A DNA stretch of 64,000 nt. Source: Sclerodactyla briareus (taxonomy: Eukaryota; Echinodermata; Holothuroidea; Dendrochirotida; Sclerodactylidae). Location of the stretch: the NCBI GenBank assembly GCA_026419785.1, contig JAODTK010005637.1:359603-423602 (forward strand), read 5' to 3'. Under the pieces are notes generated by a model, which saw nothing but the letters and a program-made list of their open reading frames with translations, had not been told where the DNA came from and did not search any database. The translations under genes and the position numbers were made by a program. Below, piece by piece: positions 1 through 64,000 of the stretch. Numbering within the stretch: the stretch's first letter is position 1; each line of letters opens with the position of its first letter.

Positions 1-2218
1 AACAGTCTCGAGAGATTTTAAGGAATCAGGATTCATGACTCGGCCCTCGGCTGCGAGACCGGTCCGAGTCAGGTCAAGAAACCGCTCAAAAAAATCCTTG
101 GCAGAATTAATGCAAAATCTAACAGTGATAATAAAAAACAATGACATACTGTGCTGCCTTTTTTGTCAATGTCCAAATCGCTCATGTACAAAATTTGGAT
201 TTAGCAAATAGGACTGTGCCTGCTGGAACGACCAGCAGAAAATGTGTCACATGCACAGCGCGGGAGAACATGCAGCACTTGCCGCACGGTCTGCAAGATG
301 GCGGAAAGGACAAGTGATGTTCTTGAAAGGCAATTGAAAAACACTTTATGCCTAAATACTGTCTGGAAAATTATTGCTTCAATTGGTAGGTAGGCAGGTG
401 GAGGTCACGTAGGGTTATAGTTTAGGTCATGATTTTGTTAGTTTTAGCATTTACATTTGCAATTACATGGCCATTGCTATGAACTTTCGTGATGAGCCCT
501 CCAGATCTTGGATAGGAATTGAGTGTGGAGGAAACTTTCACTATTGAATTCGCATTGGGCTGATTGTGCATAATTATCATATAAAGTCTCGGTGTGATGC
601 CAGCATCTAACTGAAATAACATGCTCTTGAATCACTAGCCTAGCCTAGGCCAGGTCCATTAATTTGCTAAATGCCAAGTTTTATTAGGACTCGGGGACTC
701 GGTCTTGGACTCGGCCTGGCTGCGGACTCCGGTTTGGACTCGGACTCGAATGGGGACTTCGACTCCCAGTCAACAATGGCCACAATCCAAGTACCTGAAA
801 CTTTGCCAATGGAATACCGTAGATAAATTACAGTGCGGCACCAAGAAAGTGTCGACTGGAAACGGTGGCACTGATGGTGTGAGTTCTTCAACAAGTATGG
901 ATTTCATTGAGGTTAGGGTGTATGAAGAGTTCCAATCCATGGGTTGACCTGTCATTATATCTCCCAAGCATGGCACTGATTTGGACAGCAATTCAATAGA
1001 CTAAAAGTTATAATGTGACATACCGTCCCTCTATTGAGTATCGGTAGGAATGGTGGAAAAAATTAGGCGCAAAGTTGATTTCCATTATTTTAAAATTGTA
1101 GCTGGTAAAAAATAAATTAACGGTGTATGGTCGCATAAGTGAGGTGTTCTGTCTTCAAAGTAATCTCTCGGATTTCTTGGTCGGAGTTCATCGCCGAATG
1201 TTAACTTCAACAAAGTTATGACGGAGAAGAAAGAACTTCGTGGTACAAAAGGAGGCTGCCATTTTTGAATTTCACGAAAACTCACGAATATGCTGACGTA
1301 TGACTTCGATGGTGTAATTGCCGCGCCTCTGGCAAATTCTGCATAGCGCCACTGCTCATATGGATTAGTAACGGTGGTGTGTGTGCGTGTTTAGGAATCG
1401 TTGATCACCGCGCGCCAACGTCATCAACTTGAACGTGTATTCTTTGAAGAAAAAACAAGTACTTTCAAAATTAATAAACTATTGAAATTCATGTAACAAG
1501 CAAATCGGAAGCGGTAGCTTAGCGACGTGTAACTTAAAGATGTCTGTGCAGGTGTGAAAAGAGAATCCATGAAGTTCCGAAGGGAGGTGTCCCCGGCATT
1601 GTGTTTGTTTCCTGGGGCGACTTGAATCTGTTTGTCTATCTGGTCCGCTGTCTTTCCCGGTGTTTTATAAGAGTGAGTGATTAAATGTGGACGTATCAAC
1701 TGGTGAACATGGGCCATTTTAGAGAGACTCAGGTGTGAATCAAAGGATTGGGTAGTGAGGTAAACATCATACGTTTCTTAGTCATTTGTATATAAAAAGG
1801 TGAGGCAGTCTCATCAGTAGAAGTCTGGAATGCCTCATTCTCAAAAGTTGCCATTTCGTGGAAAATAATGGTTTCACGTAATAAATATTGACATGAGAAC
1901 AGTTTGAAAACATTTCGCTATTCTACTCAACTCATGCCTTGGGATCAATTCAAGGTGTGGCGTTTGGGTGCTGTGACATCTAAAATTACCATGCAAGTGA
2001 GTTACGTCTTGAAAGGAGCAAGGGAAATGGGCAATGGAACAACCAGTACGTACGTTCGCGCGAAGCGGCGAGATTTGCAGAACCAAATTTGACCAACGAC
2101 AATGCACTTAACCCTCTTTGACGTTTTACTTAGATAGGCCTGATTTTTACTCAAAGATTGCGGCCCACATTTTTATCCGATTTTCGGACCACAGGCGATG
2201 GGAGGGACACTTCAATCA
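1..2218. repeat. Long dispersed repeat, copy A (left end cut by window)
   Basis: This segment aligns base for base, with many small indels, to about 5736-8022 (offset about 5.77 kb). Shared landmarks include clusters of GACTCGG near both 40-75 and 690-750, the string TTGATCACCGCG near 1400, a TATA/initiator pair near 1790-1818 and the palindromic TTCGCGCGAAGCGGCGA near 2055. Similarity stops at about 2218, just after TTTTCGGACCACAGGC. No frame stays open in both copies, so I see no protein. It could be one copy of an unknown transposable element or a local duplication. The two copies could in principle be very long terminal repeats, but I see no primer-binding site, polypurine tract or pol gene between them. 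Confidence 0.8.
1789..1820 (+). promoter_or_regulatory. TATA box plus initiator-like motif in repeat copy A
   Basis: TATATAAAAA (1789-1798) is followed about 27 nt later by TCAGT (1814-1818), the classic spacing of a TATA box and a metazoan initiator. The same pair is kept in the second repeat copy at 7575-7603 despite many indels around it. Conservation suggests a core promoter of the repeat itself; transcription is inferred, not shown. Confidence 0.4.
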
Positions 2219-2849
2219 GGGACACTCAATTGTGGGCGAAAGGAGCAATTTCACAGTCGATGAACAATGGGTCCAAATTTGGTCACTTAACATCCATCCA
2301 AAAGACAGTTTTGCTCTTTCATAAGAGTTACTGTTTTAAAAAAATTCTAACAACACTATAGATTAGGCATCCAAATCTTGCAACAAGCTGGAAAGAGCCC
2401 CTCCAAGGAATATTTATTTCATAATACGTTCAATGTAATGTGAGATCCTGTTCGCGCATGTGCAGTCCATAACGTTTCCCTTGCTTGTTGCAGGCGGCCG
2501 GGGAATAAATTGTTCAGAAATTTTCTGTCGATGGCAAACAGCAACATCATGTGACCACTGTGTGCTGTAGTACGTAGTAAGCAGGCAGAAATACGTGTAC
2601 ACCTACATCTTTCAACAACGTATGTATGTACCAAGCCCAGCCCACGAACACACTTACCAAGTCACTAGTGCAATTTACCATAAGAGCCCTACGTAACTGT
2701 GATTTCTTGCATCAAGAACACTGAAGCAGGCACGATCGAAATTATTCTTAAAACACCAAATCAATGCTTAAACCTCATTATGATGTTTTATCCACCAACT
2801 GTCTAATTAATCACGTTGGTTCAATCAGAGAATTGTAGGCTACCGCAAA
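2219..2849. other. No recognisable feature
   Basis: Unique-looking AT-rich sequence between repeat copy A and the LINE fragment. Short frames here have no recognisable protein content. Confidence 0.6.
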
Positions 2850-3813
2850 TATATTGCAGCTCTACCCCTTATAGTATTCACTCATTTGCGATGATTCCGA
2901 CCCTTCACCACTCTCTGTGCTTTCTTCGCGCCCCCGAAGCGGAACAATTTTGTGTCTACAAACAACCGTTCCCTAGTTGCCATATCCGCTGAACATGAAC
3001 TTCATTCTATTTTGAACTGGGCACTGCTAATCTGGTTTACCTTCAACCATTAAAACTCAGAACTTGCGATTTCTGGTCCGGCGTGTTTTCTGATGCACCA
3101 CTATTTTCATCATGGCTGAAAAGATCCTCCCTCAGTCTACCTCTCTTAATATTCTTGGTATGGAAATTCAGCACAACCTGTCCTTGAACTCCCATATCAA
3201 GTCTATCGCTACTAATTCTTCTAGAAAGTTGGGCTTCTTATTCCCACAAGGCAATACTCACCGCACAACAGCTCCTTCTGCTTTAACACCAAAGCCCAAA
3301 TTCCGCTCCCTAATGAATAGGTTGCCCATATTTGGGGTGGGCGTCGCCATCCTCTCTCAGTGTCCTTTATCTTATTCCAGAGAAAAGGCCTTTGTGTCTC
3401 ATCAGCGATGATCATCTTACCTCCTCACTTGAATCGCTATTCCCTCGCAGATCTGTATCATCTCTCTGGCCCTCCTTTACCGTTACTTTTACGGTCATTT
3501 TTCTTCTGAGGCTTGATGCTGTTTCCTCCTTTACTCGAGGTACTCGCCATACTCCTCTTCTTCTTCCAGCCACCCGTTTCAGGTTCGCACTTCTTCCACG
3601 TCATCGCACCGACTCCTATGCTCGCTCTTTTTTCCGTCGCACTTTCGCGTGCCTGGATAGGCTTCCTCGGGATGTATGCCCTCCGATTTGACCTCAACGG
3701 TTCAAGAGTAGATCAACAAGCTGGATCTCTCCTCTTCCATTTAGTTTCTTGTGCTTGGGGGTTCCTTTTTGTTTAGGCCAATTAGGGGTTCGCCCTTCCT
3801 CATGTCCCTATTG

Positions 3814-3847
<34 letters not shown>
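2850..3847 (+). pseudogene. 5'-truncated Jockey-like LINE: reverse transcriptase C-terminal half, 3'UTR and poly(A)
   Basis: Translation in shifting frames gives the C-terminal half of a non-LTR reverse transcriptase. The catalytic F-A-D-D box lies at 2885-2896 and is broken by a one-base loss. Near 3130-3240 is the thumb-type segment with SLNILGMEIQHNLSLNSHIK and SSRKLGFLF. Near 3400-3700 is the typical C-terminus, with TDSYARSFF and LPRDVCPP. A short 3'UTR and a 30-A tract (3818-3847) follow, as expected for a reverse-transcribed mRNA end. At least three frameshifts make it inactive. The endonuclease and the N-terminal polymerase half are missing, so this is a dead-on-arrival insertion. The family-level call (Jockey-like rather than CR1) rests on the style of the C-terminus and is less certain than the LINE call. 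Confidence 0.85.
3818..3847 (+). repeat. Poly(A) tail of the LINE insertion
   Basis: Thirty consecutive A after TATTGGTTT mark the 3' end of the retrotransposed copy. I could not identify a convincing target-site duplication. Confidence 0.85.
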
Positions 3848-3850
<3 letters not shown>

Positions 3851-5735
3851 TCGCTGATCGACGATCCTAATAAATCCACTCTCAAATCAAGAGTCAAAGA
3901 GAGAATCCTACTGCATTAAGTGTGTGCGAGAGGTTCATTGCCGTCCGGTCCCTTAGACTTGGTCTCGTTGTGTAGCGTCAGTGGGATTGGGATCACATTG
4001 AATGCTCGTGAAAAATCATAGGTGATGCACCACATGTCCCAAGCAGGGCTTGTTTAAAGTAGTGCACATCATTGGGCGCGTGAGCTACCAACATACAGCT
4101 TTGCATGTTACGCAAGGGTGAAGCTGCAATGTTGTCTCCGCATCGGCCGGGATATTCGGCAAATAATTCAAATACACACATCTTGGCAATTGCAACACAC
4201 GTGGGGCAGTTGTGATCAATTTCAACGAGTGCAGATAAAGAAAGTTGTGATTGTAACAACGCGGCGGCTGGGATCGCAAAAAAATACAAGTATGCCAGCA
4301 CTGGATTTTGGTAATTCAATTAGTACCGGGCCTTTGGTAGCCAATCCCGTATTTCCTCTCTCTCCGCCATTACCACGGTAATAGTAACGGTGCATTTGAC
4401 TGTCTGTACTGCGAGTAATACCAGTGCTAGCGAGTCCGTACTAATAATACCATACCATAATACCTCCAACCCTAGTTGTAATAGTCCATATCATGTTTGA
4501 CGTCAATCGCGATCTAGTACATGCACAATGTTTGCATGCCATACATCCGTTCAATCACCATTGCAAGACATGGGAAAAACACTGTGTACCGCAGTCAAGA
4601 CAGTATGAACACAGCATGTGGGTATTATGATTGAGCAACAAGTGCTTCTCGTTGACATTCAACAGAACGTACAGTACAAATTCTAATTAACCATGTGCGC
4701 TGGTCGCAAATCACTGGTTTGCCTTCCGTGGGATATGGTACCTTCGGGTGCTGTAGGATTTGAAAAAAGTCTCAGACACCGGGGTTTATTTTAGTCTAGA
4801 CCAACACAATATATAGGCGTATTAGGAGTGCATGATTAGTTAAGGTTGTAAGGGATATAGTATAATTTCGTTACCACAGGGCAGGCATGAGGTTTTAGTT
4901 ACTAAGTTTATGTTTTGTTGCCCTCCCGCCCATGGGCCGCCTGAATTTCGCGGGGGAACTTGTGCGAAAAATGCCCGGAAATAAAGGTCCCTCCTAAATT
5001 ACACCAAAATCCCTCCAAAAAAAATCTTGGAGGGAATTCCCTCCCCAAAATTATCCTAGCGGCTAACCCCGTATCTAATTAGAACAAGCTGCCTCCTAGC
5101 ATTGTTGGACTGGATGATGAGAATGCCTTCAAGCGGGCAGTTGAATATAACAATAAATAAATTTTGTTTCTTCTGCACACCAACTATCCTCCATCAATTG
5201 CCGAACGGCGCTTTGAGTAAATATATGAAGATATAAGAATAAACAATGTGTCGAAGTTGGTCAACATCCTAACAGAAGACTGTTCGGGGGGGGCCAAGAA
5301 GGATTTTTTTTTTGTTGACACACTGATGATAGAGTGACATCCGATTCCTAATTGCTTCAACCAGCAAATCTGGTTTGAGCTAAAACCTACCTGTAGGACC
5401 ACTTTATGTCACATAGGCATAAATCCTAGTAAACAATTGAATCAAAATATTTCATTTGCCCTGCACAGTGTGGGTGAATTTGCGTTTGCTCAAAGCGTGT
5501 GTAGTTCACTCCACTCCCGCCTAAAACCCTGGCAAATGGTAACATTTGCATTGCTCTCATGAATTTTTTTGTGCACAACTTTTTAGTTTTTTACTGCACA
5601 AATTTATTCTGTTCCCTACCTTCCTCCAACAAGGAAGTACCACCTGCCTCAACCCCGGTTGCACCCCCGCCTCCCCTTGTAGAAAATATAATGTCTTCAG
5701 TAACTGCCAGATTCGAACGACACTACCAGTGGGTG
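3848..5735. other. No gene recognised; one MITE-like patch
   Basis: No coding signal is seen. About 4915-5085 is unusual: it has CCCTCC/GGAGGG inverted words (CCCTCC, then TTGGAGGG, then CCCTCC near 5010-5045) and ends near TAGCGGCTAAC, which looks like a decayed MITE. This is a weak call. Confidence 0.4.
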
Positions 5736-7574
5736 GGGAGGACTCAGTCCGTCCCTCGGTCTTGAGACCAGTCTCGAGACCGATTTTAGGACTCAGGATC
5801 ATGACTCGGCCTCGGCTGCTGAGACTCGGTCCGAGTCCAGGTTCAAGACCGCCAATCAAAACAATCCTTGGCAGAATAAAATGCAAAATCTAACATGATA
5901 ATCAAAAACAATGCCATAAACTGTGCCTGGTCTTTTTTTTGTCAATGTCCCACATTCGCTCCGTACCAAATTTGGATTTAGCCAATAAGACTGTTGCCTT
6001 CCTGGAACGACCATCCGCAAATGTGTCCCATGGCACCACACAGGATAACATGCAGAACTTGCCGCACGGTCTGCTGAAACTGGCGGAAAATGTGATGTTC
6101 TTGAAAAAGGCAATGAAAAACACTTTATGCCTAACTACTGTTCTGTAAAATTATTATGGTCTTCAAATGGTAAGGTGGAGTGGAGAGTCTACGTATGGGT
6201 TATATGTTTTAGTAGGTCATTTATTTTGTTTGTTTTTTAGTTAATTGCATTACATGCCATTGCTATACTTTCTTGATGAGCCCTCCAGCTCTTGGATAGA
6301 ATTGAGTGTGGAAACTTCAATATGAATTTCCGCAATTGGGCTGATTGTGCATATTATCATATAAAGTCTAGTCTCCGGTGCTGCAGCATCTACTGACATA
6401 CTTGCTATTGAATCCACTAGCCTACATAAGGCCTAGGTCCTTTATTTTGCTCAATGCCAAGTTTTAGTTCAGGGACTCGGGACTCGGTCCTTGGACTCGG
6501 CTGCCGGAGGACTCGGTTTTGACTCAGACTATCGAATTGGCTGTACCGACTCCCAAAGTTCCACACTGGCACAATCCACGTACCCCTGAACTTTGCCATG
6601 GATTCCGTCGATAATACATGCGGCAACCCAAGAAGTATCGACTGGAAACTGTGGCACTGATTGTTTGAGTTCTCAACAAGTATGGATTTCATTGAGGTAG
6701 GTGATGATATTCCAATCCCATGGGTACTGTCATTATATCATCCCAGCACTGTCACTATTTGGACAAGCAATTCAATAGCCTAACGTTATAATGTTGACAT
6801 ACCGTCCTCTATTGAGTATCGTTGGCAAGGTGGAAAAATTTGCGCAAAGTTGATTTCATTTATTTTCAATTTTAGCTGGTAAAAATAATAAATTACCGGT
6901 GTTATGGTCTCATAAGTGAGTGTTCTTTTCTGCAAGTAATCTGCTCGGATTCTTGGGTCTGTAGCGTTTCATCGCGAATGTTAACTTCCAACCAAAGTTA
7001 TGACGAAAAGAACTTCGTGCTACCACAGGAGGCTGCCATTTTGAATTTCACACGACTCCACGATATGCTGAAGTATGACGCGATGGTTGATTGCCGCCCT
7101 CTGTGCAAATTCTGCAATATCGCCACTGCGTCATATGGTTATACCGGTGGTAGTGTGTGCGTGTTTAGGAATCTTTGATCACCGCGTCCAACGTCCATCA
7201 ACTTGACCGTGTAATTCTTTGAGATGAATAAACAAGTACTTTTTCAAATAATAAACTATTGAAATTTCATGTTAACAAGCAACGCGGAAAGCGGTTTAGC
7301 CTTATTGAGTACGTGTTAACTTAACGATGTCGTTGCGGTGGGTAAAAGTTAATCCATGAGTTTCAGACAAGGGAGGTGTCGGCATTGTGTTTGTTCCTGG
7401 GGCGAACTTGAATCTGTTTGTCTATCTGTCACGCTTTTCTTTCACGTTTTTCTAAAGAGTGAATTCAAATGATGGAGGATCAACTGGTGACATGGCGCAT
7501 TTTAAGATGAATCAGGTGTGCATCATTGATTTGTAGTGAGTAAACATCTACGATTTTCTTTAGTCATTTGCTAA

Positions 7575-7603
7575 TATAAAAATGGTGAGTCAGTCTCATC
7601 AGT
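7575..7603 (+). promoter_or_regulatory. TATA box plus initiator-like motif in repeat copy B
   Basis: TATAAAAA (7575-7582) followed by TCTCATCAGT, with the initiator TCAGT at 7599-7603. It matches the pair at 1789-1818 in copy A. Confidence 0.4.
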
Positions 7604-7839
7604 AATTCGGAATTGCCTCATTCTCAAAGTTGGCCATTTCGTGAAAATAATGTTCCTCGTAATAATATTGCATGGATACATTTTGACAACATTTCGATAT
7701 TCTACTCAATCATTGCCTTGGGCTCAATTTCAGTGTTTGCGTTGGGTGCTGTGACATTTCTTTCTAACTACCATGCAAGTGAGGTTACAGGTCATGAAGC
7801 GCACTGGCAATGGGGCGATGGCAACAACCAGTACGTACG

Positions 7840-7856
7840 TTCGCGCGAAGCGCGAA
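7840..7856. repeat. Perfect small palindrome in repeat copy B
   Basis: TTCGCGC-GAA-GCGCGAA is a perfect 7-bp stem with a 3-nt loop. Copy A has the same motif at 2055-2071 with one extra G in the right arm. Confidence 0.6.
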
Positions 7857-8059
7857 TTTTGCAGATCCAATTTTGCCCAACGACATTGCACAGAACCCTC
7901 TTTGACCTTACACTTAGATAGGCCTGAGTTTTTTTACTCAAAGATTGCGGCCCCCCCCATTTTTATCCGAAGATTTTCGGACCACAGGCCATGTGATGGA
8001 CACTTCCCATCAGGACAGAAGGTTCTGCCAAAGAGTATACACAGAAGAATCACAACGTC

Positions 8060-8290
8060 ACGGGCAACTGCGCGGAATCGTTCACGAAAAATTTTTTCAC
8101 TTTTTGGACATCCATCGGAAAAGTCAGGCAATCTTTGGTATAACTCATCCTCGCCTGAAATTCTGATTCATGGTCTTTGTTTCGCACGATGTTGTGGCTT
8201 TCCCTGGCCGAAATATTCGATGGCTATTTTATTGGCTTTAGTAATTGCACCGTGCATGCACCCAACTTTCAACAAGTCGCCCCCATAAAT
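8060..8290. repeat. Diverged dispersed repeat, copy 1
   Basis: Shares order and wording with 9025-9290: TTCACTTTTT, then a CAGGCAA word, then GTGGCTTTCCCTG against GTGGCGTTTCCCTGACCG, then GCACC..AACTTTCAACNA and a CGCCCCCATAA/CGCACCCATAA end. Heavily diverged, hence old. No coding content. Confidence 0.55.
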
Positions 8291-9024
8291 TGATCGCTGA
8301 ATACTCGTTTCAATTTTGGGCAAATTCAGTGCGTCAACCGCTTTAACAATACGGGGGAGGAAGCATAAGGGGCTCAGACTTTTTTTCGCGGTGGCGTGAG
8401 AACACTATCTAAGTGGAGGGCCACCATAGGTTGGCGGCGGAGCGCAGAAGAAAATTTTTGCGCCAGCATCCGATGGCCGGGAATGGATCTCTCTCGGCGT
8501 TTCAGGCTGCATGTATAACTTCAATCTGGGCCTTTTGTGATCACAAATTCTGTCATCAGTGGGGATTTGAACCTTTTGTCAGACTCGGTCTTATCGCTGC
8601 CCCGACTTTAACTTTTTGGCCTGAATATCCAACTATTTGACTCATAGATGAAAAACAGATCTCCCCCAAAACTCTGGGACCCAATTTAAATAGCTTCAGC
8701 TCAACTGTCTCAACCATGATATGACGTCATGCCCGAAAGGAGCACGGAACTTCCGAGATCATTTATCTGGATAAAACATGCGAATTCCAGCATGCCTACG
8801 AGGCGACTGCATTCCATGCGGTGGTCGAGGGAGAGGAAACGGACCGGAGGCTAATTAGTTTAGTAAATCAACAATAGGTTTATGTCAAGTTTTCAGGTCA
8901 TGATAATGTTTTTGTCTTATTCCACCTCACAAATATGTATTAAGTTATGGGGCCAATGAAGGAGGTATTTCCATAAGTGTGCGGCGATTCATGGGAAAGC
9001 AACGGGACAAATCGCGTTCGCACT
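8291..9024. other. No recognisable feature
   Basis: I see no coding, RNA or repeat signal between the two diverged repeat copies. Confidence 0.5.
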
Positions 9025-9290
9025 AGTACGCTCGAAACACGAATTTGTTCACTTTTTAGTGCATTCGAGTCGAATTTGAAACCATTTTTTGTCGTCACTT
9101 AGGAATTCTTCGAAAATTCAGGCAAATTTGACTTTTCTCCACTTGAATGTTGAATCATTTCTTTCTGACAACACAATTTTTGTGGCGTTTCCCTGACCGC
9201 ATTTTCGATGTCCCACCGTATGCCCCCATAGTGATAGTACCGGATGTGACGGTGCACCTAACTTTCAACGACTGGTCGCACCCATAATGA
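9025..9290. repeat. Diverged dispersed repeat, copy 2
   Basis: Counterpart of 8060-8290, in the same orientation and about 1 kb downstream. Confidence 0.55.
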
Positions 9291-10385
9291 AATTCAAAAC
9301 ATCACGCTTGCTGCCAGATATGAAAACTAAGGATTGGAGGAGAACCCTCCTTTCTTGATAATCAAGACCACCCTGAGTAAATTTCAGCATTTTCGTTAAG
9401 GAACTCAATATGTTTTCACAAGGCCCATCATATGTCCTGAAGACTACTGGTACTAGATACCTAAATCGATATAAGCAGCAGATTCACTCAACTAATTATT
9501 TAGGTTATTATGCATTCGTTAAACACGGTTGCTGTTGGATATGTCGGATACAGTGTCAGCGAAATAGTAGTCGGTCTCAATATTGGGGTGACAAAATGCA
9601 ATTGCGGCCCCGAAACCAAAATATTGGGGGGGGGGGGGGACGCGTTCCCCCCGTGCCCCACCCCCACCCCTCAGACCGCCGCCCTTGGTTCATAAGCGCC
9701 ATTCCAATTTCAATAAGCATACTCATAGGTCTCTATTCCGTCCCCTGTACATAGTACAGGGGACATGAATTTGATTTCTCACAATAGTTTCATTTGGGAC
9801 GAGCTGGAAGGTTGTTAGCCTGTATGTTATACTGAAACTACGAAGACAAAAAAGACGGGAATGAACTCGAAAATGGCAATGAAAAAGTGTTTTTGTGTCT
9901 ATCAGTAAGTTCACAACGTAATTTTGAAAGAGGAAAACGAAAATGAATTCCGGGCACGTTATTAAGAATAGTGGAAACACATGCAGTGAGTGACTGCGTT
10001 ACATCGGCAGTGCGACCGAAACACAGTGCCGGCGTACAAAGAAATTGAGTATGTGCGTGTGAGCGTGCGGTGTGTGTAGCAGTGTGAGGGGTGGGGAAGT
10101 CGCGACGTGACTGACATGGATGGGGGGGGGGGGAGGTATAAGTGTCCCCTCCCTTTAATAATCATTTGGGTGTCGCCCCAGCATTACATTTTAGGCTACA
10201 GACATGATCCACTCCCTTCCAAATACAAACACACAGCAAATGTCCTTTTTACGCCACTGTGTTCGGTACACTGCTGATGTACGCAGTCACTAATGATCCA
10301 TGCGTTTGGGAATAAAGTTGCGATTCTTTCCCCCGTGGTTAGTTGTTCGGGAAAATTTTGCAGTTCTGTGGGCCGTTGCCTCAAA
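9291..10385. other. No gene; G-runs and one hairpin
   Basis: Contains two long G tracts (about 9627-9639 and 10120-10133). Both are likely sequencing-length-unstable. No coding signal is recognised. Confidence 0.5.
9741..9763. repeat. Perfect 10-bp inverted repeat (hairpin)
   Basis: TCCCCTGTAC, an ATA loop, then GTACAGGGGA: arms 9741-9750 and 9754-9763 pair perfectly. It could be a relic of a foldback element or a cruciform-prone site. There is no T-run, so it does not look like an RNA polymerase III terminator. Confidence 0.7.
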
Positions 10386-10540
10386 CACTCTAAAAATGGT
10401 GGGTAGGCTATGCCATGCACCTGGGCCATTGGCCATTTGTTTCACCCAGTCTGGTAATATTTTACCCATTTTTAGGAACGTTGAAAATTGGTAGAGAAAA
10501 GCCCAGGTGGTATTTGTACCCAACATTTATTTTAGAGTGT
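10386..10540. mobile_element. MITE with ~40-bp terminal inverted repeats (CACTCTAAAA ends)
   Basis: The left end CACTCTAAAAATGGTGGGTA and its continuation to CACCTGGGC are the imperfect reverse complement of the right end, GCCCAGGTGGTATTTGTACC through TTTTAGAGTG. The element is about 155 bp with no coding capacity. One end of the same family occurs alone at 30507-30546. The superfamily is not certain and no clear target-site duplication is visible. Confidence 0.7.
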
Positions 10541-10739
10541 TAGGGGCAATATAACACCAACCCACGCCCACTGCGTTTTGACAATCATTTTTCGTTTCTA
10601 CGTGGTCTGAGTATCTGGATGAATTTTACATTCTAGGTAAATATAACTGTGATTGCAGTTGGTTTGCCTAAACAGTTGTTGGTGAAATTATTTTGCGGTT
10701 CCCTTGTCTATAGGCATCGAGAGAAAAAAAAAAATCAAT

Positions 10740-10860
10740 TTTTTTCTCAGGTGGTCGCTGTGGGGATTTGATACAACACATGGCATCAGCCCGTGGGGAA
10801 GTGATCGCATTTCAATCGATAGGCCGCTATATCCTTAAAACGATAATAATATAATAATGT
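10740..10860 (+). repeat. Possible SINE/LINE tail fragment
   Basis: GATCGCATTTCAATCGATAG followed by CCGCTATAT and an (ATA/ATAAT) run resembles the tail of the SINE at 61742-62132 (CGGAAAAGCGCTATAT, then TTATTATTAT). Short and diverged, so tentative. Confidence 0.3.
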
Positions 10861-10939
10861 GTTATTTTATGTAGAGCAATATCACCAAGAGTACCAATCG
10901 TTCACAGAAGAAGAGAAGAGAAAACGAAGTCCTAAAAGA

Positions 10940-11680
10940 ACTGACAATAGAAACAGCAGTCAGGAGTGAAATACGAAAGGAAGGAAGCCACAAGGCTACA
11001 ATGTGTGAAAAGGCCCTAACGAAGAGAAGGCGTTTTAAGCCTTGTTTGAAAGAAATTCACATATTCGCCTGACCTTACAGAATAGGAAGGCCATTGGCTG
11101 AAAAACGAGCAGCAGCACTGGAAAAAGATATTTCACCATAGCTGGCAAGATTAACAGGAGGTACACGTGAGAAGGTGTAGAGAACGAAGAGAACGGGCCA
11201 AGGGATTGACTTGGTCAATTGTCGTAATATACTTAGGACAGTCATGACCGGTTGTCGGGAATAATATGCTTATAAAGGCAAAGAGCAACAATTTGAGTTC
11301 GATTCTCTCTTTAATAGGGAGCCAGTGGAAGTCTGAAGGGTCGGGCTGATATGGCGAATTCCCGTTGCCACGAGTGTTTGATAACGCGCGCCGCAGAATT
11401 TTGTACAGTTGCAAGCGTTTAATTTGAATATCGGGAACACCGAACAGAAGGCTATTACAATAATCCAACCGAGATGAGATGGACGCAAGGACCAGATAAT
11501 CTGTAGCAGACTTCGTAAGGAATGTCCTAGAACGGCCACGTCCTTATATGATAGTTTGCAGATGGCAAATCGAGAAATGTGCTTATTCATATTCAGTTGA
11601 GAATCAAAGTAAACACACAGGTTCTTAACAGAAACAGAGGAAGTAATGGCGGTTCACCAATGGAATTTTCGGAATAATGC
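10940..11680 (-). pseudogene. CR1/L2-like LINE fragment: reverse transcriptase C-terminal end
   Basis: Read on the minus strand from 11680 down, the translation gives in order VKNLCVYFDSQLNMNKHIS, a block like SLLQIIWSLRPSHLG, then MDYCNSLLFGVPDIQIKRLQ, FHWLPIKERIELKLLLFAF, then LASYGEISFSSAAARFSANG and a final LK-rich stretch near 10960-11030. This is the usual order of the thumb and C-terminal region in L2/CR1-clade reverse transcriptases. At least two frame changes (near 11465 and near 11070) and stops break it. The catalytic part is absent. It is a 5'-truncated, inactive copy; a simple-repeat patch (ATA-rich, about 10845-10860) lies beyond its 3' end. Confidence 0.85.
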
Positions 11681-11709
11681 TTGCGAGCACGATACAAGAA
11701 GATCACAAG

Positions 11710-11930
11710 AATAATGAATGTCAAAGTAGGATGTGGGTTGCAGACATGGAGGAGGAAGACAGAAACCCTGCTGTTTTTGGGACCAGTTCAAGGTATCCGA
11801 AGGTCAAAAGAGGTCCCAAGAAGGCAAGCATCACTCGACCTCATATTGGGTATGTAGGTTACAGACGTAAGGAGGTAGAACCTCAATATTTTGGTCACAC
11901 GCTCAAGGTCATGCAATGTCATGGGCAGTC
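11710..11930 (+). repeat. Two diverged tandem units, GGTCA-rich
   Basis: Unit 1 (about 11715-11815) and unit 2 (about 11848-11930) share TGNGGGTTGCAGACATGGAGG-like wording and a following AAGGTCA-rich tail. The string ACTCGACCTCATATTGGGTA resembles part of the large satellite monomer (ACTCGACCCCAC, then CTTGGTATG). A distant relationship is possible. Confidence 0.4.
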
Positions 11931-13291
11931 GAATAGTGAAAAAACCAACAGCGATATATTACAGGGGGTCATCGCATGACCAGCATATCAGAGGGTTGTC
12001 GGCATCACAAATTTCCCTATTCACGCAGCTCTCGTCAACTGCCAGGCTCCCATGCAACTTCCTACTGAGATAACAGCAGCCGACATACTGATATAGGCCT
12101 ACGTATACCACGGAGGTTCAATTTGTGCCAAATATGAACGTTAACGTTCATGCGCAATCAACCATTCCTTCTTTTCCAAAATGCAGTAAATGCTCCTGTC
12201 TACCAGAAAATTATTCGATTAATGATATCTAGAGCTGTATTATTACTTTGAGCCTAATATTTGAACCATTGGAGACCTTCTTCTTTATTGTTCGTGTTTT
12301 GGATGCCAGGTAAGTAAGGGAGACCACGCATAATTTGTACGATAGGCAAACAGCCTGTCCGCAATAATGTGTGTTACAACCTTCACGACCAACTTGAAAA
12401 AGCTGAAAATCATGGTACTTCGATGGCGACTCTCGACCCTTTAAAGGACCTGCAGGCTTGTATACAACAGAGGTTATATTGGAGGGAATGAAAACTATAA
12501 TTATAGGTCCAAACCCCATTTCAATACGATGTCCGGATAGACTAAATGCTTTTCGAAGTGAAAATAATATGTGAATTTCAATAGAAAAAACAAAGTGTTT
12601 GCAGGGTTGTTCAAGTATGACACAATTTATTATAGCATGATGGGATGCTTCCGATCTTGTGCGCAATACACAATTCCCAAACTTTCAAAGAACTGTAATC
12701 CACACGGTCTAAGTCAGACGAACTTAGGTTTGGACTGACGCATCAATTTCTCCAGCTAATTATTAGCCTCTTTATAATTTCAGCCTGCAGTTTTCCTTAA
12801 ATAGATTGTTTCGGGAGGACACAAACAGCATTTAGGCTATGTAATGTTTGCTACATTGCTCCAATCATTCATTGTTTTACTGTTATCCAAGGTAGGCAAA
12901 AGTACACTTGAACCCAACCCCTTTCCTCAAAGAAGTCCATTGTGCCCGAGCCCGTACCGACTTAGGCTCCTTTGTACTCGTGCCCATGTTAAACATTTCT
13001 GTTGGACTCTTACCTTAGCTGTACTTACTGACCAGCATCCGTATGCTCATACACATACTCATTACCTCGTACCGTTCACGTCTAGAATGTGCCAAAATTG
13101 ATGTCGCACTGAAGTGGTGGCGCTATTGGCTTTTCACAGCCACAGGAAGTAGGGCTAGATGGCTGTAAACAACAAAATAGCTGCGTCCATGGATAAGCTG
13201 TATCTCAGTCTTTAGTGCATAAAAAGGTGGAATTTTCGCTATTTTTATCAACATTTTTGTGGTGCTAGTAAAAATAACTATACCGGAAGTA
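11931..13291. other. No gene recognised
   Basis: The longest open stretch (145 codons, minus strand, 12229-12666) has no recognisable domain, no conserved copy and no splice or promoter context. I treat it as chance. Confidence 0.5.
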
Positions 13292-13675
13292 GCTGAGAAC
13301 GGTGCACCACCCCACACTGTGGACTTAACCCAAGCATGGTGCTGAAACAACTTCCCAAAGTTCTGGCAAAAGAAAGAGTGGCCAGGCAACTCACCAGACT
13401 TGAACCTTATTGAGAAACTTTGGGCTATCTTGAAAGAAGCCGTGTATGAAACTCCATACTGCACCACAAGGGCCCAACTGAGGACCGTGTGAAAAGGTGT
13501 TGGGCGGTCCATCAAGCCATCAATTTTGAGGGCGTTTGTCAATAACAACTGGGTAGAGCAAGTCCGAAAGGTCTTCGAAAAGATTGCAACCAACCTTTTT
13601 GAAGGACAGACGACACATGGCACAAAAGGTATAAGCCATAATAACTTCATTGCTGTATGTGGTACCATCAAATAA
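13292..13675 (+). pseudogene. Tc1-like DDE transposase, C-terminal fragment
   Basis: One frame reads ENGAPPHTVDLTQAWC, a TGA stop (13343-13345), NNFPKFWQKKEWPGNSPDLN, LIEKLWAILKEAVYETPYC, a second TGA (13490-13492), then IKPSILRAFVNNNWVEQVRK and ends at TAA (13673-13675). These are the block around the second catalytic Asp (family form QDGAPPH), the third-acid block (SPDLNxIE) and the C-terminal helix region of Tc1/mariner transposases. The expected catalytic Asp is Asn here (13298-13300). From that position to the catalytic Glu there are 37 intervening residues, counting the stop, which is DD37E-type spacing rather than the common DD34E. The N-terminal DNA-binding half and the first Asp are not found upstream. 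There are no indels across 384 bp, in contrast with the repeats nearby. Dead copy. Confidence 0.9.
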
Positions 13676-13984
13676 GGTAGGTGAGATATCAACTCTGGCA
13701 CACCCTATATATACTCGGACCCTCCATCCGTACTCTGAAGCATAGGATGCATTTCTGTTGGTTTGGTTTCTAATATGGCAAGGAATCACTGCACGTCGTT
13801 ATGTTCTTAACACAGCGATGTAAATTAATTCGGAATGTTAAGTTGACTGGTAACAACGAGCGCCGATTGGCCCCAAGCAGGTAATCCGCAGGAAGTCGAC
13901 ACGTTTCTGATTAGAGGAACTCAGAAGCCTATGTACTGGTAGCCAGTTCAATACCTGAATAAGAAAGTGAGCAACAAAATAGTT
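13676..13984. other. No recognisable feature
   Basis: Region 3' of the transposase fragment. I did not find a convincing terminal inverted repeat for it. Confidence 0.5.
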
Positions 13985-14162
13985 GACGGTAATGCATTAC
14001 TGTGAAATTATACTACTGTAATTTCATATTACTGTAAAATGATGTTATTGTAATTTTACTGTGAAATTTACAGTAGTTTACGGTGAAATTTGCAGTAAAT
14101 TACTGGCAGCAGAGTGGCCAGTAATTTACTGTAAATTTTACGGAAATTGTCCGCAGTGTACA
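13985..14162. mobile_element. ACTGTAA-rich MITE with a 14-bp perfect hairpin
   Basis: Dense degenerate repeats of TTACTGTAA/TTTACAGT. The core is CAGTAAATTACTGG (14093-14106), an 11-nt loop, and CCAGTAATTTACTG (14118-14131), a perfect 14-bp stem. It ends in GTCCGCAGTGTA, a typical end style for this kind of small nonautonomous element. No coding capacity. Confidence 0.65.
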
Positions 14163-14214
14163 ATTCCATATATCTGGATAGCAGGCTGCCCAGCTTATTA
14201 AGAGCACAAGTCAT

Positions 14215-14625
14215 GTGACTGATTGTATAGAGAACAGTGAACCAGAGGTTGAGGTCAGGTCAGGTAGTCAGGTATAAGTCACCGTGGTCACCGAGGTCAG
14301 AAACTGGAAAACTTGTAAACATGTTGATTCCAGAATGCTAAGAACAAGTGGACACTTGTGTATAGCTTCATTATGGAGACTAAAGGAACCCTATAGTTTT
14401 TGGTGTAGATGGGGGTCATTTTCGGTGAAAATGCGATTGTTGTGGAATTTAGACATCAGGTCGGAAGTCAGCTGAGGTTAACAGAGGTAAAGTTGAAAGT
14501 CATTTTAACCCGCCAGTTCCTATAGTTTGGTTCGATCCAGTTGCATATTTAGTTGTGTTAGCTTTCTTATCAGAGTAATAGAAAATTATTGTTTGTCAAG
14601 ATGGTGTCCAATTTGGTGGAAAATT
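14215..14625 (+). repeat. Old diverged copy of the 313-bp satellite family (about 1.5 units)
   Basis: GAGGTCAGGTCAGG, GGTCACCGAGGTCAGAAACT, GGAAAACTTGTAAACATGTT, GATTCCAGAATG, TAGCTTCATTATGGAGACTA and AAGGAACCCTATAG follow the order of the monomers at 31.8-52.9 kb. A second unit starts near 14480 (AACAGAGGTAAAGTTGAAAG) and runs to GTTAGCTTTCTTATCAGAGT. It is far more diverged than the main array, so the family predates the expansion. Confidence 0.7.
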
Positions 14626-15812
14626 GGAAATCGGTTGGAAATGCCACAACTGCTTACAATGGCTAGTACATTTTCCTATGTGCACTTGTGGTGTTTGGAC
14701 ATCAGAAATGAGTCAATGAATGAGAGCCTATTCACTTTCTGGTTTTTGAGAAAACAAGGTGCATGCATACACTCTTCCATCCTAAACAGTACGCAACGAT
14801 TCACTGTCATTGCTGTTATTGCTCAGCCTACTGCTCAAGTATGATGACATCAAGAGTTCTTATACTGATTGAACCAGCTCTTCTACTGCCGGTGTAAACC
14901 AGTGCGATAGCACCCTCCCATCCCCAGAGAACTTCCGCCGGACGTACTTCGCACACAAAACCTGCGGAGTTATAATTTATCACCTCGTACAAGATGCCGA
15001 TTTGGCTCGGCCATAAACATCACCAATAAATAATAGGTAGTGCAAGGGATATGAGGGACGTCCAATCTGTAGATATCAACTCTGAGATCCGTGCAATTCT
15101 TTCCTCCCATGGAGCGGTGATGAGAAGGGCCGACGGGGTTAGGCTCATGCAGTATTTAACACGACGAGCTTCTGTGACTGAGCTAGTGAGCTACTATTTT
15201 AGGCATTAAAGACAATTTTAGAAGGGCTCTACAGGACATCGTCATATTACCTGACGTCCATCACATTATTCCTTAACCTTTTACGCAGCTGCATCAGAGT
15301 GCCAAGCGGCACTAGACAAATTCGAGGTTTTCACTGCAAGGCATGTCAGTTTTCTGTGAGACATCAGCCTACATACTAGTGTAAGTGTGTTTTACGAGAG
15401 AGCGGGTAAGGAGGAAGTAAAGCTTGGGGCGGAGGGAAGGGAACGATCCGGTTGCCAAGAAAACGAATGAATCCAAAATCAAAATCAGTGAGCCACTGAC
15501 TCAACTCACTAGGAAGTTCATGCTGGAAGGCCCTAACCACATCCGTGACCTGCGAAGATCCGATCATCGGATAATACAATTCCAGTGCTTCGGAACCCAA
15601 GTTTCATGGTGTGCCCTTGGGGTTAGTGGAAGAATGGAATGGAAATGCATTGCCCTGCTGAAACACGTGAGAACCACACTGTATACCCCATGAGCCAGTG
15701 TATAGTGATTGTAGTGGTTGAGAGTTGGGGAGGGGGATACAAAGCAAGTTGATCATTTGGTATGCGGGCCAAAATTGTTATGTATGGAGGCCTTCTTAAA
15801 AGTTGGGGTCAC
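14626..15812. other. No recognisable feature
   Basis: No coding, RNA or repeat call can be supported here. Confidence 0.5.
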
Positions 15813-16410
15813 GAATGGCCGACGGATGTACCCTTGATTCAGTTAGGTGCGGACGAATGGCCGAATGGCTGTACCCTGAATCAGTTAGGTGCGACGAATG
15901 GCCGAATGGCTGTACCCTTGATTCAGTTAGGTGCGGACGAATGGCCGATGGCTGTACCCTTGATTCAGTTAGGTGCGGACGAATGGCCGAATGGCTGTAC
16001 CCTTGATTCAGTTAGGTGCGGACGAATGGCCGAATGGCTGTACCCTTGATCAGTTAGGTGCGGACGAATGGCCGAATGGCTGTACCCTTGATTCAGTTAG
16101 GTGGCGGACGAATGGCCGAATGGCTGTACCCTTGATTCAGTTAGGGGCGGACGAATGGCCGAATGGCTGTACCCTTGATTCAGTTAGGTGCGGACGAATG
16201 GCCGAAGGCGTACCTTGATTCAGTTAGGTGCGGACGAATGGCCGAAGGCTGTACCCCTGATTCAGTTAGGTGCGGACGAATGGCCGAATGGCTGTACCCT
16301 TGATTCAGTTAGGTGCGGACGAATGGCCGAATGGCTGTACCCTTGATTCAGTAGGTGCGGACGAATGGCGAATGGCTGTACCCTTGATTCAGTTAGGTGC
16401 GGACGAATGG
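15813..16410 (+). repeat. 43-bp minisatellite, about 14 copies
   Basis: The unit consists of CTGTACCCTTGATTCAGTTA, then GGTGCGGACGAATGGCCGAA, then TGG (43 bp). Fourteen copies occur head to tail and are nearly identical apart from single-base losses or gains. The unit length is not a multiple of three and contains TGA, so every third unit stops in any frame; the apparent open frames here are not genes. The very low substitution level argues for recent expansion or conversion. Confidence 0.95.
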
Positions 16411-17183
16411 CAGAGTGGTATCTGTGACGCTTTGCAAGAAAATATTTCAGCTTCGAATTCCAGCAGCCATCGGACGTTTCTCCTAGGTGGCTGAACTTGC
16501 AGTTGCGACGGGCGAGGTCATGGTGTTCACTCAATAGTTCCGCTGTAATGCAGATGGATTTTCTGGGGTTACTGGGGTTTGTTACGCGGATATCTGCTAT
16601 AAGTCCTTCGGTCGGTCGGCTGGTAATCAGTCACGTTGGATTGAACTTCCGCTCAACCGGGCTCTGAAAAGTGTCGGGTCCTGGAGTTTACTGATCGCCC
16701 CTTCGGATGGGCCGTGAAATGACAGTCCCAGGATCAGGTTGGGGTTCCATGGTCATATCTCTGCCTCGATATCATGTGAGCCCCATTGGCTTCCTGGGTC
16801 CGTAGAATTCAAATCAAATGTTACCAGTTGGTTGCCCAACTGCGTGTACTGTTGTTTGTGTTAAGGTCTGCCGGGTCACGTAGAAAGGAATCATACTATC
16901 CACAAATAGTCAGCTACTGCTCACACAGTACAGACAATAATCTTGGAAGCCAAAGCCCGTCCCCGGAGTGCCGTGTGATCCCTCACATATGTATGTACAC
17001 GTGTTCAATTATCCCCCAAATTATCAATAATCAGACTTCAATATTATCCCCACCCTGGCTTAGCCAGGAAGAGAAGATGGTGATTGGCATATCATCGTGT
17101 TTAAACCCCCTGTCACACCACTAACACAATCACAAAGTGAGAAAATAATGCATGCCATATGCAACATCCGCTGATCTGATTTT
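16411..17183. other. No recognisable feature
   Basis: Unique-looking sequence 3' of the minisatellite with no supported gene. Confidence 0.5.
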
Positions 17184-17226
17184 GTCCCACCTCCTCCCCG
17201 GAATAAAAATTCTGGCTACGCCACTG
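17184..17226 (-). mobile_element. Terminus of a hAT-like nonautonomous DNA transposon
   Basis: Read on the minus strand this begins CAGTGGCGTAGCCAGAATTT and continues into a G-rich stretch (CCGGGGAGGAGG). That end motif is common to a class of small DNA transposons in many animal genomes. The second terminus was not found, so the total length is unknown. Confidence 0.5.
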
Positions 17227-20200
17227 GCAGGATGTTATACCTAAAATAAGGATGCCACACCTAACTAAGCGGATTGCTGCTAGGACACCTTGGGGGCTTA
17301 TGATTATATAACACAATAAAAATATAATTGCAACGCCAGTGGGCATCAGCCCTCCACGGAAACCAAACGAGTTTCACAAAATGTACATTAGTCGGCCCCT
17401 AACAGTTTTTTAGAAATTTCTATAGACAACAATAACAACTGACATAAAATGAACACACAAACCTTGTCTTTATTATAGTAATTTCCTCAACACTAGTATA
17501 TGCAGCATTATTGTATACACCAAAGCAATATCCTCATATTGATATTGAGACTAGTGTCATGATAATTCTCTCATAAAATCCACTTTCTCTCAGCAAGACT
17601 CTTACTACATGCCACTGTTGTTAGTTGTTACTAGGTTTGCGGATGGTAGTGCAGATTGCGCCAATCCAAGCTATTATGCGGACACCCCCGACTACAGTTA
17701 TAATAAGAGGACTTCAGTGGGTGCAACATTCGCAACAGAACATTCGCTCTATTGATGCTAAGCATTCCCCGCCAGGTGAATGTGCCGGATCTATTCAACT
17801 GATCATACCTACCCAATTCGATGGAATGAGGGCCGACTTGTTATTTGAATGATCTGATTGGCTCCAAACTGGTAAACAGCGGGTAGCCGACACTTGTCTA
17901 TTATCGAACCCCATACCCTGACGCAGGTTCAGGAAGGCAAGTAAGGCTCATCAAGGAACCCCGGTCGTATTTATCGTGGATGAGCACGGGCGATAACTCG
18001 CCTTCTCTTTTTTCAATAATACTGCTAGGATGATATCGCGGCAGAGGGGGAAACCAATTCTAGCCTGCTAACGGTATCGCCATTTCACATCCCCTTCAAA
18101 AGGACAATCAGTAAATTCCAGGATCCGACCACTTTCTCGTGTAGTATAGAGGAGCGGAAGATTCACGTCCATGCGTTACTGCTCACATCCGATTCAAACT
18201 CGGAATAATTGCGATATGAATGGTAGCGTTCTGCCATTGTTCTTCCTACCAAATGTTGCTCGTAATGAGCTGGTAAAAATCTTCCATTTAGTCTTGTGTC
18301 TTGCAGGTCGACAGGATCCCCCCCCTACCGGAGTGACGGTTGACGTAGAGTCGAATGTTGTAAGGAAATATCGGGACAGAGGAAGATGTAGGTAGTTGCG
18401 CTAGATGATTTAAAACAACAAATCGTTGCTCTCCCCAGAAGAAAAAAAACACGGGTGAAGATATAGAAAATTTGAGTAGTTGACCAGATCATAGTGACCG
18501 AATGGGCTTATGCAGTTCACCAAAATCGAAGGAATGTAGATGTCTTACGATTGGGTGTCATGCGCGAGCAGTTACGAGCCCTGCATTATTTGACACTCCT
18601 GATTCTCCATGAGGCTGTTCCAGGCGGCCCTCCATAATCTATTATATCACCATTAGTCCATTACTGCTTGATTAGCTCAATTATCTCCGATCAAGTCGTT
18701 CCTCGGTTTGAAGGTAACTTCCCCGGTTTGAAGGTAACAGTGGAGCGGAACAGACGGGTTTCTGTGATGCACTGAATAATGGTATGGCGCTCAGCTGATA
18801 GAAACGCATCAGGGTTTCTCCCCTCACTGACCCTAATTCGGTCAGAGATTTTAGATAGGCGGCGGCCCGCTCATATTGAATCTTATGCCATTTGTTGCCA
18901 TAATGAATATGTGATACGTATTGCTTCATGTTGGAGATGATTTTCAGTGACGAGCGCCGCGTGACCGAGAAAGGACGTGCGTGAAGACAAGTCTTTGACA
19001 TGCTGGTCGTGTAATCAGCCCCCTGAGGCCGGGAAGCATTTGTAGTGACACCTCTGCCTTCCAAGAATAACCCAGGACGGGAAGAATTGAGAAATATGAT
19101 AAAATTCCTCGTTGGAAGATTAGTTTACGCCATGTTAAAGACACTAGTTAAGTTGACAGGTGTTGGAAAGTTTAATTGTTGTTTCGAGCAACCCCTTCCA
19201 CTGATATGGTCTTGGCCCCCTGCAGTACATCGTTAACGTCGCACATAAGTCAGGAGCCCTACCGTCCATAGCGTAGGCTACGCAATCACTTCCGTATAGT
19301 CTCAAACGTGTAATAATTATCAGTAATTTCTACGATGTATAGTGCTGGGCAGCTTACAAGACTGCAACGCATGCACATCATCGAACAAGACTACACTTCT
19401 TCCACCCTAGGAATGTCTTATATACTCTTGCATAATCATTTTTTTCTCACAATTATGAAACCTAACGGGAAAGTAAACCACTGGCAGGGCCCTCTCTAAG
19501 ACCTAGCCTCTCTCGGCAACGCGGCCCTTCTGGCAGGCCTGACCCTTCCCCAACTCATAGGTATCCGCAAAATGAGCCTCGCCCACAAACAAGAACAAAA
19601 AAAGCATCCAATAGTGGCCGTTCAGCAGGCGGGCGGTCGCAACCTACCGATCCGTACCGAATACTTGAATATATCTTTTACTAGATTATATCATTCCTGA
19701 TCCCGATATTCCTAGCGAAGGCTGTCACTCATACGACAACCAATGAGTTTTCTATTGCTTCAATTTGCCTCTCCGCTAATTTTTAAGAAAAATGTAGCCA
19801 AGGGAAATAATTATCAACTTGGAATAAAATGTTCATTATGTGAGTAGTTGGAGAAATGTATTTCTACGAAGTTATAGTTTCGCAGATTCGCAATTCGTAT
19901 ACTCAGTGCGTGATCTTCTACATATGACAGTTCTGAACCCTCATAGCTTCACTAAATACTCGCCAACTGTGAACAGACCGTGGGAAGAAAAATGAGTGTC
20001 ATCACGAGCCAGCAAGGGTGGGAACGAACGGATTCCGCGGAACCTGTCCCTTTTTTTTTTTTTTTGGTTTTCGAGCCGAGTTTAAATTCGAAGATATCAC
20101 ATTGTCACACATGCAGGATGTCGGGTCGTTCGAGGACATCATTACGGTAATCTTCTCTTCAACGGAGATTTACAAATTATTGTCTCAAGGTTTGGAAGTC

Positions 20201-20819
20201 GACGAGCTCCCGAATTATTGCCGGTTGACATTTGTATTTGAAGGCTGGGTATGAGGCGACCTATTTTCACTTACGTGACCCGACCTTGCGATCGCACCGT
20301 TCGCAAATTGGGGGGGGCCAGTACTAGTTTGACTCCCATCAAACAATAATATCTATTATCTATAGTCGTTCGATAAAAATAAATGAAACAACCGTGACAC
20401 AAGATTAATTGACTGATAATAAAATCAGCCTTAATCATTTTTGGGGGATTTTGAACGAAGTTAATAAGTTTATGCGGAACATCGAAATTATTACAGCCGT
20501 TGGTCAAATCTCTCTTTTTTAATTTCGAGATTCAAACAGGTAATTATACAAAATAATTACCGATGATACAGTAATTACAAAAAATTGTGCCGCGTGCTTA
20601 TTTGCATAGGCTCACTATCCAATGCAAAGCGATAAATACTGTACTCAAAATGTTACCGCGACATTCAAACATTTCTTAATGGATCCGGAGACAATTTTAT
20701 TGCTCGAGGCGAGAGGAGGGCTTTCTCAGTTCGCGCAAACAGAAAGTGTCTCTGGCCATACTGCGAGAAATCCATCCAGATTAGCAACTTGTTTATATTG
20801 TGTGTTGGGTGAATTTTAA
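17227..20819. other. No gene recognised in 3.6 kb
   Basis: Only short chance open stretches (up to 127 codons, minus strand, 18681-19064) with no recognisable domain. A T-tract lies at about 20051-20065. Confidence 0.5.
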
Positions 20820-21830
20820 CAGTCATGACAGTGTTGTTGTTTACGTGTACGGGTATGCGTGCGCGCGCGTTTGTGTGACGTATGGCTTGTTAACACAATT
20901 AATTCGACTTCTACCTGGATGAATGAAGCGCATACTAAAATATGGGTTCCCCATGAAGAGTATATGTGGGAGCGTGGTGGCCTGATCGGTAATACGTGAG
21001 CTTATAACCCAGAGGTTGTGAGTTCGAGTCCACGTTGTGCCCTTGAGAAAGGTGCTTTATCCCGATTGTTCTCTCCACCCAGGTGCTAAATGGGGACCTG
21101 TGAGGTGCAACTGTTCGAAGCGCACTTCGTTGCAGCATATACCTACGTTTGTGTGGGACCAACCGGTGGTGCAATGACCAGGGTAATATTTGTGAAGCGC
21201 ACTTGATACAACCCTGTGTAAGTTGCGCTATATAAATTCTCAAATATATATATATTATTGTTTTGGGGTCAGGTCATGTCAGCAAAATCAGCAAAATTCA
21301 AGAGAGGTCAAGGTTTGAAAATCAATTGGTAACAAGTCCAGAATTGCTTGATTTTTTTTTTTTTTCATCAAAGATGGAATTTATATACAGTTTCTATTTC
21401 TTTTAGTAGTACATGGCCTATGGTTCGTAAATGTAGACCAGGAGTCATTATTTGGGGACATCGTGACAAATTGATATTGCGGCTCCAAAGTTAAGCTTCT
21501 TAACCGAGAACTCGACCCCGGCCTGAATGAGTGAAGTTCATACTGCTCGTATTGATGTATAGGTCCCCATATTAATCGCATACAAGATACCTATTGAGGT
21601 TTGTGGGGGAATGGTAGGGGCAGTCAGGAGAGAAGTCTAAGTTTCAAATTCCACGGTAAGTCCATGAATGCCTTGTCCGATACCAAAATTAGTATATTCC
21701 CAGCTTTTTTTTTTTTCTTATGGGATCCGTTAATTGGTTTCAGTGTGAACCCGGTCGCTCATGTTCGATGGCAAATGGGGAAAATGGTATTTTGGTCAAT
21801 TATTATCGATTAGAGCAACGCTCAACCAAC
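20820..21830 (+). mobile_element. Old satellite-family element with intact left end, split by a SINE
   Basis: The left end CAGTCATGACAGTG (20820-20833) is identical to the left end of the main array at 31646-31659, and both are followed by a TG-rich microsatellite. Then come GGCTTGTTAACAC, TTCGACTTCTACCTGGATGA, ATGAAGCGCATAC and GGGTTCCCCATGAAGAGTAT, matching the monomer. The match is interrupted at about 20966 and resumes at about 21256 with TATTGTTTTGGGGTCAGGTC. About two further diverged units follow, to roughly 21830 (AGTCCAGAATTG, GAACTCGACCCCGGCCTGAA, TTCTTATGGGATCC). The upstream sequences of the two left ends are unrelated, so CAGTC marks a true element boundary. Confidence 0.75.
20966..21255 (+). 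mobile_element. tRNA-derived SINE inserted in the satellite-family element
   Basis: The tRNA-like head has an A box-like TGGCCTGATCGG (about 20978-20989) and a B box-like GAGTTCGAGTCC (about 21020-21031). The body contains CTAAATGGGGACCTGTGAGG. The tail is TGCGCTATATAAATTCTCAA plus an AT repeat. Its boundaries are fixed by the monomer it interrupts. It shares body and tail words with the SINE at 61742-62132. Boundaries are good to about 5 bp; the AT-rich junction hides any target duplication. Confidence 0.8.
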
Positions 21831-23004
21831 GCAGAAAATCTTACAAAATTTGCGAATTGATCCAAGAACATACTCATTTTTCTAGAGGATATACCAGTTT
21901 TGAAGACTGAGGGAACATGAGATATTCCTGTCTTTATCACTTCTGATTCATTGCCAAGCATGAGGAATCATTCAGCCATGTAAGTATGTGTGTGGATGTT
22001 TGTGTGTGTATGTAGCACTTCTTGTTATTATTTGTCAACACTATATCTGACGAACCCCAGCAATGTACCAGTTTCAAAAGAGGCATATGCGAGTAGCACG
22101 CTGTAAGAAGACAGATTATATAGGAATATATATCTGACCAGTAGAAGGTTGTTGTAATTATCAGCAACTTGCGTCACGAAAATTGTGATTGCGACACAGA
22201 AACAGGTTAGCTATCGGCGATTAACCGGCCTACGGTACGGCAAATCGTACGGTTCTATAGGCACTAATATTTGTCGAGCTCGGAGGACTGACCTATGATT
22301 TACCTACGTCGGTTAAAGGTTACTAGTTTGCAAACTCCAGGAAAATCAAAGACCATGAATAATCACTCGAAGAATATCATAAGATCGCTGGAGGTCAAGC
22401 CTGGGCGAGCTGAATAAGGTCCGGTATATTAACGGACGGCGTGAATAAAAACAACCGAATAGTAATCCACGTAATGGTATCTCCAGGGTTGATCGCCTGT
22501 TAGAAGAATTCCACTAGACTAGCTGTCATAAACGGGATTGCGTTCGTCGTCTTAATATTCAGTACAAAATAATTAAGGCGGATGTTTTTCGTGGGGTGTG
22601 GAATCACGCCAGGTGAATTATCGAACCTAGTCGATTTAACAAAACGCAAACATGGAAGTGCTCTTGATAATCACAAGGATGGAAGCCACAAGCCGCTTGA
22701 CTAACATGCGTTCAATAGGTCGATGATTATATATATATGATTGCCTATGAAATAATACCAGCAGATATCTTTTGGTAAGCCTATATAGCAGAACACGGGA
22801 TAAAAGAGTTGCGGAAGGGAACACCAGTCAATCGAACAAGAATGTCACTAGAACACTTTGTGCAGAAGTCTATGATCGAATCTGGGTACATTTTTCGAAA
22901 TTGTGGGTATACATATCAGATCAAAATGTGTCTAATCGTTTTTTTATGAAAAATGATTTGTCCAAATGTCTCTTTGTTCAAGATATCACAGCGAACACAG
23001 TGGG

Positions 23005-23005
<1 letters not shown>
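21831..23005. other. No recognisable feature
   Basis: No supported gene. A TG-rich patch (about 21984-22012) followed by GTCAACACTATATCTGACGA faintly recalls the left end of the satellite family; too weak to call. Confidence 0.5.
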
Positions 23006-23058
<53 letters not shown>

Positions 23059-23072
23059 TAATAATAATAATA
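23006..23072. repeat. (ATA)n microsatellite
   Basis: About 22 units of ATA/TAA with two slips. It makes leucine or isoleucine homopolymer stretches in chance frames. Confidence 0.95.
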
Positions 23073-24204
23073 TAAACAAATTTGAATATGAGGTAGATGA
23101 CATCCATGTATTCACTTACTATATGCCAACGCCTGATTGATTGCAGGTGAATTGTTCAAATTATGTATGGTTCATGTCAGATCGTGAGGTGAAATATCGT
23201 TAATCAGTTAACAGAAGATGGTAAAAGTCCCTCCAGTGCCTATAAACAGTACTGATTGATGTAACGTACCAAACATTCCTAAAAACATTCACATGAAACA
23301 TTCATTGTCAGCAATGTCTTAATCGGGGCATTTATTACATTGGTTGTTGTTTAGCCATATATCTGGTCTTATAAGCTCTCTCAAATAGAAGAGAAAGTCT
23401 CACGGAGATTCACTGAAAAAAAAAATGTGATGAAATTCTCACAAAGGAGTGTGACCAGAATCCAATTACTCCCGGAGTGGGCATTTTCATAGACATCTCC
23501 GATTGATTCCGCATGATGACATGTGATGTGCATGCACTCTAAAGAAAAGTTGGTGCTTACTCGTAAAACAAGAGTTACCAAAGACTGACATATGCCGTCT
23601 GACTATCACACTTATAGGAAATTTAGCAGTCTCCTACGGCGTTAACCTGCCTGACGTGGAAACCGTTATCAGCCAAAGAATATAACATTTGTTGGGAGCT
23701 CTGTACTTATGACTGTATGGGCAAACGTTGGTTGTTCCGGAAGCTTATTCGAGTCTAGTGTATGATTGATCACCTTCGACTCCGTCGCCCGACTCTACAG
23801 GAATGTATGAAACTATTTAATTAGACCAACTAATATAAATGCCAGGAATTATATGGGTGGACCATTGTGCAGCTATACTGAAACGAACGGAAATCAGTTG
23901 GAATAATCAACTCCACCACGGTGGATTCTGGCAGCCGAACAACGTATAAACGAACATTGGAGAGGGGGCCCCGATCAGTCGTCAACGATCTTAAGACCCT
24001 CTCTGTACCAACCGCGTCGCACACTCCATCATCCGACTAGCTAACTTTGGCGTCGAGACTCTCCAGCAACCTGACATGCCTGACAAGATATTTTGTCGCG
24101 TTCGTTTCAGCGGTACTCAATATACCCAAACATAATACAAAATATAGCCCCTCTGAGAACTTCACAGGTAAGCAATCACCTGGTCGTTACTGGTCGTAAT
24201 GGCG
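23073..24204. other. No recognisable feature
   Basis: No coding or repeat signal that I can support. Confidence 0.5.
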
Positions 24205-25080
24205 TACCGCTGAGAGGTAACTCACTGCGAATCACACCAAGACCACCAAGTCTATCAACAATTTTGGTTGTAACAGCAATTAGCTTCGTCAGCTATCCAG
24301 TTAATTAGATTGTTTTTGACACAATTGCCTAACTTACGGAGTGCGAGCTCATCTAATTGAATCAGCAAAAGGACATCCCAGGAATAAACGATCAGCACAC
24401 AATCAGCTTTGCGGAGGGACTGATAAACAGTTGTACTAATTAACCCCAAAGCCGCGAGTTATATACAAATCTGCTTTTGGATGCATTTGGCTATCCAATG
24501 GGTCACATGGAGCGACCGGGAAACAGTCGAAGGTTAGGTACAGGATGTATCGAAGACTTTCTAATGGGGGAGAAGGGGGGGGGGGTGCCCCCCCCCTGTT
24601 CAGTACCCCTGGGAACGCAAAGCATGAGTGATCGCGTCCTGGGAGAGGTCTAAGAGGAGGGTGCCCCCTCAGGATTTTTTTTTTTTCCGAAGAAGGGCCG
24701 AGATGCAAAGTGGTGCTATATTTGACGGTTTAAGGACTATTCCTTTTTTTGGGGGGTCATTTTTTCCCTTGACGGCCAATAGGGGGCGCGCGCCTGTTGC
24801 GCCCCAGGATCCGCCCTGCTTCTACCGCAGTGAGCTATGATACATATTCGTACTTGAATACTTCGTTAGGTCTGAAATGAATATGGTTCTCTGAGGACAT
24901 GAAATATATATCAACATGACACAGTGTGTCAATGATTAATCGTTCACAGCTCCATGGAAGGAATAATATATCGGATGTTGGCAAAATGGCGGATGAAGAA
25001 TGCCAACAATATTCCGTGCATTCCCTGAGATCCGATATATTATAAATCCAATGATTCAATTTCTAATTATTGAATGTAGA
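24205..25080 (+). repeat. Segmental duplication, copy 1 (carries a MITE)
   Basis: Matches 25341-25975 in order: GTACCGCTG, CAATTTTGGTTGTAACAGCA, TTAATTAGATTGTTTTTGAC, CAGTTGTACTAATTAACCCC, ATACAAATCTGCTTTTGGAT, GCTATCCAATGGGTCACATG, then after the MITE TGATACATATTCGTACTTGA, TCAATGATTAATCGTTCACA and CCAACAATATTCCGTG. Copies are diverged by roughly a quarter by eye. No coding content. Confidence 0.75.
24560..24819 (-). mobile_element. hAT-like MITE (CAGGGCGGATCC end), G/C-run rich
   Basis: On the minus strand the end reads GCAGGGCGGATCCTGGGGCG, close to the widespread CAGGGGCGGATCCAGG terminus of hAT-like nonautonomous elements. The body has the usual GGGGGGG and CCCCCCC runs and a GAGGAGGGTGCCCCCTC hairpin. 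The gap it makes in the segmental duplication confirms it as an insertion. The left end near 24560 is approximate. Confidence 0.7.
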
Positions 25081-25340
25081 ACAGACCCGAGTCTGATGAC
25101 ATGTAGAGAATTACGTCAGTTTCAGATTTCAGAGCTCGCCGACTCTCTTTACAAAATACACAAGAATACACCCTTTGCACCTTTGGAGGTCCTCCCTAAT
25201 ACCAGTAATGTACACAGTACCCAACGGTACTTTCAATTCTATTTGGAACAGTAGCCTATTCTACAATTTACAGTGCATTATGGAGACACTACTGCCAGTT
25301 ATTTACTGGGGAGGTGCTACCAAAATTGTTTACAAATGTT

Positions 25341-25975
25341 ACGTACCGCTGGGATGTGGCAGTTGTCAGCCACATCTCAACTGCGAAGCAGAATGGGACC
25401 ACCGAGGATGTCAACGATTTTGGTTGTCAACAGCAACTAGCTTCTTCAGCTACCCAGCTAATTAGATTGTTTTTGACAGACACCCTTGCCTCACTGTATA
25501 CAGACAGACGAAGGTGTGAGCTCATCTTAATTAAATCGCGACGAGGAGGCACATCAGAAATTAATGATCGGCAGACAATGAGCTTTGTCGGGGTGACTGC
25601 TGAACAGTTGGACTAATTAACGCCACATCAGTGAGTTACGATACAAATCTGCTCTCCGATGCATATTTGGCAATCCAATAGGTCACAATGGGCGACAGGA
25701 AAACGGTTGGATTAATTAACCCCACCGCGGAGAGTTAGGATACACATTTCGTGCTTGGACGCTTCGCGTGAGAATCAGGTTAAATAAGTCCATGAGTTCT
25801 CAAGAATAATGGTTGGATATCTAAATGACACAATGCTTCAAGAGTAATCGCTCACATCGTCAATGGCACATTTTCCGTCATTCTGGCAACACTGCTGGTA
25901 AAACATTCCAACAATGTTTTTCTGGTCCAATTCCATTGGATGTAAAAGAGTCCAATAACATGTTAGACATTAGTC
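25341..25975 (+). repeat. Segmental duplication, copy 2 (no MITE)
   Basis: Counterpart of 24205-25080 without the MITE. It has extra internal material, including a short internal repeat of GGACTAATTAACGCCAC and GGATTAATTAACCCCAC about 100 bp apart. Confidence 0.75.
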
Positions 25976-27171
25976 TTTCAATTATACAGAAGCGACTTTT
26001 GAAATAAGAAAAAAAAACTCTCCCACCATCCCCGTATTCCTGGGAAGGGAAGTCGGGGCATATGCTAACTCAGACTACCTGGCAGCCGAGTTGATTCTTC
26101 TTGCCCAGAGAAGGTCTAATATGCCTCCTCCGGGATACAACGCTTGGGTTCCAAGCATAATCACCAGACCACCAGACAACGTTGGCTCGAATATATTCAT
26201 TTGCAGGAAAGGTATGTTCGCATCTTCTGTAAACTTCGTGTTCCTAGGCTAAGCTGTATCTTTGCACTACCATACATAGTTTATAGATCTGGGAATGAGG
26301 GGTCGCGAGCGCCAAAAAAATCTCAAAAAAGAATACCATTTGACAAATTACCTGGGCACGGGCTGGGTGCACGGAAGTAAATACAAGTACCAGCCCTCCC
26401 CTTACTACAGCAGTATTTTTGCCAGTCTTACAGTCTTAAGAAGAGCTGTGATGCTACCATCCTATTCATTCCATAGAATTGTGTGAATGGCCTCGCAGCA
26501 GCATGGGGTTTTGAAGGAAAAAACCGTGATGAAGAAACGCTCCCAAAGATCATATGATATAGTTAATAGGAACCAGATACTCGTCTTGCCCAATCCACCG
26601 AGAAGGGCTACTAGCAATAAATGTTTTTGAGCATAAATTGACCCATCTATTATCATTTTCATGAACTGGTGTAGTGGTATTGGTCGGTATCCTGCAGCTA
26701 ATGACAAACTCCGATATACCGTATGTCGCCTAGTTATATTTACCTATTGGCATCCGCATTCATCGACGTAAAAGTGTTTGCAACGCACTTATGGCGGCGA
26801 TAGCTAACTGCTATTAAAAGGCATCCGGTGTTTTTCCTGCATATTATGGTGCGCTTCCGCGAAACGTCGAATCTGCCAGGACTACGCACTGTGAATTTTC
26901 GCGCTCATACGCCTTACAACCATGCTTGTTGATTATGACTTCACAGCATTTCTAATCTGGATTTAGATTATATCCCACGATTTTTTTTATTCCGGTCCGA
27001 TCTGAAATGATAATCCGACACTCACCTTTCGTATTCAATCAGCTGACGAGCATTAATTTCATCGAAAATGTCCCTGCAAATATAGGTGCCTCTAAGGCTA
27101 ATATTTTCGGAGGATTACGATGGACAGATGGACAGGCTAGTAGTATTGTTTAGAATAAACTGCACTGGGAG
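25976..27171. other. No recognisable feature
   Basis: No supported gene or repeat. Confidence 0.5.
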
Positions 27172-27290
27172 TCTTTCACTGGTGAATAAACAGTCGATAC
27201 TCTGAATTAGGTAAATAACGGACGAGCCAGCCCGAGTTTCGTTATTAAGCTAAATTCAGAGTCGAGACTGTTTATGAACCAGTAAAGTCG
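27172..27290. repeat. Long imperfect foldback, ~48-bp arms
   Basis: The left arm TTCACTGGTGAATAAACAGTC to AGGTAAATAACG (27174-27220) is the imperfect reverse complement of the right arm CGTTATTAAGCTAAATTCAG to ATGAACCAGTAAAG (27240-27287). The loop is about 20 nt. Arms agree at most positions with a few single-base differences. It could be a foldback MITE or a long hairpin precursor. Confidence 0.8.
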
Positions 27291-28129
27291 ACCTGCTGTG
27301 TTTGATTCCTATTCCACAACCCGCAAATCAAGATTCACCCAAACGATTAGAGATATCTAATCTCCTAGATCTATTCTTTGCTATCTCTAACAGTACATCA
27401 AGCTAGGGTATCTATTCTTTGTCTTCATCGAAGTAAATGTGCATTGCGTACCATACCACAAAAGATTGCAGTGCGTGCTGTGCGTACTTCCACGGAGACG
27501 CAATACAAACCACGCGTGCCAAATGGAGGGTTCTGCGCGTGTGAACATGGCGTTCTCCAATGCAACGAGCGACGCGTCGTTTCGCTCGTCTGTATTCCGT
27601 TGAGGCAGTACCCCTTCTGAGAGCGCGTATACTGAAAGCCGGATGTAAACATAAACTTCCAAAGGCTCACGCAACTTACATTCGCGTTCGAAAAGTACTG
27701 CGTTTACTTAAAACGCAGCAAATCGAGCAAGTATTCGATTGTTGGTTACTCTGAAACAGCTGACTGTTATTGCAAAAATAATAGTCCGCTAAACGGATTG
27801 GGATTAGCCAATCAGAATCCTGTATTTGCAATAACTGATGGCTTGGGGTTGTAGAAATTGAGTTAAACACCTCTGATCGGAGGATATTGCGCCAGGTCAA
27901 TTGTTCAGTGGAACCTTCAACAGTTGATTTGACATGTGCTCAGGAGTAATCGGCTGATTATGTTTTTTGGTTACCTTTGATGAATAGTTCTATTTTTATG
28001 AGCAAAAGAGGATGGGTTGTACATGGATTGCAGTTGGTCAGACACAGAGTAGGGAGCATTACATTCCAGCGTCTATTCGAATACAAGGTCCGCGAAATGC
28101 AGCAATTTATTGGTGTATTCAAAAGTATA
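27291..28129. other. No gene; small nested inverted repeat
   Basis: GTTATTGCAAA (27766-27776) and TTTGCAATAAC (27825-27835) form a perfect 11-bp outer stem, with GATTGG/CCAATC (27796-27801/27808-27813) as an inner stem. This could be a tiny MITE of about 70 bp. The rest is unrecognised, including a CpG-rich patch at 27460-27620. Confidence 0.5.
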
Positions 28130-28930
28130 TAGCGATTGACCCATGGATGACCTTCGATGATAATACTGACCAACTTCCATGATCATCGGATCTGCTTTGT
28201 AGGAACTTGACCGTTCAAAGTAGCTGTTATTGACCGCTAGGTAAATGTCCCCTTGGTCTATGATTGTTCGGAATAACTTCCATGATCCTCCAATTTATTA
28301 TGTTAGGCGTAGACGCTGCTCCACCGCTTGACAAAGTAAAGTTTTCCCCCAAGATGACCTTTAATCTCAATTTCATGAGCAGCCCATATGTACCCGGTAC
28401 CAGTGGTCAATAATTATACTAATTGTTTTTCATGATCCTCGATTATTTTTTGTTTGTGTGTAAGACGCTTGGACGTTGAAGGAGAATGGCTATCAAATTT
28501 ACCGCCAGATGAATTTGGACCTAAAATTCATGAACTCCTCATCTGTAACATTGATTAATGATAAAACTGACCTACTTTCACGTTCATTTCGACTCATTCT
28601 GTAGGAGTAGGGAAGCCGCTTGACACCGTGCCAACGAGATGGCAAATTGAGAACCCCTCGATGACTGTTAGACCTCAAATTAGATTGGCACACACTATGT
28701 AACATGGTCAAAGATGATACTGACTACACCGACACCGACTTTCATGATCATTCCTGTTTAAACTGTGTGGGAGAAGAGGCACTTTGCGTATTTTCACCAA
28801 GATAGCCGAAATTGATGATGGATGATTTTCAACCTCAAGTTATCAATCTTCCCAATGGACGTTTACTTGGTTATTAATGTGACCAAGTTTCTTCATGATC
28901 CATAAATTTAATGATCCAGGAGTATCAATT
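28130..28930 (+). repeat. Degenerate tandem repeat, ~150-bp unit, 5-6 copies
   Basis: Recurring order in each unit: ATACTGAC, AACTTTCATGATC, a T-rich spacer, GACGCTTGACACCG-like, then CACCAAGATGACCTTTAATC-like and an AATTCATGA-like word. CATGATC anchors lie near 28280, 28430, 28740 and 28893, with a variant near 28580, so the spacing is 150-160 bp. Strongly diverged, so old. Confidence 0.6.
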
Positions 28931-29985
28931 TGGATCATTGTGAACATATAAATTAATACATAGATAGACATGCAACGATCAATTGCTCCACTATCCATGC
29001 TAGGTGAGGCTAAAAATGTGTGTTACGGAAATACAAAAGCCCTTATTTGTTTTGCGATGTATCACATTGGCTTGACAAGCACACTGAAGAGAATTGTCAC
29101 AAATACGCGGAACATGTATCAGAATATACTCCGTACGAATCCATATTGTTCGTGACTACTAATAATGGTGTTGGGGTCTCATAATATGCAAAACAGGTAG
29201 ATCTATATTTTGATTGAACACAGGAGCGACCAGTGTATGTGCCCTGTATTTATCACACTCCACCAATCTCCACGAGGCTCTCCCGGATTCTTCTGCGGAC
29301 CCAATCACATCGTGGCCGACCGCCGGGCATAATTGATTACTTCTTGCATTGGTGCAACATGAAGGACTACACCCTGCTAGCTGCTCCTGGTCCAATAATT
29401 AGGTAACCAGGTGATGCGGAACGGACGGGTAACTGCGTTTCGTTGATTCAGAGTTCATTGCTAATGTCATGAGACATGTATTCATAATTGATTGTTTTTC
29501 ACCATACGTCGGTCATGGAACTCCACGATCAGCAAGTGCATGCTCTTTCGAATCTGTTGCCGTTCACGATTATGTGTCACTTTCGGACGTTCACAGGCCA
29601 ATCAACGGTTTTCCAATGATATGGTTATGATCTCTGTCGATGGTCAAAAAAAGATGGAGTAGGTCGATGGCGACAGATTATTTGAATGTCTAATTTCGGG
29701 CCTGGATACGTCTGGTTACGTAATTAAAATCACGCCAAACCAGGACGGTTGCAACGTTAGCCGCCTCTTGTGAGAGGCGAGTGATGGGCAAGACCGATGG
29801 ACGGTCATTGTACCAGCCAGTCATTGTATCAGTTATCAACAGGGTCTGGTTCGTGTTAATCGGGTACATTTTTACCATTCCCTGAGTGGTATAATGGTAT
29901 TTGTCAACATCAGTGATAATCTTTCAGGTTTTACACACCTTCCACAAAACGGAAGGACAACTCCACTAGGGACAGGTGTATTGAC
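28931..29985. other. No recognisable feature
   Basis: No supported gene or repeat. Confidence 0.5.
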
Positions 29986-30300
29986 AAACTACTCATTGAC
30001 ACAGTAAATATAACTATTGTCCAAATGCGACAGAATCCTCGCCACTGATTATGGCCACGCTATGAATAAAACGTGGCCAGTTAACCAGGTGCTCAACAGT
30101 TTGATTGGCTATGAGTTCTACATTCGAGAGGGAAACCAGAGGGAAAATAGCTACTCATTGACACATACTTTTTCGAACTTTTCCGAATGTGATGAAATCC
30201 TCGCTATTGATTGTGACTACGCTATATTGATATTATATAATCATCAGCTTTGAGTTTCAGTTTTGATGGGGAAACCAGGGGAAGTTTTGAATGGGTCATG
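29986..30300 (+). repeat. Two-copy tandem duplication, ~162-bp unit
   Basis: CTACTCATTGACACA opens both units (about 29989 and 30151). Both continue with GNGACAGAATCCTCGCCACTGATTATG-like wording, then GCTAT, and end with GGGAAACCAG.GGGAA. Diverged. Confidence 0.65.
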
Positions 30301-31645
30301 AATGAAGAAGAAAAATAAAGAAAGGCAAACTAAATCCACTAGTGCTAACCCCGTCCTCACACGACATTCCGTTACAAAGTATTGTACCTCGAAGTTGTGA
30401 ATCGGGGATCTTATAGCACACTGTCACCAAAAATCATGATGCACTAAAACGAACAAACATATAGTCAAAATGGGTAGAATATTACGTAGACAGAGTAAAT
30501 TCAATTGCCCAGGTGGTATATGTACCCAACAGTTTTTCTTAGAGTGCGTGCAATAATGTATGCCGTGTGTGCTAAACAACTGAAACAGTATCTTATGTAT
30601 CCAATTGCTTTCTCTGTTTAGAAAATTGGCATTGCTCGAGTGCTCGACATGTTTTCGTCAAGAGAAAAAAACGGCACATCATATCAACAGCACAGTGAAC
30701 CTGGCTTGAAACCGATTGAACAGATTATTCCTCAGAGAATTTTACATTTACATCATGTAAGTTCTATTACTCTGTAGTGGAATGTCGAATGAAATGAGGT
30801 TTGGACCAAAAGATTCAGATTGTCTCCATGTATATCACAGAACTCTCCATACATGACCCTTTCGTACCCTTCAAATAATTATATCACCCTCTGTCACAGC
30901 TTGCGCCGAGTCCACACGAACGCATGGAACCGTTTAACTAGATCGACAGAAGACACGTCAGGATTTAGTATCAGTTGACCACTCTGAACCATGTATGGCT
31001 GTGCTGCCGACTTTAACCATAATTTTTTTGTTTCGATCAAGACACTGTCAATCATGTTACATTAAAATCAGAATGCATCACCCACCATTAACCATATCAA
31101 ACAAACACATCACAGACACAAAGTGAGGGAAACCTGTCGTTGTTTGAACCCAGTGAATCACAAAGTAATACCCTGTTGTCAAGTTATGTCTAACATTCAA
31201 CACATACACAGTTCTTGCTTGAATGAGATATTTGAAACCGACCAACCCATTTTGACCTAATGCATATATATATATAACCTTGTAGAATTTATTTCGAAGA
31301 ATATATTTATTATCTATTTCTTCATCATCAATTTAAATAACTTATGAAACTTATGAATCTTGGTATGTAGAGTGGATCGGCAGCCTGTATTTCGTTACTA
31401 CTTTATCAACAATGAACGGACATTGATCACCTGAAATTTAAAATGTGTATGTGTAATTGCATATGTGCAATGTATGGTTATGATATATATGCCTTCGGTG
31501 TTTTTGCATTTTCAGTAAACTATTAGGAGAAATGACTTTTTGCTCTTGGAAGTCGATTTTCCCGAAAAATTTCTCATAGGATTTACTGATAGAGAATCCA
31601 CGATCATTATTTTTGATACCTTGACGAAGTCAAGAGGAATCTATG
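30301..31645. other. No gene; one solo MITE end
   Basis: Contains 30507-30546, a match to one terminus of the MITE at 10386-10540. The rest is AT-rich and unrecognised. Confidence 0.5.
30507..30546 (+). mobile_element. Solo terminus of the CACTCTAAAA-type MITE
   Basis: GCCCAGGTGGTATATGTACC followed by CAACAGTTTTTCTTAGAGTG is almost identical to 10501-10540. No partner end was seen within 300 bp on either side. Confidence 0.6.
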
Positions 31646-31790
31646 CAGTCATGACAGTGTGTGTGTGTGTAATGTATGTAATGTATGTATGTTTTTAAGG
31701 GTTTTCAATGTATTATGTATGTATGTTCTGTAATTTATGTATGTATGTATGTATGTATGTATGTATGTATGTATGTAGTATGTATGTGAG
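31646..31790 (+). mobile_element. Left end of the satellite-bearing element, with TG/ATGT microsatellite
   Basis: CAGTCATGACAGTG (31646-31659) runs into TGTGTGTG and then ATGT repeats, the longest tract at about 31736-31790. The same 14-bp start plus TG-rich run stands at 20820. Sequence to the left of the two copies differs, which defines the boundary. Confidence 0.7.
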
Positions 31791-34700
31791 GGCCTGGCTT
31801 GTGAACACGATATCTCGACTCCACTGGATTGATGAAGCTCATTATTGGTAGGTGGTGTTCCCTCATGATGAGTACAAAAAAAAAAATGGAAACTCTATTG
31901 CTTTTGGGGTCACGGTTCAAGGTCATCTGATGGCCACCAGAGGTCAATCTGAAACCTTGTGACACGATAAGTCCGGAATGGTTGTGTCTGATCGGGTTGA
32001 AATTAGGTGTGTAGCTTCTTATGGGGAGTACAGGAACCTATGTTTTCTGGTATAAGATCGTGGGTGAATTTGGTCAAAATAAAAATTTGTGGAACGTCAA
32101 TAATTGGTCAGTTTTGGCTTGTGAACACAATACTCGACCCAACCTGGAGATGAGCTCATACTTGTTCTGTGTTTTCCCCATGATGAGTACATGAACCCTA
32201 TTGTTTTGGGTCACGTCAGAGGTCATCTGAGTCCCCAAGGTCAAAGAACGTGCGAAAACCTTGTGAACACGATAAGTCCCGGATGGTTGGTTGTCCGATC
32301 GGTTAAATTCGATGTGTAGCTTTCTTATGGAAAGTACAGGAACCCCCCATTGTTTCTGGTAATAGGTTGAGGGTGAATTTTGGTCAAAATCGAAAATTTG
32401 TGAAAAGTTCAATAATTTGGCCGTTTTGGCTTGTGAACACGATACTCGACCCCCCTGGATAGGTGAAGTTCATACCTTGATTTTGTGTTCCCCATTATGA
32501 GTACATGAACCATATTGTTTTGGGGGTCCGTCACGGTCATCTCATGGTCACCAGAGGTCAAAGTCTGAAAACCTGTGACACACGATAAGTCCAAATGGTT
32601 GGCTGATCGGGTTCAAATTTGGTGGTCGCTTTTTTATTGGGAGTACAGGAACCCCGTTGTTTTCTGGAATGGATCGTGGGTGAATTTTGGTCAAAAATAG
32701 AAATTTGTGAAAAGTCAATAATTTGGCCAGTTTTGGGGCTTGTGACAACGATAACTCAACCCGCAACTGGATAGATGAAGCTCATACTTGGGGCATGTGT
32801 GTTTCCCCATGATGAGTACTGAACCCTATTGTTTTGGGGTCAGTCAGAGGTCATCTGAAGGTCACCAGCGGTCAAAGTCCGAAAACCTTGTGACACGATA
32901 ATTCCAGAACTCTTGGTCCGCCGGGTTGAAATTTGGGTGTAGCTTCTAATGGGGATTACAGGAACCCCTAATTGTTCTGATATTTAGGTTTGAGGGGGGT
33001 TAATTGGGTCAAAAATAGAATTTATGAAAAGTCATTAATTTGCCAAATTTGGGCTTGTAAACTCGATAACGCGACCCCGCCTGGATTGATGGAGGTCATA
33101 CTTGGTATTGTGTCCCCATGATGAGTACATGAACATATTGTTTTGGGGTCAGGTCGAGGTCATCTGAGGTCACCAATAGGTTTTTTCAAAAAAAGTCTGA
33201 AACCCTTGTGACACGATAAGTCCAGAATTGGTTGGTCTGATCGGGTTGAAATCAGTGTGTTAGCTTTCGTATGGGGAAGTATAGAAACCCTATTGTTTTT
33301 GGTATAGATCGTAGGTGAATTTTGGTCAAAAATAGAAAATTGTTGAAAAGTCATAATTTTGGTCAGTTTTGGCTGTGAACACAATAACTCGACCCCACTG
33401 GTATAGGTGAAGGTTCCTACTTTGTTTGTGTGTTCCCCCCATGATTAGTACATGACCAATTGTTTTGGGGTCGGTTCGAGGGTCATCATGAGGTCCCCAG
33501 AGGTCAAGTCCTAAACCTTGTGACACGATAATTCCAGAATGGTTGGTCTGATCGGGGTTCAAATTTGGTGGTAAACTTTCTTATGGGAAGTAGAGGACCC
33601 TCTTTGTTTTCGGTATAGATCGTAGGTGAATTTTGGTCAACATTAGAAAAATTTGTGAAAAGTCATAATTGGCCAGTTTTGGGCTTGTGAACCCGATAAA
33701 CTCGACCCCATCTGGATGGAATGACGCTCATACTTGGTATGTTGATTCCCCATGATGAGTTCATGACCCTTATTGTTTTGGGAGTTCGTCCAGAGGTCAT
33801 CTGAGGTCACAGAGGTCAAAGTCCTAAAAACCTTGTGAACACGATAAGTCCCGGATGGTTGGTCCGATCGGGTTCAATTTTGATGTGTAGCTTTCTTATG
33901 GAAAGTACAGGACCCTATTGTTTCTGGTATAGGTTGAGGGTAATTTTGGTCAAAAATAGTAAAATTTGTAAAAAGTCACTAATTGGCCAGTTTTGTTTTG
34001 GCTTGTGAACACGATAAATCGAAACTCGACCCCACCTGGATAGGTGAAGGTTCATACTTGTGTGTGTTCCCCATTATAGTACATGAACCATATTGTTTTG
34101 GGGTCAGGTCAGAGGTCATCTGAGGTCACCAGAGGTGAATGTCCTGAAAACCTTGTGAACACGATAAGTCCAGAATATCTGATCCGATCAGGGTTTTGAA
34201 ATTCTCATGTGTAGCTTTCTTATATGGGAAGTACAGGAACCCCATTGTTTCTGGTATAGGTTGAGGGTTAATGTTTGGTCAAATAGAAAATTCGTAAAAA
34301 GTCAATAATTTGGCCAGTTTTGGGCTTGTGAACACGCTAACATGACCCCACCAGATAGATGACGCTCATCCTTGGCATGTGTGTTTCCCCAGATGATACA
34401 TGACCCTATTGTTTTGGGGTCAGGTTCAGAGGTCATCTGAGGTCACCAGAGGTCAAAGTCCGAAAAAACCGTGTGAACGATAAGTCCGAATGGTTGGTCC
34501 GATCGGGTTGAAATCTGTGTGTAGCTTTCTTATTGGGGCGTATAGAACCCTATTGTTTTTTTTGGTATCGATGTGGGTGCATGTGTTAAAAATAGAAAAT
34601 TTGTGAAAGTCACTAATTTGGGTCAGTTTTGGCTTGTGAACACATAACTCACCCCACCTGGATAGTGAAGTTCATACTTGGTTTGTGTGTTCCCCTGCTT

Positions 34701-37700
34701 GAGTGACATGACAATATTGTTTTGGGGTCAGGTCAGAGGTCATTGAGGTCACCAGAGTCAAAGTCTGAAAACCTTGTGAACACGAAATTCCAGAATGGTT
34801 GGTCTGATCGGGTTCACATTTGGTGTGTAACTTTCTTATGGGAGTATAGGAACCCTATTGTTTCTGGTATGATCGTAGGTGAATTTTGGTCAACAGTATA
34901 CTTTGTGAAAAGGTCAATATTTGGGCCAGTTTTTGGCTTGTGAACAACGATAACTCGACCCCATCTGGATATGAAAGCCTCCTACTTGTATGTGTGTTCC
35001 CCAGGAGTAGTTCATGAACCCTATTTTTTGGGGGTCACGTCAGAGGTCAATCTGAGGTCACCAGAGGTCAAAGTCCGAAGAACATTGTGCCCCGATTAGT
35101 CCAGAATGGTTGGTCCGAGCGGGTTGAAGTTTGATGTGTAGCTTTTCCTATGGAAAGGACAGGAACCCTATTGTTCTGGTTAATAGGGTTATTTGAGGGT
35201 AATTTTGGTCAAAATAGAAAAATTTGTAAAAGAGGTCAATAATTTGGCCAGTTTTGGCTTGTGAACCGATAACTCGACCCAACCTGGATAGTTTGAATTC
35301 ATTCTTGGTTTGTGTGTCCCCATGATGAGTACATGAACCTATTGTTTTGGGTCGGTCCCGAGGTCATCTGAGGTCACCAGAGGTGACAGTCTGAAAACCT
35401 TGTGAACACGATAAGTCCATAATGGTTGTTCCGATCGGGTTGAAAAATTCGCATGTGTAGCTTTCTATGGAGAGTACAGGAACCCCTTGTTTTCTGTAAG
35501 GTTGAGGGTGAATTTTGGTCAAAAATAGTAATTGTGAAAAAGTCATAATTTGGCCAATTTGGCTTGTGACCACACGTATCACCCCACCAGTATACTGAAG
35601 CTCATACTTGGCATGTGTGGTTCTCATAATGAGTACATGAACCCTATGTTTTGGGTCCGGTCAGAGATCATCTAGGTCACCAGAGTCAAAGGCCGAAAAC
35701 CCTTGTGAAACACGATAAGTCCAGAAGGGTTGGTCCGATCGGGTTGAATTTTGGGTGTAGCTTTCTTATGGGGAGTACGGAACCCTATTGTGTCTGTATG
35801 GTTGAGGGTGAATTTTGGTCAAAATAGAAATTGATGTAATAAGTCATTAATTTGGCCAGTTTTGGCTTGTGAACACGATAACTCGGCCCCACCTGGATGG
35901 ATGAAAGCTCATCCTGGTAGGTGTGTTCCCCATGAGATACATGGAACCATATAGTTTTGGGGTCAGGTCAGAGGTCATTCTGAGGTCACCAGAGTCCAAA
36001 GTCTGAAAACCTTGTGAACACGATGAATCCGAATGGTTGGTGGTCCGATCGGTGATACCAGGTGTGTTATCTTTCTTATTGGGGAGTATAGACCCTATTG
36101 GTTTCTGGTATCAGATCGTGGTGGGTGATTTTAAAAATTTAGAAATTTGTGAAAAGTCAATAAGTTGGTCAGTGTTTGGCTTGTGAAACGATGACTCGAC
36201 CCCACCTGGATGGATGAAGCTCATACTTTGGTATGTGTATTCCCCATGATGAGTACGGAACCAATATTGTGGGTTTTGGGGTCGTCAGGTCATCTGAGGT
36301 CACCAGAGTTCAAAGTCTGAACCTTGTGGAACCGATAAGTCCAGAATGGTTGGTGTTCCGATCGCGGTTGAAATTCGATGTGTACCTTTCTTATTGAAAA
36401 GTACAGGAACCCCATTGTTTCTGGTATATGTTGAGGGTGATTTTGGTCAAAAATATAAAATTCGTAAAAAGTCAATAATTTGGCCAGTTTTGGCTGTGAA
36501 CACGATATCGACCCACCAGGATAGATGAACCTCATACTTGCATGTGTGTTCCACCCATGATGAGTAGCCAGGAACCCTAGTTGTTTTTTTTTTTGTTTTG
36601 GGGTCAGGTCAGAGGTCATCTGAGGTCACCAGAGGTCAAAGTCCGAAAAACCTTGTGAACACGAAACGTCCAGAATGGATGGTCCGATCGGGTGAAATTT
36701 GGGTGTAAGCTTTCTTATGGGGAGTATCAGAACCCCTATTGTTTCTGATATAAGGTTGGAGTGAATTTTTGGTCAAAAATAGAAAATTGATGAAAGTCAT
36801 AATTTGCCAGTTTTGCTTGTAGCACGAAACTCGACCCCACACCCTGTATGGATGAAGCTCATACTTTGTATGTGTGTTCCCCATGATGAGTACTGAACGC
36901 ATATGTTTTTGGGTCATGTCCGAGGTCTCTGCAGGTCATCTAAGAGTCCAAGTCTGAAACCTTGTGAACACGATAAGTCCAAATGGTTTGTCTGATCGGT
37001 TTCAAACCATGTGTGGTAGCTTTCTTATGATTCTTATGGGGAGTATAGGAACCCTATTGTTCTGGTGATAGATCGTGGGTGATTTTGGTCAAAATTAGAA
37101 AATTTTGGCAAAGTCATAATTTGGTCCATTTTTGGCTTTGAACACGATGTACTTCGACCCCACCTGGATGGCATGAACTCATACTTGGTATGTGTGTTCC
37201 CCATGATGAGTACATGAACCTATTGTTTTGGGGTCATGTCAGAGGTCATCTGAGGTCACCAGAGGTCCAAAGGTCTGAAAACCTGGTGAACACATAAGTC
37301 AGATGGTTTGGTCTGATCGGGTTCAAATTTGGTGGTGTAGCTTTCTTAGGGGAGTACAGGACCCTAATTGTTTCTGGTATAGATCTGGTGCATTTTGGTC
37401 AAAATAGAGAATTTTTGAAAAATCATAAGTTGGCCCAGTTTTGGCTTGTGAACACGATAACTCGACCCACCTGGGGGGGGATGTAGAAGCTCATACTTGG
37501 CATGTGTTCCCCATGCTGAGTACATGAACCCTATTGTTTTGGGTCAGGTCAGAGGTCATCTGAGGTCCACCAGAGGTCAAGTCCGAAAACCTTGTGAAAA
37601 CACGATAAGTCCAGAAATGGTTGGGTCCGATCCAGGTTGAAATTGGGTGTAGCTTTCTTATGGGGAGTACAGGAACCCTATGTTTCTGATATAGGTTGAG

Positions 37701-40700
37701 GGAATTTTTGGTCAAAAATAGAAAATTTATGAAAGTCCTTAAATTTGGGGCCGGTTTGGCTTGTGAACACGATACTCGACCCCACCATGGCTGATGAAGC
37801 TCATACTTGGTAATGTGTGTTCCCATTATGATACATGAACCATATTGTTTTGGGGTCAGGTCAGAGGTCATCTGAGTCACCAGAGGTCAAAGTCCGAAAA
37901 ACCTGTATGCACGATAAGTCCAGAATATTCGTTCCGATCGGGTTGAAATCAGGTGTGTAACTTTCTTATGGAGTATAGGACCCTATTGTTTTCTTCTGGT
38001 ATAGATCGTGGTGAATTGTGGTCACAGTAGAAAAAATTGGTTGAAAGTCAATAATTTGGCCCATATTGGCTTGTGAACCCGAAACTCAATCCCATCTGGA
38101 TGGATAAGCTCATACTTGGTACGTGTGTTCCCCATGATGAGTACATGAACCTATTGTTTTTGGGTCACGTCAGAGGTCATCTGAGGTCACCAGAGGTCAA
38201 AGTCTGGAAAACTTGTGAACAACGATAAGCCAAATGGTTGTCCTGATCGGGTTCAAATTTGTGTGTAACTTTCTTATGGGGAGTATAGGACCCTATTGTT
38301 TCTTTTTTCTGGTATAGATCGTGGGTGACTTTTGGTCAACAGTAGAAATTTGTGAAAAGACAATAATTTGGCCAGTTTTGGTTGTGAACACGATACCTCG
38401 AGACCCCATCTGGATGGATGAAGCTCATACTTGTTATGTGTGTTTCCCCCATGATGAGTTCCTGAACCTATTGGTTTTGTGGTCACGTCAGAGTCATCTG
38501 AGGTCACCAGAGTCCAAGTCCGAAAACATGTGAACGACGATAAGCCAAGAATGGTTGGTCCGATCGGGTTGAAATTTGATGTGTAGAAGGCAAGGGTACG
38601 TCAAGGTCTTTCTTATGAACGTACAGAACCCTATTGTTTCTTTCTGTATAGGTTGAGGTAAATTTGGGTCAAAAATGGAAAATTTGTAAAAAAGTCATAT
38701 TTGGCCATTTTGCTTGTGAACACGATACCTCGACCAACCTTGATAGGTAAGTTCCTACTTGGTTTTGTTGTGTTCCCATGATGAGTACATGAACCATCTT
38801 GTTTTGGGTCAGGTCAGAGGTCATCTGAGGTCACCTGAGGTGAAAGTCGAAAACCTGTGAACACGATAAGTCCAGAATGGTTTGGTCCGATCGGGTTGAA
38901 ATTCGATGTTAGCTTTCTTTATGGAAAGTACAGGACCCCCATTGTTTTCTGGTATAGGTTGAGGGTGAATTTTGTCAAAATAGAAACTTATGTAAAAAGT
39001 CCATAATTTGGCCGTTTTGGGCTTTTGAACACGATACCTCGACCTTACCTGGATGATGAGCTCATATTGGCATGTGTGTTCCCCATGATGAGTACATGAA
39101 CCCTAATTTTTTGGGGTCAGGTCAGAGTCATCTGAGGTCACCAAGGTCAAAAAAGTCCGAAAACCTTGTGAACACGATAAGTCCAGATGGGGTGGTCTGA
39201 TCGGGTTGAAAATTTAGGTGTGTATCTTCTTATGGGGAGTAACAGGAACCTATTGTTTCTGATATAGGTTGAGGGTGACTTTGGTCAAAAATAGACAATT
39301 GATGAAAAGTCATTTAATTTGGCCAGTTTTGCTTGTGAACACGATAAGTCGACCCCACCAGGATGGTAAGCTCATACTTGGTATGTGTGTTCCCATGATG
39401 AGTACAATAACTCATATAGTTTGGGTCAGGTCCGAGGTCATCTGAAGTCACCAGAGGTCAAAAAGTCTGAAACCTTGTGAACACGATAAGTCCAGAATAT
39501 TCGGTGTCCGATCGGGTTAACCAGTTGTGTATCTTTCTTATGGGGAGTATAGGAACCCCTATTGTTTCTGGTAAGATCGTAGGTGAATTTTGGTCAAACA
39601 TTAGAAATTTGTGAAAAGTCATAATTTGGTCAGTTTTGCTTGTGACACACGAAATGACTCGCCCCCCTGGATGATGAAGCTCATACTTGTGGTATGTGTG
39701 TTCAAACCATGATGAGTTACATGAAACCAGATTGTTTTGGGGTCAGGTCCGATGTCATCTGGAGGTCACCAGAGGCCAAATCTTAAATCCTTGTGAACAG
39801 TCAGTCCGAATGGTTGGATCCCGCTCGGGTTGAAATTCGATGTTGTATCTTCTTATGAAAGTACGGAACCCCTTGTTTTTGGTATAGGTTGATGGTGAAT
39901 TTTGGTCAAAAATAGAAATTTGTAAAAGTCCTAATTTGGCCAGTTTTGCTTGTGGTGAACACGATAACTCGACCCCACCCCATGATATATGAAGCTCATA
40001 CATGGCATGTTGTGTTCCCATGATGAGTTACATGAACCCTATTGTTTTGGGGTGCAGGTCAGAGGTCATCTGAGGTCCCACCAGAGGTCAAAGTCCGAAA
40101 ACCTTGTGACCACGATAAGTCCAGAATATCTGATCCGATCAGGTTGGAATTTGGGTGAGCTTTCTTATGGGGAGTACAGGAACCCTAATTGTTTCTTGCT
40201 ATAGGTTGAGGTGGAATGTTTGGTCAATAGAAAATGATGAAAAGTCATATTTGGCCTTTTGGCTTGTGGAAACGATCACTCGACCCCACCATGGATGGGG
40301 ATGAAGCTCATCCTTGGTAGTGTGTGTCCCATGATGAGTACATGAACCATATTAGTTTTTGGGGTCATCAGAGGTATCTGGGTCACCATAGGTCCAGTCT
40401 GAAACGTGCTGAACACGGAACACATAATCCCAGAATGGGTTGGTCCGATCGGGTTGAAACCAGTGTGAGCTTTCTATGGGGGAGTATAGAACCTAATGCT
40501 TTTGGAATAGATCGGGGTGAATTTTGGTCTAAAAATATAAAATTTGTGGAAAAGTCAATAATTTGGTCATTTTGGCTTGTGAACAACTATGACTCGACCC
40601 CACCTGGATGGATGACCTCCATACTTTGGGTATGTTGTTCCCCATAGATGAAGTACAATGAACCATATTGTTTTTTTGGGGTCAGGTCAGAGTCATCTGA

Positions 40701-43700
40701 GGTCACCAGAGGTCAAGTCCGAAAACCTTGTGAACACGAAAAAAAAATAAGTCCAGATGGTGGTCTTATCGCGTGTTCAATTTTGGTGTGTACTTTCTTA
40801 TGGGGAGTAAAGGAACCCTATTGTTTCTTCTGGTATAGATCGGGGTGAATTTAGGTCCAAAATAGAGAATTTTTGAAAGTCCCAAATTTGGCCAGTTTTG
40901 TGCTTGTGAACCGATAACTCGACCCCAACCTGGATGGATGAATGCTCATACTTGGCACGTGTGTTCCCATGATTGAGTACATGAAACCCCATTGTTTGGG
41001 GTCAGGTCAAGGTCATCTGAGTCCCCAGAGAGGTCAAAGTCCGACAACCTTGTGAACAGATAATTCCAGAATGGTTTGCCGATCAAGTTGAATTTTGGGT
41101 GTAGCTTTCTTATGGGGAGTACAGGAACCCTATTGTTTCTGATATAGGTTGAGGGTGAATTTGGTCCAAATAGAAATTCTGACAAAGTCATTAATTGGCC
41201 ATTTTGGCTTGTGAACACACGATAACTTGACCTGACCTGGATGCTGAAGCTCATACTTGTATGGGTGTTCCCCATGATATTAGCATGAACCATATTGTTT
41301 GGGTCAGGTCAGAGGTCATCTGAGGTCACCAGAGGTCAAAGTCAGAACACCGTGTGAACACGATAAGTCCAGAAATGGTGGTTCCGATCGGGTTTGAATC
41401 AGGTGTGTAACTTTCTTATGGGGAGTATAGAACCCCTATTGTTTCTGTATAGATCGTGGGTGAATTTTGGTCAACATTAGAAAATTTGTGAAAAGTCAAT
41501 AATTTACGGCCAGTTTGGCTTGTAACACGATAAATCCACCCCATCTGGAGTGGATAAGCTCATACTTGGTATGTGTGTTCCCATATGATTACATAACCCT
41601 ATTGTTTTGGGGTCACGTCATAGGTCACTCTGAGGTCACCAGAGGTCCAAAGTCCGAAAACCTTGTGACACTATAAGGTCCAGAAATGGTTGGTCCGATC
41701 CGTGTTGAAATTTGATTGTAGCTTTCTTATGGAAAGTATAGGCCCTATGTTTTCTGGTATAGGTTGAGGTTACTTTTGGTCCAAAATAGAAAATTTTTTA
41801 AAAGTCCAATAATTTGCAGTTTTGGCTGTGAACACGATAACTCGACCCCACCTGGATAGTGAAGTTCATACTTGGTTTTTGGGCTCCCCATGAGAGTATC
41901 TGAACCATATTGTTTTTGGGGTCAGGTCAGAGGTCTCTGAGGTCACCAGAGGTGAAAGTCTGAAAACGCTTGTGAACATAAGTCAGAATGGTTGGTCCGA
42001 TCGGGTTGAAAATTCGATGTGGTTCTTTCTTATGGAAAGTACAGGAAACCCATGTTTCTGGTATAGGTTGAGGATGAATTTTGGTCAAAAAAGAAATTTG
42101 TAAAAAGTCATAATTTGGCCATTTTGGCTTGTGAACAAAGTATACCTGACCCCACCTGGATAGGATGAAGCTCATACTTGGCATGTGTGTTCCCCATGCT
42201 GAGTACATGAACCCCTCCTTGTTTTGGGGTCAGGTTCAAGGTCATCTGGTCACCAAGGTTCAAGTCTGAAAAACCTTGTGAACACGATAAGTCCAGAATA
42301 TTCGGTCTGATGGGTTGCAAATTTGGTGTGTGCTTTCTTATGGGGAGTACAGGAACCCGTTGTTTTCTCTGGTATATATCGTGGGTTGAATTTTGGGGGG
42401 GTCCAAACTAAAAATTTGTGAAAAGTCAATAAATTTGGCAGTTTTGCTTGTGAACACGATTCAACCTCACCCCACCTGTATAGAATGAAGCTTCATACTT
42501 GCTGTGTGTTCCCCATGTGAGTACCTGAACCATATTGTTTTGGGTCAGGTCAGAGGTCCCTATGAGGTCACCAGAGGTCACAGTCCTGAAAACCTTGTAA
42601 CACGATAAGTCGAATGGTTGGTCTGATCGGGTTAAAATCAGGTGTGTAGCTTTCTTATGGGATATAGAACCCCATTGTTTTCTGGTATAGGTTGAGAGTG
42701 TGAATTTTGGTCCAAAAAATAGAATTTTGTAAAAGGTCAATAATTTGGCCATTTTGGGCGTGTGAACACGATAACTCACAACTCAACCCCACTGGATAGA
42801 TAAGCTCATACTTGGCTGTTGTGTTCCCCATGATGAGTAGAAAATGACCATATTGTTTTGGGGTCGGTCAGAGGTCATCTGGGGTCCCAGAGGTCAAAGT
42901 CTGAGAAAACCTTTGTGACACGATAAGTCCAGCATGGTTGGTTCCCGATCGGTTTGGGGGCAATCCTGTGTGTAGCTTCTTATGGAGTCTAGGAAACCCC
43001 ATTGTTTTCTGGTATAGGTTGAGGTGAATTTTTGTCAAAATAAGAAAATTTGTACAAAGTCAATAATTGGCCATTGGCTTGTGGAACACGATACACTCGA
43101 CCCCCCCTGGTATGGTTGAAGTTCCTACTTGGTTTTGTGTTCCCCATGATGCGTTCATTACCATATTGTTTTTGGGGTCATGTCAGAGTCATCTGATGTC
43201 ACCAGAGGTCAAAGTCTGAAAACCTTGAGAACACGATAAGTCCCAGAATGGGTTGGTCTGATCGGGTTTCAAATTGGTGTGTAACTTTCTTATTTGGAGT
43301 ATAGGAACCCCTATTGTTTTCTGGTATAGATCGTGGGTGAAGTTTGGTCAACAGTAGAAATTTGGTGAAAAGTGTCAATAATTTGGCCAGTTTTTTTGGC
43401 TTGTGAACAACGATACTCGACCACATCTTGATGGATGAAGCTCATACTTTGTATGTGTGTTCCCCATGATGAGTTCATGACCCTTATTGTTTTAGGGGGG
43501 GTCACTGTCAGAGGTGCACTCTGAGGTCACCAAGGTCACAGACGTCCGAAAACCCTTGTGAACAGATAAGTCCAGAATGGTTGGTCTATCGGGTTAAATT
43601 TGATGTGGTAGCTTTCTTATGGAAACACAGGACCCCTATTGTTCTGGTATAGGTTGAGGTCAAATTTTTGGTCAAAATAGAAAATTTGTAAAAGTCAATA

Positions 43701-46700
43701 ATTTTGGGGGCCAGTTTGGCTTGTGAACACCGCTAAACTCGAACCCACCTGGAAGATGAAGCTCATACTTGGTCATGTGTGTTCCCATGATGAGTACTGA
43801 ACCCTATTGTTTTGGGGTCAGGTCAGAGGTCATCTGAGGTCACCAGAGGTCAAAGTCCTGAAAACCTTTGGTGACACGATAAGTCCAGAATGGTTGGTCT
43901 ATCGGGTTTCAAATTTGGTGTGTATCTTTCTTATGGGTAGTCCCGCACCTGTTGTTTCTGGTCTAGATCGTGGGTGAATTTTTCAAAAATAAAATTTGTT
44001 GAAAAGTCCATAATTTGGTCATTTTTGGCTTGTGAACCACGATTACTCAACCCCCACCTGGATGGTTAAAGCTCACCTTGGGCAATGTGTGTTTTCCCCA
44101 TGATGAGTATCATGAACCATATTGTTTTGGGTCAGGTCAGAGGTCATCTGAGGTCCGAGAGGTCAAAGTCTGAAAACTTTGTGAACACGAAATAAGTCCA
44201 GAATGGTGTGGTCCGATCGGGTTTGACAATCGGTGTTGCTTTCTTATGTGAGTATAGGAACCCCATTGTTTCTGTATAGTTGAGGGTGAATTTTGGTCAA
44301 AAATCGAAAAGTTGTAAAAATTCAATAATTTGGGCCAGTTTTGGCTTGTGAACACGCATAACTCGACCCCCCCTGTGATAGATGAGCTCCTACTTGGCTG
44401 TGTGTTCCCCATGATAGTACATGAACCCCTAAAAAAAATTGTTTTGGGGGTCAGGTCAGAGGGTCATCTGAGGTCCAAAAAACAGAGGTTCCCCCCCCAA
44501 AGTCCTGAAAACCTTGTGAACACTGACGGATAAGTCCAGAATGTTGTCTGATCGGTCTCAAATTTGGTGTGTGCTGTTCTTATGGGGATACCGGAACCCT
44601 ATGTTTTCTGTATAGATCGTGGGTGAATGTTGGTCAAAATAGAAAATTTGTGAAAAGTCAATAATTTGGTTAAGTTTGGCTTGTGAACACAATAACTAAC
44701 TCGACCCCACCTGGATAGGTGAAGTTCATACTTGGTGTTGTTGTGTTCCCCATAATGAGTACATGAACCATATTGTTTGGGGGTCAGGTCAGAGGGTCAT
44801 CTGAGGTCAACCAGAGGTCAAAGTCCTGAAAAACCTTGTGACACGATAATTCCAGAATTGGTTGGTCTGAATCGGTTCCAATTTTGGTGTGTAGCTTTCT
44901 TATGGGGAAGTACCGGGAACCCTATTTTTCTGCCTATAGAATCGTGGGTGAATTTTGGTCAAAAATAGAGAATTTGTGAAAAGTCATAAATTGGCCAGTT
45001 TTGGCTTGTGAACAACGATAACTCCGACCCCAAGCTGGATAGATGAAGCTCATACTGGCATGTGTGTTCCCATGATGATTACCTGAACCCTATTGTTTTG
45101 GGTCAGGTCAGAGGTCCTCTGAGGTCACCAGAGTCAAAGTCCGACAACCTTGTGAACACATAAGTCCAGAATGGTGTCGGCGATCAGGTGTGAAATTTGG
45201 GTGTAGCGTCTTTCTTTTGGGAGTACACAGGACCCTATTGTTTTCTGATATAGGTGCGGGTGACTTTCGTCAAAAATATAGAAATTTATGAAAGTCATTA
45301 ATTTGGCCAGTTTTGGCTGTGAACACATCAACTCAACCCCACCTGGTATAGAAGCTCTACTTGCATGTGGTGTTCCCCATGATGAGTACCATGAAACCAT
45401 ATTGTTTTTGGGCAGGTCAGAGGTCATCTGAGGTCAGCTGAGGGCAAAGTCTGAACACCTTGTGAACACGATAAGTCCAGAATGTTTGGTCCGATCGGTT
45501 GAAATTTGGGTGTAGTTCTTTCTCATGGGGAGTACGGGAACCCTATTGTTTCTGATATTATTTGGGGGGTGGATTGGTCAAAATAGAAAATTTGGAAAAG
45601 TCAATATTGGGCCCGTTTTGGCTTGTGAACATATAACTGACCCACCTGGATGATGAAGGCATACTTGGCTTTGTGTTTCCCCATGTGAGTACATGAACGC
45701 ATATTGTTTTGGGGTCAGGTCAGAGTCCTTCTGAGGTCACCAGACGTCAAAGTCTGAAAACTTTGTGAACACGATAAGTCAGAATGGTGGTCCGATCTGG
45801 GTTGAAATCAGGTGTGTAGCTTTGCTTAATGGGAGTATAGGAACCCATTGTTTCTGTTTCTGGTATAGGTTGAGGTGAATTTTGGTCAAATAAGAAAATT
45901 TGTAAAATGCAATGAATTTGGCCAGTTTTGGCTTGTGACCACGCCTACTCGACCCCACCTGGGCTAGATGCCCTGCATACTTGGCATGTGTGTTCCCCAT
46001 GAGAGTACATGATTCCTATTGTTTGGGGCAGTCAGATGTCATCTGAGGTCACCATAGGTCCAATGCCTTAAAACCTTGTGAACACGATAAGTCCAGAATG
46101 GTTGGGGTCCTGATCGGGTTCAAATTTGTTTGTAGGCTTTCTTATGGGGAGTACAGGAACCTTATTGTTTCTGGTATTGTTCGTGGTGAATTTTTGGTCA
46201 AGAATAGAAATTGTGAACAGTCATAATTTGTCAGTTTTGGCTTGTGAACACAATAACTCGACCCCACCTGGATAGGTGAAGTTCATACTTGTTTGTGTTT
46301 CCCCCTGATGAGTACATGAATCCATATTGTTTGGGGTGTCAGGTCAGAGGTCATTCTGAGGTCATCATAGGTCAAGTCTGAAAACGCTTGTGAACACATA
46401 AGTCCAGAATGGTTGGTTGATCGGGTTCAAATTTGGTGTGTAGCTTTCTTATTGGGGAGTATCAGGACCCTATTTGTTTCTGATATAGATCCTGGGTGAA
46501 TTTTGTCAAAAATAGAGAATTTCGTGAAAGTCAATAATTTGGTCCATTTTTGGGCTGGTGAACACGATAACTCGACTCAACTCGACCCCACTGGATAGAT
46601 GAAGCTCATACTTTGCATGTGTGTTCCCCATGATGGAGTACTGAACCCCCTATTGTTTTGGGGTCAGGCAGAGGTCATCTGAGGTCACCAGAGGTCATAG

Positions 46701-49700
46701 TCCGAAAACCCTGTGAACACACGATACGTCCAGAATGGGTGGATCGCGATCACTTTGAATTTTGGGTGTAGCTTTCTTATGGGGAGTACAGGAACCTATG
46801 TTTCTGATAGAGGTTGAGGGTGCATTTAGTCACAAATGGAAATTTATGAAAAGAAGTGCATTATTTGGTCCAGTTTTGGCTTGTAACACGATAACTCAGA
46901 CGCCCACCTGGATAGATGAAGCTATACTTGGCATTTGTTTTCTCCATCGATGAGTACCTACCCCATATTGTTTTGGGTCAGGTCATAGGTCATCTGAGGT
47001 CACCAAGGTCAAGTCTGAAAACCTTTTGAACACGCTAAGTCCAGAATGGTTGGTGCCGATCGGTTGAATTTTGGGTGTAGCTTTCTTATGGGGAGTACAG
47101 GAACCTTATTTTTTCTCATATAGGTTAGGGTGAATTTTGGTCAAATAGAAATTTATGAAAATGGCATTAATTTGGCCCGTTTTGCTTGTGAACAACACGA
47201 TAACCCGACCCACTTGGATGGTGAAGCTCATACTTGGTCATTTTGTTCCCATGATGAGTACATGCACCAATTGTTTTGGTCAGGTCAGAGGTCATCTGAG
47301 GTCACAATGAGCAAGTCCTAAAGTCCGAAAACCTGGTGAACCGATAAGTCCAAATGGGTTGGTCTGATCGTGTTGACATCAGGTGTGTAAACTTTCTTAT
47401 AGGGAATTATAGGAAACACCCTATTGTTTATCTTGTTAGATCGTGGGTGAATTTGGTCAACATAGAAAATTTGTGAAAAGTCAATAATTTGGCCAGTTTT
47501 GGCTTGTTGAACATGATAACTCGACCCCATCTGGATGGATGACGCTCATACTTGGTATGTGTGTTCCGCCATGATCACAATCCAAATCACACCAAACCTA
47601 AATTTAAAATTTTGGGGTCACCGTCAGAGGTCATCTGAGTCACCAAAAAGGGTCCAAGTCCGAAAACATTTTGAACACGATAAGTCAGAATTGTTGTTCC
47701 GATCGGGTTGAAATTTGATGTGTATGCTTTTCTTATTGAAAGTACAGGAACCCTATTGTTTCTGGTATAGGTTGAGGGTAATTTTTGGTCAAAAATAGAA
47801 AAATTTGTAAAAAGTCAATAATTTGGCCAGTTTGGCTGTGAACACGATAACTCGACCCCACCTGGTATAGGGTGAAGTTTCATACTTGGTTTGTGTGTTC
47901 CCGCATGATGAGTACATGAACCATATTGTTTTGGGGTTCAGGTCAGAGGTCATCTGAAGGTCCCAGAGGTCAAAGTCTGAAAACTTGTGAGCACAACGAT
48001 AAGTCCAGAATGGTTGTCCCCCTTCCCCCGATTGGGTTGAAATTCGATGTGTAGCTTTTGGGAAGTACAGGAACCCCCATTGTTTCTGGTATAGGTTGAG
48101 GGTTAATTTTGGTCAAAAATAGAAAGAAAATTGTAAAAAGTCAATAATTTGGCAAGTTTGGCTTGTGACACACGATAACAAGGGATCCCACTGGATAGAT
48201 GACGCTCATACTTGCATGTGTGTTCCCCATGATGAGTACATAACCCATTGTTTGGGTGTCAGGTCAGAGGTCATCTGAGGTCACCAGAGGTCAAGTCCGC
48301 AAAACTCTGTTACACGATAAGTCCGAATGGTTGGTCCGATCGGGTTGAAATTTGGGTGTAGCTTCTTATGGGGGAGTCACAGGAACCCTATTGTTTCGAT
48401 AAGGTTTGAGGGTGAATGTTCTGGTCAAAAAATTAGAAAATTTATGAAAGTCATTAATTTGGCCAGATTTTGGCTTGTGTGAACACGATAACTTCGCCCC
48501 ACTGGATGGATGAAGCTCATACTTGTATGTGTGTTCCCCATGATGAGTACATGGAACCATATTGTTTTGGGGTCCGGTCAGAGGTCATCTGAGGCACCAG
48601 AGTCAAGTCTAAAACCTTGTGAACACTATAAGGCCAGAATGGTTTGTCTGGAGGGGATCGATCGGGGTTGAAATCAGGGTGTTTGAGCTTTCTTATGGGG
48701 AGTAGGAACTCCATTGTTTCTGGTATAGATCGTGGGTGATATTTGGTCAAGAATATAAAATTTGTGCAAAGTCATACATTCGGTCAGTTTTGGCTTGTGA
48801 ACACATAACTCGACCCCACCTGGGATAGGTGAAGTTTATACTTGGTTGGTGGTGTTCCCCATGATGAGTACATTAATACTTTTGTTCTTCGGTCAAGTCA
48901 GAGCCTCTGAGGTCCCCAGATGTCAAAGTCCGAAAACTTGTGAACACGATAAGTCCAGAATGGTTGGCTGTATCGGGTTCAAATTTGGTGTGTAGCTTTC
49001 TTATGGGAGTACAGGAACCCTATTGTTTCTGGTATGATCGTAGGTGAATTTTGGTCAAAATAGAGAATTTGTGAAAAGTCATTAATTTGGCCAGTTTTGG
49101 CTTGTGAACACGATAACTCGACCCCACCTGATAGATGAAAGCTCATACTTGGCTGTGTGGTTCCCCATGATGAGTACATGAACCCTATTTTTTTGGGGTC
49201 AGGTCAGAGAACGTCTGAGGTCACCAGCGGTCAAGTCTGAAAACCGTTGTGGTAAACACCGATAAGTCCAGAATGAGTTGGGTCCGTATCGGGTTGAAAT
49301 TGGATGTGTAGCTTTCTTATGGAAAGTAGCAAGAACCCTATTGTTTCTTTCTGGTATATGGTTGAGGTAATTTTGGTCAAAAATAGTAAAATTGTTGTAA
49401 AAGTCAATAATTTGGCCAGTTTTGGCTTGTGAACACGATAACTCGACCCCACTGGATAGGATGAAGTCATACTTGGTTTGTGTGTTCCCCTGATGAGTAC
49501 ATGAACCATATTGTTTTGGGTCCAGGTCAGAGGTCATCTGAGGTCACACCAGAGGTCAAAGTCTGAAAAGCCTTGTGAACATGATGAAGTCCAGAATTGT
49601 TGGTCCGATCGGGTTGAAATTCGATGTTTGCTTTCTATGGAAGTACAGAACCCCCCATTGTTTCTGGTATAGGTTGAGGTTAATTTTGGTCAAAAATAGA

Positions 49701-52700
49701 AATTTTAAAAATTCAATAATTTGTGCGGCAGTTTTGGGGCTTGTGAACACGATACTCGACCCACCTGGATAATGAAGCTCATACGTGGCATGTGTGTTCC
49801 CCATGATGAGTACTGAGCCTATTGTTTTGGGGTCAGGTCCGAGGTCATCTGAGTCACCAGAGGTCAAGTCCGAAAACTGTGAACACGAACAGTCAACAGT
49901 TGGTCCGATCGGGTTGAAATTTGGGGTAGCTTTTCTATGGGGAGTACAGTGAACCCTATTGTTTCTGGATATGGTGGATAGGTGAATTTTGGTCAAATAG
50001 AAATTTATTGAAAAGTCATTATTTGGCCAGTTTGGCTTTGAACACTATAACTCGACCCCACTGATGGATAAGCTCTACTTGGTATGTGTGTTCCCACTGA
50101 TGAGTACATGAACCATATTGTTTTGTGGGGGGTCAGGTCAGAGTCATCTGAGGTCACCAGAGGTCAAAGTCTGAACCTTGTGAACACGATAAGTCCAGAA
50201 TGGTTGGTTCCGATCTGGGTGAAATTTGGTGTGTATTTGTCTTATGGGGAGTATAGGAACCCTATTGTTTCTGGTATTATATCGTAGGTGAATTTTGGTC
50301 AAAATAGAAATTGTGAAAATTCAATACTTGGAATTCGTTCAGTTTTGGTCTTGTGAACACAATAACTTCGACCCCACCTGGAGGTCATTTATACTGGTAT
50401 GTGTGGTTCCCCATGATGAGTACATGTAGCATAGTGTTTGGGTCCGGTCATAGGTCATCTGAGTCCCAGAGGTCAAGTCCGAAACTTGTAACACGATAAG
50501 TCCACAAGGTTGGTTGCTCTGATCGGGTTCAAATTTGGTGTGTAGCTCTATGGGGGAGTACCGACCCTATTGTTTCTGGTATGATCGTGGGTGAATTTTG
50601 TCAAAAATAGAGATTTGTGAAAAGTCATTAATTTTGGCCAGGTTTGGTCTTGTGAACACGATACTCGACCCCACCTGGATAGATGAATCTCATACTTGGC
50701 ATGTGTGTTCCCCATGATTAGTCCCATGAACCCTATGTTTTGGGGATCAGGTCAAGGTCATCTGAGAGTCACGCAGAGGCAAAGTCCGCAACTTGGTGAA
50801 CACGATAATTCCAGAATTCTTGGTCCGCTCAGGTTGAATTTGGGTGTAGCTTTCTATGGGATAAGGACCCTATTGTTTCTGATATAGGTTGAGGGTGAAT
50901 TTTGGTCAAAAATAGGAAAATTTATGAAAAGTCATTATTTGCCAGTTTTGGCTTGTGAGCACGATCATCTCTCGTCCCCACCTTGAATAATGAAGCTCAT
51001 ACTTGGCATGTGTTTCCCCATGATGAGTAATGGACCCTATTGTTTTGGGTCAGGTCAGAGGTCATCTGAGTCAACAGTGGTCAAAGACATTGAAACCTTG
51101 TGCACACGATAAGTCCAGACAGGTTGGTCCGATCAAGTTGAATTTTGGGTGTAGCTTTCTTATGGGGAGTACGGAAACCCTATTTTTTCTGATATAGGTT
51201 GAGGGTGAATTTTGGTCAAAAAATAGAATTTATGAAAAGTCATTAATGTTGGTCCAGTTTTGGCTTGTACACATACTCGACCCCACCTGGATGGATGAAA
51301 GCTCCATACTTGGTATGTGTGTTCCCCTGATGAGTACTGAACCATATCGTTTTGGGGGTCAGGTCAGAGGTCATCTGAGGTCCCCAGAGGTCAAAGTCCG
51401 AAAACCTTTTGAACACGATAAGTCCAGAAGGATTGGTCCATCGGTTGAAATCAGGTGTGTAACTTTCTTATGGGTGAGTATAGAACCCTATTGTTCTGGT
51501 ATAGATCGTAGGTGAATTTTGGTCAACAGTAGAAAATTGTGAAAAGTCAATTAATTTGCGCAGTTTTAGGACTTGTGAACCGATAACTTCGACCCCCATC
51601 TGGATGGATGAAGCTCATACTTGGTATGTGTGTTCCCCATGATAGTACATGAACCCTAATTGTTTTGGGGTCACGTCAGAGGTCTCCAGAGGTCACCAGA
51701 GGTCCAAGTCCGAAACCTTGTGACACTATAAGTCTCAGAATGTTGTCCGATCGGGTTGAACTTTGCTGTGTAGCTTTCTTTTATGGAAAGTACAGAACCC
51801 TATTGTTTCTGGTATAGGTTGAGGGTGAATTTTGGTCAAAATAGAAATTTGTAAAAAGTCAATATTTGAGCCAGTTTTGGCTTGTGAACACGATACTCTA
51901 CCCCACCTGGGATAGGGCAGTTCCATACTTGGTTTGTGTGTTCCCCATGATGAGTACTGAACCATATTGTTTTGGGGTCAGGTCAGAGAAGTCATCTGAG
52001 GTCACCCAGAGGTCAAAGTCTGAAAACATTGTGTGAACACGATAAGTCAGAATTGTTGGTCCGATCACGGGTTGAAATCAGGTGTGTAGCTTTCTTATGG
52101 GAGTATAGTGGACCTATTGTTTCTGGTTATAGATCGTGGTAATTTTGGTCAACAGTAGGAAATTTGTAAAAAGTCCATAATTGGCCAGTTTTTGTCTTGT
52201 GAACACACGATTAACTCGACCCCATCTGGATTGATGAACTCATAGCTTGTTGTGTGTTCCACATGATGAGTACATGGACCTCTTGTTTTGGGGTCACGTC
52301 AGAGGTCATCTGAGGTCACCAGAGGTCAAAGTCTGAAAACCTTGTGAACACGATGAGTCCAGATTTGTTGGTCCGATCGGTTGAAATTTGGGTGTAGCTT
52401 TCTCATGGGGAGTAACGGGAACCCTATTGTTTCTGATATAGGTTGGGGGGGGGGGGGGGATTTTGGTCAACAATAAAAAAAATTGCGAAAAGTCAATAAT
52501 TTGCCAGTTTTGGCTTGTGAACATGATTACTCGACCCCACTCGATAATGGCTGTTACTTGGTCTGTGTGTTTCCCCATGATGAGTAAACTGACCATATGG
52601 TTTGGGGTCAGGTCATAGTCATCTGAGGTCACCAGAGGTCAAAGTCTGAAAACCTTGTGAACACGATGAGTCCAGAATGGTTGGTCCGATCGGTTGAAAT

Positions 52701-52965
52701 TTAGTGTGTAGCTTTCTTATGGGGAGTACAGGAACCCTATTGTTTCTGGTATAGGTTGAGGGTGAATTTTGGTCAAAAATAGAAAATTTGTGAAAAGTCA
52801 ATAATTTGGCAATTCTGGCTTGTGAACACGAGAATGCCTCACATGAATCGATGAAGCCCTACTTGGTATGTGGTTTTCCCCATGAGGAGTAAATGCATCC
52901 CTATCTTTTAGGGGTCAGGTCATGAGTCATGATGAGTAGTGAACCCTATGTTGAGGGTCACAGAG
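31791..52965 (+). repeat. Satellite array: about 67 tandem monomers of ~313 bp
   Basis: Anchoring on the GTTTTGGGGTCAGGTC word gives 68 occurrences between about 31908 and 52910, an average period of about 313 bp. Word order within a unit: GGTCAGGTCAGAGGTCATC, TGAGGTCACCAGAGGTCAAA, GAAAACCTTGTGAACACGAT, AAGTCCAGAATGGTTGGTCC, GATCGGGTTGAAATTT, TAGCTTTCTTATGGGGAGTA, CAGGAACCCTATTGTTTCTG, GTGAATTTTGGTCAAAAATA, GTCAATAATTTGGCCAGTTT, TGGCTTGTGAACACGATAAC, TCGACCCCACCTGGATAGAT, GAAGCTCATACTTGGCATGT, GTGTTCCCCATGATGAGTAC, ATGAACCCTA. The two halves of the unit share TTGTGAACACGATAA and a GGAACCCTATTGTTT/TGAACCCTATTGTTT word, so the monomer probably arose from an older ~155-bp dimer. All short open frames inside are chance: the period is not a multiple of three and indels are frequent. 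Edge monomers are more degenerate than central ones. Confidence 0.97.
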
Positions 52966-53150
52966 GCAACAAGCTAATCCTAGGAACCCTATTGGTTGGG
53001 GAAATGTGAAATTTGTCAGACGATATGTTTCCCATAAGAGCTTGGTAAATCTTCCATTTGTCTGTGTCTGGTTATAGGTTATCAGAAAAGGATCAAGGAA
53101 TCACTAAGTCTTATGGCTTTCTGGTTTAACATATGAACTGTACTTGGTCC
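52966..53150 (+). mobile_element. Right-end segment of the satellite-bearing element
   Basis: After the last degenerate monomer come AGGAACCCTATTGGTTGGGG, AATTTGTCAGACGATATGTT, TCTTCCATTTGTCTGTGTC and AAGTCTTATGGCTTTCTGG. The same words occur in the same order, inverted, at 61191-61345 and 63125-63295, each time directly next to monomers. The exact outer end is not resolved; similarity fades near 53150. Confidence 0.7.
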
Positions 53151-53339
53151 CTTCCTTAAAAACCTATTAATGAAAATTAATAGAAACGAGAACTCACCTC
53201 CTAATTTTCTCCCATAGTTACTTCCCCACTGTATAATTCATGCAGTGAAATTTTCCACCATATTGGACTAGTAGTGGTTATTATAGTGTACCACTCAACC
53301 ATGTACTTTCTTAACATGTATAACATGCATGTGTCTGTT

Positions 53340-53600
53340 TATTTTATTTATATTTCAGCACTGAGGAAGATGTTAAAATACATTTCACCAGAGATCACAG
53401 CAGTGTATAATTTGTTACAAGAGAACACAACAAGAAAATCAGGCCATCATCAGCAAGACTGGACGGATATAAGGAAGCATACGGTTTTCAAGTATGTTTG
53501 GAAAATATGGAATCAGCTCCCGGAAAATGTGGTTTCTGCACCGACTTGAACGAGTTCAAGACCAGACAAGACCAGAGAACAGCCGATCTTCGAGAACTAC
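53340..53600 (+). pseudogene. LINE reverse transcriptase C-terminal fragment
   Basis: Translation contains DWTDIRKHTVFKYVWKIWNQ and LPENVVSAPT, then after a one-base frame change LNEFKTRQDQ. The pattern (R-K-H-x-F, then W-N-x-L-P, then APT/S, then FK-x-R) is the standard C-terminal end of CR1/Jockey-type LINE polymerases. It is preceded by TATATTTCAG (a splice-acceptor-like string ending near 53359) and followed by CCAGGTAAAA near 53640 (donor-like), so exon use is conceivable but unproven. No poly(A) is seen. Confidence 0.7.
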
Positions 53601-53931
53601 CCTTGGGCCATCCTCGCCGAGGGTGGCTATCCATGTAAATCCAGGTAAAAACTTACTGAAATACGATCGATTGCGTAAATCTTCACCACTTTCAAATGAT
53701 GTAGATTATGAGTTACCTTCAATGCACCCTCAAATGCAGGCAATGCTGGTGTGCAGGAGGAGTGTGCCTAAAAAAGACCTCCAAAAGGAATACCAAAGAC
53801 GGAATGATCCTGATAATAGAATAGACCCCCGAAAGGAAGAATACAGACAGAGGATCCTCAACGCAGCGGCGGGCACCATGGATTTGCCCGAAGGATGGTC
53901 AGAGAGTTCATGCAGCATTCTGATGCCCTAA
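53494..53931 (+). CDS. Hypothetical open frame, 145 codons; C-terminal part looks protein-like
   Basis: The frame partly overlaps the LINE fragment in another register, so its first ~45 codons are probably not real. From about 53640 the translation is charged and compositionally protein-like, with stretches such as NDVDYELPSMHPQMQAML and KKDLQKEYQRRNDPDNRID, then a KEEYRQRIL helix-like segment and LPEGWSES, ending at TAA near 53931. I recognise no domain. It could be an exon of a host gene, part of a LINE, or chance. No promoter or polyadenylation signal tied to it was found. Confidence 0.25.
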   Translation: MFGKYGISSRKMWFLHRLERVQDQTRPENSRSSRTTLGPSSPRVAIHVNPGKNLLKYDRLRKSSPLSNDVDYELPSMHPQMQAMLVCRRSVPKKDLQKEYQRRNDPDNRIDPRKEEYRQRILNAAAGTMDLPEGWSESSCSILMP

Positions 53932-54243
53932 CAGTATACCTCGCTTCCCCGCACTGCCCCCTGCATTCATTTTTGTACACTTCCGAGCAGAGTATCGGAC
54001 CTATTCAAGGCCCAGCAAGGATGCAGACCTGGATACTGCAGTTATTGTCAGCTGCGAATCCTTCCCAGTTACACGGAATAAGTCCCTGCCTCTTTGGCGG
54101 TACCTTGATTGGAAGTGGGAGTAATCACAGACGGCAACTTGCAAATTGCCTACCCCTCTTTGTCCCTGCTCCAATCCCTTGTGCTGAGCGTCCAGCGAGA
54201 AGGCAACAGGTATCATTTTATATTTTTTAAAGTCTTTTGGTAG

Positions 54244-54322
54244 GCCCGACCCGACCAGGATATCGAACCCCGGTCTCCCGGGTGGACGTCCGACGCTCTA
54301 CCTACTATGCCAACCACCCGGC
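54244..54322 (-). pseudogene. tRNA-like sequence or tRNA-derived SINE head (degraded)
   Basis: On the minus strand the sequence starts GCCGGGTGGTTGGCATAGTA. It carries an A box-like TGGCATAGTAGGTAGAGC (54295-54312) and a B box-like GGTTCGATATCC (54258-54269) with one extra base. The anticodon arm does not pair well, so I do not assign an isotype. No clear SINE body was identified downstream on the minus strand. Confidence 0.55.
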
Positions 54323-56370
54323 ATGACCATCAACAGCATTTTGGCCCGTTAATTTCCCCTGTCCCACATTTTTTTAAATTTCTGCCTGCAGTTTTAAAAT
54401 GTACCCCGTAATAAAAATGGGAGGAGGGGGGAGGGGGATGAGAGGTAGATCTAATTGACACGTGGTGTCGCAGTCTCTGCAAGCGGCCTCTTTCCCCGGC
54501 ATCGCAACCAGCACTCCCTGGCGCCGCTGCCTTCTGCCTCAAAGTTCTCGTTTCGTAGTTTTTTGTTAAGGCCGTCCTTTGGGCGCACCCGTGAAGTTAG
54601 AACTAGGAATTCTGGCCGTTCATCATCGTTCTGCCACTGCCTCTTATTGAGGGTATTATTCTCCAGTTCATCTCGAATGATCTATGCAATTTTGCTCTGT
54701 AGTTCTTAGCATTAGATCAGGCAACGCAAGCTAGGTAGGCCTAACACTAAGCTGTGGATGTAGGTCCTAGTACACACTTGTCTCAGGGGGTAAGGAAACC
54801 CAAATCCTACAGATTCTAACAGCATGATTGAACCTATTCCCCAAAATCCTCATAATATTTAAATTCTGTACAGAATTGATAGGTATATGGCGCCATACTT
54901 GCTTCAATATTGCGTAATTTAGCCGCAAAATCGGCGTCTCATTGCTTAGCATTGAAAGCTCGTTGGTTTACTGCATGTACCCTTTGTGCTTTCCCAGCAT
55001 TCCCCGCTCGTCTTGGCTGCAAATTGTTGTACAGTAACATATGGACGAACTGGCGTCTACGTATTAGGTCTATGATTTCAACCAGTCGGGCTGCAAATTT
55101 GTTTGTATAGACAGATAAGGACAATTCATATTCCGCGGGCTTAAAAAAGGGTTAAAAATAATTGTCTGCAGACGCATTTTATTCAGCTAATGATGCTGCA
55201 GACTCCGTGAATAGAGTCACGTGAGTGGCTTCTAGACTGAGTCGAAGTAAGTGAAAATACGCTTACGGCGTTGTTGGTTGCAAAATGCAACTGTAGGGTG
55301 GGAATGAATTTGAGCCAATGATGAAAAGTTAGACCCTGATCTTTGATGCCTGTTCGGATTCGTAATTCAGCATTAGTCGCGCCAGTACTTAGTCATGGCT
55401 AGCCCTAGCCTACTGTATGCCCTATGCTATTGGTAGATTGGTAGGCATAGTCTAGCACCATCATCTCCGGGAATTGGGTAACAAGCTTCCGTTCCTGGCT
55501 GCAACTGAGTTACGCATGACCACACGAATGCTCAATATCTGCAATGACGTTCAGACCTATTAGTTTAAGCACATCTGGATCGTCCTGCCTAATCACCATA
55601 TTTAGTTCGATCAACTAATTCCAAGGCCAAACAGGGTTACTAAAGGTCACTAGAGGATCAAATGTCGCATTTCTCAACCTTGTCGACAGTTATTGCGAGA
55701 AAGCTAACTCACCTTTTCCTTACCGCTAAGCTGCCATACTGTATGGTCTAATCGCAGCCAGTTTTACCCCACTGGAAGCATGTGTTAGTGGGGTATCGAA
55801 ACTCCCTCTCCAAGCCATTGCCTCCTATGAGTAACAATGATGTGGTCACCGCAGGAGGAGAAGCCAGCATCACACTTGGCCTTCCGCTGTCAGTGCCATG
55901 CGTCGCATGTGTGACCCTGTATGCTTGGCAGAGTAACGGGAAGCGATGGCCAGCCTGAGTCGTTATCTGTGATTTATGGCTCGCTTGGTGGGGGAGCGGG
56001 ATTTATGGACAATTGGACTAATTTATTTGCATTTCATTTTTACAGCTCCGGGAGCCTGGGCAGGCTAAATTGAGCATACAGGCTGGCGTCATGTTTGGAT
56101 TGTGTTAGGGTATGTTTTGAAATGAACCCCACCGGACCTACAGCTAGTCCCAGTTGATCAGCCGGGTGTGTCCCTGTCTCCAGTATTTATTGTTTTTTTC
56201 CCCCTAGTTCAGTCTTTGACCTCTCACCTTTGGTGACCTTGGGAAGCAACACAGTTTAAGTTTCATTTACCCCATATGACAGACCTTCAGGCAAAATCTG
56301 ACTTTGATGGCATGTACGATTTTAACGGTTGTACGGTTTTAACCATTAACCCGACTGCAAGCCAACACAG
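54323..56370. other. No gene recognised
   Basis: A purine tract (GGGAGGAGGGGGGAGGGGGA, about 54418-54440) is the only obvious local structure. No coding region is supported. Confidence 0.5.
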
Positions 56371-56415
56371 TACACACACACACGCACACACACAGCCAAG
56401 ACACACACACACACC
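56371..56415. repeat. (AC)n microsatellite
   Basis: Interrupted ACACAC tract with GC and CAGCCAAG interruptions. Confidence 0.9.
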
Positions 56416-56629
56416 AAAAATCAAATATATAGATTCCTTCTGTTTGGAAAAAAAAAGTATACTATATGTTGGATCCTCATCATAGTTCTCATCAAACCAG
56501 TTTCCGTTCACACTTTATCATGGATTAGGATATTTTTGCAGTTTGCAAGGAACGCATGGATGTTGAGACATTCTCCTATATCAGAACATTTCAGTCATCT
56601 CATTAATATCCCTACATTGTCATGTTATA

Positions 56630-56710
56630 TAATACCAATAATATCCGCGCTCATATAGCGCTTTCGGACGTCCGGATACTTCTCACGCGCTTTATAGACA
56701 TTGACCCCGA
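56630..56710 (-). repeat. SINE/LINE tail fragment, minus strand
   Basis: On the minus strand this reads CCGAAAGCGCTATATGAGCG and then GATATTATTGGTATTAT, the same tail style as the SINE at 61742-62132. The head was not identified; an open stretch upstream on the plus strand (56701-57138) is probably chance reading through its body. Confidence 0.5.
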
Positions 56711-58393
56711 TCAATATTGACTTGTCACACGCGTTGTGGACAGCACGTATTTCTGCTTGTACACTCCTGACGCACTATTTCTGTACGTCTTCGTGTCCTC
56801 CGGGGACTTTCCATAGAGCGGCCACATACACGTTCGCCGCTCTTCACAGGTCAAATCACAATGCTCCAACTTTTACTCATGGGTGGGCGTCTCCGGACAA
56901 CTCAGGAGACATGCCTCGTCCAACAGAACTCGGCTTCAATGGATTTTTAACTCGCAATCAATATTTTGCATCCAGCAGAGCTCAACCGACTGAGCTGACC
57001 CGCCTCAGTTACTTATTCAAAATATCGTTAGATCACCTACGGCGATTAGCAATTGGATTTCAGAATTGTAAAATTGTGACCATTCACAGCGGCAAACGCT
57101 GCATATGCCCATCGCATCCTGTCTCGAAAGCAAGGTAAATACTTCCAGTTCTGTTTTCTCCATCTCATTCCGATTAAATCCGATTTGGATCAATTTATTT
57201 TTGGTTTAAATGTGATATGTCCTTTTTTTTGTGCACCTGTATAATTAATTATATTCCATATGAGGAATCACAATTTTAAATTCTGCTTCTGATTTTTCAA
57301 CCACGGACAAGGTTGCACATTTTGGTAAGAGATGAGCTTGTGTTTGGGCTGGCAATGTGATACTCCACTTTTTCTGTGCACCTTTATAATTTATATTATA
57401 AAGAGATGAGCTGCTCAGCATGCACTCTCATATACCCGCATTCACGATAATAAAATATAAATGGAAGATAACGATAATGAAATAGTCAGACCTTGAGGCG
57501 GTGATTCAGATAGACAGACCATGCTGGTATTGGACGGAACTTTGTGTACCAGTACATGATACGATACTATCAGTTGGTTATTCAGTTTATTATTTATCAG
57601 TTGGTTATTTACGGGATCGGTAATAAACAATATTACAAATCACCTTCACAACGCGTATCGATAACATTCGGACGGAAAATTGATTCGCAACTGAGTGAGA
57701 GTACTTTTGGTGGGTTATGATTCAGCCCTTGCTTGCGCGTAAGCTTGGTGTATTTAATTTTATTTTTATTATACACCACAATAAACCTACGCAATATTTA
57801 TAGTGAGAGACGATACAACGTGCATATTTTAGGACTATTGAAAGACCACATTCGTCATTGAAATCGAACCTTCAACAACTGGAAAACCTTAATATGAACT
57901 GACGGAGTCATTTAACCACCACTTTGGTTTCAGAACTAAAGAATTGGGCTAAGTTCACGACTGTTCGCCTTGTGTTACGAAATTCATAACCAGGACTCCA
58001 GGAGTTCAGGGAGTCCACAAAAAAATAGTTCATCAAGGCCTATCATAGATGGAACAACTCTTGCCCGTTGCTACACAATAATTCGAACCTGGCAAAATAC
58101 TGACGTTTTACAAGCATCTTCCTTTTGGCTTATTAATTAATTGATTAATGGAAAAGGTGGTGTCAGACATGTAACCATTACTGACACATCGCGCAGAGCA
58201 AGAAGTGGGCCCATTGCAAATAACACCTCTGAAGCTAAGAGCTTCCACAGGCTACACACGTCAAGTCTGCATCAAGTGTGAAACCCAGTTAGTTGGATCT
58301 ACCAAATTTCGAATTATGCTAGTTGTAACAGTAGAAAAGGGAATACTGCCTTACCAAAGTGATCAATGGTTCCTTCTTTTCAAGTTTGATTAA
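56711..58393. other. No gene recognised
   Basis: AT-rich sequence with short repeated phrases, for example TTTTTTTTGTGCACCT and TTTTCTGTGCACCTTTATAA about 140 bp apart, indicating a small old duplication. Confidence 0.45.
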
Positions 58394-58712
58394 GTGTTAT
58401 GAACCATGCTTGCCAATTCTCTCCTACAACTGGGAGTTTCGAAAACACCAGGTTCGATTTCTTGCTCCAAAGGCCCGAGGACAGCTGTCCAAAGGTCAAT
58501 ACAATACCATCGGTAGAGCTACTCATGGCCCTGAGCACAGGTGGATCTTGCCTGTGGGGGTGGCCCCAGAGATACCCCCAATACACAGAGATCCAACTTC
58601 GAATTCCAAGCAGCCCACCATCATGCAGGCACAACCAACAACAGCTGCTGATTTGATTTGTTTTTCTCCTGTGAATCTGAAGATTACAATGCCCAGTGGG
58701 GACCTGTAACAC
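58394..58712 (+). repeat. Tandem duplication, unit 1
   Basis: Shares order with 58803-59115: ATGCTTGCCAATTC, then an ACTG(G/A)..GTTT word, GGTTNGATTTCTTG-like, GACAGCTGTCCAAAGGTCAA against GACAGCTGCAAGAGTCGATA, GTGGCCCCA, AAGCAGCCC, CAGGCACAA, ACAGCTG and GGACCTGTA. Confidence 0.7.
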
Positions 58713-58802
58713 CAAACTACCTCAGGTGGCATGAAATCCTCCTGTTTTTGCAGCGTGGAGGATTCGGGTCTAGCACCAAATCCTCAGCACTTTAGATTCA
58801 TT

Positions 58803-59115
58803 CAGGGTTATAAACATGCTTGCCAATTCACTTCTAGAATTGACAGTTTTAAAGACCATAGGTTTGGTTTTCTTGACTCCAGAGCCAGGAAGACAGCTGC
58901 AAGAGTCGATACAACCAATACAATACAGTAGAGCCACTTGACTGGACCTTTAGGAGTGGCAGTGCCTGTGGAGGTGGCCCCAACAATGCCCCCAACCCAC
59001 AGGGATTCCACACCCAATTGCAAGCAGCCCCACTAACCTTCAGGCACAATCAACGACAGCTGATGGTTCGACTTATGGTTTTCCCACAGCAATGTCCAGC
59101 GAGGACCTGTATTGC
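58803..59115 (+). repeat. Tandem duplication, unit 2
   Basis: Counterpart of unit 1, about 409 bp downstream. Both are GC-richer than their surroundings, but no frame is open across both copies, so a duplicated exon is not supported. Confidence 0.7.
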
Positions 59116-61190
59116 GTACATCTATAGTTAGATAGAACAAGATAGAACATAAAGGGGTGTACGCTGTTTGACTGTATAGTGTGGGAAGACACGTCACTTG
59201 TGTCAGTCACTAAGGTGTGTGATCGTTACAGTATATAAGAACCGGATATTAATATGATGATAAACCCATAGTTTCATAGTTTTTAGGAAATGTATCGTGC
59301 ATTAAATATGGAATAAAGTAACGGATGTAAGATTAAGCGATGAAGCGTTATCTAAGAATCGATATTGTATGACGAGATAGTCCATTGCACTAGAAAAGGA
59401 TACCTTTTTTGCCATCTTGAAGTGAGAATAGAGCACTGAAAAAATGCAAGCATATAAATGTTCGATAAATGTTAAGTTATCGTTCGCTTTATATCGGTCA
59501 AATTTGTACTCCACTGTTAAGTGGTTATATACCCACCTGCCTTGATGAAATATATGGATTCACAGTACTTGGAGATGAACGAAATATTGTTGCATGTAAT
59601 TCAATAATAAAATGTCAGGCTTTCTGTTTTTCTTCTTATACAGTAATTTCAGGTCACCCAGGTGGCCATGCAGAGTCTGTAGAGGTGCCTCCACATCAGA
59701 AGGATTTTGAGCATGGAAAGTTGATATATTTGTCTTGTATTGTCTTGGACTATGCAACACCAATTAGTGGTTATCACTGCATAGGGGACCGTAAACAACA
59801 GGCACAGGCTTATTGAAGAGTCAGAGTCGAAGATGATGATAAAGAATTTACACCATCACCAGAGCAAATCGTCAGGAAATGTTTTCCATATGGACTATAG
59901 CTCATGTGAACGATAGATACCAGTTCAACAGTCCTAGTGGAAGTGTGACAACTGGTGACGAATCCAAGCTGGGCTATGATAAGAACTAAAGGAATATTCC
60001 ACTATGGTGGAGCCGGAGCTCTATAACGATAGATCAATAGACTGAGCAGCTGGGAAAGATATGCTAAGCTATGAGTGACGCTGAAACAACGCCAGGTCGG
60101 GGTATAGTTTTCTAAATGTCTTTTCATATAACAAAAAAACTTTGGATATATTATTCAGGGGCAAGAGGGTAGGAACTGAACCCATACAATAGACCATCAG
60201 ATAGGCATACGCAGTTGGGAACTGCCGCATAGTAGTTTTTCGGAGGGCGACTATACAGAACCTCCACGATCGTACATATCCCAGCTCCTTTGCTGTGAGT
60301 TTCTCGAGTTAGTTACTTCCAAAACGAAACCCTATAGAAACATTCAGGCATTATCACCTCCGGAAATAGGACGATCAGTGCTACTACCTACTACATTTGT
60401 ACGAGTTGACTAGAAGATGTTGTGGCCCTATCTAACGTCTAACCGCTTCCAATGAATCCACAAATCAAGAAATGAGGGGGGGAACAGTTCCATGCAATGA
60501 GTCCGGTCACAGTTGCGGTATGGCTATGTCACAGAATGGACATCAATGGGATTCAGGAAAATAGAGTTAGGGTAACCTCAGGAGTCCTATTTCATTGATG
60601 CGTCAAACATTCTGTGTCACAATCCGCCTTGTTGCATTTTAAAGTTATGATGGTAATTTTCATGTCAAAGGTCATTCGGATACACACGCAGGCACAGACT
60701 GCCCGAACCGTGTACGAAACATCTTTGAAAACTCCTCTTTATGAAAATGCGTATTCAACGACATATACCAGATCGTGTCCCAAAGATATGATCCATCTGT
60801 GGAGAAAAAAGTTAAGAATCTATTTTCAACTGATTTATGTAGGTAATGGTGTCTAATTGTACCGAAAAAAAAATGCCGCCGGTAGAGGATGAGGAACCTG
60901 ATTTTTCCTTCCAAATGGTTCCAAATGGCCGCCGAATAGAGGGAAATCATATGAAATGCATGATCATTCGAAAAGTCGCTGTAAATTTCCGACAAATTAT
61001 TGTTCAGATCTTGTTTAATCAATGCGAGCACATACGCGACACTCCCATGTCATGCTGCTAGTATGTGCCAAGATCAAGATAGTGGCCAATATGGCCGTCA
61101 ATTCCTTGGAAATTTACACAAAAAAATATATAACTGGGATAAATCTGTCTGGAAAAGTGATGCCAGCTCCAAACATAACAGCACATATAA
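59116..61190. other. No gene recognised
   Basis: An open stretch at 59469-59816 contains a splice-acceptor-like TTCTTCTTATACAG (to about 59643), but its product is unrecognised. Open stretches at 60672-61031 on the minus strand are likewise unrecognised. Nothing firm. Confidence 0.45.
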
Positions 61191-61722
61191 CCAGAGAGCC
61201 CAATGGCTTAGTGATTCCTTGACACTTTCTGACACGTATAGCCATACCAAGGGACAAACGGAAGATTGTACCAGCCATATGGCAACATAACGTCTGACAA
61301 ATTCCCCATTTTTCCCCAACCAACCAATAGGTTCCTATACTCTTGATAGGAACAGCGTAACCACAACTACTTTCAGGTTCTTTCCAGACTTCTACCTCTA
61401 GTGACCTCAGACCTGACCCCAAAACAATAGGGTTCATGTACTCATCATGGGGAACACACATACCAAGTATGGGCTTCATCCATCCATTTGGGGTCGAGTA
61501 TGTTTACAAGCCAAAATTGGTCAAAATATCGGCTTTTCACGAATTTTCTATGTTTTTGGACGAAGACACCCCCGACCAGACCAGAAACGATAGGGTTCTT
61601 GTACTCTCCATAAGGAAGTATATCCCAAATTTCAACTTGACTCTGACCAACCATTCTGGGCTTGTTGTGTTTACAAGGTTTAATGACTTCTGGTGACCCA
61701 GATGAACTCAGAGTCCCTGTGA
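61191..61722 (-). mobile_element. Satellite-family element, inverted, about 1.2 monomers plus right-end segment
   Basis: Read on the minus strand from 61722: AAACCTTGTAAACACAACAA, CCCAGAATGGTTGGTCAGAG, CTTATGGAGAGTACAAGAAC, CCCCATGATGAGTACATGAA, then the right-end segment with AGGAACCTATTGGTTGG, GGGAATTTGTCAGACGTTAT and the 61191-61260 stretch. It carries no CAGTCATGACAGTG end, so it is truncated on its left. Orientation is opposite to the 31.8-52.97 kb array. Confidence 0.85.
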
Positions 61723-61741
61723 TCAAGAGGGTGGGGGATGA

Positions 61742-62132
61742 GCGGCATTAGCCTCAGTCGCAGAGCCCCAGACGTGTGATTCAAAGAACGTGAGTCTGAA
61801 TCCTACAAGTCCCACGGGCCCTTTCCATAGTGCCTTTAGACAAGGAGTGTCACCTCAACTGCACGTTACCCACGTGTACAAATGGGGACCTTGTGAGGTG
61901 ACTTGTGATTAGTAGTCATGCTTCTATGGTGGCGGCATCCTATTGGGACGTCCCCCGGGGACACGATGGAGTGTATGGCACTGAAATTGTGTGGTCGGGA
62001 GTGACCCAGAAGAGGTGCGTACTTATATAGTGAACAGGTGTGACAAGTCACTAATGATTAGGGGTATCATCTGGGAAGCGCTTTGATCACGTCGGAAAAG
62101 CGCTATATAGCCGGTGGTATCCTTATTATTAT
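61742..62132 (+). mobile_element. tRNA-derived SINE
   Basis: The head has an A box-like TAGCCTCAGTCGCAGAGC (about 61750-61767) and a B box-like GAGTCTGAATCC. The body has ACAAATGGGGACCTTGTGAG, matching CTAAATGGGGACCTGTGAGG of the SINE at 20966-21255. The tail is CGGAAAAGCGCTATATAGCC followed by TTATTATTAT. It sits directly beside the truncated left side of the inverted satellite element. Confidence 0.7.
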
Positions 62133-62439
62133 GATCAAGCCTTTTTCTGAACGCAGAGGCATCGCTGTCAGCATCCAACAAGCTGGTGAAAGTCCCGAGT
62201 CATGTGTTCCACAACTCTTGTGGGGAGCGACACCCATAATTCCTGAAACAGGCCTATCAGAGTATATTGCTCCACAGACTTCCCACCAACAGATGCAAGC
62301 ACTCCACATGACCTATAGAGTTCACCCCATTCATTACAGAAGGTGTATTTGTAACAGCATAGATTGAGTCAATCATTGCAGACATGGGCGGTGTTCCTAG
62401 GTCGATTCAAGCGTGCACTAAGTATCACTCAACCGTTCG
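62133..62439. other. Unrecognised; possibly LINE upstream part
   Basis: Lies between the SINE and the LINE. The start of LINE similarity is not sharp, so part of this may be decayed LINE linker sequence. Confidence 0.3.
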
Positions 62440-63067
62440 ACCCGCGGACCAAAGTCTGCTCTTCGAAGGTCATTTGGACGACTCCATTGGTGAAAAAAGG
62501 GGAACCTCATTCTTTTCTGCCACATCATACAAACGCTGAGGCCCAGACACAGAAATTATTAGATGTCTTTGATGGAAAGATCGCAAAGTTACGCGAGAAC
62601 TTCCCTATGACACCCGTGAAGAACAACTCACACACGTGGTGCAGCTGTCCAGTCTTTCTCGCCCATCTTTACGGAATTCACTTCGGTACTAAGAAATCTT
62701 CTCAACCTCCTCCTATCCATGAACAATAAATCATGTTCCTTGGACCCGCCACCGACCAAGTTATTGGAGATGGGTCTTCCTGCTGTGATTGGTGACCTGG
62801 TCAATATTGTCAAGGGTGTCCGTTTGACACACAAGCGCTGATAGATACGAACATCTGTTGTTCCGACTATTGCTTAAAAACCGGAATTGACCCACAACAT
62901 TGGCCAACTATAGCGAGTGTTTGAAATCCTGCCTTGAACATGTGTTTCTGGAATGGACTGTCTTCAACCAGATTGGCGGTCATCTCACGTCGTTCACCAT
63001 TCATTCGAAGTTTTAGTCAGTATACCGGCTGAATCACTCACAGAACTGCCCTCCTGGCGAGTGCGCA
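62440..63067 (+). pseudogene. LINE fragment: linker and N-terminal part of reverse transcriptase
   Basis: The translation gives KKGEPHSFLPHHTNAEAQTQ, KLLDVFDGKIAKLRENFP, then after a frame change LLSMNNKSCSLDPPPTKLLE and GLPAVIGDLVNIV, and further on LANY-, LEHVFLEW-, NQIGGHLTS- and YRLNHSQ-like pieces. This is the linker plus RT motifs 0-2a of CR1/Jockey-type LINEs: the K-S-C-S-L-D-P block, the A-N-Y-R-P block and the Q-S-A-Y-R block. Frameshifts and stops are frequent. The catalytic centre is not reached: the copy ends where the inverted satellite element's right-end segment starts. Confidence 0.8.
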
Positions 63068-63124
63068 ATGATGTACTGGAACCTGAACGCTCATCGCTAT
63101 TCGCGATTTCACTCAATTGTACAT

Positions 63125-64000
63125 GAGTCACAGATGAAAATGTACCCAAAAGCCAAATGCTTAGGTGATCCTTGCCTGTTTTGTCACCCTATCCACGACA
63201 CACGACAAATGGTAGATGTACCAGTTCATTATGGCAACATAACGTCTGACAACTTCCTATCTTTACCAATCAACTAATAGGGTTCCTTGTACCCCTCGGA
63301 AGGAAGCTACACACTAAATTTCAAGGTTTTCAGACTTTGGACTCTGGTAACCTTGGATACTCAGACTGACCCAAAACAATAGGGTTCATGTACTCACCAT
63401 GGGGAATACACAAACCAAGTCTGAGCCTCATTAAAACACCGCCCTTTAACCAAAACAATGGGGTTCATGGACTTCCCATGAGAAATATACACACGAATTC
63501 ACAACCTGATCAGACCAACCGTTCTGGACTAACCGTTGTTTACAAGGTTTTCAGACTTTGAACCTCTGGTGACCTCAGATACCTCTGGACCTGACCCCAA
63601 ACAATAGGGTTCTGTACTCATCATTGGGAACACACATACCAAGTATGAGCTTCATCCCATCCGGGTGGGGTGATTAATCGTGTTTACAAGCCAAAACTGG
63701 CCACAATTCGAATTTTCCAAATTTCTATTTCAACTTCAGCTTCCCGCCTAACCAAAACAATAGGGGTTCCTGTACTCCCCATAAAAAGCTATATACCTAA
63801 TTCAACTTGATCAGACGCACCATTCTGGACTTATCGTGTTTCAAGGTTTTCAGACTTGGACCTCTGGTGACCTCAGATGACCCTCTACCTGAACCCAAAA
63901 CAATAGAGTTTCATGTTCTCATCACGGTGACACATACCAAGTATGAGCTTCATCCATCCGGGTGGGGTAAGAGTTTATCGTGTTTTACAAACCAAAATTG
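63125..64000 (-). mobile_element. Satellite-family element, inverted, right-end segment plus >2 monomers (cut by window end)
   Basis: 63125-63295 is the right-end segment (CAACATAACGTCTGACAACT, CAACTAATAGGGTTCCTTGT), followed leftwards on the minus strand by monomers carrying CAAACAATAGGGTTC, TACCAAGTATGAGCTTCATC, GGTTTTCAGACTTTG and CTCTGGTGACCTCAGAT. It continues past the window edge, so a second array of unknown length, in opposite orientation, may lie beyond. Confidence 0.85.

Follow-up and report, generated by a model that had tools for sequence, protein, structure and literature searches.

A 21-kb satellite in the genome of the holothuroid Sclerodactyla briareus is very probably the interior of one copy of a non-autonomous Helentron-type element (HINE, or DINE-1-like), whose central repeats have grown in place. 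On balance we favor a more specific reading, namely that this single HINE, which still carries both of its transposition ends, became a 21-kb satellite where it stood, that its monomers are loosely ordered and no longer homogenized, and that it represents an intact intermediate between element and satellite. Growth of HINEs into satellites has already been published; what is new here is the family in S. briareus and an unusually long copy bounded on both sides. Here the direction from element to satellite is visible at a single locus, since the long block of satellite DNA lies within a transposable element with legible ends, and the phylogeny of the monomers, their order and the copy lengths, all from one genome, make block duplication versus rolling-circle amplification testable.

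The window, that is, the whole 64-kb stretch of DNA that was analysed (positions below are window coordinates, and strands are relative to the window), contains one array detected by Tandem Repeats Finder at 31896-52930, with a period of 309 and 67.1 copies. A profile derived from the array defines 67 monomers of about 309 bp, spanning 31902-52899, and the 21-kb array that the initial annotation had described is borne out by both methods. Element ends flank the array on both sides, and the whole window copy measures 21.5 kb. Its parts are as follows.

31614..31625, plus strand: 5' subterminal inverted repeat (subTIR) TGATACCTTGAC (family consensus TGATTCCTTGAC), the true 5' end, preceded by Ts at 31610-31613
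31629..31641, plus strand: inverted repeat (GTCAAGAGGAATC) that pairs with the 5' subTIR across a 3-bp spacer (hairpin)
31646..31659, plus strand: left core motif CAGTCATGACAGTG, the left end of the initial annotation, internal to the true terminus
31660..31787, plus strand: TGTA microsatellite of the left flank (Tandem Repeats Finder)
31795..31877, plus strand: first, partial monomer, beginning at monomer position 224 like the copy at 20883
31902..52899, plus strand: 67 tandem monomers of about 309 bp (Tandem Repeats Finder and profile)
52900..52981, plus strand: degenerate final partial monomer, joining the right flank
52982..53125, plus strand: right flank segment, terminating in ...GGCTTTCTGGT, then T (profile)
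53092..53103, plus strand: 3' subTIR ATCAAGGAATCA (family consensus GTCAAGGAATCA)
53106..53119, plus strand: 3' palindrome AAGTC-TTAT-GGCTT (AAGCC-TTTT-GGCTT in many family copies)

The consensus monomer is itself a diverged dimer with halves of 167 and 144 bp, which are identical at 97 of 142 aligned positions (alignment score 102 versus a maximum of 70 in 500 shuffles). Exact matches of the 14-bp left core motif occur in the window only at 20820 and 31646, as had been pointed out for the recurrence at 20820, and four matches appear when up to two mismatches are allowed, a number reached in 0 of 100 shuffles. Inside the array we found neither a second left core motif (up to two mismatches) nor any match to the right-flank profile above 8 bits. 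No exit position can be read for the main copy, whose final partial monomer is too degenerate. Further copies lie elsewhere in the window.

14250..14648, plus strand: old pair of partial monomers with a spacing of about 206 bp
20820..20966, plus strand: older copy with left core, microsatellite-like stretch and a partial monomer from position 224
21257..21571, plus strand: continuation of the 20820 copy past an inserted SINE-like stretch (profile)
61187..61712, minus strand: truncated copy with right end and about 1.3 monomers
63140..64000, minus strand: copy with right end and about 2 or more monomers, which leaves the window

The 20820 copy is interrupted by other DNA at 20967-21256, and the right-flank profile found no right end for it; the 61-kb copy has no left end, and unrelated DNA lies to its left. 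By profile, monomer pieces are located at 20881-20966, 21257-21571 and 31795-31877 on the plus strand and at 61325-61712 and 63258-64000 on the minus strand. The right-end segment had been reported to recur beside monomers, and it does so on the minus strand at 61187-61335 and 63140-63287, the copies being pairwise 82-86% identical; all three give E-values of 1.7e-40 to 2.9e-42 with the right-segment profile, which was built from these same copies. Both copies with a left end (20820 and the main one) enter the monomer at exactly position 224, a shared phase that is not expected of random flanks, and the 61- and 63-kb copies exit it at positions 150 and 165 according to the profile. The proposal of four window copies with about 1, about 2, more than 2 and about 67 monomers between both ends has to be corrected, since only the main copy is bounded on both sides. 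The monomer pair at 14250-14648 is a fifth copy, absent from the initial list; a right end that was read by eye after this pair was dropped, as the right-flank profile gives it no support.

The left end had originally been placed at 31646, and this placement did not stand: the true terminus lies at about 31614, 32 bp further out. Similarity to copies elsewhere in the genome starts mostly at 31605-31611, in or before the T-run beside this terminus, and on the right it ends mostly at 53125-53129. In the 61-kb copy, the right segment contains GTCAAGGAATCA with a short stem, AAG(C/T)C...GGCT, after it, and the reverse complement of this right-end 12-mer is found at 31614-31625 with one mismatch. 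By shuffling, a subTIR match of this quality has a chance of 0.0015 within the 60 bases beyond the left motif, and a match (up to two mismatches) accompanied by a 6-bp inverted repeat occurred in 0 of 20,000 shuffles. Across the family, the consensus subTIRs TGATTCCTTGAC (n = 40 left ends) and GTCAAGGAATCA (n = 47 right ends) are exact reverse complements, and the window copy's own two agree at 10 of 12 positions. The inverted repeat beside the 5' subTIR reads GTCAGAGGAATC in many family copies, and a hairpin follows the 3' subTIR in family copies, the stem of the window copy being weak (-1.0 kcal/mol).

Insertion sites are characterized by Ts. The fraction of T at the five bases before GATTCC is 0.93, 0.97, 0.90, 0.95 and 0.93, with 0.20 at the sixth base (n = 40), and at the first base after CTGGT it is 0.84 (n = 38); these statistics omit end matches with fewer than 9 of 11 motif positions or with short flanks. 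Among 23 paired copies, no target duplication is constant: 8 copies show none, and the longest flank match is 10 bases, presumably at L068 within an ATT repeat. The mean longest flank match in these copies is 2.6 versus 1.5 for swapped flanks, an excess which we attribute to T-rich and simple-repeat surroundings.

The genome survey covered 319,486,128 bases in 3,171 contigs. The left-end query produced 1,997 first-look candidates, of which the best 40 were scored, giving 40 matches and 30 loci that were read; similarly, the best 40 of 1,597 candidates for the right-end query gave 41 matches and 30 loci. For a mixed query of left end plus monomer, which favors monomers near left ends, 8 of 124 matches were read as loci. 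All these loci are best-scoring matches and hence a non-random sample, and three of them (L009, L017 and L056) are the window's own copy and were excluded from the family counts.

At 18 of 29 right-end loci, a left end lies on the same strand within 1.5 kb. Extension of 4 of the remaining 11 revealed three more left ends (L050, L052 and L053), giving 21 of 29 paired loci, and no left end was found at L051 after extension. Eight right-end loci are unpaired (L020, L022, L027, L028, L034, L036, L041 and L042); 7 of the 8 were searched only within 1.5 kb, L034 and L042 lie near a contig start, and L028 and L036, in which the left end was undetected, have their first monomer at positions 224 and 226, the usual left phase. 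For 18 of the 29 left-end loci, a right end was found no more than about 1.5 kb away, and in at least two of the 11 unpaired ones (L057 and L085) the monomers reach the edge of the sequence examined. Monomers are present on the array side at 27 of 29 right-end loci (all except L027 and L042, with only a 61-bp monomer piece at L041) and also at 27 of 29 left-end loci (all except L074 and L080). No part on the wrong strand was seen in the 18 + 18 paired loci. With the mixed query, all 7 loci other than the window's own carry at least one end, and four carry both (L010, L012, L013 with L054, and L014). The idea of constant ends around a variable number of internal monomers is supported by this pairing and by the varying monomer counts. 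At the loci read we found neither arrays mostly lacking both ends nor ends mostly standing apart from monomers, the two observations against which the initial annotation had set its bounded-element proposal.

In all, 44 bounded copies, including one at C2413, were sized. The shortest has 325 bp and the longest 3,264 bp, the median is near 1,070 bp, and they hold roughly 0 to 10 monomers; lengths were tallied by hand, and copies longer than about 1.65 kb are under-sampled. Set against these 44 copies, the window copy, at 21.5 kb, is a length outlier. The first monomer starts at position 218-228 in 16 of the 18 bounded copies found by their left end, 14 of them at 223-226; the two exceptions are a copy that starts at position 3 and a copy without a monomer match. 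Not all pairings are simple: an inner right end is present in L026, and L029 and L035 sit within monomers, L035 being a bounded copy inside another copy's monomers near position 150. In L078, whole elements follow one another head to tail as a multimer; at two junctions CTGGT runs straight into TAATTCC, and neither host DNA nor a T-run lies between them. Its first two units are alike at 541 of 600 positions, and unit two agrees with the available part of unit three at 316 of 326. Such end-to-end joins without target Ts would be expected of circles or rolling-circle concatemers. A third junction-like match, in L072, retains the Ts.

Five of seven HINE features are present in the family: subTIRs of 11-15 bp, the 5' inverted repeat, a microsatellite (the TGTA tract as measured in the window copy) followed by oriented tandem repeats, the 3' palindrome, and insertion between Ts. 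The other two of the seven are the lack of a target site duplication, on which the flank matches of the 23 copies bear, and an autonomous partner that shares these ends and codes for Rep/helicase plus endonuclease, on which the Rep-domain matches given below bear. The parallel with Helitron-type elements that was drawn initially was right and can be sharpened, as the ends are those of Helentrons and HINEs rather than of canonical Helitrons. It is very unlikely that we are dealing with a canonical Helitron or a MITE instead of a Helentron derivative. The right flank contains CACTAAG, which has a superficial likeness to a CTRR end, and the subTIRs look like short TIRs, but the ends read T(n)TGATT...CTGGT(T) and not 5' TC and 3' CTRR, the target sites are T-runs and not A-T, and the combination of terminal inverted repeats with a constant target duplication that marks a MITE was not found in the 23 copies. 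An ordinary open-ended satellite whose flanks are merely alike is still less credible. Standalone arrays of HINE-type monomers do occur in the oyster according to the consulted sections of PMC8268682, but across its genome loci the present family shows ends that recur, a left phase that hardly varies, inverted repeats at the termini and insertion into T-runs.

In the window copy we recognized no protein of the element's own. By analogy with the family, a Helentron Rep/helicase would move the element in trans. Rolling-circle replication would then start at the 5' end and stop at the 3' hairpin, and the new copy would land between Ts. The Helitron Rep domain (PF14214) gave three matches over the cut-off, at two places in the genome. 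The better locus is outside the ends of a bounded copy, 1.2 kb upstream of it, and at neither place is a PF14214 match shown to sit between such ends, which leaves the autonomous partner putative. Other searches gave nothing over the curated cut-off for 10 open stretches in Pfam, nothing below E 0.69 for one open stretch against PDB sequences, no match in Rfam and no tRNA with ARAGORN. A two-motif monomer pattern had 0 matches in the collections of viral contigs and of genome contigs, a monomer 16-mer matched 8 viral contigs, which is about chance by our own estimate, and nothing in a phage search matched the 61-kb copy. Four stretches of monomer sequence searched in the literature had 0 matches, which is weak evidence of absence.

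To describe the history of the array, we used a tree of its 67 monomers and 133 others (131 dispersed and 2 from elsewhere in the window), in which one dispersed monomer, that of C1951 in the overlapping loci L015 and L055, is counted twice; monomers with fewer than 270 aligned positions were excluded from the tree, distance and indel comparisons. The array monomers are nearly one clade, with 4 parsimony changes versus a mean of 56 and a minimum of 47 in 200 label shuffles, and the largest pure array clade comprises 53 monomers. This near-single clade supports one founder and not a collection of foreign arrays. Plain distances give a less clear picture, at 0.152 within the array, 0.169 between array and dispersed monomers and 0.158 between dispersed elements. 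In plain distance, the nearest neighbor lies inside the array for 30 of 67 monomers (22.2 expected) and outside it for 37. Similar monomers tend to have similar successors (correlation 0.118, p = 0.001), a signal present only at the next monomer (z at most 1.6 for steps 2 to 10). Repeated runs of at least three types number 12, versus a mean of 3.5 and a maximum of 11 in 500 permutations. For the order of mixture types, p is 0.0002 with 4, 5 or 6 types, the lowest value that 5,000 permutations can yield, and 0.053 with 3 types; the order tests cover 3 to 6 types, and BIC prefers 2. Distance at common variants, followed along the spacing of monomers, departs from shuffles by 3 sd at none of 33 lags, and the closest pair of array monomers is 6.5% apart while dispersed monomers reach 0%; thus, recent unequal exchange is not visible. 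Given the near-single clade of the array monomers and the non-random order of their types, growth in place by duplication of multi-monomer blocks is most likely. The central repeats would have expanded from a few units to 67 with both ends still readable, perhaps because blocks of several monomers slipped or were exchanged unequally, and homogenization may then have halted, leaving the monomers to diverge.

The array could instead have been made during transposition, by repeated rolling-circle passes round a circle lacking the 3' terminator, and been inserted already long. We consider this unlikely. L078 holds whole elements head to tail without host DNA between them, the route is discussed in the consulted portions of PMC8268682 and PMC12628747, and a multi-monomer circle would likewise yield an ordered array; however, published arrays often have multiple 5' ends and one 3' end, as far as PMC12628747 was consulted, whereas inside this array we found no second left core motif with up to two mismatches and no right-flank match above 8 bits, and the monomer order follows a cycle only loosely, many steps being skipped. 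Somewhat less improbable, though still doubtful, is that assembly, through noisy long reads or misjoined copies, accounts for part of the array's length or divergence, the true copy being shorter or cleaner. Such an effect is suggested by indel events per substitution of 0.505 in the array versus 0.344 in dispersed monomers, by private noise that is about even along the array, by the presence of only 2 exact 25-mers in it, and by a nearby 2.3-kb duplication with 48 transitions, 166 transversions and 155 gap runs. On the other hand, substitutions exceed indels, the transition share of rare variants is equally low in dispersed monomers, and the linked common variants with the near-monophyly are a real signal. 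Low transition shares pointed to read error as the main cause of the array's divergence, but the share is just as low in dispersed monomers; this reading is kept here as a rival.

Within single loci, five full monomers each in L013 (C2838) and L015 (C1951) diverge by about 2% on average; the divergence is 8% further along C1951 (L055) and 18-26% in other elements. Private differences amount to 0.099 in pairs that are alike at common sites versus 0.110 overall. An array that is old and frozen, additional read error, or the two together would account for this pattern, so the age of the array is not readable from divergence. An exact 25-mer search found 209 in the genome, 100 of the places being listed, and arrays cannot be ranked by such counts, as just 2 fall in the main array.

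Pearl elements of bivalves and DINE-TR1 of Drosophila virilis combine fixed ends with a variable number of tandem repeats, and DINE-TR1 has grown into a satellite; our family is like them in this general description. The features of Helentrons and HINEs are set against those of canonical Helitrons in PMC4067079. The sections of that paper on DINE-1 and HINE of flies and mites describe subTIRs of 12-15 bp, a 3' stem-loop and a preference for T, and for DINE-1 also a microsatellite as well as an inverted repeat close to the 5' subTIR, all shared with the present family, whereas the central array here is far longer than in those accounts. A 2025 review, in the portion consulted, regards expansion of repeats into satellites as common in Helitron/Helentron elements (PMC12628747).

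The Pacific oyster provides the fullest comparison. Cg_HINE, as described in the consulted parts of PMC7492417, has a subTIR of 11-12 bp, an inverted repeat after 1-12 bp, a mostly 4-base microsatellite, monomers mostly of 140-180 bp, a 3' subTIR and a palindrome, and its T-rich targets bear no sign of duplication. With the Cg_HINE / Cg170-HindIII family, as covered in the consulted parts of PMC7492417 and PMC8268682, our family has in common the subTIRs, inverted repeat, microsatellite, tandem repeats and palindrome, and also the T-rich target, the single orientation, many one-ended copies and monomers in long arrays. Unlike in Cg_HINE, the monomer here is about 309 bp and a diverged dimer; the likeness described is one of anatomy. 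For oyster CgiSat01, the passages of PMC8268682 consulted give 89 monomers as the longest element-associated array and 232 (about 40 kb) as the longest standalone one. The array here has 67 monomers in 21 kb, versus the CgiSat01 element-associated maximum of 89 monomers of about 165 bp, one-sided copies counted, and we lean to the view that it is longer in bases than the element-associated arrays in the consulted parts of the cited literature.

In the 319-Mb genome from which the window is drawn, a Helitron-type Rep domain, read in two frames, lies at contig C2413:103101-103575, 1.2 kb upstream of a complete copy of the element bearing both ends. At another locus (L078, ~1506-3081 on the element strand), whole elements are repeated head-to-tail, with two junctions at which the right end is fused directly to the left end.

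Within the window, other repeats and insertions are as follows.
3-2220 and 5769-8014: direct duplication of 2.3 kb, 81% identity
15811-16418: minisatellite with a 43-bp unit, 14.4 copies, 94% matches
20967-21256 and ~61725-62135: two SINE-like insertions, recognized by eye

The SINE-like insertions interrupt or abut old element copies, and we take them to be SINE-like from their tRNA-like promoter motifs and GCGCTATATA tail; ARAGORN found no tRNA. The second is flanked on either side by TGATCAAG. Separately, a lone fragment at 18251-18300, with no monomer nearby, is similar to the right flank's central part (E 0.0015).

The two arms of the 2.3-kb duplication differ by 166 transversions and 48 transitions, and their alignment contains 155 gap runs, of which 107 are single-base. 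This duplication looks more like a noisy or false assembly duplication than a product of evolution.
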